Assembly (NCBI GenBank): GCA_947466585.1 | Contig: CANIEU010000010.1 | Span: 1 to 64,000, forward strand | Length of the DNA: 64,000 nt | Direction: 5' to 3' | Source: Fibrobacterota bacterium | Lineage (GTDB): Bacteria; Fibrobacterota; Fibrobacteria; UBA11236 | Shown here: piece by piece, positions 1 to 64,000 of the stretch | Numbering within the stretch: the first letter of the stretch is position 1 | Layout of the letters: each line of letters opens with the position of its first letter | Program-made: the position numbers and the translations under genes | The notes under the pieces: model-generated | What the model was told of the DNA's origin: nothing | The model's database searches: none | The model's input: only the letters and a program-made list of their open reading frames with translations

Positions 1-1
1 A

Positions 2-1387
2 TCCATTCCCCCGGAATGGTCCGCGCGCGAAATCTTCCTGACCGATGGTTTCCTGATTTCGAATCTCCGCCTGCCGACGGCGCAGACCGGCGTTGCGGGA
101 AGCCGGCGAAATCGTTCCTTCGATGTGACGCGCTATTCGTACGACAAGGACAAGAACATCTACGACAACCAGCTTCTCGAAGACATCCGCAATCCCGCCT
201 CCCTCAAGGTTAAGATCCAGAACCAAATATTCAACGCCGACTTCTACACCTCTCCGAAGAGCTACGACGAGTATACGGCCAATGAAGGCGTTTATGCAGG
301 GTATTTCACGATGAACTCCGGGTTTTCATTGTTGAGGTTGCCGGTGGATCTGAACGGAGGAGCGCGTATGGAGCGCTATATCCTCAATTTCCAGGCACCC
401 TTCACCGGTGATCAATATGGCGACGATATCGAACAGATCAAGGCACATGCGATCGTCATCAAGAAAGACCGGGCTGACTGGCTCCCATCCGTTGGTGTCA
501 CCACCCATCCTTACGCGGATGGCAAGCTGAATTTCCAGTACGCCAAAACACTGACGCGTCCGGAAATTCGGGAAATCGCCCCCTTTTCGTATTACGACTA
601 CGAGTACAGCCGAAACATTTATGGAAATCCTGCGCTGAGGCAAACCTCCGTCGACCATTTCGATTTGCGCTGGGAATCCTACTTCCCCGCCCAGCAATTC
701 GTTTCCGCTTCCCTCTTCGACAAGCGTTTCAAGGATCCCATCGAATCCGTGATCGACGACGAAAACAACGTCGTCTACCAGAATTCAAAGTCGGCCCGAG
801 TCTACGGCGTAGAATTCGAAGGCAGCCTTGACATCGCCAGCATCGTGGGGTTGACCGGATGGGAACCCGAGGCCTTACGGGGATTTTCTCTTTACGGAAA
901 CGTGGCCTTCATGCGCTCCAACGTCAAGCTCGACACCGTGGACGAAGCCGGCCAGGCGCTTGCCGTCACCTCGAAATCCCGTCCCATGGTGGGCCAGTCG
1001 CCCTATCTCTGGAACCTTAAGTTCGCCCACGAAATCGAATGGCGTCGACTCGACCTCCTGAACGCGATCCTTTACAACGCAACGGGAAAACGGGTCAAGG
1101 ATGCCGGCATCAACGGCGCTCCCGATGTTTACGAAGAGCCCGTTCCCGCGCTTGAATATCTGGGTAAGGCAACGCTCAACAAGCGTCTGGAGTTGGCTTG
1201 GTCGGTCAAGAACCTTTTGAATGCCATTACCCGCAAGCGCGGCTACGAAAACAACCAAGGGAAAACCTACAACACCCTGACGGCCCAAGAAACGGCGGCT
1301 TTGTACGCCACCGTTCCCAAGCACTACGACACGGAAGTCGTCCGCCAAGGACTCTTCTATGAATTCAAACTGACTTATTCGCTGTAA
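2..1387 (+). CDS. TonB-dependent receptor, C-terminal part (5' end outside window)
   Basis: The frame is open from base 2, so the gene begins before the window; 461 residues are visible. The sequence has the alternating aromatic/polar pattern of outer-membrane beta strands. It also has the FDLRWESYFP, VSASLFDKRFKDPIE and VYGVEFEGSLD blocks that mark the second half of TonB-dependent receptor barrels, and it ends in a short strand finishing FKLTYSL. Such receptors import scarce substrates (metal chelates, cofactors, glycans) using TonB/ExbBD energy. The substrate cannot be read from this part. It lies 71 nt before the duplicated secreted protein on the same strand, so the two are probably co-transcribed. 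An in-frame ATG at 125 is internal to the barrel and is not the real start. Confidence 0.85.
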   Translation, partial: SIPPEWSAREIFLTDGFLISNLRLPTAQTGVAGSRRNRSFDVTRYSYDKDKNIYDNQLLEDIRNPASLKVKIQNQIFNADFYTSPKSYDEYTANEGVYAGYFTMNSGFSLLRLPVDLNGGARMERYILNFQAPFTGDQYGDDIEQIKAHAIVIKKDRADWLPSVGVTTHPYADGKLNFQYAKTLTRPEIREIAPFSYYDYEYSRNIYGNPALRQTSVDHFDLRWESYFPAQQFVSASLFDKRFKDPIESVIDDENNVVYQNSKSARVYGVEFEGSLDIASIVGLTGWEPEALRGFSLYGNVAFMRSNVKLDTVDEAGQALAVTSKSRPMVGQSPYLWNLKFAHEIEWRRLDLLNAILYNATGKRVKDAGINGAPDVYEEPVPALEYLGKATLNKRLELAWSVKNLLNAITRKRGYENNQGKTYNTLTAQETAALYATVPKHYDTEVVRQGLFYEFKLTYSL

Positions 1388-1392
1388 ACCGT

Positions 1393-1437
1393 GTTCAACC
1401 TGTTCAAAACGTTCAACCCATTCAATCCGTTCAAACT
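1393..1437. repeat. Array of five degenerate 9-nt words
   Basis: Five consecutive 9-nt units, for example GTTCAACCT and GTTCAAAAC, fill the gap between the receptor and the next gene. The core GTTCAA is kept and the last three bases vary. Confidence 0.75.
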
Positions 1438-1458
1438 TCAAAACCAAAGGATGCTCTC

Positions 1459-4296
1459 ATGTCAACCGTAAACCATCTCAAAAAGAACGCCGTGCGCGCG
1501 GTCGTTCTGGCCGCCGCGATGGCGTTCGGGCTCTGCCCGACCGAATCGAAGGCCCAGACCGATACGCTGCAAGGTCTGATTAGCCAGAACATCACCTTGT
1601 ATCCGACCCATAACTGGATCCTCAAGGGCTACGTGAAGATCGACTCGGGTTACACCCTGACGATCCAGCCGGGCACCGTGGTCAAGGGACAGAAGTCCTC
1701 CAAGGGCACGCTGGCCATCGCCAAGGGCGCCAAGATCAACGCCCTCGGTACCGTCGCCAATCCCATCACCTTCACCTCCGACGAACCCGACGGCGCCAAA
1801 ACCCGCGGATCGTGGGGCGGTATCGTGATCCTCGGCAAGGCCGTGACCAACCTCGGCTCGGCTTCCTTTGAAGCCATCACCGACTGGACCTACGGCGGCA
1901 CCAACGACGCCGACAGTTCCGGTGTGATGCAGTACGTCCGCATCGACCACCCGGGCTTCCCCGTGGCACCCGACAAAGAGCTCAACGGTCTCACCCTGTG
2001 TGCGGTCGGCAACAAGACCAAGCTGTCCTACATCCAGGTCCACAACGGCGATGATGACGGTTTCGAGTTCTTCGGCGGCGCTGTCAACCCCGATCACCTC
2101 GTGGTCACTAACGAAGTCGACGACGGATTCGACTCCGACAACGGCTTCCGCGGCACACTTTCTTACGGACTTGTGATCCAGGGCACGGACGCGAATCGCG
2201 ACCGCACCTACACGATCCGCAACCAGGCTAACACCGCCGACTCCATCGTAACGTTCCCGGCCGAAGTCGTCGGTGACAAACTCTTCGAGTCCTCCAGCAC
2301 CAAGCTGGCCGGCGGCGCCACCGTGCTTCCGCAGACCAACCCGACCTGGAGCCACATCACGGCGATCGACAATGGTAAGTCCGGTGGCGGAGCCAACCTT
2401 AATGAGCATGCCGTGGGTTCTTTCGACCACTTGCTCATGATCGGCGATTCGTCCGCTTATGCCGTGAACCTGCAGTCCTCTGGCACCAACGCCGGCTTGC
2501 TCGCGGGCACGCCTACCGTCAAGTTCTCCAAGAGCTGGCTCGGTGGCGTGTGGAAGAGCACCAAGTTCCTGACCAACGACACAGCCAACACCGTGGTCAT
2601 CAACGCCGTGCTCGGCGCTTCGTTCAAGAACACCGGCATGCCGATCTACAAGGATCTCGGCCTAGTCAACGACTCGCTCAAGGCCGATACCGTGGGCGCC
2701 ATCTTCGGCGACGACCCGAGCCAGTACTGGTACCAGGGCTGGACGCTGGCCAACACCGTGAGCTACCCCAAGGGTCTCGACCGCCAGACTGACACCCTGC
2801 AGGGCCTCGTCTCGCAGAATCTGACCCTTGTGCCGAATCACAACTATATCCTCAAGGGCTACGTGAAGATCGACTCGGGCTACACCCTGACGATTCAGCC
2901 AGGCACCATGGTCAAGGGACAGAAGTCCTCCAAGGGCACGCTGGCTATCGGCAAGGGCGCCAAGATCAACGCCCTTGGCACCGCCGCCAATCCCATCACC
3001 TTCACCTCCGACGAACCCGATGGCGCCAAAACTCGCGGCTCGTGGGGCGGCATCGTGATCCTCGGCAAGGCCGTCACCAACCTCGGTTCGGCCTCCTTCG
3101 AAGCCGTCACCGACTGGACCTACGGCGGCACCAACGACGCCGACAGCTCCGGCGTAATGCAGTACGTCCGCATCGACCACCCGGGCTTCCCCGTGGCACC
3201 CGACAAGGAGCTCAACGGACTCACCCTGTGCGCGGTCGGCAACAAGACCAAGCTGTCCTACATCCAGGTCCACAACGGCGATGATGACGGTTTCGAGTTC
3301 TTCGGCGGCGCCGTCAACCCCGATCACCTCGTGGTCACCAACGAAGTCGACGACGGATTCGATTCCGACAACGGCTTCCGCGGCACGCTGAACTACGGCA
3401 TCATCATCCAGGGCACGGACGTGAACCGCGACCGCACCTACACGATCCGTAACCAGGCCAACACCGCCGACTCCATCGTGACGTTCCCGGCCGAAGTCGT
3501 CGGCGACAAACTCTTCGAGTCCTCCAGCACCAAGCTGGCCGGCGGCGCCACCGTGCTCCCGCAGACCAACCCCACCTGGAGCCACATCACGGCGATCGAC
3601 AATGGTAAGTCCGGTGGCGGAGCCAACCTCAATGAGCATGCCGTGGGTACTTTCGACCACCTGCTCATGATCGGCGATTCGTCTGCTTATGCCGTGAACC
3701 TGCAGTCCTCCGGCACCAACGCCGGTCTGCTGGCGGGCACGCCCACCGTCAAGTTCTCCAAGAGCTGGCTCGGCGGCGTGTGGAAGAGCACCAAGTTCCT
3801 CACCAACGACACGGCCAACACCTTGGTCATCAACGCCGTGCTCGGCGCTTCGTTCAAGAACACCGGCATGCCGATCTACAAGGATCTCGGTCTGGTCAAC
3901 GACTCGCTCAAGGCCGATACCGTGGGCGCCATCTTCGGCGACAATCCGAATGCCTACTGGTACAAGGGTTGGACGCTGGGTAACACCGTGAGCTACGCCA
4001 AGGGACTGGACCGCTTGACAGTCGGCATTCGCAAGCCCGTTGCGGGTTCGCAGGCCAACGGCGCGCTGTTCTCGGCCAACGTGAACGGCGGCGTGCTCTC
4101 GATTCATAGCGGTGTGAGCGCCTACGCCTCGATGGAAATCCTCGACATCAACGGTCGTGTGGTATTCACGCACAATCAGGCGTTGACCCAGGGCGAGAAC
4201 CGCATTCTGAATGCACCCCTCGCGCGCGGGTTCTATTTCCTCACCGTTCGTTCCGGAACCTACTCGGTGCACCAGCGCCTGAACGTTCTCCGGTAA
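1459..4296 (+). CDS. Secreted protein with two near-identical 410-residue repeats and a C-terminal sorting-like domain
   Basis: 945 residues. Residues 1-32 form a signal peptide ending SKA, with the mature protein starting at Gln33. Residues 33-442 and 443-852 are tandem copies of one unit. By my count 21 of 410 positions differ, so the copies are about 95% identical. Each unit has a turn-rich pattern (LTIQPGTVVKG, NPITFTSDEP, WGGIVILGKA) resembling beta-helix or beta-rich surface proteins found beside TonB-dependent receptors in Bacteroidota. The last 80 residues contain SMEILDINGRVVF and ARGFYFLTVRSG, typical of type IX C-terminal sorting domains, so cell-surface or extracellular delivery is inferred. 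The position after a receptor suggests a surface partner that captures its ligand, but no substrate is evident. An AAAGGA Shine-Dalgarno sequence precedes the ATG. Confidence 0.8.
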   Translation: MSTVNHLKKNAVRAVVLAAAMAFGLCPTESKAQTDTLQGLISQNITLYPTHNWILKGYVKIDSGYTLTIQPGTVVKGQKSSKGTLAIAKGAKINALGTVANPITFTSDEPDGAKTRGSWGGIVILGKAVTNLGSASFEAITDWTYGGTNDADSSGVMQYVRIDHPGFPVAPDKELNGLTLCAVGNKTKLSYIQVHNGDDDGFEFFGGAVNPDHLVVTNEVDDGFDSDNGFRGTLSYGLVIQGTDANRDRTYTIRNQANTADSIVTFPAEVVGDKLFESSSTKLAGGATVLPQTNPTWSHITAIDNGKSGGGANLNEHAVGSFDHLLMIGDSSAYAVNLQSSGTNAGLLAGTPTVKFSKSWLGGVWKSTKFLTNDTANTVVINAVLGASFKNTGMPIYKDLGLVNDSLKADTVGAIFGDDPSQYWYQGWTLANTVSYPKGLDRQTDTLQGLVSQNLTLVPNHNYILKGYVKIDSGYTLTIQPGTMVKGQKSSKGTLAIGKGAKINALGTAANPITFTSDEPDGAKTRGSWGGIVILGKAVTNLGSASFEAVTDWTYGGTNDADSSGVMQYVRIDHPGFPVAPDKELNGLTLCAVGNKTKLSYIQVHNGDDDGFEFFGGAVNPDHLVVTNEVDDGFDSDNGFRGTLNYGIIIQGTDVNRDRTYTIRNQANTADSIVTFPAEVVGDKLFESSSTKLAGGATVLPQTNPTWSHITAIDNGKSGGGANLNEHAVGTFDHLLMIGDSSAYAVNLQSSGTNAGLLAGTPTVKFSKSWLGGVWKSTKFLTNDTANTLVINAVLGASFKNTGMPIYKDLGLVNDSLKADTVGAIFGDNPNAYWYKGWTLGNTVSYAKGLDRLTVGIRKPVAGSQANGALFSANVNGGVLSIHSGVSAYASMEILDINGRVVFTHNQALTQGENRILNAPLARGFYFLTVRSGTYSVHQRLNVLR
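1555..4014 (+). repeat. Tandem in-gene duplication, two units of 1230 nt
   Basis: Unit 1 is 1555-2784 and unit 2 is 2785-4014. Long stretches are identical at the DNA level, including third codon positions, which indicates a recent duplication or continuing gene conversion. Confidence 0.9.
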
Positions 4297-4306
4297 AAAC
4301 CTCCAG

Positions 4307-4338
4307 TCCCCCGTAAGGTCTCACGACTTTACGGGGGA
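4307..4338 (+). terminator. Hairpin after the duplicated protein gene
   Basis: TCCCCCGTAA at 4307-4316 pairs with TTACGGGGGA at 4329-4338 around a 12-nt loop. There is no clear T-run after it, so it may be a weak terminator or an mRNA-stabilising hairpin. Confidence 0.5.
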
Positions 4339-4354
4339 GTCAGGCTCTTCAATC

Positions 4355-4831
4355 ATGCTCGGAACTTTAATCACCTCGCTTTTACTCAGCGCCACTCCGG
4401 TTCCTCCCGGGAAGGCGCTTTCCCGTTCCGTCCCTAGCCCGGATTCACTGGTTGCCGCCATCATCGTGGCCCTCAACAAGGAAGATCTGCGCGGGATGGA
4501 TACGTTGTCCTTCAACAAGGTCGAGTTTCAGGAAGTCTACCCGTTTTTCGAGAGCGACACCGCCGCAGAGCGACGTTCGTTTGCGACCGGATATTATTTG
4601 CGGGACAACCAAAAAATTCTGGAACGTCGCATGGCGGAAGAAGGCGGCCGCAAGGTTGTCTTATCCCGTTACGAGATCGAAGGCCCCTTGGTTCCCTACG
4701 GCCCCATGATCCTCTACAAGGGTTTCCGGATCTGGGTGCAGGAGAAGGGAGTGGAACGCGAAGTGAAGCTGGTCAAATCCGCCGCGAAATTTCACGACGG
4801 ATGGAAAATCTGGAGCTTTCGCGACGATTGA
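4355..4831 (+). CDS. Small exported protein of unknown function
   Basis: 158 residues, not recognised. The first 15 residues are hydrophobic (MLGTLITSLLLSATP) and look like a short signal peptide. The rest is a mixed alpha/beta sequence rich in charge, with LSRYEIEGPLVPYGPMILYKGFRIWV and a closing HDGWKIWSFRDD. The latter is reminiscent of periplasmic domains whose last strand reports a computed quantity (compare the 'dgkWki' endings of NTF2-like or DUF4878-type proteins), but this is only a resemblance. It sits 58 nt after the secreted duplication protein and 16 nt after its hairpin, and is followed by a strong terminator. It is therefore either the last gene of that unit or a single-gene unit. 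Confidence 0.7.
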   Translation: MLGTLITSLLLSATPVPPGKALSRSVPSPDSLVAAIIVALNKEDLRGMDTLSFNKVEFQEVYPFFESDTAAERRSFATGYYLRDNQKILERRMAEEGGRKVVLSRYEIEGPLVPYGPMILYKGFRIWVQEKGVEREVKLVKSAAKFHDGWKIWSFRDD

Positions 4832-4877
4832 CCACTGATGGAACGGAAGGTTCCACGGTGATTTCAAAAGCGATTTC

Positions 4878-4916
4878 AAAAAAGCCCGGCCCGCAAATGC
4901 GGTGCCGGGCTTTTTT
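4878..4916 (+). terminator. Rho-independent terminator
   Basis: AAAAAAGCCCGGC (4878-4890) pairs with GCCGGGCTTTTTT (4904-4916); the GC stem is followed by a T-run. Confidence 0.9.
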
Positions 4917-4939
4917 ATTGGACTCCAAACCCCTTTAGC

Positions 4940-4945
4940 TACTTT
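4940..4945 (+). promoter_or_regulatory. TANNNT box next to start (leaderless-type promoter)
   Basis: TACTTT, 8 nt before the ATG at 4954, with no Shine-Dalgarno sequence. Confidence 0.4.
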
Positions 4946-4953
4946 CCAGCGTT

Positions 4954-7053
4954 ATGTTCTGGCTTTCAAACCGGCAAACCCCGGCACTGCTAGCGTTCGC
5001 ATTCACCTGCATCGCCGCACACTCTGCCACCGAACGGCTTCCCGGAGATACCCTTTCAACGGTCAAACCACCGCGAAAAATCGATTCTGTTGCCGCCCAT
5101 CGTGAACCGGTTCCGGATTCCACCTGGCGTTGGCCCAGTGATCCCCGTACCCGCACCTGCTCCGGACCGCTCGAAACGCCCTCTGGATGCTGGCGGCTTG
5201 CGCCCGATATCGTCTTTCAAGAGACCGGGTTCCCCGGTTTGCGTTCCACGGTCCTGAATCTCCGCGATCTCGAACCCTCCCGCGTAGGCTCATTTTTTCA
5301 ACCCGGACTCGTGCAATCGCCTTATGGAAGCGGCGGGCACATCCCCTTCACACGCTTCGAAACCGGATCAGCGGGTGGCACGCGCGACGAAGTGTGGGCC
5401 CCCGTGCAACCGCTCGACACGCCTTTGACCGATTTGCACTGGATGCGCGGCGCGCTCCTGATGAACCAGTTCGGCATGACCCTGCACCGCATGGTCGGCA
5501 ATCGCGCCTACCTCGGGTTCGATTACCTCCTAAACGGCGGCGCATCTCAATACTACGACTATGCCTTCAACGTGCATCAGCCCTACCTCGGATTCGGGCG
5601 CGACAGCCTATCTCTGGTGATCCAGGACACATCGTCCTCCATCTCGGCCCGGCAAATGCGTGCGCGTCTCGGATACTGGCTCGACGCCCATACCGTCGTC
5701 GAGGTCTACGGGGACTGGTTCGAGAATTCTTCCTCGCTCGCCCATCCCACCAATGCTCCGCGTAACGATTCGACGCAACGTCTCTTTCCTGCGTCGTTCA
5801 ACACGACCACATACGGTGCCGTGCTCGCACGCAGCGGCGATGCTCACGCCATCCGTCTGACCGCACAACATGCGGTCTGGCAACGCGATCTCACCCCGCG
5901 CGACAACACCCAGTATGTCGAAAGTGCATCGGGAACCCTCGACGCCTTCGAAGCCGCCTGGACGCTGCGCAATCTTCCGGGAGCTCCCCGCCTCACGGCC
6001 CGGGACGAAAACAGCGTGCAGGACGGTTCGCTTTGGTTGGAGGGGGCGACGGATTCCTCCGCGGCCGGCACCGGGGCGCGCGGCGACCGTGAAATCCTCT
6101 CTATCGACGCGCGCCCCGCAGCGGGACCCTTCGCAATCAATCTGCGTGGCGATGCCGAGCGGCGCGCCCTGCAAAACAATGTGGTGGAAACCTTGGGCGG
6201 CAGCGACGCCGATGCCGTCCTCCAATTGCCGTGGGGATTTCAACTGAACGGCGGCGCCGGGTGGAACCGCGAAGGCGCGCCGGAGGAGTATCTGTTCCGC
6301 TGGCAAACCGCACAAGGCTATTATCCGAATCCCTCTCTCACGCCCCGCACCCACTCCCGTTACGGAGCCGGCGCGGGTTGGGAAAGCAAGCACCTCGGGC
6401 TCGGCGCGGAGTGGGAGCGCCATCGCTTCGAAAACACATGGCTCCCACGCATTCTCCCGGATCAAAACGTCTGCGCGCTGCTCGGCGATTCCTCGGGATA
6501 TCCGGGCGAAACGGCTTTCTGCTCCGGCATCGTCGTGGCAGCGGCATCGGGGCCTGCCGGGTTGCCCGATTCTCTGGCGCTGGCGCGCGTGAACTATGCC
6601 GAAGAAACCCGCGAGCTCCTACATGTCTCGGGCTACCTCGCGGTCGGCAACTGGCGCCTGACTTTGCGCAACACCTACCTTCTCGGCAGCGCCATCCAAG
6701 ACCCTCGCCTCGCATTCACCAGTGTGAACTGGACCGTGCCGCAAGACGTGCTTCAGGGTCAACTCCTTTGGAAGCGACGCGTACTTGACGGCAAGCTCGG
6801 GTTGCAAACGCGCTGGGATTGGGAATGGTACTCGCCCCGTCAAGTCTTCGCCTCCGATCTCGACGGCACTTCGCGTCTCCTGACGCTCGACGAATACCTT
6901 GCACTTGATTTCAATGCGCAAATGGAAATCAAGGCCTTCATCCTCTATTTCCGCGCGATGAATCTGTATCATGACCGCTACGCCACCGAAGCCGGTGTCC
7001 ATCCTCCGGGCGTCAACTTCCGCTTCGGCGTGGATTGGCGACTGAGGAATTAA
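4954..7053 (+). CDS. Putative outer-membrane beta-barrel (Porin_10-like)
   Basis: 699 residues. A signal peptide spans about residues 1-25 (LLAFAFTCIAAHSA). The body has PLDTPLTDLHWMRG, a NQFGMTLHR block and LGFDYLLNGG, followed by many alternating strands. It ends HPPGVNFRFGVDWRLRN, like the closing strand of Bacteroidota 'putative porin' (Porin_10) proteins. A TonB-receptor plug-like stretch (LNLRDLEPSRVGSFFQPG) near residue 90 means a plug-bearing receptor cannot be excluded. Two cysteine pairs lie near the N terminus (CSGPLETPSGC) and at about residues 509-520. It is followed 3 nt later by the aminopeptidase gene, so the two form an operon. No ligand can be inferred. Confidence 0.6.
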   Translation: MFWLSNRQTPALLAFAFTCIAAHSATERLPGDTLSTVKPPRKIDSVAAHREPVPDSTWRWPSDPRTRTCSGPLETPSGCWRLAPDIVFQETGFPGLRSTVLNLRDLEPSRVGSFFQPGLVQSPYGSGGHIPFTRFETGSAGGTRDEVWAPVQPLDTPLTDLHWMRGALLMNQFGMTLHRMVGNRAYLGFDYLLNGGASQYYDYAFNVHQPYLGFGRDSLSLVIQDTSSSISARQMRARLGYWLDAHTVVEVYGDWFENSSSLAHPTNAPRNDSTQRLFPASFNTTTYGAVLARSGDAHAIRLTAQHAVWQRDLTPRDNTQYVESASGTLDAFEAAWTLRNLPGAPRLTARDENSVQDGSLWLEGATDSSAAGTGARGDREILSIDARPAAGPFAINLRGDAERRALQNNVVETLGGSDADAVLQLPWGFQLNGGAGWNREGAPEEYLFRWQTAQGYYPNPSLTPRTHSRYGAGAGWESKHLGLGAEWERHRFENTWLPRILPDQNVCALLGDSSGYPGETAFCSGIVVAAASGPAGLPDSLALARVNYAEETRELLHVSGYLAVGNWRLTLRNTYLLGSAIQDPRLAFTSVNWTVPQDVLQGQLLWKRRVLDGKLGLQTRWDWEWYSPRQVFASDLDGTSRLLTLDEYLALDFNAQMEIKAFILYFRAMNLYHDRYATEAGVHPPGVNFRFGVDWRLRN

Positions 7054-7056
7054 ACC

Positions 7057-8349
7057 ATGAAAAACATCGCTGCCGACGACCTGATCGCCTTTCTCAACAC
7101 CTCGCCGACTCCCTGGCACGCCACCGCCGAGGCCGCGCAGAGGCTGGAGGCCCGCGGAGTGAACCGCCTGCGGGAAGACGAGCCGTGGACGCTGCGCCCG
7201 GGTCACTCCGCCTTCATCGTCCGCGGCGGCGGCACCCTCGCCGCCCTACGTATTCCTTCCGGATTCTCGGTCCGCAAACCCCTGCCTTTTCACATCATCG
7301 CGGCGCATACCGACAGCCCCGGTCTTCGCCTCAAACCCCGCCCGCCCCGGCCCGTGCAAGACTATCGGCAGTGGGGAGTGGAAGTGTATGGGGGCCCGCT
7401 CTACAACTCCTGGCTCGACCGGGATCTCGGCATCGCGGGACGCGTGTTCCGGCCCGGAGAGCGCGAGGGCAAACTCGTGCGCTTCGAAGCGAACCCCGTG
7501 CGCATTCCGCAGCTGGCCATCCATCTCGATCGCACCGTCAACGAGCAAGGGTTGGTGCTGAACGCCGAAAGGCACCTCGTCCCCGTAACGGGACAAGGAG
7601 GCGGATCGAATTCGCTGGAAGCCTTACTCGAACGGGAAACCGGCGCTCCCTTTTCGGACCTAACGTTCGAACTGTGTCTGTACGATACGCAGCCGGCCGC
7701 TTACGGCGGTCTCGACGACGCCTTCGTGTATTCCGGTCGCCTCGACAATCTCGCCATGTGCCACACGGCCCTGGAAGCGTTCCTAGCCGCAGGCACCGCC
7801 GAAACTGCCGAATCCGCACAAGCGGTGCAGGTCGTCGTGTTATTCGACCACGAAGAAATCGGATCGGTATCGGGGCATGGCGCCAAGTCCAACTTCCTCG
7901 CCGCGGTGCTGGAGAGGGCCGCGCTTTCTCTCGGGCTCGACCGCGAGGCTTGGCTGCGCCTGCTGCCGCAGTCCTTCCTCTTCTCCGCAGACATGGCGCA
8001 CGCGTTGCACCCCAATTACGTGGAAAAACACGACGCGCAGCATTTTCCGATTCCGAACCGCGGGCCGGTGCTCAAGGCCAATGCCAACCTGCGCTACGCC
8101 ACCGACGCCGCAGCAGCCGCACGCTTTCACGACTGGGCGCGTCGCGCGGGCGTTCCCGTGCAGAACTTCATAAACCGCGCCGACCTTGCCTGCGGCTCCA
8201 CCGTAGGCCCAGGCCTCAGCGCAGACCTCGGGATTCCGGCGATCGACGCAGGCAATGCGATGCTGTCGATGCACAGCGCCCGCGAAATGTGCGGCGCCGA
8301 CGACCCGGCGCAAATGACCGCCTTGATGCGGGAGTTTTTGAAAGGTTGA
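7057..8349 (+). CDS. apeB: M18 family aminopeptidase (aspartyl aminopeptidase type)
   Basis: 430 residues, full length for the family. It removes N-terminal (typically acidic) residues from peptides in the cytoplasm using two metal ions. Visible motifs are HTDSPGL with metal ligand His84 and Asp86, GGLDDAFVYSGRLDNL with the bridging Asp, DHEEIGS with catalytic Glu and metal-binding Glu, SADMAHALHPNY with a further metal Asp, and the closing CGSTVGP loop with its preceding residues. There is no signal peptide. The ATG is 3 nt after the stop of the barrel gene, so translation is probably coupled, although there is no obvious functional link. Confidence 0.95.
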   Translation: MKNIAADDLIAFLNTSPTPWHATAEAAQRLEARGVNRLREDEPWTLRPGHSAFIVRGGGTLAALRIPSGFSVRKPLPFHIIAAHTDSPGLRLKPRPPRPVQDYRQWGVEVYGGPLYNSWLDRDLGIAGRVFRPGEREGKLVRFEANPVRIPQLAIHLDRTVNEQGLVLNAERHLVPVTGQGGGSNSLEALLERETGAPFSDLTFELCLYDTQPAAYGGLDDAFVYSGRLDNLAMCHTALEAFLAAGTAETAESAQAVQVVVLFDHEEIGSVSGHGAKSNFLAAVLERAALSLGLDREAWLRLLPQSFLFSADMAHALHPNYVEKHDAQHFPIPNRGPVLKANANLRYATDAAAAARFHDWARRAGVPVQNFINRADLACGSTVGPGLSADLGIPAIDAGNAMLSMHSAREMCGADDPAQMTALMREFLKG

Positions 8350-8352
8350 CGA

Positions 8353-8387
8353 AGAGTAAGCAGTTAACGGTTAAGAGTTCAGAGTAA
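8353..8387. repeat. Heptamer array, left arm
   Basis: Five 7-nt words such as GCAGTTA and ACGGTTA follow the aminopeptidase stop. They are partly complementary to the array at 8415-8442, so both arms can pair. Confidence 0.7.
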
Positions 8388-8414
8388 ACATCCAACAACA
8401 ACGACGTTGCACTA

Positions 8415-8442
8415 CTGTAAACCGTAAACTGTAAACTGTCGA
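8415..8442. repeat. Heptamer array, right arm
   Basis: Four 7-nt words (CTGTAAA, CCGTAAA and close variants) end exactly where the queD stop codon begins. The same two words recur at 48705-48718. Confidence 0.8.
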
Positions 8443-8808
8443 CTACTCTCCCGTATACTCGCAGCGCGCCGTGCAGGTCTCGTGGATCACCACGGCGGTC
8501 AGCAGCGGCAACTGCGGCTTGAGCCGGTCCCAGATCCATTTGCAGATCACCTCGGACGAGGGATTCTCGAGACCCGGCACATCATGGTTCAGAAAGCGGT
8601 GGTCCAATTGGTCGCGCAGCGGTTTGAACGCCGCTTTGATGTCGGCGAAGTCCATCACGAACCCCGTGACCGGGTCGATCTCACCCGTGATCTTCACTTC
8701 GCACTGAAAGCTATGGCCGTGGATGCGCTTACACTTGTGCCCTTCCGGAAGGTTGGGCAGAAAATGGGCGGACTCGAAGGTGAAGGATTTGACGAGGGTT
8801 GCGGGCAT
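8443..8808 (-). CDS. queD: 6-carboxy-5,6,7,8-tetrahydropterin synthase
   Basis: 121 residues, normal length. It converts 7,8-dihydroneopterin triphosphate to 6-carboxytetrahydropterin, the second step of queuosine (7-deazaguanine) biosynthesis. The zinc ligands His15 (ESAHFL), His30 and His32 (RIHGHSF) and the catalytic Cys26 are all present, and the C-terminal [12 protein letters not shown] motif that binds the pterin is complete. The other queuosine genes are not in this window. The gene is convergent with apeB. Its start has no Shine-Dalgarno sequence; a TATCTT box lies 8 nt upstream, so the mRNA may be leaderless. Confidence 0.95.
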
Positions 8809-8816
8809 GGGGGGGA

Positions 8817-8822
8817 AAGATA
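8817..8822 (-). promoter_or_regulatory. TANNNT box of queD (leaderless type)
   Basis: TATCTT on the minus strand, separated from the ATG by eight bases that are all T or C. Confidence 0.45.
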
Positions 8823-8945
8823 GCGAACCTGCGTCGCTGGAAATTCGCGGTTATTTCGAGAAAGTCGAGGCGGGAGCGTAAACCGTGCACCCAACCCTAT
8901 CCGAGCTTCTAGATTACGCCTCACCCCGGATCGGAGTGAGTACCT

Positions 8946-9986
8946 ATGCCGAACCACCGCGTCCCAAGAACCCACGCGCCCGCGCTGCTCCCTATCCTTC
9001 TCGCTGTCCTGTTCTTTTTAGCCGCCACCTCCGCCGTCGCCCAGGCCCCCATCAAGATCCTGTTCTGGGGCGGAACCGCGACGTCCACACACAATGCGCA
9101 CGCTCTGCGCGACACCCTCGCGCCCGTGTTCGCCGCCAACAACATGACGCCTTACTACCGCGAGACCGCTTCGCACAGCTGGCTGAATGCCGACAGCCTC
9201 GCGCAATTCGACGTTGCCCTGCTCTACACCACCGACCAAACCGGCACCGATCTTTCCGCGCAGCAACTCACGGCCTTCACCAACTGGATCGCCGCGGGAC
9301 ACGTGGTCGTCGCGTTGCACGGCTCTACCAACACCTACCTCAATAACGGCGCGGTCTCCACGAGTTGGCGGCAATTGCTCGGGGCGCAGTTTCTCGATCA
9401 CGACACGCCCAACAATTGCGGCACCATCTCCTTCACCCAGCCCGGCCACGCCGCGCTCACCGGCACCACCACGCTACCTCCCTCGGGCGCAGCAACGGGA
9501 TCGCCCCCCTTTTGGGACGAAGGCCGCCGTCACACCAGCTTCGTTTCCGACACCGTCGTGATCGCCCGCGCGCAGCTCGGCACCACCAATGCCCCGTGGA
9601 TCTGGGTGCGCCCGCAAGGCAGCGGCTGGGTGTACTACAACGCCAGCGGCCACAACGGCGAAGTGTGGACCCGCCCCGAATGGAAGGGTCAGGTGATCCG
9701 CGCCCTCCAATGGGGAAACACCATCAAAACCACTGGCATCCGGGGCCCCTCCGCCTTAGGCGCTCTCCGCTCCATCCTGAGTTTCCAAGGAAATACCTTG
9801 GCCATCCCCTTCCACACCCCCTATCGGCTGGAAATCAGCGATTTACAGGGCAGGTCGATCCTCTCGCGTGGGCACGCCACCGCTCCGAGTCAAGATCTGG
9901 GCTTTCTCTCCGCAGGTTCTTACGAGGTCCGCTTGTTCCCGGAAGGCAGCGAACCCCAGCAAGGGCGGATCGTCAAAGCCCGCTGA
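8946..9986 (+). CDS. Secreted ThuA-like protein with C-terminal sorting-like domain
   Basis: 346 residues. A signal peptide covers about residues 1-31 (LLPILLAVLFFLAATSAVAQA). Residues 33-255 resemble the ThuA fold (a class I glutamine-amidotransferase-like domain linked to trehalose or sugar metabolism): IKILFWGGTATSTHNAHAL, FDVALLYTTD, GHVVVALHGSTN, LLGAQFLDHDTP. The last 70 residues (PYRLEISDLQGRSIL, SAGSYEVRLFPEG) look like a type IX sorting domain. Extracellular sugar handling is inferred; the exact reaction is unknown. A GGAGTGAG Shine-Dalgarno sequence lies before the ATG. A larger ThuA-like homologue with the same architecture lies at 56792-58198. Confidence 0.75.
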   Translation: MPNHRVPRTHAPALLPILLAVLFFLAATSAVAQAPIKILFWGGTATSTHNAHALRDTLAPVFAANNMTPYYRETASHSWLNADSLAQFDVALLYTTDQTGTDLSAQQLTAFTNWIAAGHVVVALHGSTNTYLNNGAVSTSWRQLLGAQFLDHDTPNNCGTISFTQPGHAALTGTTTLPPSGAATGSPPFWDEGRRHTSFVSDTVVIARAQLGTTNAPWIWVRPQGSGWVYYNASGHNGEVWTRPEWKGQVIRALQWGNTIKTTGIRGPSALGALRSILSFQGNTLAIPFHTPYRLEISDLQGRSILSRGHATAPSQDLGFLSAGSYEVRLFPEGSEPQQGRIVKAR

Positions 9987-10095
9987 CAGTCCTGCTGACC
10001 GAATGCAGGCGCTAAGATCCCCAAAACATCCTGAAAACCGGGTCGCCGTCCCAAACACCGGGCCGACCGGAGCGGTCTTCGACCATCAAAATCCC

Positions 10096-10101
10096 TATAT
10101 T
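10096..10101 (+). promoter_or_regulatory. TANNNT box of the sugar-binding protein gene
   Basis: TATATT, 8 nt before the ATG at 10110; no Shine-Dalgarno sequence is visible. Confidence 0.45.
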
Positions 10102-10109
10102 GTGGCCCT

Positions 10110-11411
10110 ATGAAATCATTTTCCGCTTTCCGCATCGCCCCCCTACTGACCGCAGCGCTGGTGACCCTATCCGGTCTCACGGCCCTCCCGGCACTCGCCG
10201 CCAAACCCGTGCAGGTTTGGGTCTACAACCAAAGCGACGTGCAGTATTACTCTGACATGGTGGCCCTGTACAACAAGAAGACCGGTGCCAAGTTCGACGC
10301 CGAGTTCAAGGCGTACGGCTACTCCGAAATGCCCGACAAGTTGTCGCTTGCGGTGAAAAGCGGCATCAACGTGCCCGACATCGTGCAGTTCGACGAGATC
10401 TTTTTCAGCCTGTATCTCAAGGGCGAAATCCCCTTCCTCGATTTGACCAGCCGCATCGCCAAGAGCCCGCTCAAGTCGGGCATCCTGCCGCAGCGCTCGG
10501 GTCTGTTTACCTGGAAAGGCCGCGTGTACGGCGTGCCGCAGAGTGTGGCCAGCGTGGTCCTGTGGTATCGCGAAGACCTTTTCCGTGAAGCCGGCATTAC
10601 TCCCAACGATTTGCGTACCTGGGAAGGCTTCGAAAAAGCCGCTCTCAAAATCCGTACGGACAGCCGCCACATGCTCGCGATGGACTGGTCGTACCTGCCC
10701 ATCCTGTTGCGTCAGCGCGGTTACAACTTCTACGACAAGAACGGCGTCGCACTGGGTGACTCGGCCGCCATCGTAGAAACCTGGGAACGCCTCGTGCGCT
10801 GGAACAAGGACGGCATCAGTTTCATCCCCGGGCAAGGCGGCATCTTCAGCCCGCAGTTCTTCAGCACCTCGGTGGGCGACAACGGCGTGATGGCCATTCT
10901 CGGCGCCGACTGGTACGGTCTCGACGTGCTGCAGAACATGGATCAGGCGCACAAGGGCAAGTGGCGCGCCATGCCGCTTCCGGTGTGGACCGATTCCCGC
11001 AGCAAGGGTCGCCGCAACACGTCCTCGTTCTCGGGTCAGGGCCTGGTCATTTTCAAAAAGAGCCCGAACACCGAGGCCGCCTGGAAGTTCATCGAATGGG
11101 TGATGTCGGACGTGGACGCGAACGTAGAACGCTACTTGCAGGGCAACTGCTTCACGCCCTACCAGCCCGCATGGACCGACGGGCGTTTGGCCCGGCCCGA
11201 GCCGTTCTACGGCAACCAGATCCTGACGGAACTGTTCATCCGCCTCGCGCCCGGTCTGCCGCCGGCAGCGCAATCCCCAGCGCACGCGCTGATCGTGAAC
11301 TTCTTGCGCGAGCAGTATTTCTCATCCACCATGAACAGCTCCGACTACACTCCCGCTCAAGCGTACTCAGACCTGAAGGCGCAACTGCGCACCATGGGGT
11401 ACGTGAAGTAG
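10110..11411 (+). CDS. ABC transporter extracellular solute-binding protein (family 1)
   Basis: 433 residues. A signal peptide spans residues 1-30 (LTALPALAA). The mature part has the family 1 (MalE-like) layout: VQVWVYNQSDVQYYSDMVALYNKKTG at the start, INVPDIVQFDEIFF, a domain crossover with YGVPQSVASVVLWYREDLF, and KSPNTEAAWKFIEWV near the C terminus. It binds a sugar or oligosaccharide (or glycerol-3-phosphate-like solute) in the periplasm and hands it to the two permeases downstream. It is the first gene of a complete importer (binding protein, two permeases, ATPase). The substrate cannot be told from sequence alone, and no sugar hydrolase or regulator is adjacent. Confidence 0.9.
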   Translation: MKSFSAFRIAPLLTAALVTLSGLTALPALAAKPVQVWVYNQSDVQYYSDMVALYNKKTGAKFDAEFKAYGYSEMPDKLSLAVKSGINVPDIVQFDEIFFSLYLKGEIPFLDLTSRIAKSPLKSGILPQRSGLFTWKGRVYGVPQSVASVVLWYREDLFREAGITPNDLRTWEGFEKAALKIRTDSRHMLAMDWSYLPILLRQRGYNFYDKNGVALGDSAAIVETWERLVRWNKDGISFIPGQGGIFSPQFFSTSVGDNGVMAILGADWYGLDVLQNMDQAHKGKWRAMPLPVWTDSRSKGRRNTSSFSGQGLVIFKKSPNTEAAWKFIEWVMSDVDANVERYLQGNCFTPYQPAWTDGRLARPEPFYGNQILTELFIRLAPGLPPAAQSPAHALIVNFLREQYFSSTMNSSDYTPAQAYSDLKAQLRTMGYVK

Positions 11412-11426
11412 TCCGGTTCACTCGGT

Positions 11427-11454
11427 GAAAATGAGAGATGGTGAATGAGAAATG
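11427..11454. repeat. Heptamer array, left arm
   Basis: Four 7-nt words (AGAGATG, AGAAATG and variants). The stretch 11442-11458 is the exact reverse complement of 11567-11583 (17 nt). Confidence 0.85.
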
Positions 11455-11563
11455 ATGAGGAACCGGAGATTTTCTAGCCCTTTCCCAGACCGCATTCTCA
11501 TCAAGAGGAGTTGGCTGCAAAGGATTCGAAATTCCTCAGGATCCATCTCCTAAATCTGCGTTC

Positions 11564-11591
11564 TATTCATCATTTCTCATTCATTGTTTCT
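11564..11591. repeat. Heptamer array, right arm
   Basis: Four 7-nt words (CATTTCT, CATTCAT and variants) end 3 nt before the permease ATG at 11595. This arm pairs with the left arm across a loop of about 110 nt. Confidence 0.85.
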
Positions 11592-11594
11592 CCC

Positions 11595-12482
11595 ATGCCT
11601 CGTCCCTCCCGCCCGCCGTTCCTGTTGCTTGCCCCGTTCTTCGCGGTGCTGGCATTGTTCTGGCTGGTGCCGCTCGCACGCGGTCTGTGGATCAGCATGC
11701 AGGGCAATACGTTGTTCGGCACGCCGGCTTTCGTGGGTTTGGAAAATTATCGCGGGCTGCTGACGGATGCGCGCTACGCCCATGCGCTGCGCAACACCGT
11801 GGTTTATTGCGGAATGGTGTTGCTCGCCGTGCTTCCGTTCTCTCTCTTTCTGGCCCACTTGCTGCGCCACGTGCACAAAACCCTGCGCGGGTTCCTGCAC
11901 TTTTGCCTGCTGCTACCCGGCCTCACCCCACCGCTCGTGCTGGCATTGCTGTATTTGCTGGTGTTCCACGGGCCAGCGGGCCTGCTCAATAGCGTGATCG
12001 TGCGGCCGCTGGGGCTCCCGGGAGTGGATTGGATCGCCGATCCACGCTTCATCAAATTCAGTCTCGTGCTCCTCATGCTGTGGCGATGGACAGGGTTCAT
12101 GACCTTGATCTTTCTCTCGGGCATCGAGGGGATTCCGGGCGCCTATCACGATGCGGCCCGCAGCGAGGGCGCCTCCGCATGGCAGCGCTTCCGGCATGTC
12201 ACCCTCCCCCTGCTGCGGCCGGTCACCGCCTTTGCCGCCGCCTTTCTTTTGCTCGACACCTTCGTGCTCTTCGAAGGCGGCTACGTGTTGTTGGGCGGCT
12301 CCGGCGGAACGCTCGACGCCGGCCTATTGCTGGTTTCGTATGCCTATGTGACGGCCTTCACGCTCGGGAATTTCGGCACGGCCGCCGCCGTTTCGTTTTC
12401 GTCCCTGCCCGTTCTGCTCATCGCCCTGTTCGCCATTCTTGCCTGGGGTCGCTCCCGCGCCAAACCGGGGCGCGCGGCATGA
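11595..12482 (+). CDS. Sugar ABC transporter permease (MalF/UgpA type)
   Basis: 295 residues with six predicted membrane helices: LLAPFFAVLALFWLVPLARG, the VVYCGMVLLAVLPFSLFLAHL region, LLPGLTPPLVLALLYLLVF, a fourth around LLMLWRWTGFMTLIFLSG, and two near the C terminus. The EAA loop that docks on the ATPase is DAARSEGASAWQRFRHVTLPLL. I chose ATG 11595 because the longer open frame upstream (from 11511) reads through the heptamer array. The last bases overlap the next permease start (ATGA). Confidence 0.9.
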   Translation: MPRPSRPPFLLLAPFFAVLALFWLVPLARGLWISMQGNTLFGTPAFVGLENYRGLLTDARYAHALRNTVVYCGMVLLAVLPFSLFLAHLLRHVHKTLRGFLHFCLLLPGLTPPLVLALLYLLVFHGPAGLLNSVIVRPLGLPGVDWIADPRFIKFSLVLLMLWRWTGFMTLIFLSGIEGIPGAYHDAARSEGASAWQRFRHVTLPLLRPVTAFAAAFLLLDTFVLFEGGYVLLGGSGGTLDAGLLLVSYAYVTAFTLGNFGTAAAVSFSSLPVLLIALFAILAWGRSRAKPGRAA

Positions 12483-13330
12483 ACCGAAACCTTTTTTCCA
12501 CGATGCGCGTGCGTGCGGGAATCACCTCGGTGGCAGCCACGCTCGTGCTCGCCGCTTTGGCGGTGGCCTTTGCCTTCCCGTTCGTATGGATGCTCACAGC
12601 GGGGTTCAAACCCGACAGCGCCATCTTCAACCCATTCCCCTTGCTGCCCCGGGGTCTCGACGGACGCCACTATCGCTCCCTGTTGTCGGGAGAATGGATT
12701 CCGTACCAGCGCCAGTTCCTGAACTCACTGTTCATCGCTTCGGCGCAAACCGCCTTGGCCACCGGATTCTCCTGCGCGGCCGGTTACGTATTCGCCAAAT
12801 TCGATTTCCGTTTCAAGCGCACGTTGTTCGTGATGGCGGTGTTCACGGTGCTCATCCCGCGTCAGGTAATGGTACTGCCCTTGTTCACCTGGATGAACGA
12901 CCTGAAACTGCTCGATACGCCGTGGGCGGTCATTCTGCCCGGCGCGGCCACGGGCATCGGCCTCCTCTGGTTCACGGCGGTGTATCACCGCCTCCCCGAC
13001 GCCATCCCCGACATGGCACGCAGCGAGGGCGCGGAGGAATACCGGGTTTTCTGGATCACGCTGCCGCTCATCAAACCCGCGATCGTGGCCTTCGCGCTCA
13101 TCCAGTTCACCCTGGCCTGGCAGGAGCACTTGATCCCGCTGGTGATGCTCTTCAGCCCTGAGCGCATGACCATCAACATCGGACTCGCCAGCCTGAACGC
13201 GGGCAGCGTGCGCGTTCCCTACGGCCTGCTTATGGCGGGTTGTACGCTCACCCTGATTCCGACGACGTTATTCTTTGTGCTGGCCTACCGCCACTTCCGC
13301 GCGGCGCTGGGCAAACTCACCGAAGCTTGA
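12479..13330 (+). CDS. Sugar ABC transporter permease (MalG/UgpE type)
   Basis: 283 residues. Six membrane helices begin with TLVLAALAVAFAFPFVWMLTAGFK, where the 'WML-x-x-GFK' block is typical of MalG-type permeases. The EAA loop is DMARSEGAEEYRVFWITLPLIKP. The protein pairs with the preceding permease to form the membrane channel. Its ATG overlaps the TGA of that gene by 4 nt, so translation is coupled. An earlier in-frame start at 12029 only shadows the upstream gene. Confidence 0.9.
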   Translation: MNRNLFSTMRVRAGITSVAATLVLAALAVAFAFPFVWMLTAGFKPDSAIFNPFPLLPRGLDGRHYRSLLSGEWIPYQRQFLNSLFIASAQTALATGFSCAAGYVFAKFDFRFKRTLFVMAVFTVLIPRQVMVLPLFTWMNDLKLLDTPWAVILPGAATGIGLLWFTAVYHRLPDAIPDMARSEGAEEYRVFWITLPLIKPAIVAFALIQFTLAWQEHLIPLVMLFSPERMTINIGLASLNAGSVRVPYGLLMAGCTLTLIPTTLFFVLAYRHFRAALGKLTEA

Positions 13331-13364
13331 ACGACCCATCGAACGACCGATCGAACGACTGGCA
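13329..13364. repeat. Array of three 12-nt words
   Basis: Three 12-nt units begin GAACGAC and vary in the last five bases. They span the permease stop codon and end 4 nt before the Shine-Dalgarno sequence of the ATPase gene. Confidence 0.75.
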
Positions 13365-13380
13365 ACGCAAAGGACACGGC

Positions 13381-14472
13381 ATGGCCGCATTCAGCATCCG
13401 CAATCTTGAGAAGCGATATCCCGGCGCCCCTGTTCCGGCGTTGCGCGATTTTTCGCTCGAGGTCGGAAGCGGAGAACTCGTCGCCATCGTCGGTCCATCC
13501 GGTTGCGGTAAATCGACCTTGCTGCGGATGCTCGCCGGGCTCGAAGCCGAGACCGCGGGAGAAATCCGGTTGGGGGAGCGCGTGCTCACCGGGCTTCCGC
13601 CCAAGGACCGGGATCTCGCTCTCATGTTCCAGAGCTACACATTGCTCCCGCATCTCTCTGTCGAGGAGAACCTCGCCTTCGGCCTCAAACTGCGCGGCGA
13701 GCCGCGACCGAGCCGCCTAGAAAAAGCGCGCGCGATCGCCAAGACCTTGGGCATCGAATCGCTTTTGCGCCGCCTGCCCTCGGAAATCAGTGGCGGCGAA
13801 CGCCAACGTGCGGCGCTGGGGCGTGCGATTCTGCGCAGCCCGGCGGCATTCCTGTTCGATGAACCGCTTTCGAGCCTCGATGCGCAAATGCGATTGCAAT
13901 TGCGTGTGGAGATCCAACGACTGCATCAGCGCGTGCGCGTTCCCATGTTGTTCGTCACCCACGATCAAGGAGAAGCCCTCACGCTCGGCGACCGCGTGGT
14001 GGTGCTCGATCGCGGCGTGATGCAACAAGTGGCCAGCCCCGAAGAACTCTATCGTCGCCCTGCCAACGCCTTCGTAGCCTCCTTCATCGGAGCTCCCGGT
14101 ATGAACCTGTTCAAGGGACGAATCGAAACCAACGAGAACGGGTCGGCCCGGTTCGTCTCCCCCGCCTTGTCGTACGACCTGACGCCGGCGCAGACCGCCG
14201 CGATCAAACCGCACACAGCGATCACCGTCGGCTTGCGTCCCGAACATCTCCGACGCGCCGATGCGTCGGAGGCCCTGTTGCGCGGCGAAGTCACCGCCGT
14301 GGAACGGCAAGCCGGGCAGGCCACATTGTATGTGCAAAGCGGCGACGTTTCCTTCGCCGCGCGCGTAGGCGAAGATTTTTCGGCGCGGCCGGGCGATTTC
14401 TCCGGATGGACGTTCGATCCCGCCGCGGTATCGCTGTTCGCCGGACCCGGAGAAACACGCATCGATTTGTAA
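13381..14472 (+). CDS. Sugar ABC transporter ATP-binding protein (MalK/UgpC type)
   Basis: 363 residues. The Walker A motif is GPSGCGKST at residues 38-46, followed by a Q-loop in LMFQSYTLLPHLSV, a signature ISGGERQRAALGRA, Walker B AFLFDEPLSSLD and a switch His in LFVTHDQGEA. A C-terminal TOBE-type regulatory domain includes VGLRPEHLR. The protein energises the two permeases upstream. An AAAGGA site precedes ATG 13381; an earlier in-frame ATG at 13240 lies inside the permease gene and would add residues encoded by the 12-nt array, so it is unlikely. MalK-type ATPases often serve several importers. Confidence 0.93.
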   Translation: MAAFSIRNLEKRYPGAPVPALRDFSLEVGSGELVAIVGPSGCGKSTLLRMLAGLEAETAGEIRLGERVLTGLPPKDRDLALMFQSYTLLPHLSVEENLAFGLKLRGEPRPSRLEKARAIAKTLGIESLLRRLPSEISGGERQRAALGRAILRSPAAFLFDEPLSSLDAQMRLQLRVEIQRLHQRVRVPMLFVTHDQGEALTLGDRVVVLDRGVMQQVASPEELYRRPANAFVASFIGAPGMNLFKGRIETNENGSARFVSPALSYDLTPAQTAAIKPHTAITVGLRPEHLRRADASEALLRGEVTAVERQAGQATLYVQSGDVSFAARVGEDFSARPGDFSGWTFDPAAVSLFAGPGETRIDL

Positions 14473-14473
14473 C

Positions 14474-14513
14474 GGTTCGTACCAGTTTCACCCGTTTTTT
14501 CAGGTTTGAACGG
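14474..14513. repeat. Array of four degenerate 10-nt words
   Basis: Units such as GGTTCGTACC and AGTTTCACCC. The start (GTAACGGTT) is complementary, with one mismatch, to AACTGTTAC about 50 nt further on. It lies between the convergent ATPase and DCC genes. Confidence 0.6.
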
Positions 14514-14595
14514 AATTCAAACGAAAACTGTTACGGGCCATGGAAAGGCACAACGCCGCACCATAATCGCGTTTGCTACGCTCGGTTTGCTGCGG

Positions 14596-15051
14596 TCAGG
14601 GCAAAAACCGCGCGCGCTCCGATGCAGAAGGCACCCGGCAGTCTGCCTTTCGACCGAACCAGCGAGTGCGATTGCGTGCGACGAGATCATACAGGGTGTC
14701 GCGCAGAATGCGCGGAACCAGCCGGAATATCTGAACACCCTTCCAGACCCCACCGATATGGACGAGCGCGCGCAACACCGCATCCGACCGGACGAAAATC
14801 TTTCCGTTTTCCAAAAGCACCACACTGCCCGATGTTGCAGGGGAATTTTTGGCGGAGAACGAGGTCTTCAGTGTATCGGGAATCAGGTCGCGAGAAAGTC
14901 GTGCGGCGGCGGTGCTGCCCTGAAGGGGCGCGAAGAAAAAACGATGCCCGTTGTCGTGCGCGATGAGAAAGTCCACAGCGCGATTGCACAGCCCGCAGTG
15001 GCCGTCGAAGAACAAAACGGTCTCGTTCAGAGGCGTAGCATCTTCCCGCAC
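14596..15051 (-). CDS. DCC family thiol-disulfide oxidoreductase (DUF393)
   Basis: 151 residues. The FFDGHCGLC motif near the N terminus places the CxxC at Cys19 and Cys22; together with the DCC-type HRFFFAPLQG and GSVVLLENGKIFVRSDAVLRAL blocks this identifies DUF393. A thioredoxin-like redox role is inferred from the motif, and no substrate is known. The coding region starts inside the end of the amidotransferase gene (25-nt overlap), so the two are surely one transcript with coupled translation. Confidence 0.85.
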   Translation of the reverse strand: MREDATPLNETVLFFDGHCGLCNRAVDFLIAHDNGHRFFFAPLQGSTAAARLSRDLIPDTLKTSFSAKNSPATSGSVVLLENGKIFVRSDAVLRALVHIGGVWKGVQIFRLVPRILRDTLYDLVARNRTRWFGRKADCRVPSASERARFLP

Positions 15052-15764
15052 AATGCTTCCATCCAGAGATTGTTGGCGGCCACATGCACCGCATCCGCCT
15101 TCATGGCCTCGAGCGTTTGGACATACGTGCCCGGCTTGAGGTCACCGCCGCCTTCGGCGACGGACTCGGCGATCCATTGTTCGATGGCCGCGGGCGTGAT
15201 CTCGGGGTGGAATTGCAAACCCACGGCGCGCTCGCCCCAAGCGAAACCTTGATGCGCACAGCCCTCCGAACGGAACAGCGCGGTGGCGTTGGGCGGAATC
15301 GAAAAGGTATCGCCATGCCAATGGAAGGTGGTGAAAAGTTCCGGAAACGCCTCGGCGGCCCAGTGTTCGGTGGCTTCGGAAGGCCCTGAGATTTTTTCCA
15401 CCGGCCACCAACCGATTTCGCGGTGCGCATTGCGTGTGACGGTGCCGCCGAGAGCGACCGACAACAGCTGCGCGCCGAGGCAGAGGCCGAGCACCGGCTT
15501 GCCGGAATCGAGAGCGGCCCGAATCGCGGCCGTCTCCGGGGTCAGCCAGGGATAGAGGTCGACCTCATAGACATTCATCGGCCCACCCAAAACGATCAGA
15601 AAATCGTAGGCGGTGGGCCCGGGCGGGAGTTCCCTGGCAAAAAAACGGGTATAAGCGATGGATGCGACCCGCGCGGCAAATAAGGGCTCCAGCGAGCCGA
15701 GGCCTTCGTGGGCGACATGCTGGAAGACATGGAGGCGGAGCGGAGCGTTGGACGCGGTGGTCAT
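15027..15764 (-). CDS. Class I glutamine amidotransferase-like protein
   Basis: 245 residues, cytoplasmic. It has the nucleophile elbow VLGLCLGAQL with Cys95, then HWHGDTFSIP, and QFHPEIT with His186 and Glu188, so the triad is intact. This is the stand-alone GMP-synthase-like amidotransferase type (YfeJ/YLR126C-like), which is thought to release ammonia from glutamine or act on gamma-glutamyl bonds, but the acceptor is unknown. It is the first gene of a two-gene unit with the DCC protein. A TATTAT box lies 7 nt before the ATG with no Shine-Dalgarno sequence. Confidence 0.88.
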   Translation of the reverse strand: MTTASNAPLRLHVFQHVAHEGLGSLEPLFAARVASIAYTRFFARELPPGPTAYDFLIVLGGPMNVYEVDLYPWLTPETAAIRAALDSGKPVLGLCLGAQLLSVALGGTVTRNAHREIGWWPVEKISGPSEATEHWAAEAFPELFTTFHWHGDTFSIPPNATALFRSEGCAHQGFAWGERAVGLQFHPEITPAAIEQWIAESVAEGGGDLKPGTYVQTLEAMKADAVHVAANNLWMEALCGKMLRL

Positions 15765-15771
15765 TGTGGAA

Positions 15772-15777
15772 ATAATA
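15772..15777 (-). promoter_or_regulatory. TANNNT box of the amidotransferase gene
   Basis: TATTAT on the minus strand, 7 nt before the ATG at 15764. Confidence 0.45.
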
Positions 15778-15916
15778 GCGCATCAGAAATGAATCGGAAG
15801 CACCTCGACCCACCTGGGCATCTAGGGACCTCGACCTCACCTTCTCTCATACTTTTTCACCCCCTTTCCCTGGAACCAGTCCCGCCCTGTCAAAACGTCC
15901 ACTAATTGAGGATGGA

Positions 15917-18517
15917 ATGCCCCTGAAATGTGATCATCCGTTACTCCGCGCATGCCTTCCGGGACTTAAATTTTTTATTCCTGACCCCGCCCTTTTCTTG
16001 ATGCGTCAAGGACTTGCGGGCCAACGACAAGAGGGTGATTTGCGCTGGACAGCGACAGTCCTATCGGTTATTGCGCTCTGTGCCGGTGCCGGTGCCGGGG
16101 GCGCGGCAGGAGCAGCGCATGCTCTCGTGCTGAACGGCAGACTGAGCGACGCCGATTTTCCCGCACCCGCCGCGTACCGGCTGGAATTGTTGGAAACAGG
16201 AGACACGCTCGCCGTGCGCGCCGGAGAATCGTTCGCGCTTCGGCTTCCGCGGGACACCGTGTGGACCTTGTGTTTCCGCAAGGGAACCCCGCCCAAAGCC
16301 TTCGAAAAATGTTTCGAGCTGCACTATGCCGGCAAAGATTCCGTGTTTTCGGCCCGGGTGGGTGGCTCGGCAGGGCATGAGGACGGGGGCATCATTGTCG
16401 CCGAGCCTGCGACTGGCGCTGCTGCCGGCCCTGATTCGTCGACGGCCGGCAATACGGCCGAGCTCGCGGAGATCCCCGCGGCGGCGCAGGAAGACGCAGT
16501 GCGTCTGCAAAAAGTGGTGTTGCGCGCGCAGCGCATCCCCAAGCGCGCCATGGGGCGTGAAACCGTGTCGGCCAAGCTGATCAAGCGCATGCCCGGTCTC
16601 GCCGAGGCCGACGTGATCCGATCGATCCAAGGTCTCCCCGGCGTAGTGGCCAGCTCCGACTTCTCCACCAAGATCTATGTGCGCGGCGGTGGCAGCGATC
16701 AAAACCTAATCCTGTTCGACAACGCTCCCGTGTTTTCGCCCACACACTTCTTCGGTTTGTTCTCCACCTTTCTGGTGGAAGGCGTGGATGATGTGACCTT
16801 TTACAAAAGCGGATTTCCCTCCGAATACGGAAACCGACTTTCCTCGGTACTCGACGTGAAATCGCGCAAGGGCGGCAAAGACACTGCGGACTCCTGGTTC
16901 CAGGGATCCTCGCTCAAGATCAGCACCTTCGCCACCCAGGCGCATACCGAGGGTAGGCAGGGCAATTTGAGCTGGCTGTTCGCGGGACGCACCACGTATA
17001 TCAAACAGGTGATCGACTACCTGCGGGAAAAGGGTGTCACCGACCTCGTGCTCGACTATTACTTCTATGACATGCAGGGCAAGGTCGCCTATAATCTGGG
17101 CGATGGCCGCGAAGTCAGCATGTCGCTCTACCAAGGGCGCGACCGCCTGAACTTCGATCCCTTCTTGGTCGACTGGGGCAACACGGTGGTACCGCTCAAC
17201 CTGAAATGGCGTTACTCCAACGTGCTTGATTCGAGGACGACGTTGTCGTATAGTTTGATGAGCCAATCATTCGGACTGGAAAGTATTTTCGAGTTCTACA
17301 ATCATATCGTCACGATGCAGACCCGGCATCTGTTCGAGTATTCGGGAATCAACGATCACCGATTGACTCTCGGCGGCGCGGTCGATCACACCAATATCGT
17401 TTTCCGCAACACCCAGAATGTGGCGGGAATCACCCAGCGCGACGAAACGCCATTCCTATTGACCAGTCTGTTCGCCCAGGACAAATGGACGCCCGGGGAT
17501 GGACACACTTGGGAGTTCTCACCCGGTCTGCGTCTCAATTACATGAGCACGCTGAACAAGGCTTCGTTCGAACCCCGGCTCACCATCAAGCGCCAATTGC
17601 CTGCGAACCAATCCTTGGATTTCCACGTTGGACGTTATGTGCAGTACATCAATTCGATCTTGTTCACCGACCAGGAGAGCTTGAACGAGTTTTACTATGC
17701 GGCCCAGCCTGCGAAATATCGCACGGCGGAACCCGCAACCTCCTGGCTCTTCGCGTTGGGTTACTCCAAAGAACAGATCTTCAACACCTTCAACTTTTCT
17801 CTTGAAGCCTACTACAAATCGCTTAAGCACCTGCTGATCTCTTCCTCTTCCTCCGACGTGCCCGATTCGATCTCCAACGACCCAAACGCTGAGTTTGGCG
17901 ACTTCTTCAAAGAAGCGGAGGGGTATTCGTTCGGTTACGAGACATCACTCCGCAAGCCGAACGGAATCGTGCAAGGCGGGGTGAGTTATTCCAGCGGCAC
18001 CTCGGTGATCCGCGAGCAGTATTTCGATCAGGCGTATTACCCGAAATGGCATCAGCCCCACAGCCTGAAAATCGACCTCGCGATGAACTGGACCGGAGCC
18101 GACGGCTTGTGGTTTTCGTCGCGAAAAAACAAGCGCTACTTCCGCTCTTCATCCCAGATCAAATATGCTACCGGGCTACCCTACACCGAAACGGTGGGGT
18201 ACGAGCCTTCGCATCTGATCGACCAAAATCTGGGAGAGAACGCCGGCGGCCCCACTCCGGTTTTCGAAGACAACGTGCAGACGCTTTACGGAAACTACAA
18301 CACCGCCTTCGTTCCCTCGTATTTCCGCTGGGACATCAAGCCCGTCGATTGGGGTCGTGAAGGCAAATGGAATTTTTCATGGACGATCCTGAACATCACC
18401 GACCACGAAAACGTGTTCTTCTATAGTTACGATCGACAGAAAAACCCGCCGCAGCGGATCACCGTTGCACAGTTCCCCTTCTTCCCGGTACTTTTCAGTG
18501 GTGAATTTTACTTCTGA
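15917..18517 (+). CDS. TonB-dependent receptor of the TonB2-like operon
   Basis: 866 residues from ATG 15917. A signal sequence appears only at about residues 43-70 (TATVLSVIALCAGAGAGGAAGAAHA). The true start may therefore be ATG 16001, but only 15917 has a Shine-Dalgarno-like TTGAGG. After a short extension domain comes a plug: PGLAEADVIRSIQGLPGV, STKIYVRGGGSDQNLILFDNAPVFSPTHFFG and SSVLDVKSRKGG, all standard for TonB-dependent receptors. About 600 residues of barrel strands follow, ending FPVLFSGEFYF with a terminal Phe. It is the first gene of a run of eight genes on one strand that also encodes its probable energising complex. The ligand is unknown. Confidence 0.88.
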   Translation: MPLKCDHPLLRACLPGLKFFIPDPALFLMRQGLAGQRQEGDLRWTATVLSVIALCAGAGAGGAAGAAHALVLNGRLSDADFPAPAAYRLELLETGDTLAVRAGESFALRLPRDTVWTLCFRKGTPPKAFEKCFELHYAGKDSVFSARVGGSAGHEDGGIIVAEPATGAAAGPDSSTAGNTAELAEIPAAAQEDAVRLQKVVLRAQRIPKRAMGRETVSAKLIKRMPGLAEADVIRSIQGLPGVVASSDFSTKIYVRGGGSDQNLILFDNAPVFSPTHFFGLFSTFLVEGVDDVTFYKSGFPSEYGNRLSSVLDVKSRKGGKDTADSWFQGSSLKISTFATQAHTEGRQGNLSWLFAGRTTYIKQVIDYLREKGVTDLVLDYYFYDMQGKVAYNLGDGREVSMSLYQGRDRLNFDPFLVDWGNTVVPLNLKWRYSNVLDSRTTLSYSLMSQSFGLESIFEFYNHIVTMQTRHLFEYSGINDHRLTLGGAVDHTNIVFRNTQNVAGITQRDETPFLLTSLFAQDKWTPGDGHTWEFSPGLRLNYMSTLNKASFEPRLTIKRQLPANQSLDFHVGRYVQYINSILFTDQESLNEFYYAAQPAKYRTAEPATSWLFALGYSKEQIFNTFNFSLEAYYKSLKHLLISSSSSDVPDSISNDPNAEFGDFFKEAEGYSFGYETSLRKPNGIVQGGVSYSSGTSVIREQYFDQAYYPKWHQPHSLKIDLAMNWTGADGLWFSSRKNKRYFRSSSQIKYATGLPYTETVGYEPSHLIDQNLGENAGGPTPVFEDNVQTLYGNYNTAFVPSYFRWDIKPVDWGREGKWNFSWTILNITDHENVFFYSYDRQKNPPQRITVAQFPFFPVLFSGEFYF

Positions 18518-18524
18518 CATCCGT

Positions 18525-20192
18525 ATGCCGGCGAAAGTCGGAATGAAAACCGTCACCCTGCGGTGGGGTGCGTTTTTCGGCGCCTCGCTTTTCTGCGTCG
18601 CACTGTTCGGCGCCTGTCTGCCCGGACCGTGGAGCTATTACCCGAGCAGTGACCCTGCGTTCCGGGGGATCTCGGTCTCGGGCTATGCCGTGGCCGATCG
18701 GCCCGTGGAGCATCTCTGTTTCGAGAAAGTGCTGACGCTGGAGGAGGCGTCCTCCGAGGGGTTCCCGTTTTACGACAGCGCCTCGGTGGGCATCACGGGG
18801 GTGTTTTCCAACGGAGGGCAAACGTTGTCGCTGACGCGCGATGCGAATACGCCCAACTGCTTTGTGGGATCGGCTGCCGCCCGTTTCGTGCGCGGCGAAA
18901 GCTATGCGCTCAACGCACGTTTCGTTTGGGACAGCGCGGGGATCCCCAGCGTTACCGTACTGACTTCGACAGCGCAGATTCCGACCTACTTCCACATCGC
19001 CGACACAGCCCACGCCCCCGGACTTACCTCTACCGGCGTGGCGATGGACAATATCACCGATCCCGACGTGTTCAACAAACTGCCGCCGGCGGCCCGGGCC
19101 TTCTTCGTCGCACGATATGGTGACACGCTCACCGCGCTCGATGGCGACAGCGTAGGCCTTGCCGCCTGGAAAGCCGCAAACGAGATCAGCATGAAGCAGA
19201 ATCTCATGCTGTTCCTGATCTCGAACGACCGCACCGAGCGCCGCGGTGACACGGTCTATTACCTCAACGCAACCAACAACTTCAGCAACCTGTCACATTA
19301 TTTCAAAGTCCGCCGCGACAACCTGGTGAAAGGCGTCCTCATCTCCCACCGCTACGATACGACCGAAAGTCGGCCGGCGACCTCTTTCGACAGTATTCTG
19401 GGACTTGCCCCGGATTCCGCCTCGTTCTACGCACCAGGCAACTATCGCCGACTCGTTTTCTTCAGCGAGTTTCGCAATCCCGACGGACGGGATGGGTTCG
19501 ATTCCCTGGGTGTGGTCAACGCATGGTTTTGGAGCGGACGAAACCGGTTGTATTTCTACGGAACGGAAAAGATTTATTCGGACTTTCAGGTGGCCCGCGA
19601 AGAAGGAGACGGGAATCCGAAAATCAACCTTCCCACCAACGTCACCGGCGGTCGCGGATTTTTCGCCGGCATGATTGTGGATTCCTTCGACCTTCACCTG
19701 AGACTCGATTCGGAAACGCAAACCTTCCCGTACGCTTTAACACGGGCGGCTGCGTGCCGCGACAACGGCTGGCACAAATCGCGCGATTGCATCAGCTACT
19801 ATCCAGAATACTGTCAGATCAATAATTGGAAGCCGGACGACTGCAAGCTGGACGCCATCTACCGCGGCATGGATCCCGTAGACAGTCTGACCTTGACCCC
19901 CGCACTGCGCGACTCGGCACGCGCATGGACCGGTTTGGACGCCGCCCTGAATCTGGAGGCGGCACGACGTTATTGTACCGACAAGAATTACCCCGTGGGA
20001 GTCACCGCGTGCACTGCCGTTAAGAATCAATGCGAAAACTCACAGTCCGGTAACGGTTGCCAGATTTTGTTGTGGAAACGTTGCGCGCTCGACTACTGGA
20101 GACTACCCGCGTGCGCCGAGGGAGCAAAATCCTTTTGTCGCGCCAATCGGGATGTGAATTTGGTGATGTGCCGTAATGTTGAAGGCCCGTAG
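18525..20192 (+). CDS. Lipoprotein partner of the receptor (DUF4249-like)
   Basis: About 555 residues. The lipobox LFGAC places the lipidated Cys at residue 31, or residue 25 if ATG 18543 is used; both starts are possible and neither has a strong Shine-Dalgarno site. Residues 45-165 follow the DUF4249 pattern: ISVSGYAVADRPVEHLCF, then a beta-rich section ending SVTVLTSTAQIPTYF. DUF4249 lipoproteins are commonly encoded next to TonB-dependent receptors in Bacteroidota. The C-terminal third is rich in cysteine (about a dozen, for example CRDNGWHKSRDC and CTDKNYPVGVTAC), suggesting disulfides in an exposed domain. It follows the receptor stop by 7 nt. A surface-exposed ligand-capture role is inferred. 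Confidence 0.65.
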   Translation: MPAKVGMKTVTLRWGAFFGASLFCVALFGACLPGPWSYYPSSDPAFRGISVSGYAVADRPVEHLCFEKVLTLEEASSEGFPFYDSASVGITGVFSNGGQTLSLTRDANTPNCFVGSAAARFVRGESYALNARFVWDSAGIPSVTVLTSTAQIPTYFHIADTAHAPGLTSTGVAMDNITDPDVFNKLPPAARAFFVARYGDTLTALDGDSVGLAAWKAANEISMKQNLMLFLISNDRTERRGDTVYYLNATNNFSNLSHYFKVRRDNLVKGVLISHRYDTTESRPATSFDSILGLAPDSASFYAPGNYRRLVFFSEFRNPDGRDGFDSLGVVNAWFWSGRNRLYFYGTEKIYSDFQVAREEGDGNPKINLPTNVTGGRGFFAGMIVDSFDLHLRLDSETQTFPYALTRAAACRDNGWHKSRDCISYYPEYCQINNWKPDDCKLDAIYRGMDPVDSLTLTPALRDSARAWTGLDAALNLEAARRYCTDKNYPVGVTACTAVKNQCENSQSGNGCQILLWKRCALDYWRLPACAEGAKSFCRANRDVNLVMCRNVEGP

Positions 20193-20211
20193 GTCGTTAC
20201 CGGAAATTTTA

Positions 20212-20220
20212 GTGGAGGAG
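20212..20220 (+). promoter_or_regulatory. Strong Shine-Dalgarno that sets the DUF3450 start
   Basis: GTGGAGGAG lies 6 nt before ATG 20227 and favours this start over the in-frame ATG at 20176, which overlaps the lipoprotein gene. Confidence 0.7.
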
Positions 20221-20226
20221 AAAAAC

Positions 20227-21177
20227 ATGAAACGATGGACCTGGCAAAAATGCGCTCTTCCGGTGCTGCTGATGGCGCTGGCCATCGGCGTGCCGAAGGC
20301 GCAGGAACCGAATGCCGCAGGCGGCTCCGGTGCGAACGGAGAGGTCGAACGGTTGCGAGCCGAAATCGTGCGCCTCAAGCGCGACATCGCGCGGGCGGAA
20401 TCCGAGATTCGGCGCAACGATTCGCTCGGACGCGAAGAGCAGGCCGCCGACGCCCAAAACCGAGAGCGCCTGTCGCGCGATCGCGAACGGCGCGAGAAGG
20501 AAAACGCCGCACTTGAAGCCCGCGTGCGGGATACCCGGGCGCGCATATCCTCTGAGAAGGCGCGCGAAGGTTCCTACAAGACGGAGGCTGACGAAATCGT
20601 CGCTCGTCAAAAGACCGTGCTGGCCTTCTTGGCTGTGGTCGCGGACTCGCTGGCCTCACGTGTGGATGCGGGCATCCCTTGGGACGTTTCCGCACGGAAG
20701 GATCGCGTCCTCTCTCTGCAGCGCGACATCACCGCCGGCTCCACCACTCCCGAAGAGGCCTTCGCCCGCCTCGGCGCCTTGTTGCGCGAGGAGATCAAAA
20801 ACGGCGATGAGGTGACGCTTTCAACACGCCCGCTCACCCGCCAAAACGGGGAAGTGGTCAATGCCCAAATCCTGAAAATCGGAAATCAGGCGATCCTTTA
20901 CGTTGATGACGAAGGCAAGAAATTCGGGATACTCGAGCCCCACACCCAAGGTGGCCTCACCTCTTGGGTTTGGCGTGAGCGCCTGGACCTGTCCGAACGC
21001 AGCGCCATCAAGCGCGCCGTCGGCGTGAAGGCCGGTCGCGAAGCCCCGCAGTTGGTACCGCTGATGGTACCGCTTGTCGGGTTGATCGGCTATTCCGAAA
21101 ATACCACTGCCACCGGAAGCGCTCCGGCTACCGCGCCGCAAACCGACACCAGTACCGCCGTGGAAGGAGGTCGGTGA
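20227..21177 (+). CDS. DUF3450-like periplasmic coiled-coil protein
   Basis: 316 residues. A signal peptide spans residues 1-25 (LLMALAIGVPKAQ). Residues 37-125 form a long coiled coil (VERLRAEIVRLKRDIARAESEI). The globular part contains VARQKTVLAFLAVVADSLASRVDAGIPWD and ALLREEIKNGDEV, matching DUF3450 proteins that precede ttpC in Vibrio and Shewanella TonB2 loci. It probably works in the periplasm with TtpC or the receptor; the mechanism is unknown. The stop overlaps the next ATG by one base. Confidence 0.75.
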   Translation: MKRWTWQKCALPVLLMALAIGVPKAQEPNAAGGSGANGEVERLRAEIVRLKRDIARAESEIRRNDSLGREEQAADAQNRERLSRDRERREKENAALEARVRDTRARISSEKAREGSYKTEADEIVARQKTVLAFLAVVADSLASRVDAGIPWDVSARKDRVLSLQRDITAGSTTPEEAFARLGALLREEIKNGDEVTLSTRPLTRQNGEVVNAQILKIGNQAILYVDDEGKKFGILEPHTQGGLTSWVWRERLDLSERSAIKRAVGVKAGREAPQLVPLMVPLVGLIGYSENTTATGSAPATAPQTDTSTAVEGGR

Positions 21178-22658
21178 TGCTGGGCCGCAACTTAGGATTC
21201 GTCTCCCTTCTGGCACTCCTAGTCGCGACGGGCGCGATCGCAAAGGACGAGGCGTCCCCCGCCGAAGCCCTTCGGCGAGAAGTAATCTCACTCGAATCGT
21301 TGCGAGCCGAAAAGCTCGACGCGCTTGAGCGTCGAGAAGCCACGCGTTGGGACGCCCGATACAAATCCGTAGCGCAAACCCGTGAATCCGAAGATCGCAT
21401 CCGCGAGCTCGAAGAGGCCTTCGGCCGTCTCTCGGGAGATGCCGCGCGGCTTGAGGAAGAATGGGTCAAGGCCCGCAACACGGCCGATGAAAGCAAGGAG
21501 GCCCTGGAAACGGCCCGCGAAGGATACGACGGCTTCGTCGCCCAATTCCGCGGCAAGGTCGATGAAGCGGCGGGTGCCGTTTCTTCCGACTTCCCGATCG
21601 GCCTCGAAGCGCGCACGCTCGCCTATTCCAAGGTCTCGCAATCCCTCACGGGTGACAAACCCGAAGTATTCGCGGCACTGAAGCTCTACTGGAGCGCCAG
21701 GCTTACGCGGCTGGATCTGACCCGCAGCCGGTCGCTGGAATCACGCCCCGCTTTGCTTGAAGACGGTCGCAACGTTCCGGCATGGCGCCTGCGCTTGGGA
21801 ACCGTGTTCGTCGCCGAACTCGAAAAGGAAGGCCAAGGCGCTTCCCAGATTCTCCTCCGCACCGGCAGCCTGCAGGGACGCACCTTCGCCTGGCGTCAGA
21901 ACCTCGCGGGAGGCAACAACACGCTGCTCCGCAAGGCCGTTCAGGCCGCCGTTCAGGGCAAGGAAACCGCCCTCATTCCCTTCGACGTATTGCAATTCCG
22001 CAGCACTGGATCGGGGTTTACGCAGGGCGAAAGCGAAACCATTTTGGCCCGCTTTCAGGCCTGGTTCAAGGCGGGTGGCGTCACCTTGTATCCGCTCTTC
22101 GCCGTCGGATTCCTCGCGTTGTTCCTGGTCGTCGAGCGTCTGGTCTACTACGGCCGCCGCTCCACCGACACTGAAAAGTTCATGGCCGGGTATCGCGTCT
22201 TCGCCGATCACGGCGATTGGGAAGCGGCGGCCGTCTATGCCGCGCGTTCGGAGAGCAGCCTCAGCCGCACCATGCGGGCGGTGGCGGAACATGCGGGAGG
22301 CACGCGCGATGCGGCCGAACGCGCCGTCCAGGAAGTGCTGCTTCAGGAAATCCCGGGTCACGAAAAACGCCTTTCCCTGTTGGCCGCCACCGGAACCGCC
22401 TCGCCGCTGCTGGGTCTGCTCGGAACCGTGTCGGGTCTCGTGACTCTGTTCAAAACAATGAACCAGCTGGGCGCCAGCGACCCCAAGTTGCTTTCGGGCG
22501 GCATCTCCGAAGCCCTCATCAATGCCGAAACCGGTTTGGCCATCGCCATTCCGGTGCTGCTCATCCACGGCTGGCTACAGGAGCGTTCGGACGCCATGAA
22601 CGCGACGCTCTCCTCATGCAGCCTCGAAATGCTGAACAAGATCTGGCCGGAGGGATAA
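21177..22658 (+). CDS. ttpC: TtpC-like MotA/TolQ/ExbB protein with periplasmic coiled-coil domain
   Basis: 493 residues, more than twice the length of ordinary ExbB. A signal peptide (residues 1-22) and a coiled-coil stretch (about 25-115) are followed by a periplasmic domain. The C-terminal 200 residues are a proton-channel domain with three helices: GVTLYPLFAVGFLALFLVVE, ASPLLGLLGTVSGLVTLFK and ETGLAIAIPVLLIHG. This is the architecture of TtpC, the fourth component of Vibrio TonB2 systems. ATG 21177 is favoured over GTG 21174 because GGAGG lies 6 nt upstream. It overlaps the DUF3450 stop and is followed closely by exbB. Confidence 0.85.
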   Translation: MLGRNLGFVSLLALLVATGAIAKDEASPAEALRREVISLESLRAEKLDALERREATRWDARYKSVAQTRESEDRIRELEEAFGRLSGDAARLEEEWVKARNTADESKEALETAREGYDGFVAQFRGKVDEAAGAVSSDFPIGLEARTLAYSKVSQSLTGDKPEVFAALKLYWSARLTRLDLTRSRSLESRPALLEDGRNVPAWRLRLGTVFVAELEKEGQGASQILLRTGSLQGRTFAWRQNLAGGNNTLLRKAVQAAVQGKETALIPFDVLQFRSTGSGFTQGESETILARFQAWFKAGGVTLYPLFAVGFLALFLVVERLVYYGRRSTDTEKFMAGYRVFADHGDWEAAAVYAARSESSLSRTMRAVAEHAGGTRDAAERAVQEVLLQEIPGHEKRLSLLAATGTASPLLGLLGTVSGLVTLFKTMNQLGASDPKLLSGGISEALINAETGLAIAIPVLLIHGWLQERSDAMNATLSSCSLEMLNKIWPEG

Positions 22659-22661
22659 CAA

Positions 22662-23327
22662 GTGTGGGACGTCATTCTCGAAACTTGGGGCGAGGGCGGC
22701 ATCGTATTGGTGCCGATCTTCCTTGCCGCGTTTTGGGGTTTTGTCCTCGTGTTGCGTACGTGGATCCGCATGGGACGTGGACGGGGCGAAAAAGACGTCA
22801 TGCGCGTGTTCGACGAAATCGCCCGCCGCCTCGAAGCCGGTGACGAAGTCGGAGCGCGCGTCGCCGCCGGTCGTTTGCCGCGCGTCGCCGGTTTCGGCGC
22901 CACGCTTTTGCTCGACAACACCGCCCTACCCGAAGACGCCCAGCGCGCGCTACTTGAAGAAAAACTGGCCAGCCGACTGTTCCAGATGGAGCGCCACATT
23001 CCCTTGATCCAGTCGCTCGCCGCCGCCGCTCCGCTTCTCGGCCTGCTGGGTACGGTTAGCGGCCTCATCCACACCTTCCAGGCCATGAAAGAGTTCGGCA
23101 GCGGCAATTCCCAACTGCTCTCGCGCGGCATCTCCGAGGCCCTCATCGCCGCGCAGACCGGCCTGCTGGTCGCCATCATCCTGATCTTGATGGGCCACAG
23201 CCTCGAGGGCCGCATCCGCTGGCTGAAGGATCAAACCGAATACGGCATCACCTTGCTGCTCAATCTCGCCGCGCGCCGTCATCCCGACACGGCGGGCGCG
23301 TCGAAACCGAAAGGGCTCCGCACATGA
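22662..23327 (+). CDS. exbB: ExbB2-like MotA/TolQ/ExbB proton channel protein
   Basis: 221 residues. The first helix is GGIVLVPIFLAAFWGFVLVLR, followed by the channel domain with LIQSLAAAAPLLGLLGTVSGLIHTF and TGLLVAIILILMGHSLEG. It forms the inner-membrane motor with ExbD and powers TonB. The start is GTG at 22662, supported by GGAGGG 7 nt upstream. The sequence is similar in arrangement to the C-terminal part of the preceding TtpC-like protein, as in Vibrio TonB2 loci. The stop overlaps the ATG of exbD (ATGA). Confidence 0.92.
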   Translation: MWDVILETWGEGGIVLVPIFLAAFWGFVLVLRTWIRMGRGRGEKDVMRVFDEIARRLEAGDEVGARVAAGRLPRVAGFGATLLLDNTALPEDAQRALLEEKLASRLFQMERHIPLIQSLAAAAPLLGLLGTVSGLIHTFQAMKEFGSGNSQLLSRGISEALIAAQTGLLVAIILILMGHSLEGRIRWLKDQTEYGITLLLNLAARRHPDTAGASKPKGLRT

Positions 23328-23731
23328 AAACCTTCCTGATCCCCTCGCGCCGCAAAACCGGTTTCCACATCGACGTGGTGCCGCTCATCGACGTGGTGTT
23401 CGTGATCCTGATCTTCAACATCATGAGCTCCACGCTCACGCAGCAAACCGGGGTCGACGTCGACAAGCCCAAGGCGCAATCGGCAGGCGAACTCAACCGC
23501 CAGAGCATTCTGGTGGCGATCACGCGTGACGGCAGCATCCACGTCAACGAACGCCAGATCGAAGCGGGCGGATTGCAGGATGTACTGCAGCGCCTGCTTG
23601 CCAGCAGCGCGACCGGTGAGGTCGTCATCGTGGCCGATCGCGAATCCAACACCGGCTTGCTGGTCGGCGTCATGGACGCCTGCAACCTCGCTGGCGCGAA
23701 AAAAATCTCGGTGGCGGCACTCTCCCAGTGA
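23324..23731 (+). CDS. exbD: ExbD2-like biopolymer transport protein
   Basis: 135 residues. One N-terminal membrane helix (VVPLIDVVFVILIFNIMSS) carries the conserved Asp23 that takes part in proton passage. The periplasmic domain includes LVAITRDGSIHVNER and VVIVADRESNTGLLVGVMDAC, normal for ExbD. It is coupled by a 4-nt overlap to exbB and is followed by tonB after 10 nt. Confidence 0.93.
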   Translation: MKTFLIPSRRKTGFHIDVVPLIDVVFVILIFNIMSSTLTQQTGVDVDKPKAQSAGELNRQSILVAITRDGSIHVNERQIEAGGLQDVLQRLLASSATGEVVIVADRESNTGLLVGVMDACNLAGAKKISVAALSQ

Positions 23732-23741
23732 ACAATGCGCA

Positions 23742-24374
23742 ATGAAAAAGTTTCTGCGTAATCTTTTCATCGGACTCGTGGCCGCGCTGGCGGCGGGTCT
23801 CGCGACCGTAGTGTTGCCGCTGGTCAACCACTTGCTGCACGACAACGGCCGCAAAAAAGACGTGCCCCGCGTCGTCGCCGAAGTCAACGTGGTGCGCGCC
23901 CTCGAACCTCCCAAACCACAAATGCGTCCGCAGCGCGCCGTACAGCAACCGCAACGCGCCAAGCCCATGCCCTCCAGCCTCCGTTCCGGTCCGCGTTTCG
24001 CTATGGATCTCGGCGTCATGGGTTCCGGGGCCATCGCCCCGCCCGAGCTGGTCAACCGCAAAAGTGGCAACGGCGGAACCGGAGAAACCGGTGTCGACGA
24101 AAAACCCATACCCTCGTCTCCCCCGCCCTTCCGCATGCCGGACGAAGTCAAACGCCGCGAACAGGACGCATACCTTCTGCTCTCCTTCTGCGTCGACGCC
24201 AACGGCCGTCCCTACGACATCCGCGTCGCTCAGGAAAAGCCCGCCGGTCTCGGCCTCGCCGCTGCGGGACGCGACGCCTTGCAACAAACCCGTTTCACCC
24301 CGGCGCGCAAAGGCACCACTTCCGTGCCGTTCTGCGGACTCGAACAACCCTTTGAAATCCGCTTCTCGAACTAG
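23742..24374 (+). CDS. tonB: TonB family energy transducer
   Basis: 210 residues. An N-terminal anchor (FIGLVAALAAGLATVVLPLV) is followed by a Pro/Arg/Gln-rich linker (residues about 55-85, with PKPQ and PQRA repeats). The C-terminal TonB domain (residues about 140-210) contains AYLLLSFCVDANGRPYDIRV and LQQTRFTPARKG. Two cysteines in this domain (near residues 149 and 201) may form a disulfide. It transmits ExbBD energy to a receptor, most simply the one encoded at the start of this operon. ATG 23742 was chosen because the longer frame only shadows exbD. Confidence 0.85.
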   Translation: MKKFLRNLFIGLVAALAAGLATVVLPLVNHLLHDNGRKKDVPRVVAEVNVVRALEPPKPQMRPQRAVQQPQRAKPMPSSLRSGPRFAMDLGVMGSGAIAPPELVNRKSGNGGTGETGVDEKPIPSSPPPFRMPDEVKRREQDAYLLLSFCVDANGRPYDIRVAQEKPAGLGLAAAGRDALQQTRFTPARKGTTSVPFCGLEQPFEIRFSN

Positions 24375-24390
24375 CCTGCCTGCCTGAATC

Positions 24391-24419
24391 CAGAACCCAC
24401 AGGAATCCCCAGGAACCCG
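24391..24419. repeat. Three degenerate 9-10-nt words
   Basis: CAGAACCCA, CAGGAATCCC and CAGGAACCCG follow one another directly before the TPR gene start. Confidence 0.5.
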
Positions 24420-24421
24420 CC

Positions 24422-25615
24422 ATGCCCCGCATCCATTGCATCCACCCATCCGGCCAGACGACATGGACGAACCGTTTGATCGGATCGATGCTGTTCCCGA
24501 TCCTGCTCTGCGGTGGTTCCCTCACGGGGGCTCTTGCGCAGGATCGCGTCGCGGTTCCATCGGCGGTCCCGTCGGCGGTTCCCGCCGACGATCTGCTGGC
24601 GCGCGGCAACACCCTCTATGCCAAAGGCGAATACGCCAAGGCCTTGCTCCTCTATCGCCGTGCCGAAGGGCGCGGTGCAGATCGCGCCGCGGCGGCCTTC
24701 AACGAAGGCAACTGCCTCTTCCAAATGAACCGGTTTCCCGATGCCGCCGCAGCCTATAAAAAGGCGGTGCGGTACTCCAAGGGAACCATGGCGCCCGCGC
24801 AGATCAACCTCGCCGCGGTGTTGTTCCGCATGGAGCAATACGGCGAAGCCATCGCCGCCTACCGCCGCGTGGTGCGCGACGATCCGGAAAACATGAGCGC
24901 ATGGCTGTATCTTGCAGACGCATCCACACGGGTCAAGGACTATGCCGGCGCGCTGCGCGCCATTGAGAAGGCGCGCGCGCTCGACCCCGACGAAGCCACC
25001 CTCGTCTACCAAACCGCCGAGATCCACGCGGCAATGAAAGAGTACGACAACGCCGTCACCCTGGTGCGGCAGGCTTTCGCGCTCAAACCTACCGAGGTGG
25101 ACTTCCTTTTTTACATCGGCGACCTGCGGCGCGCGCAAGGAAAATTCGGCGAAGCCGCCTCCGCATACCGCGAAGGGCTGGCGCTCCGGCCCAATGACCC
25201 GGACGCCCTCTACAAGCTGGCCGACGCCCTCGTGCGCGACGGCAAACCCTTTGTGGCCATGGATCCGCTCCAGCAAGCACTCGCCATCAAGCCCGACTAC
25301 AGCGACGCTGCCGTGTTCCTCGGCAATCTCGCCTTCGACGCGCAGTGGTGGGAGCGCAGTGAGGCGGCCTACCGACAGGCTCTCGAAAACAAAAACCGCG
25401 AAGGGCTCGAAGGCCTCCGCAACCTAGCGTTCGAGCTGCATCGCCAGGGGCGCGACGATGCCGCCGCCGATCTCTTGACGCGCACCGCGAAGCTCGTACC
25501 CGGCGATAAGGAATTGGCCGCCGAGATCGCGCAATACCGCGAGCTGGCCAACGCGGCGAGCAGTGGGAATTCCGATAAAATGGATAAGATGGATAAATCG
25601 GGCGCGGCGCAATAA
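24422..25615 (+). CDS. Periplasmic tetratricopeptide-repeat protein of the TonB2-like operon
   Basis: 397 residues. The signal peptide cleaves after GALAQ (about residue 40). About nine TPR helices pairs follow, with typical A-x-x-x-Y/G-x-x-A spacing: LLARGNTLYAKGEYAKALLLYRRAE, NEGNCLFQMNRFPDAAAAYKKA, LYLADASTRVKDYAGALRAIEKA and so on. TPR proteins close the TonB2 loci of Vibrio and Shewanella and are thought to be scaffolds. It ends in a short MDKMDK tail encoded by a 9-nt repeat. Confidence 0.85.
   Translation: MPRIHCIHPSGQTTWTNRLIGSMLFPILLCGGSLTGALAQDRVAVPSAVPSAVPADDLLARGNTLYAKGEYAKALLLYRRAEGRGADRAAAAFNEGNCLFQMNRFPDAAAAYKKAVRYSKGTMAPAQINLAAVLFRMEQYGEAIAAYRRVVRDDPENMSAWLYLADASTRVKDYAGALRAIEKARALDPDEATLVYQTAEIHAAMKEYDNAVTLVRQAFALKPTEVDFLFYIGDLRRAQGKFGEAASAYREGLALRPNDPDALYKLADALVRDGKPFVAMDPLQQALAIKPDYSDAAVFLGNLAFDAQWWERSEAAYRQALENKNREGLEGLRNLAFELHRQGRDDAAADLLTRTAKLVPGDKELAAEIAQYRELANAASSGNSDKMDKMDKSGAAQ
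25574..25600. repeat. Three 9-nt words inside the end of the TPR gene
   Basis: GATAAAATG, GATAAGATG and GATAAATCG, read in frame as DKM, DKM, DKS. Confidence 0.7.
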
Positions 25616-25662
25616 AAAAAGGCCGCCCGCCCATCCCTCGACGGGAAAAGCGAACGGCTTTT
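25613..25662. terminator. Probable bidirectional terminator
   Basis: AAAAGGCCG (25617-25625) and CGGCTTTT (25655-25662) pair with a bulge, with an inner CCCG/CGGG stem. A- and T-runs on either side would serve the TPR gene and the convergent barrel gene. Confidence 0.5.
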
Positions 25663-25681
25663 CAACCAATCAAAGTTTCGG

Positions 25682-26473
25682 TTACAACGTGAAGTAAACC
25701 GATCCCCAAATGCCCACGGTCGCCGACTGATTCTTGCCCATCAGCGTTACCGGCAGGTTCACTTCGTAGGAGATCTTGTCGTCCTGTTTGAAGTTGAGAC
25801 CCGGAAGCACCGTGAACAAGTACCCGTCGTCACCCTTGGCGACACCATTGGACTTGCCTTCGGTGAACGCGTTGACCTTCAGGCCCAGGTAGGTGCCGGT
25901 CTGCGCGTTCCACACATATTCCGGCTTGGCGAACAAGGTGAACACATCGCTGTTCTTGTTGTCGCCAGAGGGCAGGCTGTATTGATACGACGCCTGACCC
26001 ACCAAACGGAACTCGGGTGAGAATTGATCGGCATACACGCCGCCCAGACCCACGGCCGTTCCCGGCGCCGGATTCGAAGAGTAGTCGGACAGGCCCACGG
26101 GAAGTACCACGTTCAGGTAGGCCCCGAAGGTTTTCCAATCCGCGTTCGAGTACTTCAACGCCAGCTCGGGACGATCCACGCCCGCTTTGCCGCCCGCGTC
26201 GGTGTTGTTGGAGACCACGGGCACGTACAGTTCCAGATCCATACCTGCCATCACGCCATATTTGACCTGCAGCGGCACGGCGTTGGTCATCGGAGATCCG
26301 ACGACGTCCTGCTTGTCGCCATTGGCGTCATAGCCGCCGGTGCCCTTGGTGCCGGCATATCCGACATCGATTTCCCAAGCACCTTGCCCGATCGGGAGGT
26401 ATTCGTCCACGGCGAAGCTCGCAGAGGCGAGACCCAAACAGGCGATGGCGATTTTGGTTTTCAAACGATTCAT
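25682..26473 (-). CDS. Outer-membrane beta-barrel protein (phenol MetA-deg-like)
   Basis: 263 residues. A signal peptide ends at SFA (residue 21). Twelve or so amphipathic strands are visible, starting GAWEIDVGYAG, with PLQVKYGVMAGMDLELYVPVV, GLGGVYADQFSPEFRLVGQASYQYS and a closing GIWGSVYFTL. The 'v-yG-t-d-lelg-vp' turn pattern is that of the Phenol_MetA_deg / transporter-like barrel family, whose members are channel or sensor proteins of unknown substrate. A good AAGGAG site precedes the ATG. It stands alone between convergent and divergent neighbours. Confidence 0.65.
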   Translation of the reverse strand: MNRLKTKIAIACLGLASASFAVDEYLPIGQGAWEIDVGYAGTKGTGGYDANGDKQDVVGSPMTNAVPLQVKYGVMAGMDLELYVPVVSNNTDAGGKAGVDRPELALKYSNADWKTFGAYLNVVLPVGLSDYSSNPAPGTAVGLGGVYADQFSPEFRLVGQASYQYSLPSGDNKNSDVFTLFAKPEYVWNAQTGTYLGLKVNAFTEGKSNGVAKGDDGYLFTVLPGLNFKQDDKISYEVNLPVTLMGKNQSATVGIWGSVYFTL

Positions 26474-26835
26474 TCAAGTCTCCTTGTTCCGTTTAAGTTC
26501 CTCATGGAACCGTGAGGGGAACGTACGCGGAACCACAAAAAAACGCAATAAGTTTGTGGCGAATTTCGTGTTTTATACGGAACTCAAAAACGGTCGAATT
26601 GCCGCAAAATCATTGTTTTTTGTGGTATTTCGATGTTTTTTCTCAAACCGCAAAAAATTGCCGTGCCGTCAAAACAACGAGTGGTCCAAAAGATTGCGCG
26701 CCAGCGCACGGGAAATCTCTCCCAGCTGCCCGGAAGGAACAGCGCGGGAAGGTGGTCGATCCTCTTCGAAAGGATCGCGTTTTCGAGGCCCTTCGCCGGC
26801 AGACGGCCTTTACACGTTGGCTACTATTCCCGACC
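26474..26835. other. AT-rich 362-nt gap between divergent genes
   Basis: No gene seen. 26520-26660 is strongly AT-rich against the GC-rich background. A 7-bp hairpin, CGATCCT at 26757-26763 with AGGATCG at 26771-26777, lies in the GC-normal part before the CDF gene. An open frame across this region (from 26512) has no coding character. Confidence 0.5.
26822..26827 (+). promoter_or_regulatory. TANNNT box of the CDF transporter gene
   Basis: TACTAT, 8 nt before ATG 26836, with no Shine-Dalgarno sequence. Confidence 0.45.
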
Positions 26836-27747
26836 ATGAAGACTTCTTCCGTCGCGCGACGCGCCACCTTGGTGACGACCAGCGTTTCCTTTTCCCTGGT
26901 GATTCTCAAGTTGGCGGTCGGCCTGGTTTCAGGCTCTGTAGCCGTGCTGGCCTCGGCCGTGGATTCCCTGCTCGATTTCATTGTTTCCCTGTTCAACGCC
27001 TTCGCCGTCCGGGGTTCCGAAAAACCCAGTGACGAAAATCACAACTACGGTCATGGTAAAATCGAAGGTATCGCCGCGATGGTGGAAGGCTTGTTCATTC
27101 TCGCCTCCGCCGGGTTTGTGCTGTGGCGAGCCATCCTGCGTCTGATCCATCCGACTCCGCTCAACGCGAAAGGGGTTGATTTGGCGGTGGCGGCCATGGT
27201 GGTTTCAATGCTGGCCTCCTGGGTCCTGGTCGCCTATCTGAACCGCGCGGGCAAAAAATCGCGCAGCCTCGTGCTCGAAGCCGATGCGCTGCATTATCGC
27301 ACCGACGTCTGGTCGAACGGAGCCGTACTGCTTGGCATGGCGGTGATCCGGTTCACCGACTGGCTCGCCGCCGACGCCTTGATCGCCATCGGCATCGGCC
27401 TGTATATCGCGTGGGCCGCGCTTCCCTTGATCCGCAAGGGCCTCGACATGCTGCTCGATCACGCCCTGCCCGAGGAGCTCTCCGCGCAGATCCTGGAAAC
27501 AGCCATCGGCCATTCTTCGCTCGTGAACGGAATGCACGAGCTGCGTACCCGCCGCTCGGGCGAGATCAATTTCGTGGAGTTCCATCTCGTGTTCAACGAG
27601 GATATCGCCTTGGGCGTGGCCCATCGGGTGGCCGACGAAATCGAGGCCCGCATCAGGGCCCTGGAAAAAAGCCAGTGGATCATCAACATCCATCTGGATC
27701 CCGTGGACGACTCGAACCACGACCGTCGCTTGGAAGAAGTCGCGTGA
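26836..27747 (+). CDS. Cation diffusion facilitator family transporter (FieF type)
   Basis: 303 residues. It exports divalent metals (Zn, Fe, Cd or Mn) in exchange for protons. Membrane helix 2 carries the metal site SAVDSLLDFI (Asp43, Asp47) and helix 5 HYRTDVWSNG (His153, Asp157), the D-D/H-D set of Zn/Fe-type CDF proteins. The C-terminal cytoplasmic domain is ferredoxin-like (GMHELRTRRSGEINFVEFHLVF). ATG 26836 fits CDF length; upstream starts would add a non-homologous AT-rich stretch. The gene overlaps the following hydrolase gene by 4 nt. Confidence 0.92.
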   Translation: MKTSSVARRATLVTTSVSFSLVILKLAVGLVSGSVAVLASAVDSLLDFIVSLFNAFAVRGSEKPSDENHNYGHGKIEGIAAMVEGLFILASAGFVLWRAILRLIHPTPLNAKGVDLAVAAMVVSMLASWVLVAYLNRAGKKSRSLVLEADALHYRTDVWSNGAVLLGMAVIRFTDWLAADALIAIGIGLYIAWAALPLIRKGLDMLLDHALPEELSAQILETAIGHSSLVNGMHELRTRRSGEINFVEFHLVFNEDIALGVAHRVADEIEARIRALEKSQWIINIHLDPVDDSNHDRRLEEVA

Positions 27748-28505
27748 AGGCGCTTCTCACGCTCGGGCTTCTCTGCACGCTCTGCACGGTATCGATTCCG
27801 GATGCCCGGGTACCACACGCCGCTCCCACACCCAAGCCCGGCCCCATCACCTGGAGCGCACCCGAAATCTTATTCGTCGGTCCCGACCGCAATGCCTGCG
27901 GACTGATCCGCCCGGAGCCTGCACGGCCGCGTCCGCTGGTTCTCTGGCTGCACGGCGGCATGGGATCGCCGCGGCGCGACAAGGGGCTCACCGCCATGCA
28001 GGCGCTGAAGCCTTTTCTGAAGGAAGGCTCCTACTACCTCGCCAGTCCTTCAGCCTACGAGGGTGAAGAATGGACGACGCCGGCGGGCCTGCGTCATATC
28101 GAAGCATTGCTCGATTCCCTGCAAAAAATCTTTCCGGTAAAAATGGACAGCCTCATCATTGTAGGCGTCTCGGACGGCAGCCTCGGCGCGTTTTATTACG
28201 CCGCCGGCGGAAAACACCGGCCCTTGCGCTTTCTTCTTTTCTCCGTCTACCCTCAACTTTTATTGACCGAGGAGGACCTCGTTGAGGTGCCCGCGTTCCA
28301 GACCACGCGCTGGGACGTGTTTCAGGGCGGACGCGACGCGCTCTTTCCAGCCGACGAGGTATTTCCCTTCCTGAATAATTGGCGCGGCACCAACCCGCGG
28401 GTACGGCTACACCTGTTTCCCGAGGGCGAACACGATTTCAATTGGTATGGCGCCCACGCGCCGCATCAGATCAAGGCGCTCTTCGGTTCGGCCGCAAAGA
28501 AATAA
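27744..28505 (+). CDS. Exported alpha/beta hydrolase
   Basis: 253 residues from a GTG that overlaps the stop of the CDF gene (GTGA). Residues 1-25 form a signal peptide (ALLTLGLLCTLCTVSIPDA). The oxyanion region is VLWLHGGMGSP, the nucleophile is Ser143 in VGVSDGSLGA, the acid is probably Asp in GGRDALFP, and the His lies in PEGEHDFNW. This fits the dienelactone-hydrolase/phospholipase-carboxylesterase group acting in the periplasm; the substrate is unknown. Coupling to a metal exporter has no obvious meaning. Confidence 0.75.
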   Translation: MKALLTLGLLCTLCTVSIPDARVPHAAPTPKPGPITWSAPEILFVGPDRNACGLIRPEPARPRPLVLWLHGGMGSPRRDKGLTAMQALKPFLKEGSYYLASPSAYEGEEWTTPAGLRHIEALLDSLQKIFPVKMDSLIIVGVSDGSLGAFYYAAGGKHRPLRFLLFSVYPQLLLTEEDLVEVPAFQTTRWDVFQGGRDALFPADEVFPFLNNWRGTNPRVRLHLFPEGEHDFNWYGAHAPHQIKALFGSAAKK

Positions 28506-28786
28506 CTGCGGAAGAAATCATGCGCCGTGCGCCGCGCTGTTCGGCGAAGCCGGACGCAAATAAACAATTGCACGGTTCTTTAGGAGGGAGCGAGAGAGCG
28601 CGATGCAAGGCGCCCGAGGAGCGTCGAATAGAGATCTCAGGGAATTGATAGCGTGAGCGCCAATCGCGCGAACCACACGTACTTCCAGTACGTCGAAGCA
28701 GGGCGGCGTCGAATGGTTATGCAAAGAAATGAAAGCATGAAGGCCGAAGGCCTGAATCACCCACAGCGCAAAGCTCGGAGCCCCTC
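28506..28786. other. 281-nt gap with a short palindrome
   Basis: No convincing gene. ACGTAC at 28677-28682 pairs with GTACGT at 28688-28693 around TTCCA. The surrounding sequence resembles neither coding DNA nor the short-word arrays, and may be a dispersed intergenic repeat or a structured RNA. Confidence 0.35.
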
Positions 28787-30334
28787 CTAAAGGGCGGTAA
28801 AGAAGGTTTCGCCGTCGCGACTCACCACCAGCAAAATCTTCCCGTCTTTTCCCGCTTTTTGCGCCGCGGCGCGCACATCATTCGGCGCGCGCACCTTGGC
28901 CCGATTAGCTTCCACGATCACATCGCCTTCCTGAAGCCCCGCGTTTTCAGCACGGCTTCCGGCTTCCACACCCGTGACGATGGCACCGGCAATGCTGGCA
29001 TCGACACTGTAGTCGCGCCGCAACTCGCGCGTCAAGGATTCAAGCACCAAACCGAGTGCAGCCAGCCGGGGATCCTCGCCCCCTTCGCCTTTGCGGACCT
29101 TGGCCTCGCCGCCTTCGTCGCGTTTGACGATGCGTGCTTTCAGCACAAGCGCGCGTCCGGAACGGTTGAAACCGACTTCCACCCAGGTGCCCGGAGCCAG
29201 CAGGGCGACGTAATTCAGCAAGGTATTCGGGTCCAGTATCGGTTGGTGATCGATCCGCGTGATCACGTCGCCGCGGCGGAGGCCGGCCTTTTCAGCGGGA
29301 CTTCCCGCGATGACGCCACCTACGAGGGCACCTTGTCGGTCGGGAATGCCGAGCACTTCCGCGAGGTCGGGATCGAGGGGCTGGATCGAAACGCCGAGCC
29401 AGCCGCGAGTGACTTCGCCGTCGCGGATGAGCGCGGCCGAAATCTTGCGGGCCATCGCGATGGGAATCGCGAAACCGATGCCTTGATAGCCGCCGCTGCG
29501 CGAAAAGATGGCGGTGTTGATGCCTACCAACTCGCCGCGCAGATTCAAGAGCGCGCCGCCGGAATTTCCCGGATTGATGGCCGCATCGGTTTGTAAAAAA
29601 TTCTCGTAGTTGTTGAAGCCGGTGTTGTGGCGGCCTTTGGCGGAGATGATACCGGTCGTCACAGTTTGCGACAGCCCGTACGGGCTCCCCACCGCGATCA
29701 CCCATTCGCCCACGCGCAAGCGGTCCGAGTCGCCGAACGGCAAAGCCGAAAGAGGGCCTATCGACTCCTTGCCACCCAGCTTGCCCGCCAGACTTTTCCG
29801 TATTGCCGGTTTGAGCCGGATCACCGCGAGGTCGGTGGGCGGATCTGCTCCCACCAGTTCGGCATCGAACTCGCGACCGTCGTACAGCCCCACCCGGATG
29901 CGGGTCGCGCCTTCGATCACATGGTTGTTGGTGAGAATGGTGCCGTCGGCATTCATGATCACACCAGAACCCAGACCGCTCTCGCGGCGCGGCGTGGCTT
30001 CGGGGGAGGACCCGAAAAACGGTTCCTGCTCGTCCCCGTAGTCTTCGCCCGAAACATCGGTTTCGGTGTAGACGCTCACCACGCCGGGAAGCGCATCTTC
30101 GGCGACGTCGGCGAAGACTTGCGTGAACTGCTCGTATTTACCCGGCCCGGCTAGGTCTCTGCCGCTGTCCGCACCCTGCGTGCGCCACGTGGCGGAATCT
30201 TGAAAACCGGTTTCCCCACGCGAATCGCGCAGGCAACCCGTCACCACAAACAACGCCATCAACGGTAAAATCACGGGCCCGAATCGCAGAATGCGGGCGC
30301 CAATGTGTGAACACGCAGAAGAGACTGTTTTCAT
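28787..30334 (-). CDS. DegP/HtrA-like serine protease, lipoprotein
   Basis: 515 residues. The lipobox VVTGC puts the lipidated cysteine at residue 34. The trypsin-like domain has the catalytic His in ILTNNHVIEGA, the Asp in PTDLAVIRL and the Ser in NPGNSGGALL. Two PDZ domains follow, beginning near RGWLGVSIQPLDPDLAEVLGI and LGLVLESLTRELRRDY. HtrA proteases degrade or refold damaged envelope proteins. A lipid anchor, rather than the soluble or membrane-helix form, is less usual. It is the downstream partner of the DUF502 gene (4-nt overlap), and rpiA lies 44 nt further upstream on the same strand. Confidence 0.92.
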   Translation of the reverse strand: MKTVSSACSHIGARILRFGPVILPLMALFVVTGCLRDSRGETGFQDSATWRTQGADSGRDLAGPGKYEQFTQVFADVAEDALPGVVSVYTETDVSGEDYGDEQEPFFGSSPEATPRRESGLGSGVIMNADGTILTNNHVIEGATRIRVGLYDGREFDAELVGADPPTDLAVIRLKPAIRKSLAGKLGGKESIGPLSALPFGDSDRLRVGEWVIAVGSPYGLSQTVTTGIISAKGRHNTGFNNYENFLQTDAAINPGNSGGALLNLRGELVGINTAIFSRSGGYQGIGFAIPIAMARKISAALIRDGEVTRGWLGVSIQPLDPDLAEVLGIPDRQGALVGGVIAGSPAEKAGLRRGDVITRIDHQPILDPNTLLNYVALLAPGTWVEVGFNRSGRALVLKARIVKRDEGGEAKVRKGEGGEDPRLAALGLVLESLTRELRRDYSVDASIAGAIVTGVEAGSRAENAGLQEGDVIVEANRAKVRAPNDVRAAAQKAGKDGKILLVVSRDGETFFTAL

Positions 30335-30945
30335 GAAGATGTTTTCTTCTGGTCCATGGGCGTTTTAACTCGCGCGCCGCCGCCGGAGACGCCCCCCGAA
30401 ATGATGAAGGTCATCCACTTGGAACTGTCCTTGGGCGGGAGAAACGTGACGCGGCTTCGCGGAACGATGACGAGGTTTCCCGCGAAGTTGTAAGACTGTT
30501 GCAGATAGACCGCAACATGATTCTCGACTCCAGGGAGTTCCGGTGTTTCGGCCGTCACGAAACCAAGCACCCGCACCGAATCATCGGGGCCGAGAGACAC
30601 CAGCACAGGGCGGTTGAAACCCTTTTTGTCGCCCACGAAGGCTCCGACAAAATCCTTGAGGGAGAAATACACCAGCTTGGCGACGGGCACCCGACTGAGG
30701 GCGTTCTCCAGCCAGGCGATCATTCGATCGGCCAAAAAATTGGAGCCGATCGCTCCGGCGACAATGATGATCGTTAGAGTGGCGAGAAAGCCCAATCCCG
30801 GTACTTCGAGGCCGAGTAATCCATCGATTTTGGAAAACACGAACCAGAACACCCAGACGGTGACAGTGAGCGGCACTACCAGCAACAGACCTTTTAGAAA
30901 GCTTTTCAGCAACCACTGAATGGGATTGAAGTGTACCCGTGTCAT
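30331..30945 (-). CDS. DUF502 family membrane protein
   Basis: 204 residues. Two membrane helices (LKGLLLVVPLTVTVWVFWFVF and LATLTIIIVAGAIGSNFL) are followed by the family motif RVPVAKLVYFSLKDFVGAF and a soluble domain with PVLVSLGPDDSVRVLGFVT and a NLVIVPRSRVTFL block. DUF502 proteins are inner-membrane proteins of unknown function found in many Gram-negative bacteria. The stop overlaps the start of the DegP-like gene, so the two are made together, which hints at an envelope-maintenance role. Confidence 0.85.
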   Translation of the reverse strand: MTRVHFNPIQWLLKSFLKGLLLVVPLTVTVWVFWFVFSKIDGLLGLEVPGLGFLATLTIIIVAGAIGSNFLADRMIAWLENALSRVPVAKLVYFSLKDFVGAFVGDKKGFNRPVLVSLGPDDSVRVLGFVTAETPELPGVENHVAVYLQQSYNFAGNLVIVPRSRVTFLPPKDSSKWMTFIISGGVSGGGARVKTPMDQKKTSS

Positions 30946-30989
30946 GCGCGATCGTCTTCGTGCTGGGTTGCGGGGTGCGGGGTGCGCGA

Positions 30990-31679
30990 TTAGCCGATGA
31001 TTTCGACGCGGTCCGCATGGCCAACCGCAACCGTAACGCGATCGGCATAGCGGGTGAACAGACCGTGCCCGACCACGCCCGGGATCGCGTTGATCGCATC
31101 ATCGAGTCCGGCCACATCTCCGGCTGCGTCGAAGCGGGCGTCGATCACGAAGTTGCCCTGGTCACTGACCACCGGGCCGTCCTTGCTCGTGCCGGCGGGG
31201 CGCACGATCGCTTCCCGCGCCCCGAGTTTGACCAGTTCGGCGCGAACGAGGCCCGTGCTGAAAGGCAAGCATTCCACGGGAACGGGGAAATGGGTCCCGA
31301 GGCGCTCCACGCGTTTGCTGGGATCGACGAGCACCAGAAAGCGGGAGGACAAATGCACGAGGTGCTTCTCCCGCACCATGGCCGCGCCGCGGCCCTTGAT
31401 CAAACGCTTCTGCGGATCGAATTCGTCGGCCCCGTCGGCGTAGAGATCGAGCGCATCCACCTGTTCGAGGGTGGCAAGCGGCAGGCCGAGTTCGGTGGCA
31501 AGCAAAATGGTCGAATAGGAGCTGGAGGCCAAGAGGCGGAGCTTTAGCCCTTCCTCGCGGACACGCCGGGCGACGCCGCGGATGAAGAAGGCCGCGGTCG
31601 ACCCGGTTCCAAGGCCCACCGCCATGCCGTCCCGCACCTGCGAAGCGGCCCATTCTCCCGCGCGTTCCTTTGCGTCCAC
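30990..31679 (-). CDS. rpiA: Ribose-5-phosphate isomerase A
   Basis: 229 residues. It interconverts ribose 5-phosphate and ribulose 5-phosphate in the pentose phosphate pathway. The family motifs are VGLGTGSTA (substrate phosphate loop), DLYADGADEFDP with the catalytic Asp and Asp/Glu, and LIKGRGAAMVREK with the catalytic Lys. The start is GTG, with AGGAGG 7 nt upstream. It is the likely first gene of a unit with the DUF502 and DegP-like genes. Confidence 0.95.
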   Translation of the reverse strand: MDAKERAGEWAASQVRDGMAVGLGTGSTAAFFIRGVARRVREEGLKLRLLASSSYSTILLATELGLPLATLEQVDALDLYADGADEFDPQKRLIKGRGAAMVREKHLVHLSSRFLVLVDPSKRVERLGTHFPVPVECLPFSTGLVRAELVKLGAREAIVRPAGTSKDGPVVSDQGNFVIDARFDAAGDVAGLDDAINAIPGVVGHGLFTRYADRVTVAVGHADRVEIIG

Positions 31680-32058
31680 CTGAGATCCTCCTGTAATAGA
31701 AACAATTTAACCACCGAAGCCGCAGCGCAGAGCCTTTGTCTCCGAAGGGCGTTGCCACCCCGCCTCCGGCGGACGTCAGGCTGTTCCAGCCTTCCGCCTC
31801 AAAAGAAGTTGGGGGCTGGGGAGCCTGCCCCGGCGTAGGCCGGGGTGAGGACTGCGCCCAAGGCAGCAGCGCGGGAGGCTTGTACGGTACGTGGGGCCCC
31901 ACGCGCCCAATTCCCCGGAAATCGTCTCAAACCGAAACAGTCGGAAAACATTGGCCGGCGGGGTTTATCCGGCTAAATTTCCGTTCCTCAAAACCGCATT
32001 TTCCGCCCCGGGAATCCAAACGACGGACCCGGGACGACACCCCATCAGGAGATCCGCC
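31680..32058. other. 379-nt gap upstream of htpG
   Basis: No gene seen. The left end holds the rpiA Shine-Dalgarno sequence. 31740-31900 is very GC-rich with a 7-bp hairpin, CCCCGGC at 31828-31834 with GCCGGGG at 31839-31845. The open frames here have no start signals, and the htpG frame is merely open upstream to 31891. No CIRCE-type heat-shock operator was found. Confidence 0.45.
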
Positions 32059-33948
32059 ATGACAACGCAAGCACCCGAAAAAATGGAGTTCCAGACCGAG
32101 GTCCGCCAACTGCTGCACCTCATGATCCACGCGCTGTACTCAAACCGCGAAATCTTTCTGCGCGAACTGGTGTCGAACGCCTCTGACGCCCTCGACAAGG
32201 CCCGCTTCGAATCACTGACAAACGCCGACCTTCTCGGAAGCGATACCGCACTGAAGATCCGCGTCGAAGCCGACAAGGAGAACGGCATTCTCCGCATTTC
32301 CGACAACGGCGTCGGCATGAACCGCGAGGAGATCATCCACAACATCGGCACCATCGCCAGTTCGGGCACCAAGAAGTTTTTGGAGTCCTTGACCGGGGAC
32401 CAAAAGAAGGACGCGAATCTGATCGGTCAATTTGGGGTCGGTTTCTATTCGGCCTTCATGGTGGCCGATAACGTGGTCCTGACCACCAAACGCCTCGGCG
32501 AAGACGGCTCCGCGTGGCGTTGGGAATCGACGGGCGACGGCAGCTTCACACTAGGCGAGGCTGAAAAGGAAACGCGCGGCACCGTGATCGAGCTGCATCT
32601 CAAAGAAGATGCGAAGGAGTTTCTCGACGAGTGGCGCATTCGGAATCTGGTAACGAAGTACAGCGGCTATCTCGCACACCCGGTGGCGTTGGTGGCCTCC
32701 GAGGGTGAGCAAAAGGGCGAAGAGGAAATCCTCAACGACCAAAAACCCTTGTGGCGCCGCCCCAAGAACGAGGTCACGGCAGAACAGCACAAGGAGTTCT
32801 ACCAGCACCTGACCCACGGTCAGGACGAGCCGATGGCGTGGTCGCACAACCGCGTCGAAGGCACGCTCGAGTTCACCACCTTGCTGTACGTGCCCGGCAA
32901 GGCGCCCTACGATCTGTTCAACCCCGAGCGCCCGCACGGTTTGGCGCTTTACGTGAAGCGCGTCTTCATCATGAACGACTGCAAGGAACTCTTGCCGCCG
33001 TGGCTGCGCTTCATGCGCGGCGTGGTGGATTCCGAAGACCTGCCGCTGAACGTGTCGCGCGAACTCCTGCAGAAGAACACCGTCATCCGCAAGATCCACG
33101 ATGCCGCCGTCAGTAAATCCTTGAATCTTCTCGAGACGCTTTCGAAGGAAGATCCCGCCAAGTATGCCGCCTTCTGGAAGGAGTTCGGTGCGGTGCTGAA
33201 AGAGGGTTTCCACATGAACTGGGACCATCTCGACGAACTCAAACGCTTGATCCGTTTCGAATCCAGCCGACTCGTTGCAGGCGAATACACCGGCCTCCAG
33301 GATTACGTCCTGAACATGAAGGACGGCCAAAAGGACATCTTTTACCTGACGGCTGAAAATCGCCGCGCCGCCGAAGGCAGCCCACACTTGGAAGTCTTCC
33401 GCAAGAAGGGGGTCGAGGTCCTTTACCTGGTGGATCCGATCGACGAGTGGGTAGTGCAGACCCTCACCGAATTCGATGGCAAGAAGCTGGTGAACGCGGC
33501 CAAGGGTGCGCTCGACCTCGGCGAACTCTCCGCCGAAGAAAAGGCGCGCGAAGAGTCGGCCACCGGCACCTACGGAAAGTTCATGGCAGACTTCGCCGCC
33601 AAAATGCCCGACATGCTCAAGGAAGTGCGCGTAACCGCGCGCCTCGCCGAGAGCCCCTGCTGTCTGGTCTCGGGCGAAGAAGATCTCGGCGCCAACCTGG
33701 AACGCATCCTCAAGATGTCGAATCAGACCGTGCCCGAAAGCAAGCGGACGCTCGAAATCAATCCCGACCATCCCATCATCCAGCGCCTCAACGCGCGCTT
33801 TGAGGCGAATCCGAACGATCCCAGACTGCCCGACTGGTACGGCGTGCTCGTCGACCAAGCTTTGCTTGCCGAAGGCTCCGACCTCAAGGATCCGGCGGGA
33901 TATGTGACGAAGGTGAACGGGCTGTTGAAGGACCTATTGGAGGCGTAG
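32059..33948 (+). CDS. htpG: HSP90 family chaperone HtpG
   Basis: 629 residues, cytosolic ATP-dependent chaperone. The N-terminal ATPase domain is unmistakable: EIFLRELVSNASDALDKAR, ISDNGVGMNREEIIHNIGTIA and IGQFGVGFYSAFMVAD. The middle domain contains KRVFIMNDCKELLPPWLRF and the catalytic-loop Arg in LPLNVSRELLQKN. The C-terminal dimerisation region ends near residue 629. AGGAG lies 7 nt before ATG 32059, which fixes the start and rejects the longer open frame. Confidence 0.97.
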   Translation: MTTQAPEKMEFQTEVRQLLHLMIHALYSNREIFLRELVSNASDALDKARFESLTNADLLGSDTALKIRVEADKENGILRISDNGVGMNREEIIHNIGTIASSGTKKFLESLTGDQKKDANLIGQFGVGFYSAFMVADNVVLTTKRLGEDGSAWRWESTGDGSFTLGEAEKETRGTVIELHLKEDAKEFLDEWRIRNLVTKYSGYLAHPVALVASEGEQKGEEEILNDQKPLWRRPKNEVTAEQHKEFYQHLTHGQDEPMAWSHNRVEGTLEFTTLLYVPGKAPYDLFNPERPHGLALYVKRVFIMNDCKELLPPWLRFMRGVVDSEDLPLNVSRELLQKNTVIRKIHDAAVSKSLNLLETLSKEDPAKYAAFWKEFGAVLKEGFHMNWDHLDELKRLIRFESSRLVAGEYTGLQDYVLNMKDGQKDIFYLTAENRRAAEGSPHLEVFRKKGVEVLYLVDPIDEWVVQTLTEFDGKKLVNAAKGALDLGELSAEEKAREESATGTYGKFMADFAAKMPDMLKEVRVTARLAESPCCLVSGEEDLGANLERILKMSNQTVPESKRTLEINPDHPIIQRLNARFEANPNDPRLPDWYGVLVDQALLAEGSDLKDPAGYVTKVNGLLKDLLEA

Positions 33949-33965
33949 GAGAGAGGAAGGAACAA

Positions 33966-34013
33966 CACAGCATCACAACATCACAGCAGCAAAACAACAA
34001 AACAGCAAAAAAG
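33966..34013. repeat. Array of six 8-nt words, left arm
   Basis: Units such as CACAGCAT, CACAACAT and CAAAACAG follow htpG. They are partly complementary to the array at 34042-34073. Confidence 0.8.
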
Positions 34014-34041
34014 CAAAACAAAAATGTCTTCTGCGTTCTAT

Positions 34042-34073
34042 TGTCGTGTTGCTGTAATGCTGTGTTGTTGTAA
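34042..34073. repeat. Array of four 8-nt words, right arm
   Basis: TGCTGTAA, TGCTGTGT and two variants. This arm pairs with the left arm and ends 13 nt before the EamA start. Confidence 0.8.
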
Positions 34074-34086
34074 TTCTTAACTCCCT

Positions 34087-35034
34087 GTGACCCACTCCTC
34101 CCTCGGCCTCGTCCTCGCCCTCGGCGCGCTGTTTTTCTGGTCGCTGACGCCGTTCTTCTTCGCCGCCACGGGGCGGTTGATCGGACCGTTCGCGACCAAC
34201 CTGCTGCGTCTGTCGGTGGCGGCGCCGGTGATGATCGCGGCCAGCGTTCTGGGTCTGCTCATCACCGGCGCAGCACACGCGGGCCTACCCGACCTACACG
34301 CCATCCTCATCCTCGCTCTCTCGGGCGTGCTCGGCCTCGGACTCGGCGACCTGCTGCTCTACCGCTCGCTCTTCCGCGTCGGTCCCGAACGCAGTTCGCT
34401 GCTGATGACACTGGCACCCGCCGCCGCCGCCGCGCTGGCATGGTGGAGCCTGAAAGAATCTCTCAACGGTTCGCAGCTCGGGGGCATGATCCTCGTGCTC
34501 GGCGGCGTGCTCATCGCGGTGTGGAAGCCGGTCGCAGCTGCGTCACAGGGAAACACGACCGGAAAGAATCCGGGACACGGGCACGGATTCTGGCACGGCG
34601 CTTCGGCGGGCATCGCCGCCGCGGTCTGTCAGGCCGCAAGCTCGGTGATGGTCCGGCAAACCTTTCTCGCCGAACCGGGGCTTTCGCCGTTGCACGCCAC
34701 CACCGTGCGCATCGCCGCGGCGGCCCTCGCGATCCTGGTGGTCGCGTGCTTCCGCAACCGCCTCACTCCAGGCTTCCGGAGCCTGCGCGCTCCCCGTGTT
34801 TTGCCGCGCCTGTTGGCCGGCACCTTCTCGGGACCCATCGTCGGCATGACCTGCTACATCGGGGCCATGAAGTATCAACCAGCCGGCGTGGTGGTGACCA
34901 TCACCTTCATGACGCCGCTGCTGGTGATGCCGCTGGGTGCCTGGTATTATGGCACGCGCATCAGCCTCCGCATGGTGACCGGTGCCGTGGCGGCCTTGGC
35001 CGGAATCGCGCTCCTAGGGTGGAACCCGGGCTGA
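34087..35034 (+). CDS. EamA/DMT family transporter
   Basis: 315 residues with ten hydrophobic segments in two EamA halves: LALGALFFWSLTPFFFAATG opens the first, and the second starts with GASAGIAAAVCQAASSVMVRQ. The motif GLGLGDLLLYRSLFRVGPERSSLL is characteristic. EamA proteins export small metabolites, often amino acids, across the inner membrane. The start is a GTG; no closer ATG fits the first helix. Repeats of GGGTGGAACCCGGGC flank its stop. Confidence 0.85.
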   Translation: MTHSSLGLVLALGALFFWSLTPFFFAATGRLIGPFATNLLRLSVAAPVMIAASVLGLLITGAAHAGLPDLHAILILALSGVLGLGLGDLLLYRSLFRVGPERSSLLMTLAPAAAAALAWWSLKESLNGSQLGGMILVLGGVLIAVWKPVAAASQGNTTGKNPGHGHGFWHGASAGIAAAVCQAASSVMVRQTFLAEPGLSPLHATTVRIAAAALAILVVACFRNRLTPGFRSLRAPRVLPRLLAGTFSGPIVGMTCYIGAMKYQPAGVVVTITFMTPLLVMPLGAWYYGTRISLRMVTGAVAALAGIALLGWNPG

Positions 35035-35133
35035 ATTTAGGGGTGGAACCCGGGCCCGAAACCGTCCTTAGGTGTCCTTAGGCGCCTTTATGAGTAGCCA
35101 GGGAAGAAAACCGGAGGAATCCGGCGGCCTGCA

Positions 35134-35156
35134 AGGGTTTCCCGACCCTCCTTTTC
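35134..35156 (+). terminator. Possible terminator after the EamA gene
   Basis: AGGGT at 35134-35138 pairs with ACCCT at 35145-35149, followed by CCTTTTC; a short stem only. Confidence 0.4.
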
Positions 35157-35175
35157 AATGCATTTTTAACCCTGC

Positions 35176-36432
35176 ATGAAAAACGAAAAACCGGCTGAAA
35201 AACCCAAGCTCGGCATCACCACCGCGCTCTTGCACTCCGATCGCTTTGGCAAGCCCGAACACGGCTCGCTCCACAAGCCGATCCATACCTCCATTGCCTA
35301 CGGTTACGAAAAGGCCGAAGATCTGGCCGCGGTTTTCCAGAACCGCAAAAAAGGCTACGCCTACGCGCGTCAGGCCAACCCCACCGTCACCGCCGTCGAA
35401 GCCCAGGTCACCACGCTCGAACAAGGCGTCGGTACGATTTGCTTCAGCACGGGCATGGCCGCCATCGGCGCCCTCTTCTTCGCCTTCCTCCGCAAGGGCG
35501 ATCACATCGTCGCCAGCCGCTACTTGTTCGGCAACACCGCAAGCCTCTTGTCGACGCTGGACGTGATGGGGATCGAGGTCTCTTTCGCCGACGCAACCGA
35601 GGCGGGACTCGTGGAGGCCGCCCTGCGCCCTGAGACCAAAATGGTTATGGTCGAGACCATCGCCAATCCGGTCACTCAAATCGCCGACCTGGCGGGCATC
35701 GGGGAACTGTGCCGCAAGCACGATTTGATTTACATCGTCGACAATACGCTGACCTCGGGTTGCCTCTTCCTCCCGAAGGACGTGCACGCCACGTTCTCGG
35801 TGAACTCCCTGTCGAAGCACTTCGGCGGTCACGGAGATGCCCTCGGAGGCAGCGTGACCGATCTAGGCAACTTCGACTGGACGCGTTACCCGAACCTCTA
35901 CGACCTCTACAAAACCGGCGACGCGAAACAGTGGGCCCTGTTGCAATTGCGCAAGAAGGGCCTGCGCGACTTCGGCGGAACGCTTTCTCCGGAGGCGGCG
36001 CACTCCCTGTCGATCGGTTCCGAGACGCTGGCCCTGCGCATCGAACGTGCTTGTGACAACGCGCAAAAGCTGGCGGAAGCGCTCGCCGGCCACCCCAAGG
36101 TGCGCGCCGTGCATTACCCCGGTCTGCCTGGGCATCCGCAGTACGAGCGGACGAAAAATCTGTTTTGCCGCCCGGGTACCCTGGTCAGCTTCGAGTTGCA
36201 CGATGCAGCGGATACCTTCGCCGTGCTCGACCGGCTGCAGATCGCCATCCTCTCTAGCAATCTTGGCGACGCGCGCACCTTGGTGATTCCCGTGGCGCAG
36301 ACGATTTACTGGGAGCTCGGAGAAGCGAAGCGCCGCGACATGGGCATCGCCGAATCGCTAGTGCGCGTCTCGGTGGGCATCGAAGACACGGCGGATCTGG
36401 TCGGCGACTTCCTGCAGGCGTTGAACGGCTAA
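35176..36432 (+). CDS. Cys/Met metabolism PLP-dependent enzyme (cystathionine gamma-synthase family)
   Basis: 418 residues. It is a fold-type I enzyme of the trans-sulfuration family. The PLP lysine is Lys214 in SVNSLSKHFGGHGDALGG. YAYARQANPTVTAVEAQVTTLEQG and FSTGMAAIGALFFAFLRKGDHIVASRYLFGNT bind the cofactor phosphate, and VRVSVGIEDTADLVGDFLQAL closes the protein. Members act as cystathionine gamma-synthase or lyase, O-acetylhomoserine sulfhydrylase or methionine gamma-lyase; the sequence does not settle which. No S-box riboswitch was found upstream. It stands alone. Confidence 0.9.
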   Translation: MKNEKPAEKPKLGITTALLHSDRFGKPEHGSLHKPIHTSIAYGYEKAEDLAAVFQNRKKGYAYARQANPTVTAVEAQVTTLEQGVGTICFSTGMAAIGALFFAFLRKGDHIVASRYLFGNTASLLSTLDVMGIEVSFADATEAGLVEAALRPETKMVMVETIANPVTQIADLAGIGELCRKHDLIYIVDNTLTSGCLFLPKDVHATFSVNSLSKHFGGHGDALGGSVTDLGNFDWTRYPNLYDLYKTGDAKQWALLQLRKKGLRDFGGTLSPEAAHSLSIGSETLALRIERACDNAQKLAEALAGHPKVRAVHYPGLPGHPQYERTKNLFCRPGTLVSFELHDAADTFAVLDRLQIAILSSNLGDARTLVIPVAQTIYWELGEAKRRDMGIAESLVRVSVGIEDTADLVGDFLQALNG

Positions 36433-36444
36433 CTCACCTCGCGG

Positions 36445-36484
36445 CCTTCGGGCTTTCGAGCTTTGGAGCTTTTGGGCTTTCGAT
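36445..36484. repeat. Array of five 8-nt words
   Basis: CCTTCGGG, CTTTCGAG, CTTTGGAG and two variants, in the gap between the PLP enzyme and DoxX genes. Confidence 0.8.
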
Positions 36485-36590
36485 CGGGCCAGTCCAAAAT
36501 TCCTCAAATATCTGTTGCGTAGAGAAATCGTCTGTCGGTAGATTAAACCGAAGATCTGCCCGCAACACCCCCTCCGCCCCCGAGGAGTTT

Positions 36591-37010
36591 ATGGAACGCA
36601 CCGCCAACAACAACGGCACAAAAGCCCTGCGCTTTGTTTTATGGATCACGCAACTGTTGCTTGTCCTGATGTTCGGCATGTCCGGATGGATGAAAAGCTT
36701 TTATTCCCCGGAACAACTGGTGATGTACGTCCCTTGGTCGGCTGACGTGCCGCACTTGCTGGTGCGCTTCATCGGCGCCGGTGAATTGCTCGGTGCGGCG
36801 GGGTTGGTACTGCCGTCACTCACGCGCATCAAACCGGGGCTCACCGCGCTCGCGGCGCTCTTTTTGGCGTTGACCATGGTCTTCGCGATCGGCTTCCATC
36901 TCGCACGCGGCGAAACCGCCGCCGTGACCATGCCACTGTTGCTGGGGCTGCTCGCCGCATTCGTCGCTTGGGCGCGTCATTACCGCGCGCCGATCAACCC
37001 GCGTTCCTAG
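36591..37010 (+). CDS. DoxX-like membrane protein
   Basis: 139 residues with four membrane helices (FVLWITQLLLVLMFGMSGWMK, FIGAGELLGAAGLVLP, GLTALAALFLALTMVFAIGFH, MPLLLGLLAAFVAWA). The GxMK and RFIGxGELLGAxGLVLP motifs are those of the DoxX_2 family, whose members have been linked to membrane quinone or redox processes; the precise role is unknown. GAGGAG precedes the ATG. It overlaps the convergent iron-permease-family gene by 4 nt at their 3' ends. Confidence 0.85.
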   Translation: MERTANNNGTKALRFVLWITQLLLVLMFGMSGWMKSFYSPEQLVMYVPWSADVPHLLVRFIGAGELLGAAGLVLPSLTRIKPGLTALAALFLALTMVFAIGFHLARGETAAVTMPLLLGLLAAFVAWARHYRAPINPRS

Positions 37011-37435
37011 TCCCGATCCAGATCGGGCGCATCGGTATCCGCCAATCCCTGCACTAGGGCTTCGCGGGCCCTTTGCGCCAGCCGTCCGTAACCCGAGCGA
37101 ATCCGCCGCAACTCGTCCTCTTCGAGCTCTTCCAGATCGAGGAGGGCGTTGTGCGCGCCCGCGGTCACACGGATTAATTCATCCAGTTTGACCTGCAACG
37201 CCTCGGTGTCGCGGTTCTGCGTATTCTGGATCAGGAACACCATGAGAAAGGTGATGATCGTCGTACCGGTGTTGATCACTAGTTGCCAGGTATCGCTGAA
37301 GTGAAAAATCGGTCCGGTAAAGATCCAGATAGCGATCACCATCGCCGCGATACCGAATGAAGAAGGACGACCGGTGGCGTGCGCGGTCCATTTCGCAAAG
37401 CGGGAAAACAGGGAATTGGATTTGATGGCTCTCAT
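37007..37435 (-). CDS. Low-affinity iron permease family protein
   Basis: 142 residues. Two membrane helices (SSFGIAAMVIAIWIFTGPIF and VINTGTTIITFLMVFLIQNTQ) are followed by the signature QNRDTEALQVKLDELIR and an acidic tail. This is the bacterial relative of fungal Fet4 (Iron_permease family). A transport role in bacteria is unproven, and many members are annotated only by similarity. It is the last gene before a convergent neighbour. Confidence 0.9.
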   Translation of the reverse strand: MRAIKSNSLFSRFAKWTAHATGRPSSFGIAAMVIAIWIFTGPIFHFSDTWQLVINTGTTIITFLMVFLIQNTQNRDTEALQVKLDELIRVTAGAHNALLDLEELEEDELRRIRSGYGRLAQRAREALVQGLADTDAPDLDRD

Positions 37436-37491
37436 GTGAGACTCCGGGGAGAAAGGACAGATATCAATTTAGGCGTTGGCCGGCAGAACGC

Positions 37492-38037
37492 TCACGGCTT
37501 GAAGCGCGTACCGCGAAATCGCATCTCAAGTCCGCTGCGGATTTCGGGTTCCAGGCTTTCGCTCCATGCCCGACCGATCTCAAGGCTCTCGTTGACCACG
37601 CGCGGTACGCGCTCGCGATAGCGTTTGCCCTGATCCGATCCGTTGAAGTTCACCGCAAACCGAAGATCGTCTTCGGAAAAATTGCGGTCGAGCAAGGCAT
37701 AAACGCGCGGCATCAACCCTCCGGCGCGATCGCTATGATCCGCATACACTTCTGCGATGAACGCGCGCACGGTCTGATACACCGAATCCGGCAAGGCGGG
37801 ATTCTCGCCCCGCACGCGCCGGGCCCGCATTTCCACACGCTGATCCACCAGGGAGCGGATCTTCTGATCGATTTTCATGGAGGCCATCGCCTGCCGGATC
37901 AACTCGAGTTTAGGCGCAGAAATAGTGGAGGCTGCCGCATATCCTTGCGCGAAGGAGCCGGCCGGAAGGGCCAGGCCGCAGAGCAGCCACACAACGCGGA
38001 GGGCGTACCGGAACGACTTCCCGGTATTACGCGCCAT
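37492..38037 (-). CDS. Exported DUF2059-like protein
   Basis: 181 residues from the ATG at 38037. A signal peptide ends SFAQG (about residue 30). The mature part is helical: KLELIRQAMASMKIDQKIRSLVDQ, then FSEDDLRFAVNFNGSDQGKRYRERVPRVV, which matches the 'eEL..i..Fy.s..Gqk...k.P' pattern of DUF2059. Function is unknown. The ATG lies 11 nt inside the end of the mgtC-like gene, so the two are coupled. A longer in-frame start at 38106 would include the repetitive mgtC tail and is unlikely. Confidence 0.7.
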   Translation of the reverse strand: MARNTGKSFRYALRVVWLLCGLALPAGSFAQGYAAASTISAPKLELIRQAMASMKIDQKIRSLVDQRVEMRARRVRGENPALPDSVYQTVRAFIAEVYADHSDRAGGLMPRVYALLDRNFSEDDLRFAVNFNGSDQGKRYRERVPRVVNESLEIGRAWSESLEPEIRSGLEMRFRGTRFKP

Positions 38038-38554
38038 GGTTTCCGTTGTCGCCGCTACCGTTCGTAATGCCATTGCCATTACCATCGCCTTTGCCGTTCC
38101 CCGCATTTTTATGCGGCGGAATGGAAAAGTGCAGCTTGTGTTCCCACCGCTCCAGCAGCAGGATCAGGAAGATCATCACGGTGGCGATGCCCACTTCGAC
38201 CCAGCGACCCGCGCCGGATGCAAGACCCAATACCGCGGCGATCCAGATCATGGCGGCAGTGGTGAGTCCCGTAACCTTTCCTGAAACGTCCCTCAAGATC
38301 ACCCCGGCGCCCAGAAACCCGATGCCGGTGATCACACCCTGCATCACGCGGCTGAAGCCGTCTCCCGGATTGTAGCCCTGTACCCCGATCACCGTCACCG
38401 CCATCAGCGCCGAGCCAAGGGAAACCAGTGCATGGGTGCGGAGTCCGGCGGGTTTACCGAGGATCTCGCGGTTGAGGCCGAGCAAACAGCCGACCATGGT
38501 TGCCACGAACAGGCGTAGGAAGATTTCCCAATTGGAAAGATGAATGAAACCCAT
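38027..38554 (-). CDS. MgtC/SapB family membrane protein
   Basis: 175 residues. Five hydrophobic segments carry the MgtC motifs GCLLGLNREILGKPAGLRTHALVSLGSALM, GVITGIGFLGAGVILRD and GLTTAAMIWIAAVLGLASGAG. MgtC proteins help cells under low magnesium or in acid by modulating other envelope systems. ATG 38554 is preferred over GTG 38575 because a TATACT box lies 7 nt before it. The last 25 residues are an unusual Gly/Asn tail encoded by 6-nt repeats. Confidence 0.88.
   Translation of the reverse strand: MGFIHLSNWEIFLRLFVATMVGCLLGLNREILGKPAGLRTHALVSLGSALMAVTVIGVQGYNPGDGFSRVMQGVITGIGFLGAGVILRDVSGKVTGLTTAAMIWIAAVLGLASGAGRWVEVGIATVMIFLILLLERWEHKLHFSIPPHKNAGNGKGDGNGNGITNGSGDNGNHGA
38045..38100. repeat. 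6-nt word array coding the Gly/Asn tail of the MgtC protein
   Basis: Units such as GCCATT, ACCATC, GCCTTT and GCCGTT on the plus strand give Gly/Asn/Lys/Asp dipeptides on the minus strand. Confidence 0.6.
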
Positions 38555-38561
38555 AAGGAAC

Positions 38562-38567
38562 AGTATA
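38562..38567 (-). promoter_or_regulatory. TANNNT box of the mgtC-like gene
   Basis: TATACT on the minus strand, 7 nt before ATG 38554; it argues against the upstream GTG start. Confidence 0.5.
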
Positions 38568-38627
38568 GATTCCACGGGGTCCCGTAACGAGAAGGCCTCC
38601 CGGAGGGTCCCGAAATCCCCCGATTTC

Positions 38628-38633
38628 TACGTT
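38628..38633 (+). promoter_or_regulatory. TANNNT box of aroA
   Basis: TACGTT, 7 nt before ATG 38641; no Shine-Dalgarno sequence. Confidence 0.35.
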
Positions 38634-38640
38634 ATCTGGG

Positions 38641-40020
38641 ATGGAAACCGTAGAGAATTTGCCCCATGTGCCCAGCCTGCCTCACCCGTTTCAGGTGCGG
38701 CCTCCGGGTTCCAAAAGCATCGCAAACCGCGTGCTGCCAATAGCCGCATTGGCAAGAGGTGCCACCATACTGGAAAATCTTCCAGATGGTGAAGATGTGA
38801 CCTTGATGTATCGAGCGCTTCAGGCACTGAAGATTCAAATGTTTCCTCCGGCGCAGGAGACCTTGCCCCCGGTCACAACTTTTACCGGGCAATCCCATTT
38901 CAGGGCTCCGGAAGAAGGGACGGAACTCTTTCTTGGAAACTCCGGGACCGCCACGCGGATACTGACGGCACTATTATCCGGCGGTGAAGGGACTTTTCGT
39001 GTCACCGGAATTTCACGCATGTACGAAAGGCCCATCGGCGATTTGGTAGAGGCATTGCGTCCATTGTGTGGAAAAACCAAAATCATCTATGATAACAAGG
39101 AGGGGTTTCCACCGCTGACGATCAAGGCTCGGGGACTCGCTGGCGGCAAGACATCAATCCGAGGGAATCTGTCCAGCCAATTCGTAACGGGATTACTCAT
39201 GGCCATGCCGTTGTGCAAAGGCAGAGTTGAGGTTGAAATCCAAGGGACTCTTGTATCCGCACCTTATGTGGACCTCACTCTACGGATCATGGAAGACTTC
39301 GGCGCAAGAGTAGGCCGCGATGGTTACAAGAAATTCTGGATGGAAAATCCTTCAGGATATTATGGAGGAGGTTCTCGTTACATCGTTGAACCGGACGCTT
39401 CATCTGCGTCTTATTTTCTTGCCGCGGGAGTGATTGCAAAGAACTTCGTTACTGTAGAAGGCATCCGTAAGAAGTCCTCCCAAGGTGAGGCTAAATTCGC
39501 GGAAGTTCTCTATAAAATGGGCGCCAGAATCGACTATAAAGGTCATCAACCGAAAATAGGCTTGTTTGATGGGGAAGGTGCCCCAGTTTACACATCGGAA
39601 GACATCATCGCCTATAACAATGGGACTCTTCGCGGCATCGACATCGACATGGATCTCATGTCCGACACGGGTATGACACTCGCCATAGTTGCCCTTTTCG
39701 CCGAAGGCAAAACCACCATCCGCAACGTGGGCAACTGGCGCCTCAAGGAAACCGATCGTCTGCACGCCATGGCGACGGAACTCCGTAAACTCGGCGCAAC
39801 TATTGAGGAAGGCCCGGACTGGATCTCCATCGACCCGCCGGATCAGCTCATCCCGAACGTGGAAATCGTCACGTACGACGACCATCGCATGGCCATGTGC
39901 TTCTCGCTCGTCAGCCTCGGGCCCAAGGGTGTTCCTGTGATCATCCGGGACCCGGGTTGCGTGCGCAAAACCTATCCAGGTTACTGGGATGAATTCAAGC
40001 GGATGACGGGACAAGCCTGA
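38641..40020 (+). CDS. aroA: 3-phosphoshikimate 1-carboxyvinyltransferase (EPSP synthase)
   Basis: 459 residues. It joins shikimate 3-phosphate and PEP in aromatic amino acid synthesis. The motifs are PPGSKSIANRVLPIAAL (PEP/S3P loop with Lys), FLGNSGTATRILTALLSGG, RPIGDLVEAL, SSQFVTGLLMAMPL, SDTGMTLAIVALFAEGKTTIRNVGNWRLKETDR (catalytic Asp, ligand Lys-Glu) and YDDHRMAMCFSLV. LGNSGTATR replaces the common LGNAGTAMR. The C-terminal part resembles the plant/gamma-proteobacterial class. Base composition shifts near 39620-39700: the first two thirds are poorer in G/C-ending codons than the last third and the rest of the window, suggesting a recombinant gene. One base overlaps the next start. Confidence 0.95.
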   Translation: METVENLPHVPSLPHPFQVRPPGSKSIANRVLPIAALARGATILENLPDGEDVTLMYRALQALKIQMFPPAQETLPPVTTFTGQSHFRAPEEGTELFLGNSGTATRILTALLSGGEGTFRVTGISRMYERPIGDLVEALRPLCGKTKIIYDNKEGFPPLTIKARGLAGGKTSIRGNLSSQFVTGLLMAMPLCKGRVEVEIQGTLVSAPYVDLTLRIMEDFGARVGRDGYKKFWMENPSGYYGGGSRYIVEPDASSASYFLAAGVIAKNFVTVEGIRKKSSQGEAKFAEVLYKMGARIDYKGHQPKIGLFDGEGAPVYTSEDIIAYNNGTLRGIDIDMDLMSDTGMTLAIVALFAEGKTTIRNVGNWRLKETDRLHAMATELRKLGATIEEGPDWISIDPPDQLIPNVEIVTYDDHRMAMCFSLVSLGPKGVPVIIRDPGCVRKTYPGYWDEFKRMTGQA

Positions 40021-42269
40021 TGTTCCCCCTTCTGATTGAACGCCGGACGACAAAGAGCCTAACGCCCGTTGCCATTCTTTTCTCACTTCTCATTTCTCAT
40101 TTCTCATTTCTACAATCCACCGCTTTTTCGGCCCCCGTCCCCAACGGCAACCCCTCTCCCCTGCTGCTCCGCGATCTGATCGAATACCGCGACGCAGCGG
40201 GCGTGGGCGGAACGCTCGGTCTCGCGGTGTACTCGGTAAAGCATCAACGTTTCGAAGCCGAGTCCGACGATAGCCTGCCCCTGATTCCCGCTTCCACGCT
40301 CAAGCTCATCGTCACGGCCTCCGCGCTCGATGCGATCCCCGACGATGCCGCGCCCCACACCACCCTCGAAGTCGCCGGCACGCTGCGCGGGAAAACCTTG
40401 CACGGAGAACTGCGCATCCTCGGCGGCGGCGACCCCAATATCTCCGACCGGTTTTACACCAGCGCCTTGGAGCCGCTCCTGGAGTGGGCCGACAGCCTCA
40501 AGGCCCGCGGCATCGATACGGTGCGCGGGCGCGTGACCGCGTCCGATGCTTATTTCACGGGCCCGCATAAGCCCGTCGCGTGGGCTCCGCGCCATTTCAA
40601 CACCTGGTACGGCGCCGAAGTGTCGGCACTGTCGTTCAACGACAACACCTTCGATCTCGCGGTGCGCCCGGGCGAACGCGCCGGAGACCCACCCGTAGCG
40701 TTCGTGTCACCCGATGTCGGCTACGTGAGCATCATCAACAATGCCAAGACCTTTAAAAAAGGCGGTAACCGTATTTCGGCGACGCTTCGGGCGAATGAAA
40801 CCACGGTGATCCTCACGGGTAAAACGGGTGCCGGTGCGGGAGCCAAGACCTGGCTGCTACCCATCCGCAATCCGCCTGAATACTTCCGGGCCGGTTTTCT
40901 CACGGCCCTGCGCCAGCGCGGCATTACGTTGGTTGAGGAAAGCGTCCCGGCCAAACCGGCGCGGCTTTACACCTTACGGTTCACCGCCGCGCCGCTCGCC
41001 TCGATGGTCGACGAAATCAACCAGCGCAGCCAGAACCTGCACGCGGAAATGCTGTTGCGCCACCTCGGCAAACGCGTGCGCGGCGAAGGCAGCGACCGCG
41101 CGGGTATCGCCGCCGAAAAAATATTTCTCGCCCGCCTCGGCATCGACAGCGGAACCTTCGACCTGCACGATGCGTGCGGACTCTCCCACCTGAACCATGT
41201 GCAGGCGCGGGGCATGGCCCTATTGCTCGCGCGCATGGCGCGTCACCCCGACGGTCCCGACTACATTGCCTCGCTCGCCCAGCCCGGGCTTGACGGGGCC
41301 ACCGGCAAGCGCCTGCGCGACTACACCGGCAGCGGACTGGTGCGTTACAAGACCGGCACGCTCGGCGGCGTGGCCGCGCTGGCGGGCTACGCCTTCGCTG
41401 CCGACGGGGATACGCTCGCGGTGGTGGTGTTGCACAACGGCGGGTCGGGAGCGGCGGCGGCCATGCTCGACAGCCTGCTCATGCGCACCGCCCTCTGGTT
41501 CAACAAGGAGCGCCCCGCCGTCGCCGAAGCGTACCGAATCCTCGAGCGACCCGACGCGCCCTCGACCTCCACCACCCCGGCGCAGTACACCGAACGCCTC
41601 CGTTACTTCTCGCGCGCGTTGCTCGGTCAACCCTATTTCCTCGGCCCCACCGGCGAAGGACGGTACGGCGACGTGGAGGCGCTGCCCTTGGTTGACCTCA
41701 CGCGCATGGATTGCGTCACCTACATCGAAAACGTGGTGGGACTGGCCCGTTCGCGTCGCGCCACCGACCTCGTGCCCGCCGTTCTGCCGTTCCGTTACCA
41801 CGGCGACAGCGTCCGCTACGAAAGCCGCAACCACTACTTCACCGGCGAATGGCTCGCGAACAACCCCCGCGACTTCCGCGTCCTCAAAATCCCGGGCGAC
41901 ACCGTATTCCGCAAATCCCTGTATCGCGGCAAACTGCTCGCGGGCAAAGGTATCGCGGGCGGCGACCTCAATGCCGAGTTGCGCTATGTGCCCTTCGAAA
42001 AGGCCGTGCAACTTGCCCGCAATTGGACCTTAGGAAACGGGTTGTTCGGGGTGGCGTTCATGACGGGGATCGAGGGCCTCGACGGTACGCACACGGGTTT
42101 CGTGGATGTCCGAGACGGGGTCAACGACGGCAAGCCGGTATTGCGCCACGCAAGCCAATTGCGCGGACAGGTCGCCGAGCAGGATTTCGCCGAATATCTC
42201 GAATTGCGTCGGGGCAAATGCGCGGGCGTACTTTTCTTCGAGTTTCTGCCCCCCGCCGGCGGGGGATGA
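40020..42269 (+). CDS. D-Ala-D-Ala carboxypeptidase/endopeptidase (DacB, S13) fused to a DUF1460 domain
   Basis: 749 residues. Residues 1-38 look like a signal peptide (cleavage near AFSA), whose hydrophobic part is encoded by a heptamer array. Residues about 50-505 are a DacB-type penicillin-binding protein with catalytic Ser92 and Lys95 (STLK), the SQN motif near residue 337 and KTG near residue 443. Residues about 523-749 match DUF1460, an NlpC/P60-related amidase domain, with the probable catalytic Cys at about 565 (TRMDCVTYIENV) and a His in the YRSRNHYFTGEW-like block. The two parts would cut different bonds in peptidoglycan peptides. The gene starts on the last base of aroA. Confidence 0.87.
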   Translation: MFPLLIERRTTKSLTPVAILFSLLISHFSFLQSTAFSAPVPNGNPSPLLLRDLIEYRDAAGVGGTLGLAVYSVKHQRFEAESDDSLPLIPASTLKLIVTASALDAIPDDAAPHTTLEVAGTLRGKTLHGELRILGGGDPNISDRFYTSALEPLLEWADSLKARGIDTVRGRVTASDAYFTGPHKPVAWAPRHFNTWYGAEVSALSFNDNTFDLAVRPGERAGDPPVAFVSPDVGYVSIINNAKTFKKGGNRISATLRANETTVILTGKTGAGAGAKTWLLPIRNPPEYFRAGFLTALRQRGITLVEESVPAKPARLYTLRFTAAPLASMVDEINQRSQNLHAEMLLRHLGKRVRGEGSDRAGIAAEKIFLARLGIDSGTFDLHDACGLSHLNHVQARGMALLLARMARHPDGPDYIASLAQPGLDGATGKRLRDYTGSGLVRYKTGTLGGVAALAGYAFAADGDTLAVVVLHNGGSGAAAAMLDSLLMRTALWFNKERPAVAEAYRILERPDAPSTSTTPAQYTERLRYFSRALLGQPYFLGPTGEGRYGDVEALPLVDLTRMDCVTYIENVVGLARSRRATDLVPAVLPFRYHGDSVRYESRNHYFTGEWLANNPRDFRVLKIPGDTVFRKSLYRGKLLAGKGIAGGDLNAELRYVPFEKAVQLARNWTLGNGLFGVAFMTGIEGLDGTHTGFVDVRDGVNDGKPVLRHASQLRGQVAEQDFAEYLELRRGKCAGVLFFEFLPPAGGG
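40080..40114. repeat. Heptamer array inside a signal-peptide coding region
   Basis: Five 7-nt words, three of them identical (TTCTCAT), read in frame as part of the hydrophobic core of the DacB-fusion signal peptide. The same word family occurs at 11564-11591. Confidence 0.85.
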
Positions 42270-42272
42270 TGG

Positions 42273-42278
42273 TAACTT
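42273..42278 (+). promoter_or_regulatory. TANNNT box of the fur-like gene
   Basis: TAACTT, 6 nt before the GTG at 42285. Confidence 0.4.
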
Positions 42279-42284
42279 TTTCCC

Positions 42285-42740
42285 GTGCAAAACACAAACA
42301 AAGACCTACTCGCGATCGCCCAAACCCGCTATGCGGAGTTTCTGAAGCGCAACAAGATGTTCCTCACCAAGGAGCGCACCGCGCTGCTTGATTTCATCTT
42401 CGCGCAAAAGGGTCACTTCAGCGCCGATGAACTGCTGTACGAGATGCAGCGCACCGGGCTCAAGGCCTCGCGCGCGACGCTCTATCGCACTCTCAGCCAA
42501 CTCGTTGAAGCGAGCGTGCTCTCCGAATCCGACTTCGGCCACGGGCACACGCATTACGAAATCGACATGGGCGACAAGCCCCACGCGCACCTCGTTTCTC
42601 TCGACAGCGACGACGTGAAGGAAGTCACCAGCGCCAAACTCGAAGCCGCCTTCTCCGAAATCCTCCGCAAGGAGGGCTTCTCACCCAAGCGTTACAACAT
42701 CCAGATTTTCGGATCGTTCCTGGGGAAGAAGAAGGCTTAA
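42285..42740 (+). CDS. Fur/PerR family transcriptional regulator without structural-zinc cysteines
   Basis: 151 residues from GTG 42285. The N-terminal winged helix has FLTKERTALLDFIFAQKGHFSADELL and SRATLYRTLSQLVEASVL, the recognition helix of Fur proteins. The metal-sensing block retains HGHTHYE (His86, His88, His90) and HAHLVSL (His100, His102). The two cysteines that follow HxHL in ordinary Fur proteins (L-C-L-D-C) are both serine here (Ser105, Ser108), and the C-terminal CxxC is absent. It probably senses Fe, Mn, Zn or peroxide. It stands 15 nt after the DacB fusion on the same strand but has its own probable promoter box. Confidence 0.88.
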   Translation: MQNTNKDLLAIAQTRYAEFLKRNKMFLTKERTALLDFIFAQKGHFSADELLYEMQRTGLKASRATLYRTLSQLVEASVLSESDFGHGHTHYEIDMGDKPHAHLVSLDSDDVKEVTSAKLEAAFSEILRKEGFSPKRYNIQIFGSFLGKKKA

Positions 42741-42853
42741 AGCAAGCGGAAAAGTGATCGGTCGAGATCTTCGCCGACCCCACATGGTTCGGATTTCTTT
42801 GAAGGCGCATTTTCAAGAGCGCTGCCGCCCATAGGGCGAGTCCCCAAAAACAA

Positions 42854-42889
42854 AAAACCCCGGTACCGCTTTCGCGGTCCCGGGGTTTT
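42854..42889. terminator. Bidirectional terminator between fur-like gene and rpsD
   Basis: AAAACCCCGG (42854-42863) pairs with CCGGGGTTTT (42880-42889), with an inner ACCGC/GCGGT stem; it has A/T runs on both sides. Confidence 0.9.
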
Positions 42890-42911
42890 CTTGATCCCGA
42901 AGGAATCAGGA

Positions 42912-43517
42912 TTAACGCGAGTAGTATTCGACGATGTGCTGCTCTTGCAGCTTCACCGGGATCTGGTCACGGAGCGGCTTCGCGATGAGCTTGCCTTCCA
43001 TCTTGACCTTGTTCACTTCGTAGTACTCGGGAACGACCACGCTGCCGGAGTGCGTCAGCGCGTCGATGATCTGAGGATGCGACTTCGACTTTTCCACGAC
43101 CGCGATCACGTCACCGACCTTGATCGGATGGCTGGCGGTGTAGATGCGACGGCCGTTGATGCTGAAGTGACCGTGCGCCACGTACTGGCGGGCGGCGTAG
43201 ATCGTACGGGAAAAGCCCATGCGATAGAGAGCGGCGTCGGCGCGGCACTCGAGGAACGCCAGCAAGGCGGTACCCGTGGACTCGTGCGACTGCGTGGCGC
43301 GCTCGTAGTAGGCGCGGAGCTGAACCTCGGGCACATCGTACATGGCCTTGAGGCGCTGCTTCTCGAGGAGCTGCATCTTGTAGGTGGAGGGGCTCTTCTT
43401 GCGCGCCAGACCATGCTGTCCGGGCGGGAAAGAACGACGCTCCATCACGCGAGCTGCCTTGGGCGTCAGGGCAATGCCCAGAGCGCGGGAAATTTTGACT
43501 TTGGGTCCTGCTGCCAT
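42912..43517 (-). CDS. rpsD: 30S ribosomal protein S4
   Basis: 201 residues. It is an rRNA-binding primary assembly protein of the small subunit. The motifs RRSFPPGQHGLARKKSPSTYKMQLLEKQRLKAMY and an S4 RNA-binding domain (ALYRMGFSRTIYAARQYVAHGHFSINGRRIY) are clear. The start at 43517 (MAAGPKVKISRALG) is supported by CGAGGA 7 nt upstream; the longer frame is not homologous. The zinc-finger cysteines of some S4 proteins are absent (C-minus form). The gene is isolated rather than in the usual alpha operon with rpsK and rpoA. Confidence 0.96.
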   Translation of the reverse strand: MAAGPKVKISRALGIALTPKAARVMERRSFPPGQHGLARKKSPSTYKMQLLEKQRLKAMYDVPEVQLRAYYERATQSHESTGTALLAFLECRADAALYRMGFSRTIYAARQYVAHGHFSINGRRIYTASHPIKVGDVIAVVEKSKSHPQIIDALTHSGSVVVPEYYEVNKVKMEGKLIAKPLRDQIPVKLQEQHIVEYYSR

Positions 43518-43578
43518 GTAATCCTCGGTAATTCGGCGAGATTCCTCGAAACGCATCGACCTTTGTTCGATGTGAGTC

Positions 43579-43616
43579 GCTCCCGGGACTTTCCCGGGAA
43601 CCCCAATTTTGGGGGG
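43579..43616 (-). promoter_or_regulatory. Hairpin-rich rpsD leader
   Basis: Adjacent palindromes TTCCCGGGAA (43591-43600) and CCCCAATTTTGGGG (43601-43614) lie about 75 nt before the rpsD start. They could be a site for S4 autoregulation or an attenuator, by analogy with S4 control in other bacteria. Confidence 0.3.
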
Positions 43617-43718
43617 GCGTAAAACCTAATTCCCCGCCCCCCGGATTTCAACGCATTACCACGTACGGATTTAGGAGGAGCTTGCGTCCGGGGCCCGTTC
43701 AAATCCCCTCTCCCTGCT

Positions 43719-43724
43719 TATATT
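43719..43724 (+). promoter_or_regulatory. -10-like box upstream of the rhodanese gene
   Basis: TATATT, 45 nt before ATG 43770; this gene also has a GGAGGA Shine-Dalgarno sequence, so a normal leader is expected. Confidence 0.35.
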
Positions 43725-43769
43725 TGCCGGTTCAGGCTGCAGCCAACGACCCGCGCCCGGAGGAAACCC

Positions 43770-44084
43770 ATGGTCAACGACGAAATCTCCGTCCTCGAAT
43801 TGAGCGAAATTCTCGAAAAAGAGCCCAAAACGGCCTTGGTCGACGTACGCGAGCAGGAGGAATTCGACGAGGTCAACCTCGGTGGCCAGCTGGTGCCCCT
43901 CAGCGAATTCGAACAACGCTGGTCCGAAGTTCCCAAGGACGCACCGGTGTACATCTATTGCCGCTCCGGCCGCCGCTCCCGCACCGCCCTCGAATTCCTC
44001 AAGAAGCAGGGCTACACCAACGGATTCAACGTCACCGGCGGCATTCTCGCCTGGCTCAACGAGATCAATCCGAACGGGAGATAA
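43770..44084 (+). CDS. Single-domain rhodanese-like protein
   Basis: 104 residues, one rhodanese domain. The active-site Cys64 lies in YIYCRSGRRSRTA, and the fold landmarks ALVDVREQEEFDEVNLGGQLVPLSEF and FNVTGGILAWL are present. Such proteins carry sulfane sulfur or act as thiosulfate/GSSH sulfurtransferases (GlpE/PspE-like); there is no signal peptide, so it is cytoplasmic. A GGAGGA site lies 8 nt before the ATG. A DsbD-like thiol protein follows after the heptamer arrays. Confidence 0.92.
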   Translation: MVNDEISVLELSEILEKEPKTALVDVREQEEFDEVNLGGQLVPLSEFEQRWSEVPKDAPVYIYCRSGRRSRTALEFLKKQGYTNGFNVTGGILAWLNEINPNGR

Positions 44085-44092
44085 GCAAGCTT

Positions 44093-44120
44093 ACAGCGTA
44101 CAGCTGACAGCGAACAGCGG
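44093..44120. repeat. Heptamer array, left arm
   Basis: Four units of the form ACAGCNN follow the rhodanese stop codon. Positions 44093-44119 match the reverse complement of 44154-44180 at 23 of 27 bases. Confidence 0.9.
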
Positions 44121-44153
44121 GCTTCGAGGTCGATCCTACCGTTTTTTTGTGTT

Positions 44154-44181
44154 TGCTGTTCGCTGTATGCTGTAAGCTGTC
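44154..44181. repeat. Heptamer array, right arm
   Basis: Four units of the form NGCTGTN (for example CGCTGTA, TGCTGTA) end 9 nt before the -10-like box of the dsbD gene. Confidence 0.9.
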
Positions 44182-44190
44182 CGCTCCTGT

Positions 44191-44196
44191 TATTTT
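44191..44196 (+). promoter_or_regulatory. TANNNT box of the dsbD-like gene
   Basis: TATTTT, 6 nt before ATG 44203; the spacer is all C. Confidence 0.4.
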
Positions 44197-44202
44197 CCCC
44201 CC

Positions 44203-45441
44203 ATGCATCTAATCCTCATGCTTCTGGCGGCCTTCGCGGGTGGCCTCATCTTGAACCTGATGCCCTGCGTGCTTCCGGTTCTCTCCCTCAAGATCTTCGA
44301 CTTCGTGCAACGCGCCGCCGGTCGCAAGGGCGGCGTGCTCGCGCACGGCCTCTCCTTCACGGCGGGCACGGTGATGTCGTTCTGGGCTCTCGCCGGATTG
44401 CTCATCGTGTTGCGCCGCATGGGCCAAGGCCTCGGCTGGGGCTACCAGTTACAGTCCCCAACCTTCGTCGTCATCCTCTGCGCGCTTTTCATGTTTTTCG
44501 CCTTGCACCTTTTCGGCGTCTTCGAGGTCGGCTATTTGTTCACCCGCATTTCACGCGGGCATGAAAAGGAAGGATTGGGCGGGTCTTTCCTCGCGGGTGT
44601 AACGGCCACTCTCGTCGCCACTCCCTGTACGGGTCCCTTCATGGGCACCGCGATGGCCTACGCGTTCACCCAAAACGACTTCGTCGCCTTCGCGGTCTTC
44701 ACTGCGCTCGGGCTCGGCATGGCCTCGCCCTATCTGCTGCTCTCCGCCGCGCCGGGCCTCGCGCGCTTTCTTCCCAAGCCCGGCGCGTGGATGGAGCACC
44801 TCAAGCAGTTCATGGGCTTTCCCCTGCTGGCCACCGTCGTTTGGCTCGCCTGGGTGTTCGGCCGTCAAACCGGAATCGACGCTATGGCGATGCTGCTGGC
44901 ATTGCTCGTCGCTGCAGGGCTCGCGGCTTGGGTGCTTGGAAAGTGGATGGCCCTACATCATCCCGGGCACGTGCGCCTCACGGCCGCGCTCGTCGCGCTG
45001 GCGATCTTCGTCCCCACGCTCGCCTGGGTCATCATGGGCGTGCAGCATCGCGCCCCGGCGGCCTCGACGGACGCAACCTTGTCCGACGTTGTGCCCGGCC
45101 CCGGAACCATCACATGGCATCGGTACACCCCAGAAACGCTCGTAGCCTTACGCGCCGAGGGCAAGGCGGTGTTCCTCGACTTTACGGCGGATTGGTGCAT
45201 CACGTGTAAGGTGAACGAGCGCGTGGCGCTCTCGAAGCCCGAAGTTGCCGCCGCCTTTGCGGAGAAGAACATCGTCGCGCTTCAAGCCGACTGGACAAAT
45301 TCGGATGAAGCCGTGACGAAGGCGCTGGAAGGCTACGGGCGCAACAGCATTCCGCTCTACGTGTATTATCCGGCCGGCGGCGGCACCTACAAGATTCTAC
45401 CGCAGGTGCTCACGTCGGGAATCGTTGTCAGCGCGCTTTGA
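44203..45441 (+). CDS. Short DsbD-like thiol:disulfide interchange protein
   Basis: 412 residues. It passes electrons from cytoplasmic thioredoxin across the inner membrane. Eight membrane segments carry the redox cysteines: Cys22 in NLMPCVLPVLSLK and the partner in VATPCTGPFMGTAMAYA. A C-terminal periplasmic thioredoxin-like domain has FTADWCITCKVNE (Cys332, Cys335). The N-terminal immunoglobulin-like nDsbD domain of E. coli DsbD is absent, so it delivers electrons through its own Trx domain or to a separate partner. Its 3' end overlaps the convergent molybdoenzyme gene by 14 nt. Confidence 0.92.
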   Translation: MHLILMLLAAFAGGLILNLMPCVLPVLSLKIFDFVQRAAGRKGGVLAHGLSFTAGTVMSFWALAGLLIVLRRMGQGLGWGYQLQSPTFVVILCALFMFFALHLFGVFEVGYLFTRISRGHEKEGLGGSFLAGVTATLVATPCTGPFMGTAMAYAFTQNDFVAFAVFTALGLGMASPYLLLSAAPGLARFLPKPGAWMEHLKQFMGFPLLATVVWLAWVFGRQTGIDAMAMLLALLVAAGLAAWVLGKWMALHHPGHVRLTAALVALAIFVPTLAWVIMGVQHRAPAASTDATLSDVVPGPGTITWHRYTPETLVALRAEGKAVFLDFTADWCITCKVNERVALSKPEVAAAFAEKNIVALQADWTNSDEAVTKALEGYGRNSIPLYVYYPAGGGTYKILPQVLTSGIVVSAL

Positions 45442-47716
45442 CCCGCACCGGAATCCACTTCGACAGCGGCGTTTGGCTCCTGGCGGTAAACGCATTCAGC
45501 GGTACCAACACATTGGTCTCGGGGAAATAAGACGCCGAGCAGCCGCGGGGGATGTCATACTCGATCACCTTAAAGTCCTTGGCCTCGCGCCTAGCGCCGT
45601 CTTCCCAAACGCTCGTGAGGTCGACGCGCGAGCCCGATTCAAGGCCGCGTTCGGCGATGTCGAGCGGGTGCATGAAGATCACGCGGCGCTCGTTGTAGAC
45701 TCCACGATAGCGGTCATCTAAACCATAAATCGTGGTGTTGTATTGATCGTGCGAACGTAAGGTCATCAACCGGAGCGCGCCCTCGGGCACGCTGAGCATC
45801 GGCAAGGGCGCGTCCGTGAAGCGGGCCTTACCACCGACCACCGACCACTTGCGCTCGGCAGCGGTGTTACCCAAATAGAACCCGCCGGGTGTTTTAATCC
45901 GTTCATTGAAGTCTTTAAACGCCGGCATCATCTCCGCGATGCGATCGCGGAGCTGCGAATAGTCATCAGCCCAAGCTTCCCAGGGCAGTTTCGAATCGGG
46001 TAATGCCGCGCGCGCTACGGCGCACACGATGGCCGGCTCGCTCATCAGCTCCGGAGAGGCCGGGGTTTTACGTCCCTCAGACGCGTGTACCATCGACATG
46101 GAATCTTCCACAGTGACTTTCTGAGGCGTACCGCCGCGGATGTCTCGTTCGCTACGACCCAAACACGGGAGGATATAAGCTTCTTCGCCCGTGACGAGAT
46201 GGCTGCGATTGAGCTTCGTGGTCACGTGCGCGGTCACGGTGCATCGGCGTAGCGCTTCTTCAGTCACGTCCGAATCAGGCGTGGCGGCCGCGAAATTACC
46301 GCCCATGGCGATGAACACCTTCGCGCGGCGCTTGTGCATGGCTTCGATGGCCTCTACAACGTCGTACCCGTTCTTACGCGGCGCCACAAATCCTTCAGCG
46401 CCGAATACGCGATCGAGGCCATCGAGGAAGGCCGGCGCGGGCTTCTCGTAAATGCCCATGGTGCGATCGCCCTGTACGTTGCTGTGCCCGCGCACCGGGC
46501 ACAAACCCGCGCCAGGGCGGCCCACATTGCCGCGCAACAACATCAGGTTCACGAGCTGCTGGATGGTGGCCACGGCATGTTTGGTCTGGGTAATGCCCAT
46601 CGCCCAACACGCGATCACGCCCTTAGACTTGAGGTAAACATCCGCCGCCATCTCGATCTGCGCGCGGGTGAGCCCTGATTGGTCCAGTATGTCGGCCCAC
46701 GAGGTCGCACGCACTTGCGCCATGGCTTCGTCAAACCCAACCGTATGATCGGCTATGAATTTCGAGTCAATGAGGGATGAGTCTATTTCGGCTCGCGCGA
46801 GAACGATCTTCATCATGCCTGTGAACACGGCGAAGTCACCACCCACCTTGGGCTGCAAATACAAGGTCGACATGGAGGTAGCCCGGCCGGTGACCATGGC
46901 CAGAGCGTCCTGCGGGTGCAGGAATTCGAGCAACCCCTTTTCGCGCAAGGGATTGATCACCACGATCTGGCAGCCCCGCTTTGCGGCCCGTTGCAACTCA
47001 CCGAGCATGCGCGGATGGTTGGTGCCGGGATTCTGTCCGACTACGAAGATCGCGTCGGCTTTTTCGAAATCTTCGAGCGTGACGGTCCCCTTGCCCACGC
47101 CTACAGTCTCGTTCAGCGCAACGCCCGAGGACTCATGACACATGTTGGAGCAGTCGGGAAAATTGTTGGTACCGAAGGTGCGCCCGAACAACTGATACAG
47201 GAACGCGGCTTCGTTGCTGGTACGACCCGAGGTGTAAAACACCGCTTCATCGGGATGCGAAAGAGCGCGCAGCGACGCGCCGAGACGTTTGAATAGCTCA
47301 TCCCAAGAGATGGGCACGTATTTGTCGGTCGCGCGGTCGTAGCGCATGGGCTCGACGAGGCGACCCTGCTGCTCGAGCCAATAGCCTTCCTTCGTGAGCA
47401 GTTCCGAGACAGTGTGCTGTGCGAAGAACTCGCGCGTCACGCGCTTGGTGGTGGTTTCCGCCGCGATGGCTTTGACGCCGTTCTCGCAGAACTCGAAATG
47501 GGATACGTGGCCGGCCCCCGGTTCGGGCCATGCGCAGCCGGGGCAATCGAAGCCGTCGGGCTGGTTCATGTGGCGGAGCGCCTGCGCGCCGGTGATCAAC
47601 GCCTTTTCATGCAGCAGCGTTTTCGCGCTGTAGAGAAGCGCGCCGCGGCCCGCCGCGGGAGCCTCGTACGGATTCACGAAAACTGTTTCTTCCGACTTCT
47701 CGATGCCCTTTTTCAA
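45428..47716 (-). CDS. FdhF/YdeP family molybdopterin oxidoreductase
   Basis: 762 residues if started at TTG 47716, very close to the length of E. coli YdeP (759). It binds the molybdopterin dinucleotide cofactor: FDCPGCAWPEPG near the N terminus, ISWDELFKRLGASL, FVVGQNPGTNHPRML, CWAMGITQTKHAV and LMLLRGNVGRPGAGLCPVRGHSNVQGDRTMGI are family blocks. YdeP-type enzymes are formate-dehydrogenase-like but their physiological substrate is unknown. The TTG overlaps the fdhD stop as TTGA, with GGAGG 4 nt upstream, which is why I chose it over the longer frame to 47809 that lies inside fdhD. FdhD next door would sulfurate its cofactor. Confidence 0.92.
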   Translation of the reverse strand: MKKGIEKSEETVFVNPYEAPAAGRGALLYSAKTLLHEKALITGAQALRHMNQPDGFDCPGCAWPEPGAGHVSHFEFCENGVKAIAAETTTKRVTREFFAQHTVSELLTKEGYWLEQQGRLVEPMRYDRATDKYVPISWDELFKRLGASLRALSHPDEAVFYTSGRTSNEAAFLYQLFGRTFGTNNFPDCSNMCHESSGVALNETVGVGKGTVTLEDFEKADAIFVVGQNPGTNHPRMLGELQRAAKRGCQIVVINPLREKGLLEFLHPQDALAMVTGRATSMSTLYLQPKVGGDFAVFTGMMKIVLARAEIDSSLIDSKFIADHTVGFDEAMAQVRATSWADILDQSGLTRAQIEMAADVYLKSKGVIACWAMGITQTKHAVATIQQLVNLMLLRGNVGRPGAGLCPVRGHSNVQGDRTMGIYEKPAPAFLDGLDRVFGAEGFVAPRKNGYDVVEAIEAMHKRRAKVFIAMGGNFAAATPDSDVTEEALRRCTVTAHVTTKLNRSHLVTGEEAYILPCLGRSERDIRGGTPQKVTVEDSMSMVHASEGRKTPASPELMSEPAIVCAVARAALPDSKLPWEAWADDYSQLRDRIAEMMPAFKDFNERIKTPGGFYLGNTAAERKWSVVGGKARFTDAPLPMLSVPEGALRLMTLRSHDQYNTTIYGLDDRYRGVYNERRVIFMHPLDIAERGLESGSRVDLTSVWEDGARREAKDFKVIEYDIPRGCSASYFPETNVLVPLNAFTARSQTPLSKWIPVRVKAR

Positions 47717-48585
47717 ACCGCCTCCACAATGATATTCTGCAAGTTCAAGTTGGCTCCCCCCGCCATGCGGTGGGGATGCGCGTACACCGTGGCGCGCGGG
47801 CCCCGGCAAAATCCGATCAAGGTGATTCCGTGTTCACGGCAGAACTCCACCGCCATGGACGAAGGCGCCGACACGGCCGCCAGCACGGCATACCCCGCGC
47901 GCAATGCCTTCGACGCGATTTCGTAGGAGACGCGGCCGCTGACGCAGAGTAGCGAGGCTTCGGCCAGCCGGCCTTTCTCCCAAAGAAATCCCGTGGCCTT
48001 GTCGACCGCGTTGTGCCGGCCCGCGTCTTCGCCGAAGGCGAGCAAGCGCCCGTCGGCGGAGAAAACCGCCGCAGCGTGCGACCCACCCGTTTGAGCGAAC
48101 AAATCCTGCCGCTCGCGCATCGCGCCGAAACAACTTTCCAAAAATTTCGTGGTGATTTTGAGGGCGAGTTCTTCCTGAGACTCGTGGTCCGGGTTCCCAG
48201 GCGTCACACAGGTTGCATTCGGGCCTTCCCATTCCGTCTTGCCGCAAAATCCGCAGGAGGAGGTCGAGGCGAGGGAACGGTTGGAGAGTTTCGAGGCGAT
48301 GGCATCCCGGCGCGGTACGGAAGCTTCCCAAGATGCAGCCCCTGCTTCCTGGGTCTTGTCGGTGGTTTCCCAGAGTGCGAGCAGATCGGTGGGAGTCTCC
48401 ACCAAGCCTTCGGAAAACAGGAGGCCGAGCACCAAGGCGCGATCATCACCCGGCGTGCGCAATGTCACGGTAAAGGGTTTGCCGTTGACCCGGACGGAAA
48501 GCGGGCCTTCTTCGACCACGTGTTCAAGGGTTTCGGAAACGGCCTCTCCATCGAGACGCCACGCCGAAAAATCTTTGGAAGACAT
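47713..48585 (-). CDS. fdhD: Formate dehydrogenase accessory sulfurtransferase FdhD
   Basis: 290 residues. FdhD transfers sulfur from IscS to the molybdenum cofactor of formate-dehydrogenase-like enzymes. The essential CxxC is Cys111 and Cys114 (STSSCGFCGKTE). Other family blocks are LVLGLLFSEGLVET, QTGGSHAAAVFSADG, EDAGRHNAVDKATG and VSGRVSYEIASKALRAG. The ATG at 48585 has a TACCTT box 7 nt upstream and no Shine-Dalgarno sequence. It is followed with a 4-nt overlap by the YdeP-like enzyme that is presumably its client. Confidence 0.93.
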   Translation of the reverse strand: MSSKDFSAWRLDGEAVSETLEHVVEEGPLSVRVNGKPFTVTLRTPGDDRALVLGLLFSEGLVETPTDLLALWETTDKTQEAGAASWEASVPRRDAIASKLSNRSLASTSSCGFCGKTEWEGPNATCVTPGNPDHESQEELALKITTKFLESCFGAMRERQDLFAQTGGSHAAAVFSADGRLLAFGEDAGRHNAVDKATGFLWEKGRLAEASLLCVSGRVSYEIASKALRAGYAVLAAVSAPSSMAVEFCREHGITLIGFCRGPRATVYAHPHRMAGGANLNLQNIIVEAV

Positions 48586-48592
48586 GGGGGTA

Positions 48593-48598
48593 AAGGTA
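48593..48598 (-). promoter_or_regulatory. TANNNT box of fdhD
   Basis: TACCTT on the minus strand, 7 nt before ATG 48585. Confidence 0.45.
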
Positions 48599-48649
48599 GT
48601 AGACAGGAGACGGTCCATCCTTTGGAGGAACCCGTCAAAAAACCATAAT

Positions 48650-48681
48650 AAAAGCACCGAATTCGCGAACAAACCCGGTGC
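48650..48681 (-). terminator. Terminator downstream of nrdJ
   Basis: On the minus strand GCACCG and CGGTGC form a 6-bp stem followed by TTTTATT. Confidence 0.6.
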
Positions 48682-48704
48682 CCTATTTTATTTGCTGCAG
48701 CTCA

Positions 48705-48725
48705 CTGTAAACCGTAAACCGTGAA
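48705..48725. repeat. Heptamer array after nrdJ
   Basis: CTGTAAA, CCGTAAA and CCGTGAA: the same words as at 8415-8428, 40 kb away. Confidence 0.75.
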
Positions 48726-48737
48726 ATCTTAACTCCC

Positions 48738-51700
48738 TCAGGAACACCCGCTCGTCGTGCCGCAATCCTCACAGACCACGCAGGTACCGTTGCGGCGCAC
48801 GCGCATGGAACTGCATGCCGTGCAGCCGTCACCCGTGTACCCGGCGCGGCGCGACATGTCCGAGGCTTCGGCGCGCGTCATGGCACCCGGTGCTCCCGTG
48901 GATTTAGACGAGATCACGGGTGCCGCAGACCGCACCGGATCATCCGCAGTCACCGGCGCCGCGTAACCCAGGGGGCGCGCTCCGGGAATGTCCGCCGGTT
49001 TAATATGGGCGAGATCCGTCAGGCCGAGGTACGAAATACCCAGCGTGCGGAAAATGAGATCCAGCAACGACGTGCAGTTCTTGATGTTCTCGTGACCTTC
49101 CACCGGACCCGCGGGTTCGAAGCGCGTGAAGGTGAATGTGTCCACCAATTCCTCAAGCGGCACGCCGTATTGCAGGGCCTTGGAGGTCAGCACTGCGAAG
49201 CAGTTCAGGATGGCGCGATAGCTCGCCCCTTCCTTGTACATGTCGATGAAGATTTCGCCGAGCGATCCGTCCGGGTATTCGCCGGTGCGGAGGAAGAGCT
49301 TGTGCTCGCCCACCGACACCTCCTGCACGAAACCGCCGCGACGCGCCGGCAAACGGCGACGCTGGGGACGTCCGCCCGGAGCTGCAGGACGACCGGAGTA
49401 GGTCGGGGCGACCACCGCGCGAACGGCTGGCGCTTCGACCTTCTTGCGATCCTTCTTGGCGTTGAGCGGCTGCGAGAGTTTGCATCCGTCACGGTAGATG
49501 GAGATGGCCTTCAGCAGGCCGCGATGGCCCTCACGGTAAACGCCGAGAATGTCGGCGATGGTGGCCTCGTTGGGGAGGTTTACCGTCTTCGAAATCGCAC
49601 CCGAGATATAGGGTTGTGCAGTCGACATGATACGCACGTGACCCATGGGGGCGATCATGCGCATGCCTTTACCGCAGGGGCTCGCGCAATCGAACACCGG
49701 ATAATGCTCGGGCTTGAGCGAAGGTGCGCCTTCCACGGTTTGCGCTCCGCAGATGTGCAGGTCGGCCGCTTCGATCTGTTCGAAGGAGAAGCCCAGCGAC
49801 TCCAGCACTTCGAAGCCGTCACCGTCGAGAGCAGCAGGGCTCACGCCCAGACCCGCGAGCAGTTCGCGACCCAGCAGGCGCGGGTGGAACGCGTCTTCGA
49901 GCGACAGAGACAAGGGCAGTGCCTTCTCCAGCTTGTGCAGAGTCTCGGCGGAGAAACCGCGCTCCGAGAGCGTGGCCTTGTTGATGTGCGGCGCGCCGTC
50001 AAGCGAACCGCTGCCGATCACATATTTCTCGATGGCTTCGCAATCCACCGGCGAGTAGCCGAGATGGCGCAGCGCCACGGGCAGCGACTGGTTGGTGATC
50101 TTGAAGTACCCGCCGCCGGCGAGCTTCTTGAACTTCACCATCGCAAAATCGGGCTCGATGCCGGTGGTATCGCAATCCATCAGCAGACCGATGGTGCCCG
50201 TGGGCGCCAGCACCGTCACCTGTGCGTTGCGGAAGCCATGCTTGGCGCCGAGGATCAGCGCACTTTCCCATGCCGCGCGTGCGGCCTTCACCATCGGCTC
50301 GGGGCATAACTCGCCGGTCAGACCGCGCGGAATCACCGACAGCCCTTCATATTCGGTCGCCGCCGCGCTGCGTGCGGCCCGTTCGTGGTTGCGGATCACG
50401 CGCAGCATCGAATCGCGGTTCGGCTCGAAGCGCGGGAAGGCGCCCAAGGCACCTGCCATCTCGGCGGAAGCCGCGTAGGAAGTACCACCCAACAAGGCGG
50501 TGATCGCCGCGGTCACATCGGCCGCTGCGGGGGAATCGTACGGGATACCCGCGCGCATCAGGAACGCGCCCAGGTTGGCGTAACCGAGGCCGAGCGTGCG
50601 ATAGTCGTAGGACTTACGCGCGATCTGAACGGAGGGGAACTGCGCCATGCCCACGGAGATATCGAGCACAACCGTCCAGATGCGCGCCGCATGCGAATAG
50701 CGCTCCACGTCGAGCGACCCGTCTTCGTTCTGGAAGGTCACCAGGTTGAGTGACGCAAGGTTGCACGCCGTATCATCGAGGAACATGTATTCCGAGCAGG
50801 GGTTCGACGCGCGAATGCGGCCGTCGGCCGGGCAGGTATGCCACTCGTTGATAAGATCGTCGTACTGCACCCCGGGATCGGCACAATCCCACGCCGCGCG
50901 ACCCACGCTCTCCCAGAGCTTGCGGGCCTTCACGGTTTTCAGCACCGACTTGTCGAGGCGGCCGAGCAGTTGCCAGTCGCTGTCGGCATCCACGGCATCG
51001 AGAAAACCGTTCGGCACGCGCACCGAATTGTTGGAATTCTGTCCGCTTACCGTTACGTAGGCTTCGCCTTCGAAATGCGCGTCGTAGGTTTCGCGCTCGC
51101 CTAGGGCCATGCCCTGCGCCAGCAGCGCGCGGCTCCGGTTCCACAGGGCTTCGGGTACGTTCTCGGCGCCAGGCACTGCGGGGTTCGGCGCATCCTTGCC
51201 GCCGCGTTCCAAAATCTTTTCGCCGTTCTTGAGCAGCACGGAGCCGGCCATCATGGCCGCGACCTTGCCTTCTTCACGGCTTTTCCAGGTGATGAACTCT
51301 TCGATTTCGGGGTGATCGAGATCGAGGCACACCATCTTCGCCGCGCGGCGCGTGGTGCCGCCCGACTTGATCGCACCGGCGGCGCGATCGAACACCTTGA
51401 GGAACGACATCAGGCCCGACGAAACGCCGCCGCCGCCGAGCGACTCGCCCGCCGCGCGGATCGCGCTAAAGTTTGTGCCCGTGCCGGAACCATATTTGAA
51501 AATGCGGCCTTCGCGCTGCAACAGCGAGAACACACCGTTCTCCCCCAGCAAATCGTCATCGATGGACTGAATGAAGCACGCGTGTGGCTGGGGACGCGTG
51601 TACGCGTCGCCCGAGGCCTTCACCTGATCGTCGGCGGGATCCACATAGAAGTGTCCCTGCGCCGAACCCGTGATGCCGTACTTCCAGTTGAGGCCGGTGT

Positions 51701-52097
51701 TGAACCACTGTGGCGAATTGGGCGCAGCCATCTGACGCAGCAACATGTAGGCAATTTCATCGTAGAACGCCTGGGCATCCGCAGCTTTATCGAAGTAGCC
51801 GAGCTGCTCGCCCCAATGACGCCAGCATCCCGCGAGGCGATCGACCACCTGACGCACGCTGTTCTCCGCGCCCGTAGCGGTTTTGCCGTCTTTACTTTCC
51901 ACGGGTACGTCGCGGCGACGCAAATATTTTTGCGCGAGAATATCGGTCGCCGTCTGCGACCAAAATTCCGGAACTTCCACATCCATCACCGACGACGACG
52001 ACGCGTCCAGAGATCTTACTTGTGATTTGCGCCACGAATATTGAACAGAGTCAAACGGATTCGCGCCCTCGCGGGTGAACATTCTTTGGAAACGCAT
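48738..52097 (-). CDS. nrdJ: Vitamin B12-dependent (class II) ribonucleotide reductase
   Basis: 1119 residues. It reduces ribonucleotides to deoxyribonucleotides using adenosylcobalamin, independent of oxygen. It has the N-terminal region PFDSVQYSWRKSQV, then ASNPCSEYMFLDDTACNLASLNL (active-site Cys), the glycyl-loop region FAMVKFKKLAGGGYFKITN, and HVRIMSTAQPYISGAISKTVNLP. The C terminus has a zinc-ribbon-like tail with eight cysteines (CTACSSMR, CVVCEDCGTTSGCS) that also serves as the redox-active tail. ATG 52097 is backed by CGGAGGA. No cobalamin riboswitch is visible upstream. No class I or III reductase is in the window. Confidence 0.97.
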   Translation of the reverse strand: MRFQRMFTREGANPFDSVQYSWRKSQVRSLDASSSSVMDVEVPEFWSQTATDILAQKYLRRRDVPVESKDGKTATGAENSVRQVVDRLAGCWRHWGEQLGYFDKAADAQAFYDEIAYMLLRQMAAPNSPQWFNTGLNWKYGITGSAQGHFYVDPADDQVKASGDAYTRPQPHACFIQSIDDDLLGENGVFSLLQREGRIFKYGSGTGTNFSAIRAAGESLGGGGVSSGLMSFLKVFDRAAGAIKSGGTTRRAAKMVCLDLDHPEIEEFITWKSREEGKVAAMMAGSVLLKNGEKILERGGKDAPNPAVPGAENVPEALWNRSRALLAQGMALGERETYDAHFEGEAYVTVSGQNSNNSVRVPNGFLDAVDADSDWQLLGRLDKSVLKTVKARKLWESVGRAAWDCADPGVQYDDLINEWHTCPADGRIRASNPCSEYMFLDDTACNLASLNLVTFQNEDGSLDVERYSHAARIWTVVLDISVGMAQFPSVQIARKSYDYRTLGLGYANLGAFLMRAGIPYDSPAAADVTAAITALLGGTSYAASAEMAGALGAFPRFEPNRDSMLRVIRNHERAARSAAATEYEGLSVIPRGLTGELCPEPMVKAARAAWESALILGAKHGFRNAQVTVLAPTGTIGLLMDCDTTGIEPDFAMVKFKKLAGGGYFKITNQSLPVALRHLGYSPVDCEAIEKYVIGSGSLDGAPHINKATLSERGFSAETLHKLEKALPLSLSLEDAFHPRLLGRELLAGLGVSPAALDGDGFEVLESLGFSFEQIEAADLHICGAQTVEGAPSLKPEHYPVFDCASPCGKGMRMIAPMGHVRIMSTAQPYISGAISKTVNLPNEATIADILGVYREGHRGLLKAISIYRDGCKLSQPLNAKKDRKKVEAPAVRAVVAPTYSGRPAAPGGRPQRRRLPARRGGFVQEVSVGEHKLFLRTGEYPDGSLGEIFIDMYKEGASYRAILNCFAVLTSKALQYGVPLEELVDTFTFTRFEPAGPVEGHENIKNCTSLLDLIFRTLGISYLGLTDLAHIKPADIPGARPLGYAAPVTADDPVRSAAPVISSKSTGAPGAMTRAEASDMSRRAGYTGDGCTACSSMRVRRNGTCVVCEDCGTTSGCS

Positions 52098-52408
52098 GGG
52101 TCCTCCGGACGGGACAAAAAGTGGTGGAATGGTGAAGGTGTATGGAGCCAATCTAATCTCGACTTCTTCGCCTTGCGATGCACTTCCAAGTACTGCACGG
52201 AACGTCATCCATCCGGATAAAACACCACTAAACCCATGATTTCATTGATTTTTCAGCAAAGTGTCAGACATTGGAAAACGCTCCCGAATGGACCTACCGA
52301 AAGTTCGCAAGTCCTTGCCCTCAAACGACAAACAAGTCTGGGAAAATCTTTTTTTTTCGGGAGCGATTTTTTTTTTCAGGCGTGCGTGGTCAGCTATCTT
52401 TTCCACCC
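52098..52408. other. 311-nt divergent gap between nrdJ and the cytochrome gene
   Basis: No gene seen. Two T-tracts, T9 at 52349-52357 and T10 at 52367-52376, begin 18 nt apart and precede the cytochrome -10-like box; they could act as an UP element. Confidence 0.5.
52395..52400 (+). promoter_or_regulatory. TANNNT box of the cytochrome c gene
   Basis: TATCTT, 8 nt before ATG 52409, preceded by the two T-tracts. Confidence 0.5.
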
Positions 52409-53434
52409 ATGATCCTCCGGCCCAAACTCTGGCTCAAACGCATCGGTCTCGCCCTGGCGGCACTCGCGGGCATCCTGCTCCTCGTCGGGGCCGCCTTCAC
52501 GCTCTACTCGCTCAAGGCCTATCAAAAGACTTGGGACGTTCCCCTGCCCGCCACACGTGCCGTCCATGATTCGGCCGTGATCGCCCGCGGCGAATATCTG
52601 GTGCACGGCCCCGCCCATTGCGCCGACTGTCACGCACCCGACGGCGCAAAACAGAAAATGTTCCGCGGTGAAATCGTCCCCCTGACGGGCGGCACCGGCG
52701 AAATCACCTTCCTCGGCGACTGGACCGCCCCCAACCTTACTCCCGACTCCGCCACGGGCCTCGGGGCCCTGAGCGACGGAGAAATCGCCCGGGTGATCCG
52801 TACTGGCGTCAACCGCGAAGGCCGCATCGCCCTGCCCTTCAAAGACACCTACGCCGACATGGCCGAAGAGGACCTGGTCGCCATCCTCTCCTACCTACGT
52901 TCGCTCAAGCCCGAACCCGGCGTCGCTCCGCGTAAACGCATCAACCTGCTCGGCAAGGTCACCCTCGCCTACTTCCTGACGCCCTACGGCCCCAAACATC
53001 CTCCCATCCGTCAGCAGTTCCGTCCCGATACCACGGCGGCCTACGGCGGTTATATCGCCAACGTCATCGGCCGCTGCGAATCCTGCCATACTCCCCGCAA
53101 TCTCAAAACCGGAGAGTTCCTTGGAGCGCCGTTTTCGGGCGGAATGCCGTTCAAGGCGCACGCCCGCCCGGGTATGGTCTATGTGACTCCCAACCTCACT
53201 CCAGACTCCACCACGGGTGTCATGACCCTCTGGAGCGAAGAGGCGTTTGTACAGGTGATGAAGCGGGGCGCGGTATTCGCCGATTCTCCGATGCCCTGGG
53301 GCAGCTACCGGCGCATGACGGAGACCGACCTGCGGGCGCTGTATCGCTACCTGCACAGCCTCGCACCCGTCCGACGCGACAACGGCCCAATGGTTCAAAC
53401 GGCCAAGGCCTTCGCAGGCCGCGCAAATCCGTAA
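52409..53434 (+). CDS. Membrane-anchored diheme cytochrome c
   Basis: 341 residues. An N-terminal helix (GLALAALAGILLLVGAAFTLYSL) anchors or exports the protein. Two c-type haem sites are present: CADCH (Cys71-His75) and CESCH (Cys223-His227). Methionine ligands may lie in repeated MPFKAHARPGM / SPMPWGSYRRM-like stretches. The layout (two cytochrome c domains, FLGDWTAPNLTPDSATGLG, YVTPNLTPDSTTGVM) resembles the cytochrome subunit of membrane alcohol or gluconate dehydrogenases, but no dehydrogenase subunit is adjacent. It functions in periplasmic electron transfer. ATG 52409 fits the anchor helix. Confidence 0.88.
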   Translation: MILRPKLWLKRIGLALAALAGILLLVGAAFTLYSLKAYQKTWDVPLPATRAVHDSAVIARGEYLVHGPAHCADCHAPDGAKQKMFRGEIVPLTGGTGEITFLGDWTAPNLTPDSATGLGALSDGEIARVIRTGVNREGRIALPFKDTYADMAEEDLVAILSYLRSLKPEPGVAPRKRINLLGKVTLAYFLTPYGPKHPPIRQQFRPDTTAAYGGYIANVIGRCESCHTPRNLKTGEFLGAPFSGGMPFKAHARPGMVYVTPNLTPDSTTGVMTLWSEEAFVQVMKRGAVFADSPMPWGSYRRMTETDLRALYRYLHSLAPVRRDNGPMVQTAKAFAGRANP

Positions 53435-53467
53435 TGGCCTCCCCTACGGCCATCGCCGTCACGATGT

Positions 53468-53473
53468 TATAAT
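53468..53473 (+). promoter_or_regulatory. TATAAT box next to start
   Basis: A perfect -10 hexamer 6 nt before ATG 53480. Confidence 0.55.
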
Positions 53474-53479
53474 GAAACC

Positions 53480-53977
53480 ATGAAAATCGCAGCACCCCGC
53501 GTCCCCGTCGACAGCACCCCCGTCCAGACCGTTTTCACTGTCCATGGCAACGCCGCGGAGCCGGAATATCCGACCCGTATTGAAGAAGTTTCCCGCAAAG
53601 GCTGGGGTGCGACCTTCTGGGGCAAGGATTCCACCACCAACTGGTTCCACATCCCCTTCACCGCACCGAACCTGCTAAACGGCGAAGGTCCCAAGCTGTC
53701 GCGCGTGTTTTTGTTTTTCCACAACACCACGCGCTCGCCCATCCAGTCCGTGCACCTGTATGACGGTGCCAAACTGCTCAAGGCTTTCGACAATCTGGGT
53801 GTCTTCGGCGAACATGCCGGCAAACCCGACAACTTCAACACCTTCCGACTCGACAAGCCGGTGGTGCTCAAACACGGATTGGGCGTTTCGGTGAATGTCG
53901 CCTTCCCCGCCGATCGGAGCGAAAAGCCCCCGCGCTGGATTCTATTCACCTCGGTCATGGCCGAGTTTCGCGCCTGA
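53480..53977 (+). CDS. Uncharacterised protein, possibly DUF6623-like
   Basis: 165 residues, no signal peptide. It reads as a single beta-sandwich: TVFTVHGNAAEPEYP, a WFHIPFTAPNLLN block, LSRVFLFFHNTTRSPIQSVHLYDGAKLL, then LKHGLGVSVNVAFP. The pattern 'v-HGn ... wfHip-p ... vf-ff ... v-vyDG ... Glg-sv-v-f' resembles DUF6623 proteins, whose function is unknown; I am not certain of the match. The gene stands alone with its own -10 box and a strong terminator after it. Confidence 0.7.
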   Translation: MKIAAPRVPVDSTPVQTVFTVHGNAAEPEYPTRIEEVSRKGWGATFWGKDSTTNWFHIPFTAPNLLNGEGPKLSRVFLFFHNTTRSPIQSVHLYDGAKLLKAFDNLGVFGEHAGKPDNFNTFRLDKPVVLKHGLGVSVNVAFPADRSEKPPRWILFTSVMAEFRA

Positions 53978-53981
53978 GATC

Positions 53982-54021
53982 GAAAGGTCGTTAAATCGAT
54001 AAACCGACAGATCGATAAATG
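53982..54021. repeat. Array of five 8-nt words
   Basis: GAAAGGTC, GTTAAATC, GATAAACC and two variants, directly after the stop of the preceding gene and touching the terminator. Confidence 0.8.
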
Positions 54022-54058
54022 CAAAAAAAAGGCGGGGTTACCCCCGCCTTTTTTTGCA
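54020..54058. terminator. Strong bidirectional terminator
   Basis: GGCGGGG and CCCCCGCC pair around a TTA loop, flanked by A8 and T7; it serves both convergent genes. Confidence 0.93.
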
Positions 54059-54077
54059 TTCGACACGGACGGTTCGG

Positions 54078-54662
54078 TTACGTTCCCGTCTCACCCCGGG
54101 CCATGATGACCTTGCCAGTACGCACCATTTCCGCGATGCCGTATTTGTCGAGCATCATCTCGGCGGCATCGAGTTTGTCGGTGCCGCCCGTCACCTGAAG
54201 CATCAAGGTGTTTTCGGAGAGGTCGACCGTCTGGGCCTTGAAATGCTCGGCGATCTGCAGAATCTCCGAACGCTTTTCGGGAGCGCAGCGCACCTTGATG
54301 AGCGCAAGTTCCTTCTCGACCACGGTTTCACCTGTGTGATCCTTGGCGTGCAGCACGTCGATCAGCTTGTTGAGCTGCTTCAGGATCTGCTCCAGCGTCT
54401 TCGGCTCGCCTGAGGCGACGATGTTCATGCGCGCGTACTTCCCGTTGTGCGCGGGCGACACCACGAGGCTGTCGATATTGTAACCGCGACGCGAAAACAC
54501 CAGCGAAATGCGGATGAGCACGCCGGGCTTATTGTTCACCAGCAGGCTGATGCTGTGCTGGCTGGCACGCGTCTCCGCAGGGCGGTAGGCGCGGCTCTCG
54601 GTAGAAGAAGTGGCGGAAGACTTGGCGCCCGCCACCGTTCCATTGAGGGATCCGTTGATCAT
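54078..54662 (-). CDS. ilvN: Acetolactate synthase small (regulatory) subunit
   Basis: 194 residues. The ACT domain begins QHSISLLVNNKPGVLIRISLVFSRRGYNIDSL, followed by the small-subunit C-terminal domain (ELALIKVRCAPEKRSEILQIAEHFKAQTVDLSENTLMLQVTG). It activates the large subunit and confers feedback control by valine. The first 35 residues are a Ser/Thr-rich extension, longer than in E. coli IlvN/IlvH. It lies 35 nt after ilvB on the same strand. Confidence 0.95.
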   Translation of the reverse strand: MINGSLNGTVAGAKSSATSSTESRAYRPAETRASQHSISLLVNNKPGVLIRISLVFSRRGYNIDSLVVSPAHNGKYARMNIVASGEPKTLEQILKQLNKLIDVLHAKDHTGETVVEKELALIKVRCAPEKRSEILQIAEHFKAQTVDLSENTLMLQVTGGTDKLDAAEMMLDKYGIAEMVRTGKVIMARGETGT

Positions 54663-54697
54663 AATTTGTTCCTTGTAGTGCGACTGATCCCGGGGGA

Positions 54698-56413
54698 TCA
54701 GGTGCTCCCCACGGGCTTTTCAACTTTGTGCTTGGGCGCCTCTAACATCATTTCCTCGTAGCCACCACCCGCCGGGATCCAGGGGAAGACGTTGTCTTCT
54801 TTCTCGACCTCGGCTTCAATGATACAGGGGCCATCGTTGTAGGCTAGGGCGCGCTCGAGCACACGGCCGGCGTCGGCATTGCGCTTGATCCGGAACCCCT
54901 GCATACCGTAAGCTTCTGCCAACTTCACGAAGTCGGGATTGCCTTCGAGATCCACGCCCGAATAGCGATTGTCGAAGAACACGGCCTGCCACTGACGAAC
55001 CATGCCCAGATACTTGTTGTTCAAGATCAGGATTTTGATCGGCAGCTTGTTGACCTGGGCGGTAGCCAATTCAGACAAGGTCATCTGGAAGCCACCATCA
55101 CCCACCACGGCGACGACCAAGGCGTCAGGGCGCGCGAACTGCGCACCAATAGCCGAAGGCATGCCGAAGCCCATGGTCCCCGCGCCGCCGCTGGAGATCC
55201 AGTGATTGCGTTGATCGGTCTTATAGAACTGCGCGGCCCACATCTGGTGCTGGCCCACATCGGTCGTGACAATGGCTTTGCCCTTAGTCAACCGGTACAG
55301 TTCATCGAGCACGTACTGTGCCTTGAGGCCACCATGCTTGCGGTACTGCAGCGGGAAGCGACGCTTCAATTTCTTGATCGTGGAGACCCAGGCCGTCGTA
55401 TCACCCTTGCGGGTCAAGGGCAACAGCTCTTCGAGCACGAGGCGTGCATCACCGACGATGGTGCAATCCGGCTTGATCATCTTGCCCATTTCAGCGGGGT
55501 CGATGTCGACGTGAATCTTCACGGCGTCTTTGCAGAACGTCTCAAGCTTACCCGTGATGCGGTCATCCCAGCGCGAACCGATCGACATAATCAAGTCGCA
55601 CTCAAGGACAGCCTTATTAGCATAGGCCGTACCGTGCATGCCCAGCATGCCGAGGCTTAGGTCGTGAGACTCGGGGAAGGCGCCTTTACCGAGCAAGGTG
55701 TTGACCACAGGAATCTGCAGCTTTTCAACCAGCGCCTTCAAAGGCTTGCAGGCATCGGAAATCACCGCACCATGGCCTACGAGCAAAAGCGGCTTCTTTG
55801 CGCGCTGCAACAGATCGGCGCAAAGCGCGATCGCCGCGGAATCCCCGTTCGAAGGTACCGAGTAACCGGGGAGGTCGATCTCGACATTGTAATCGGGTTC
55901 GAACATGCCGCCCGAAACATCCTTCGGGATGTCGATCAACACCGGACCGGGACGCCCGCTCTCGGCGATGTAAAACGCCTCTTTTACCACGCGCGGAATA
56001 TCCTTGGGATCCCGCACCAAATAGGAGTGCTTCACGGTTGCATAGGTCAGGCCCGAAACATCGGCCTCCTGAAAGGCGTCCATACCCAGCATGCTTTGGA
56101 TGGTCTGCCCGGTGATCACCACCATCGGCACGGAGTCCATCAGGGCCGTCAAAAGGCCCGTAACGGTGTTCGTCGCACCCGGTCCGGAGGTCACCAAGGC
56201 CACACCGGCTTTACCCGTGGCGCGGGCCATTCCGTCAGCCATGTGGGTGGCGCCTTGTTCGTGGCGTGTCAAAATGAATTTGATCGATGAATCAACCAAG
56301 GCATCAAAAATTGGAATAGCCGCGCCACCCGGATGCCCAAAGATGTACTCCACTCCGTGCTGTTCCATGCAATGGATCAGCGCTTCGGCTCCTGTACAGA
56401 TTTTTTTCGGCAT
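54698..56413 (-). CDS. ilvB: Acetolactate synthase large (catalytic) subunit
   Basis: 571 residues. It condenses pyruvate (or pyruvate and 2-ketobutyrate) for branched-chain amino acid synthesis, using TPP, Mg and FAD. The catalytic Glu52 is in [28 protein letters not shown] forms the TPP activation loop, and the TPP-Mg motif [16 protein letters not shown] ... [12 protein letters not shown] lies near residues 440-480. It forms an operon with ilvN. A candidate promoter (TTGAAA, 17 nt, TATGTT) lies 44-72 nt upstream. Confidence 0.97.
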
Positions 56414-56456
56414 AATTCAACCCACCTTCGATTGTTCTATTTTAGGTTATTTATAA

Positions 56457-56485
56457 AACATAACAATTGTGCGCTATAATTTCAA
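56457..56485 (-). promoter_or_regulatory. Candidate sigma-70 promoter of ilvB-ilvN
   Basis: On the minus strand TTGAAA (56480-56485) and TATGTT (56457-56462) are 17 nt apart, 44 nt before ATG 56413, inside an AT-rich block. Confidence 0.45.
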
Positions 56486-56720
56486 TTTAGCTCGATTCGA
56501 GGCATTAAATGATCAACTTAATCAACTATTTTTTTGAAAATGCCGATTTTTTTTTCAAATTTTCCGAATTATTAGCCTTACTTTTTCCGAAACCCCATAA
56601 ATCTTACCCAATAATCGACATAAATAGCGCCATATTGGCGAAATACTCGAAGAGACTCTACCCTAAAAACGAACGAGTCAGGTAGAAATCGGTTTTCAAG
56701 ACAATCAAAGGAGTTCAAAT

Positions 56721-56756
56721 AAAAACGCCGCGCCCGGGAGATTCCCGGACGCGGCG
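56721..56756 (-). terminator. Terminator after the secreted ThuA-like gene
   Basis: The 14-base arms 56726-56739 and 56743-56756 pair around GAT with a single C-A mismatch; on the minus strand a TTTTT run follows. Confidence 0.92.
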
Positions 56757-56791
56757 TAGAATGAAGTTTGGCAAGCAGCCAAACCCGCGAA

Positions 56792-58198
56792 TCAGAAGCT
56801 GACTTGCTTCGACCACTGGTGTTGACCGGTGGTCACGCGGATCACGTAGGAACCCGATTTCATTGTGGGAATCTTCATACGGCCCGGCCCATTTCCGGAG
56901 ACCGCATATACATTACGGCCGTTCACGTCCAAAACTGTGACCTGGTAATTGCCGGGCTCGTTGACGGCAACCACGTAGGCTCCCGGGGTGCCGAGGATTC
57001 CGATCCGGTCATCCGTGTTATGGTGGTTGACCAAAGCCGTGTTCGTCGAAGTTTTGCATGGCTCGGGATCGTCGATGCCCGTCGTGATCATGGTGACGGA
57101 TGCCGAAGGATTGTATTCGACGTAGCTCGAATCCATGCAACCCACGAAGTCACGCGCCAGGTAACGGATAAAGCGCCAGTTGATTTTCTGGTTGATGGTG
57201 TCGTTGACCACAACGCCCTTCACCCGGCGGGTACCCGTGTAAGCAGTCTGGCCGTGTCCGGCGTCATTGTAAATCGTCAAGCCGTTGCCCACGTGGCGGC
57301 TCCAAGCCTGAACGCGATCCTGCATTTTGTAGCTGGAGGCAGTATAGGAAGCCTTTTCATCCATTGACAGAAGGGCGATCACAGGACCATAGGCGACACC
57401 GTCCAGGGTTTGCGCACCCTGCTGGCGCACATAGCCGCGATAGTTGTACCACTCGTCGCCAAGGCTGTCCCAAACTTGGGGCTCAGGACCGCCGATAACG
57501 CCGTTGTTGGAAGGCAGGGAGTCAAAGATGGCCTTGAATTCGGGAACACGCTTGCCATGGTCCCAACCTGCCGCCACATTGCCTGCGGTCGTGGCGTTCG
57601 GCGGAATTTCACCCGCACGCACGGAGTCCACGTAAATGCGGGCGTAGTTCGGATCGGGGTTGTGGTTGAGGTATTGACGCACGAGCACGCGCGCAAGCCA
57701 CTTGCAGTTGGCATCGGTCAGGTTTTCCGCTCCGCTAGTGGGGCACGGAACATACGCTGCCGCAGCGTGGATCTGGAGCAGACCGCGACCCTTGTCCTGA
57801 ACGAACTTCTTCATAGCGGCCAAAGAGGTCGCATTTTGCAGCACGTCGCCGTCGCCGTTGTTAAACACCGCAACGTTCACGGGATTGGTCGTATCGCCCG
57901 CCATGCCCAACGAGGTTTCAGTGATATAGCTGGCAGTGGAGCCGACGTCCAACTGAAAGCCGTAAATGTTCGCGAGACGCGTCAACTCGGCTTGCAGGTA
58001 GCTCTGGGTGTGACCGCCCAGTTTGTAGGAGTAATAGAGTACGCGATGCACGCGGCTATTCGGGCTCTTCTGATAAGCTTTGGTGGTGTCTCGCGCGACC
58101 ACGGCAACCTGTGCCTGCGCGGTGCCTGCCAAGGCCAGACCCACAAGCAACGCTCCCCCCAAAAGTTTGGGGAAACGGTACGATTTCGATGTTTTCAT
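56792..58198 (-). CDS. Large secreted ThuA-like protein with C-terminal sorting-like domain
   Basis: 468 residues. The signal peptide ends at TAQAQ (about residue 30). Residues 45-370 have a ThuA-like pattern: VHRVLYYSYKLGGHTQSYLQAEL, VNVAVFNNGDGDVL, KFVQDKGRGLLQIHAAAAY, DEWYNYRGYVRQ and RHVGNGLTIYNDAGHGQTAY. The last 70 residues (GNYQVTVLDVNGRNVYAVSG ... MKSGSYVIRVTTGQHQWSKQVSF) are a clear sorting-type domain. It probably acts on carbohydrate outside the cell; the reaction is unknown. It lies after two tandem outer-membrane barrel genes and ends in a strong terminator. Confidence 0.75.
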   Translation of the reverse strand: MKTSKSYRFPKLLGGALLVGLALAGTAQAQVAVVARDTTKAYQKSPNSRVHRVLYYSYKLGGHTQSYLQAELTRLANIYGFQLDVGSTASYITETSLGMAGDTTNPVNVAVFNNGDGDVLQNATSLAAMKKFVQDKGRGLLQIHAAAAYVPCPTSGAENLTDANCKWLARVLVRQYLNHNPDPNYARIYVDSVRAGEIPPNATTAGNVAAGWDHGKRVPEFKAIFDSLPSNNGVIGGPEPQVWDSLGDEWYNYRGYVRQQGAQTLDGVAYGPVIALLSMDEKASYTASSYKMQDRVQAWSRHVGNGLTIYNDAGHGQTAYTGTRRVKGVVVNDTINQKINWRFIRYLARDFVGCMDSSYVEYNPSASVTMITTGIDDPEPCKTSTNTALVNHHNTDDRIGILGTPGAYVVAVNEPGNYQVTVLDVNGRNVYAVSGNGPGRMKIPTMKSGSYVIRVTTGQHQWSKQVSF

Positions 58199-58314
58199 GT
58201 TCTCTTCCCTTTAAAACCAACTGTGTCGAGTCTCTTTAAATTACCCTCAAGGAGCCAAAATCGCCCAAGGTACTTGTAGTCAGGCGGTAAAAGATTGTGC
58301 AAGCTCCAATTTTA

Positions 58315-59721
58315 TCAATAAAGGCCAAACTCCAACCTGAACACATAATACCAGTCGCTCGATTTTTGGGTAGGCGGTTCGATGGAGGGCTTGACCTCGG
58401 GGCCGGTGGGATGGCGTTGATGATCGCTTGCCGCTTGGGCGTAGACCCGGATTCCTGGAATAATGCTCCGGCTGGCATAAATCGACCAATGCCAATCGTC
58501 CTTGGTGCTATTGTCGGCGTAGGCGTACGGATTGTCCTGTGTCCCATCGTCATCCAGGGGGATGGGCAGGGAGTAGTAGAAGGGCGCCCCCACCGAATTG
58601 CGGAATTTGGACTTGTGGTATTCGCCTTCTAAGGAAAGCTTGTCAAACACGCCGAAAGTGGGCACGCTGACACCGAGCATGATCGGCATGCGGTCGGTCT
58701 TGTCCTCATAATAGAACGGCTGGTCTTCAACGCCCAAAAGCGCGATTTCGGAATACACTTTGAGCTCGTTCTTCGCGGCAGCCTGCAAACCGATCAAGGA
58801 ACCGACGTCGAGCGACGTGCCGTCCAACCCGATCAGGGAGCCGACATCCACCGAGGCACGCGCCATGGTCTTGAAGCCACGGAAGGTGTAGAACCCGATC
58901 GGGTAGTTGTACTTCCCGTTCGCGGTATCCGCCGGAGTGGGTTCTCCATGAAGTGGCTTTCCCGTGTTCTTATTGTACCCGTTCGTAATCGTGTCCTGAT
59001 GGGTCTTGTTCGGAGAAAGGCGATCGGGATTCAGCGAGAGAGCATGCGCCCACACGACGCCGGCTCCCAGTTCCAAAAAGCCCGTCGGCTTTGCCGTGAT
59101 CACATAGCCCGGTGAAAAATCGCTGGTGGGTTCGTAATCGCGTTCCATGAACAAGGTGAAGTCATGCGTCACCCGCCCGCCGAAAGTAGGCAAGGTAAAA
59201 CGGGCACCCTGAGCCAGATAGTTCGCAGAATTAAGATAGGACCACCCTCCCGTAATCAAGTAGCCGGGATAGGTGCCGCTCCGGAAGAGATACTCTCCCA
59301 GGTTGGTCGCGTCCGGGTTGTACTTCACGGGAAAGAGACCGAACTGCAATTTACCGATCGGGTCATTCCGGTTACCGAAGGTGTAGATACCTTGGGCCTG
59401 GCCCACACCGGGTCCGAAGCGGACAAGTCGTTCGGGCGACGCTTCACCGGGATGAGTCGGGTACCAGAACAGGCCCCCGATGGTCATGTAAAAATCCAGC
59501 TTCTCGTTCACCGTTGCAGAAGTGGTGAGGTACACGCCGGTACGGGTCAAGGTTTGACGCGACCAGTCCGAGCCTTCCTCTTCTCCGCTCCGAATCTCTC
59601 CGAAATCGATATTGGCGCCGACTTCCCGGGGATGGAACACCACGTCGGCCCGGGCGTAAGCGCCCAAGGCCAGCGAGACGATCAATGCCGCCGCTCCGGT
59701 TTTAAATGATTTGTTCGTCAT
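58315..59721 (-). CDS. Outer-membrane porin-like barrel protein, downstream paralogue
   Basis: 468 residues. The signal peptide ends at AYARAD (about residue 25). The rest alternates as barrel strands: LTRTGVYLTTSATVNEKLDFYMTIGGLFW, LGEYLFRSGTYPGYLITGGW, AQGARFTLPTFGGRVTHDFTLFMERDY, WYYVFRLEFGLY at the end. It is clearly homologous to the protein encoded at 59733-61127 (shared blocks GPGVGQAQG, GEYL-RSGTYPG and MERDLEPT-DF). A 13-residue in-frame duplication (DVGSLIGLDGTSL) is unique to this copy. A channel role is inferred; the substrate is unknown. Confidence 0.75.
   Translation of the reverse strand: MTNKSFKTGAAALIVSLALGAYARADVVFHPREVGANIDFGEIRSGEEEGSDWSRQTLTRTGVYLTTSATVNEKLDFYMTIGGLFWYPTHPGEASPERLVRFGPGVGQAQGIYTFGNRNDPIGKLQFGLFPVKYNPDATNLGEYLFRSGTYPGYLITGGWSYLNSANYLAQGARFTLPTFGGRVTHDFTLFMERDYEPTSDFSPGYVITAKPTGFLELGAGVVWAHALSLNPDRLSPNKTHQDTITNGYNKNTGKPLHGEPTPADTANGKYNYPIGFYTFRGFKTMARASVDVGSLIGLDGTSLDVGSLIGLQAAAKNELKVYSEIALLGVEDQPFYYEDKTDRMPIMLGVSVPTFGVFDKLSLEGEYHKSKFRNSVGAPFYYSLPIPLDDDGTQDNPYAYADNSTKDDWHWSIYASRSIIPGIRVYAQAASDHQRHPTGPEVKPSIEPPTQKSSDWYYVFRLEFGLY
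58791..58868 (-). repeat. 39-nt in-frame tandem duplication in the barrel gene
   Basis: Two copies 39 nt apart encode DVGSLIGL twice; the upstream paralogue has only one copy. Confidence 0.7.
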
Positions 59722-59732
59722 TCCGGCCGCCC

Positions 59733-61127
59733 TCAGATTCCAAACTCAAGACGCAGGACGTAGTACCAGTCACTCGGCCGCGTAGTGGCGGGAAGTGCAG
59801 AAGGAGTCGCGGTGAAGTTGAAGTGGCGCAGGTGATCGTTCGCTGCTTGGGCGTAAATCGAAACGCCCTTGGTCACTTCCTTACGCGCGTACACGGTCCA
59901 CTTCCAGTCGTCCTTTTTCCACAGGTCCGCAACGGAGTCCTTCTGGTCGGCCGTATAACTCGTATAGTAGGCGGAGTTCAGGTCATAAACACTGATATCT
60001 TCTCCGTTGTTGATGGGAAGAGGCAACTGGTTTTGCACCAGCGTTCCATTCGTGTTTGAAAAACGCGACTTGTGGTATTCCATTTCGAACGCGAGTTTGT
60101 TTAGCAAGCCGAAGGTGGGAATGTCGAGACCGAACATGACGGGCATTCGCTCGGCCTTCTTCTCGTAGTAGTAGGGTTGATCTTCGACGCCGAGCAGGGC
60201 GATTTCTGAATACGCTTTGAACTCGCCCGGTTTGGCCCAGTCCACACCCAGCGCCGATCCGATATCCACCGACGCGCGCGCCATGGTTTTGAACCCTTTA
60301 AACGTGTAATAGCCGCATGGGCAAGTATCCGTGGCGGCTCCACCGGCGTTATTGGAAGGACGTTGGGTTGCCTTGCTGTATTCGTTCGCCAGTTTTTTGG
60401 GGGCGAGGCGGGAAGGCGAAAGCGAAAGCGCGTGCGACCAAACCACGCCCGCACCCAGCTCCACGAAGGGCAGGGGTTTCGCCGTCACGGCGTAACCGGG
60501 AGTGAAGTCGTTGGTCGGTTCCAAATCGCGTTCCATGTACATCGTGAAGTCATTGGTGACCATTCCGTTTAACATCGGAACGGTCACGCGTGCGCCCTGA
60601 GCCATGTAACTAGCCGCGTTGATATACGACCAACCACCCGAAGTCAGTACCCCGGGATAGGTGCCGCTGCGATACAGATATTCACCGAGATTGACGGCAT
60701 CGGAATATTTGTGTCCAAAGAGACCGAACTGCAGCGTGGCGGCCGGCTTCGCAGGATCTTCGCCAAAGGCATAGACGCCTTGGGCCTGTCCCACACCGGG
60801 GCCGAAGTAAATACGGTGGGTTTGAAACGAGCTGCCTTCTGGAAGCGCGTACCAGAAAAGGCCGCCAACCGTCAAATAGATGCTCAGACGATCGTTGTAA
60901 GTTCCCGATTCGGTTAGATAAACACCTGTGCGGGCGATTTGCTGGTCGTCGCCTTTGAACTTCGAAGTCACGTCCGACCCGTCGTAAAGGGTTCCCTTAA
61001 CGATTTGGCCAACGTCGAAAGCCGCGCCGACCTGGGTGGGGTTGCGGACCAGTTCGGCACTCGCGACTCCGGTGAAAATGGTGGCAAAAACGGCAGCCTG
61101 AAAGAATCTGACGGTGTTTTTCTTCAT
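59733..61127 (-). CDS. Outer-membrane porin-like barrel protein, upstream paralogue
   Basis: 464 residues. The signal peptide ends at GVASAE (about residue 25). The strand pattern is the same as in its neighbour: QIARTGVYLTESGTYNDRLSIYLTVGGLFWYAL, FGLFGHKYSDAVNLGEYLYRSG, MYMERDLEPTNDFTPGYAV, closing DWYYVLRLEFGI. The two genes are 11 nt apart, so they are one transcript that arose by tandem duplication. It is the first gene of the unit and is divergent from guaB. No cysteine-rich or plug domain is present, so it is not a TonB-dependent receptor. Confidence 0.77.
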   Translation of the reverse strand: MKKNTVRFFQAAVFATIFTGVASAELVRNPTQVGAAFDVGQIVKGTLYDGSDVTSKFKGDDQQIARTGVYLTESGTYNDRLSIYLTVGGLFWYALPEGSSFQTHRIYFGPGVGQAQGVYAFGEDPAKPAATLQFGLFGHKYSDAVNLGEYLYRSGTYPGVLTSGGWSYINAASYMAQGARVTVPMLNGMVTNDFTMYMERDLEPTNDFTPGYAVTAKPLPFVELGAGVVWSHALSLSPSRLAPKKLANEYSKATQRPSNNAGGAATDTCPCGYYTFKGFKTMARASVDIGSALGVDWAKPGEFKAYSEIALLGVEDQPYYYEKKAERMPVMFGLDIPTFGLLNKLAFEMEYHKSRFSNTNGTLVQNQLPLPINNGEDISVYDLNSAYYTSYTADQKDSVADLWKKDDWKWTVYARKEVTKGVSIYAQAANDHLRHFNFTATPSALPATTRPSDWYYVLRLEFGI

Positions 61128-61269
61128 TCTTTACACCCTTTTCATAATGCAAGGTTAGAAGGCTAGTGCAGCCTTCAGTTGTTTTAAGATAAAGGCCAAG
61201 GCGGTTAAATCTCTGTAAAGATATTGCTTTTTGTAAAAATATTGGCAATGCAATCCTAGTTCAGGGGCA

Positions 61270-61298
61270 TTTACGGATTGATTCGACCGAGCTAAATT
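61270..61298 (+). promoter_or_regulatory. Candidate leaderless promoter of guaB
   Basis: TTTACG (61270-61275), 17 nt, then TAAATT (61293-61298), which ends 5 nt before ATG 61304. Confidence 0.45.
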
Positions 61299-61303
61299 TG
61301 GTC

Positions 61304-62836
61304 ATGGCCAGAATCTTACCAGACGTCTCCCGCACCTTTGCCGAATATCTCCTCCTTCCCGGCTTGACCCGGCAGGAGCACGTGCCCCGCAACGTCTCGC
61401 TGGCCGCCCCCATGGCCGCCTTCAAGCGCGGCGATGGGACTCCCGCCGGTCGTTTCCATCTTAACGTGCCCGTGGTATCCGCGAGCATGCAGGCGGTTTC
61501 AGGCGTCGACATGGCCACGGCCCTCGCGCGCCAAGGTGGCTTGGCCTTCGTGTTTTGCTCCCAGTCCATCGAAGACCAAGCCGCGATGATCGCCCGGGTC
61601 AAGGCCCACAAGGCCGGGTTCGTCCGCAGCGACACCACCATCCACCCCTCCTCCACCCTCCGCCAGCTGCTCGCCGTGCAAAAGCGGACCGGGCACTCCA
61701 CGGCTGCGGTCACCGAGGACGGCACCAACGCCGGCAAGTTCCTCGGTATTATTACCGACAAGGACTTCTGGGAATACGAAGACAACCTCGACACTCCCGT
61801 CTCCGATCACATGACCCCGCTCGAAAAGGTCATCCACGGCCGGGTGGGCATCAGCCTCGCCGAAGCCAACCGCCTGTTGCACCGCCACAAGAAGGAATGC
61901 CTTCCTGTACTCGAACTCGACGGACGCCTCAACTCTTTGGTCTTCAAGAAAGACTATGTCGACCACATGAACAATCCTCACGAATTGCTCGACGCCGACA
62001 AGCGCCTGGCCGTGGGTGCAGGCATCAACACCCACGACTACAAAGAGCGCGTTCCCGCTCTGGTGGCCGCAGGCGTTGACGCCTTGGCGTTCGATTCTTC
62101 CGATGGCTACTCCGAATTCCAACACGACGCCGCGCTGTGGATCCGCGAAAAATATGGTGACAAGGTCGTCGTGGGTGGCGGCAACGTCGTATCGGCCGAA
62201 GGATTTCGCTATCTCGCCGAAGACGCCAAGCTCGACTTCGTCAAGGTCGGCATCGGCGGCGGTTCGATTTGCATCACCCGTGAACAAAAAGGCATCGGCC
62301 GTGGCCAGGCTTCCGCACTGATGGATGTGGTCAAAGCCCGCGACGAACTGTACGAACGCACCGGCCGTTACGTGCCGATCTGCTCCGACGGAGGTCTCGC
62401 CAACGACACGCAGGTCATCATTGCGCTGGCGATGGGCGCGGACTTCGTGATGATGGGCCGTTACTTCGCGATGACGGCCGAAAGCCCCACCCCGAAGGTG
62501 TCCATCGGCAACCGTATCTACAAGCCATATTGGGGTGAAGGCTCCAACCGCGCCCGCAACTGGCAGCGCTATTCCGAAGACGGGGGCGAAGCCGGAAACG
62601 GAAAGTTGAAGTTCGAGGAAGGCGTGGATGGTTACGTACCCGTGGTCGGTACGGTGCCCGAAGTGCTCGGTGTGACCTTGGCCAAACTCCGCGCCACCAT
62701 GTGCAACCTGGGCTCGCTGAACCTCAGCGAGTTCTCCGACAACGCCACGCTGACCATGGTGTCGGAACAAAGCATCGTCGAGGGAGGCACGTCGAACATC
62801 ATCCGTCCCGAAACGACCTTCGGAGATCGCGAATAA
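61304..62836 (+). CDS. guaB: Inosine-5'-monophosphate dehydrogenase
   Basis: 510 residues. It oxidises IMP to XMP with NAD, the committed step to GMP. The catalytic Cys323 lies in [53 protein letters not shown] begins the barrel, a CBS pair occupies about residues 110-230 ([30 protein letters not shown]), and [28 protein letters not shown] binds the phosphate. It is slightly longer than most IMPDHs and has [10 protein letters not shown] where many have AGTEESPGE. ATG 61304 is preferred over TTG 61298. Confidence 0.95.
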
Positions 62837-62858
62837 TCCGGTCTGAACGGTACGCAAG

Positions 62859-62894
62859 AAAATGCCCTGTGTCCGCAAGGACACCGGGCATTTT
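62859..62894. terminator. Terminator after guaB
   Basis: AAAATGCCC (62859-62867) pairs with GGGCATTTT (62886-62894), with an inner TGTCC/GGACA stem. Confidence 0.9.
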
Positions 62895-62935
62895 CGTTTT
62901 AGGGAATTAAACGGCCGAAGCCGTTCCCGTCCGGC

Positions 62936-63328
62936 TCACTTCTTGGGTGGCGGCGGCGGCAGCTGCGGGTGGGCGGAGTCCGAAACCGCCGGCTTCACCG
63001 GCGTGGCCGGCTTAACGGGCTTCACAGGTTTCGCCGGTTTCGCCGGGCGCAACGAGTCCGGAAGCACAGGCTTCACGGGCTTGGCGGGACGCAACGAGTC
63101 CGGCAAAACCGGCTTCGGAGGACGCAGCGAATCGGGGAGAATCGGTTTCGCAGGACGCGCCGGGCGCAACGAGTCCAAGACCAGCGTGGAATCGGGAGCC
63201 CGACGTTCGCTGAGCGTCGCGCCGAACTTGGACGACGTCACTCCGGCGTCCGTGGGACTCATGCAAGCCGTGAGCCCCGCGAGCGCAACCGCCGCGAGGG
63301 AGGATAGAACGATTTTGTTTGAACGCAT
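62936..63328 (-). CDS. Proline-rich repeat lipoprotein
   Basis: 130 residues. The lipobox LTAC gives a lipidated Cys22. After about 35 residues of ordinary sequence comes a low-complexity region built from PDSLRPAKPV-like units (about five copies), then KPVKPVKPATPVKP and a PPPPPKK tail. Such Pro/Lys-rich lipoproteins usually span or contact the cell wall; here this is only inferred. AGGAGAAG lies 4 nt before the ATG at 63328, which selects it over the longer frame from 63352. Confidence 0.75.
   Translation of the reverse strand: MRSNKIVLSSLAAVALAGLTACMSPTDAGVTSSKFGATLSERRAPDSTLVLDSLRPARPAKPILPDSLRPPKPVLPDSLRPAKPVKPVLPDSLRPAKPAKPVKPVKPATPVKPAVSDSAHPQLPPPPPKK
63001..63174. repeat. Imperfect tandem repeat coding DSLRPxKPV units
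   Basis: Units of 18 to 36 nt containing CAACGAGTCCGG on the plus strand recur through the lipoprotein gene. Confidence 0.7.
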
Positions 63329-63426
63329 TCGACTTCTCCTTGTTGATGTCATCGGAACATTGCCGAGAACTCGTGAAGAATATATGCGGGACTGAAATCC
63401 CGGGTGAAAGGTTTTTAAAGATTGTT

Positions 63427-63443
63427 GGGGATGGTTTGTCCTC
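63427..63443. repeat. 17-nt motif, copy 1
   Basis: GGGGATGGTTTGTCCTC; it differs from the copy at 63677-63693 by one base. Confidence 0.6.
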
Positions 63444-63546
63444 TAGACGTGCAATCTGTACAATTTTGGCGATTTTAACGAAATTTTCAGTCTCTGAGGA
63501 TGGTTATAGCAGATACTGCTTCCCCGAATTTTCGAAAAAAAGCAAC

Positions 63547-63578
63547 TAAAAAAGCCCGGCATCCTGCAGGATGCCGGG
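63547..63578 (-). terminator. Orphan minus-strand terminator
   Basis: A perfect 24-nt palindrome within 63553-63578, followed on the minus strand by TTTTTT; no gene lies upstream of it on that strand within the window. Confidence 0.85.
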
Positions 63579-63676
63579 CCTCGCGGGGAACGGGGCACCC
63601 CTGCCTCTCTCACCCGGATCATGATGGGAAGGTAAGCGGGGTTTTGCAACCGGACTTGGGCCCTAGGAAGATATTC

Positions 63677-63693
63677 GGGGATGTTTTGTCCTC
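63677..63693. repeat. 17-nt motif, copy 2
   Basis: GGGGATGTTTTGTCCTC, 55 nt before the TIGR02147 start; a possible operator. Confidence 0.6.
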
Positions 63694-63735
63694 GAATTAA
63701 GGCTCAAGCGTAGAGCGCGCCGCTCTCTGCGTATG

Positions 63736-63741
63736 TATGAT
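63736..63741 (+). promoter_or_regulatory. TANNNT box of the TIGR02147 gene
   Basis: TATGAT, 6 nt before ATG 63748. Confidence 0.4.
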
Positions 63742-63747
63742 GTGAGC

Positions 63748-64000
63748 ATGGCCATCGACGCCGCCACACGCCCCAATTTGCTGCAATACCTGGATTACCG
63801 GGCGTTCCTGCTCGACTATTGCCAGTGGCGACGAGATTCCGACCCGTCTTTTTCGCAGCGGACCTTCGCCAAAGAAGCCGGATTGCCGGCCTCCAGCTCG
63901 AGTCTTTTGCCTGCGGTGATCAAAGCCCGGCGCAGCCTGAGCCAAAACCTGCGTGTCAAGTTCTCCAATGCCCTCAGCCTCCCCGAGCGCGAAGCCCAGT
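63748..64000 (+). CDS. TIGR02147 family protein, N-terminal part (3' end outside window)
   Basis: 84 codons visible and open to the window end. The start MAIDAATRPNLLQYLDYRAFLLDYCQWRR, then SFSQRTFAKEAGLP, RRSLSQNLRVKFSNALSLPEREAQ, matches the TIGR02147 N-terminal domain ('Y-DYR-fL', 'fS-R-fa--aGl', 'al-L---Ea'). These helix-turn-helix-containing proteins occur in many copies in Fibrobacter and are presumed regulators. An in-frame ATG at 63733 is possible, but the TATGAT box fits 63748. Confidence 0.8.
   Translation, partial: MAIDAATRPNLLQYLDYRAFLLDYCQWRRDSDPSFSQRTFAKEAGLPASSSSLLPAVIKARRSLSQNLRVKFSNALSLPEREAQ

Follow-up and report, generated by a model that had tools for sequence, protein, structure and literature searches.

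Can a TonB motor belong to a single receptor? Such motors are usually regarded as common to many receptors, and the locus analysed here, in which a TonB-dependent receptor (TBDR) and a lipoprotein stand directly before a complete set of motor genes, raises this question in a Fibrobacterota MAG (2.24-Mb genome, 98% complete; nearest named relative L004, a 'Fibrobacteres bacterium' MAG). Within the window, i.e. the stretch of 64,000 nucleotides of contig C10 that was analysed, the eight open reading frames described by the first-pass annotation are all present on the plus strand between 15917 and 25615, in the order TBDR, lipoprotein, DUF3450 (TtpB), TtpC, ExbB, ExbD, TonB and TPR protein (table 1). 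Taken together, our data make it likely that this is a dedicated TonB-dependent import cassette, in which a receptor–lipoprotein pair would be energized by its own Ttp motor and the substrate of which is unlikely to be vitamin B12.

Table 1. Features of the receptor–motor cassette (positions in the window).
Feature	Position	Strand	Remarks
Pre-receptor region	15765..16000	+	presumed operon promoter; divergent from gene 15027–15764 (−)
TonB-dependent receptor (TBDR), plug and N-terminal extension	15917..18517	+	Plug PF07715, 33.6 bits
Lipoprotein: lipobox, DUF4249-like domain, Cys-rich C-terminal domain	18501..20192	+	GTG start
TtpB (DUF3450), presumed soluble periplasmic protein	20227..21177	+	PF11932, 72.5 bits; RBS GGAGGAG
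TtpC: N-terminal DUF3450-like periplasmic domain and ExbB/TolQ-type proton-channel domain	21177..22658	+	MotA_ExbB, 91.1 bits
ExbB	22662..23327	+	MotA_ExbB, 89.5 bits
ExbD	23324..23731	+	PF02472, 88.5 bits
TonB	23742..24374	+	TonB_C, 29.9 bits (cut-off 24.6)
TPR protein, TtpD position	24422..25615	+	TPR models, up to 127.6 bits; last in intact cassettes

The cassette is bordered upstream by the divergent gene listed in table 1 and downstream by a convergent one (25682–26473, minus strand), and no intergenic gap within it exceeds 47 bp, the distance between the TonB and TPR genes. The DUF3450 and TtpC genes overlap by 1 bp and the ExbB and ExbD genes by 4 bp, and 3 bp and 10 bp separate TtpC from ExbB and ExbD from TonB. 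The lipoprotein gene most likely starts at the GTG at 18501, 17 bp inside the receptor gene, like most of its orthologues, the same 17-bp overlap being found at 17 of 26 loci. Between lipoprotein and DUF3450 there are 34 bp, which contain a ribosome site, and prediction found no promoter or terminator that would separate the receptor pair from the motor. Thus, the extent first described for the locus holds for its eight genes; its start at 15917, however, is that of an over-extended ORF, since orthologue alignment places the true start of the receptor probably at 16001–16040. For DUF3450, TtpC and TonB, the corrected starts are 20227, 21177 and 23742, respectively. The eight genes are probably co-transcribed.

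The motor is of the Ttp type, with the typical TtpC architecture, TtpB as the first motor gene and ExbB, ExbD and TonB in the same run. ExbD has conserved its membrane aspartate (D23), ExbB the motif PLLGLLGTV and TonB a cysteine pair in its C-terminal domain. The profile of the TPR protein, which stands in the TtpD position, gets no further than E = 4e-6 with the Vibrio protein and does not match that of Alteromonas, TPR repeats being generic.

By profile comparison, TtpB and the periplasmic domain of TtpC are homologues. Using hhalign, the N-terminal domain of TtpC aligned over 245 columns with a DUF3450 profile of 67 rows, at a probability of 99.7 and E = 3e-26; reversed controls got no further than 5e-5 to 1e-3, and the non-coiled-coil part alone still gave an E-value of 1.5e-15 (reversed, 0.008–0.016). 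It could be argued that the cassette is a set of coincidental neighbours and that the resemblance of DUF3450 to TtpC, as the first-pass annotation had itself cautioned, merely mirrors coiled-coil composition: the N-terminal halves are indeed long coiled coils, and the TtpC of the window alone matches DUF3450 weakly (E = 0.017). This objection fails because the similarity is one of homology, which extends into the globular part, with the far weaker reversed-profile controls ruling out a coiled-coil artefact; the linkage, moreover, is conserved over several families, which leaves this explanation with a virtually negligible probability. Across phyla, the Fibrobacterota TtpC profile finds gammaproteobacterial DUF3450 (E = 1e-13 and 1e-9) as well as the TtpC proteins of Pseudoalteromonas, Alteromonas and Vibrio (E = 1.9e-43 to 8e-55), and the cassette DUF3450 is homologous to that of gammaproteobacteria at the profile level. 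Gammaproteobacterial TtpB and TtpC compared directly, with just two sequences per side, gave no significant match. DUF3450–ExbB-like fusions have been noted earlier (PMC12505986). A sequence search of solved structures with TtpC returned only TolQ/ExbB, on the channel part, and AlphaFold2 models built on two-sequence alignments were unusable (mean pLDDT 45 for TtpC and 30 for the lipoprotein).

How far the combination extends was surveyed by annotating DUF3450 regions across the phylum, using profiles derived from the proteins of the window. The complete eight-gene order recurs, with that of the window included, in 24 cassettes, a number that argues against chance; they are spread over families f1, f2, f3 and f5 of the class, and one was found in another class (G065, locus L083), on a long branch and in a genome with 6% contamination. 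The lipoprotein is present in 39 of 41 relatives and, judged by coordinates, lies within about 9 kb of a DUF3450 gene in 36 of the 37 relatives with a cassette-type lipoprotein, the exception being G013. Strict co-transcription does not seem to be required, because in some Fibrobacter-like genomes (L058, L126, L127, L130) there are inserted genes, several of them on the opposite strand, which split off receptor, lipoprotein or motor. There are also variants: five loci (L119, L120, L121, L124 and L125) have receptor, lipoprotein, ExbB, ExbD and TonB without Ttp genes, and at L118 (G075) a Ttp cluster whose TtpC belongs elsewhere in the tree, to a separate Ttp lineage, is preceded by a DUF4249 protein (64 bits) and, where the contig ends, by a fragment of a receptor. 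A receptor pair is therefore found beside a motor more than once.

The receptor pair itself has parallels in Bacteroidota. By profile comparison, the receptor belongs to the subfamily of those Bacteroidota TBDRs that stand before DUF4249 genes, and a DUF4249 gene directly follows all four checked plasmid-borne Bacteroidota relatives, each of them ranking among the top matches that the window receptor has on plasmids; a sequence search of solved structures with the receptor gave no match. The lipoprotein combines a lipobox with 11 cysteines that are invariant in the orthologue alignment and a Cys-rich C-terminal region, which is absent from the lipoprotein of the five-gene variant. Its description as DUF4249-like is borne out by its family rather than by the window member, which has no match in Pfam, DUF4249 included: 14 of 29 orthologues match PF14054 (DUF4249), several above the cut-off, and the family profile aligns with four Bacteroidota DUF4249 proteins at E = 7e-12 (hhalign; reversed control, 0.23). 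Judged by these alignments, the lipoprotein is related to DUF4249 proteins but divergent, and has an additional Cys-rich domain, the window member falling below the family cut-off. Pfam and NCBIfam gave no SusD-family match for it, and nothing credible was found among solved structures by sequence search (best E = 0.08).

DUF4249 partners have been reported for Bacteroidota (PMC11003636). The view that the locus combines parts from different phyla is only partly right. It does not hold in the sense of a recent mixture: TtpB scores over the cut-off in 82 of 101 Fibrobacterota genomes, and the lipoprotein is near-universal in the relatives counted above. With both halves widespread in the phylum, recent import from Bacteroidota or Gammaproteobacteria is not favoured, and the distribution indicates that receptor pair and motor are both old in Fibrobacterota.

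Do receptor and motor also share a history? Receptor-linked TtpC, ExbB, TonB and DUF3450 proteins form one clade in each of four trees (support 98–100), and the labels receptor-linked and receptor-less require one change on the tree versus about 20 in shuffles. As these trees are quick searches in which some long branches meet, their inner details are less sure. Pairwise identities among the eight proteins correlate at 0.86–0.97, which partly reflects the species tree. The Ttp clusters without a receptor that these genomes also have are separate from the linked motors.

A competing explanation is that the linked Ttp motor is a general-purpose device that energizes all TonB-dependent receptors, with the receptor pair being just co-regulated. 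There is precedent for this in V. parahaemolyticus, where the TonB2 motor that is co-transcribed with peuA also serves PvuA1 (PMC4141801), and the one other Plug protein of the source genome has no motor beside it. Yet in most of the cassette genomes examined there is, in addition, a receptor-less six-gene cluster running from TtpB to TPR, the motor of which belongs to the separate clade, and genome G023, which lacks the lipoprotein and has one Plug protein, retains a single Ttp cluster that falls into the receptor-less clade; receptor pair and linked motor are therefore absent together there, although another receptor remains. Judged by its counts of lipoprotein, Plug protein and Ttp cluster, G024 is like G023. 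We thus consider a general-purpose motor unlikely and a dedicated receptor–motor cassette, as proposed in the first-pass annotation, better in keeping with the conserved linkage, the single clade of linked motors and their joint absence with the receptor pair. Shared ancestry and linkage do not by themselves prove that the motor works exclusively for the cassette receptor.

With respect to substrate, the genome offers a simple comparison. Counting the cassette receptor it encodes two Plug proteins, and the other one probably is a B12 receptor, because a cobalamin riboswitch (64.5 bits) lies upstream of it; since it is this only other Plug receptor that stands behind such a riboswitch, the cassette substrate is probably not vitamin B12. 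At the cassette itself, Rfam found neither a cobalamin nor any other known riboswitch between 14900 and 26600, and the best Fur-like match before it (10/19) did not exceed shuffles, with a consensus that may not fit this phylum. Muropeptide uptake, as could be suggested by a neighbouring S66-like carboxypeptidase gene, is a weak candidate, as that gene is on the opposite strand and present in a few related genomes only.

The cassette is not accompanied by metabolic genes, and directly upstream of it, in several Fibrobacter-like genomes, lie genes for an ECF sigma factor, a caspase-like protein and what may be an anti-sigma protein. Such a neighbourhood might also fit a barrel and lipoprotein engaged in motor-driven surface sensing, export or envelope maintenance rather than import. 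These sigma and caspase neighbours are lineage-specific, however, with the caspase-like protein absent from the source genome, and the Bacteroidota kin of the receptor are annotated as transporters paired with DUF4249. We therefore rate a non-import machine as distinctly improbable and regard inward transport as the probable direction.

How could an import cassette of this kind operate? In the outer membrane, receptor and DUF4249-type surface lipoprotein may work together as a barrel and its partner. ExbB and ExbD would form the proton-driven stator and TonB the force-transmitting rod, with TtpC as a second ExbB-like subunit that has a tail in the periplasm. TtpB, which represents the tail domain of TtpC in free form, would probably assemble with this tail, and the TPR protein could provide a periplasmic scaffold. 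A more far-reaching version is conceivable, if rather doubtful: a one-to-one machine in Fibrobacteria for one conserved substrate, in which the receptor and its disulfide-rich DUF4249-type partner would be driven only by their own Ttp motor, and TtpB and the TtpC tail, i.e. two copies of one domain, would build a receptor-specific periplasmic structure.

Class-wide co-inheritance of receptor, lipoprotein and Ttp motor in small genomes with about two Plug receptors could thus provide a simple system in which to ask if a motor can be private. In Fibrobacter, where the route of cellodextrin transport has been left open (PMC6851124), the outer-membrane receptor for uptake is missing, and the cassette receptor is a candidate for it. 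The F. succinogenes proteins FSU_0431–0435 are not favoured as representatives of this cassette; the published values (57.9 kDa, pI 9.54; TPR pI 6.22) resemble more those of the receptor-less paralogue. Growth on cellulose raised neither FSU_0431 nor FSU_0435.

SusCD-type pairs consist of a receptor and a surface lipoprotein, with a possible lid mechanism. The cassette resembles them in this layout, a SusD family match being the missing element, and its lipoprotein might likewise serve as a lid. Relatives are also the TBDR–DUF4249 pairs of Bacteroidota, where the lipoprotein is homologous and the receptor directly upstream, as in the cassette, and where mutants of one such pair, BT2172 and BT2173, have similar phenotypes (PMC11003636). 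In contrast to the cassette with its full motor, the four Bacteroidota pairs compared have no adjoining motor genes, and their DUF4249 proteins do not have the extra Cys-rich C-terminal domain of the Fibrobacterota lipoprotein.

The motor, on the other hand, has been rightly assigned to the TonB2/TtpC type: its order is that of the Vibrio TonB2 system (TtpB2-TtpC2-ExbB2-ExbD2-TonB2-TtpD2), and Pseudoalteromonas and Alteromonas records have the same six genes in the same order, with homologous DUF3450, TtpC, ExbB, ExbD and TonB. A need for TtpB, TtpC and TtpD in TonB-dependent uptake has been shown in Vibrio only, with TtpB2 and TtpD2 being essential in the TonB2 system of V. vulnificus (PMC6957404); for these essential, unexplained proteins, the homology of TtpB and the TtpC tail suggests a testable role, i.e. 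a mixed assembly of one domain. Alteromonas pBGP9 also has a receptor upstream of the motor, but this is unrelated to the cassette receptor at the profile level. In V. parahaemolyticus, peuA is located directly upstream of the TonB2 genes and co-transcribed with them, and PeuA function needs TonB2 (PMC4141801). That a receptor can share an operon with a Ttp motor is thus already known. However, peuA occurs in the V. harveyi group alone and is under Fur control, whereas the cassette is conserved across the class and shows no Fur-like site above shuffles, and a DUF4249-like lipoprotein, as present in the cassette, is not described for the Vibrio TonB2/peuA systems. In the literature searched we found no description of receptor, DUF4249-type lipoprotein and Ttp motor in combination; what is new here is this DUF4249-type partner and the deep conservation of the combination as a whole.

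The association of a DUF4249-type lipoprotein and a TonB-dependent receptor with the Ttp motor genes apparently has a separate origin at locus L118 (genome G075), where a receptor fragment and a Pfam-grade DUF4249 protein are followed directly by a Ttp cluster of a different lineage. In the Ttp cluster of other Fibrobacterota families, a single fused ExbB-ExbD protein of about 345 aa is found (table). The window's own genome carries a third Ttp cluster (L005:1-1959), which is broken by the end of contig C2, and its sole other Plug-domain receptor is preceded by a cobalamin riboswitch.

Genes can also be inserted within the cassette itself. In four genomes, the lipoprotein and DUF3450 genes are split by a gene for an S66 LD-carboxypeptidase-like lipoprotein, which at L126 is accompanied by a NagZ-like gene (family assigned by eye), and a sodium-symporter-like gene can lie between receptor and lipoprotein.

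In several Fibrobacter-like genomes the receptor gene is immediately preceded, on its own strand, by genes encoding an ECF sigma factor, a putative anti-sigma protein and a caspase-domain protein; in other Fibrobacter-like genomes the caspase gene lies away from the cassette receptor, and it is absent from the window's genome. There, putative sugar ABC transporter genes (binding protein, permease and ATPase; window 10110-14472) are located 5' of the cassette.

Features of TonB-related loci in the window's genome and its relatives
Feature	Locus:coordinates	Strand	Remark
Cobalamin riboswitch	L113:8299-8557		
S66 LD-carboxypeptidase-like lipoprotein	L058:10290-11435; L126:13186-14487; L127:8203-9396; L130:10013-11149	opposite	named by eye
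Sodium-symporter-like gene	L058:13228-14637; L130:6811-8220		named by eye
ECF sigma/possible anti-sigma/caspase-domain genes	L060:15181-18778; L126:3-3894; L129:14075-17070; L058:17294-19705	receptor's	
Fused ExbB-ExbD	L071:11861-12898; L072:11205-12239; L074:11823-12860; L081:3773-4804; L082:6623-7660
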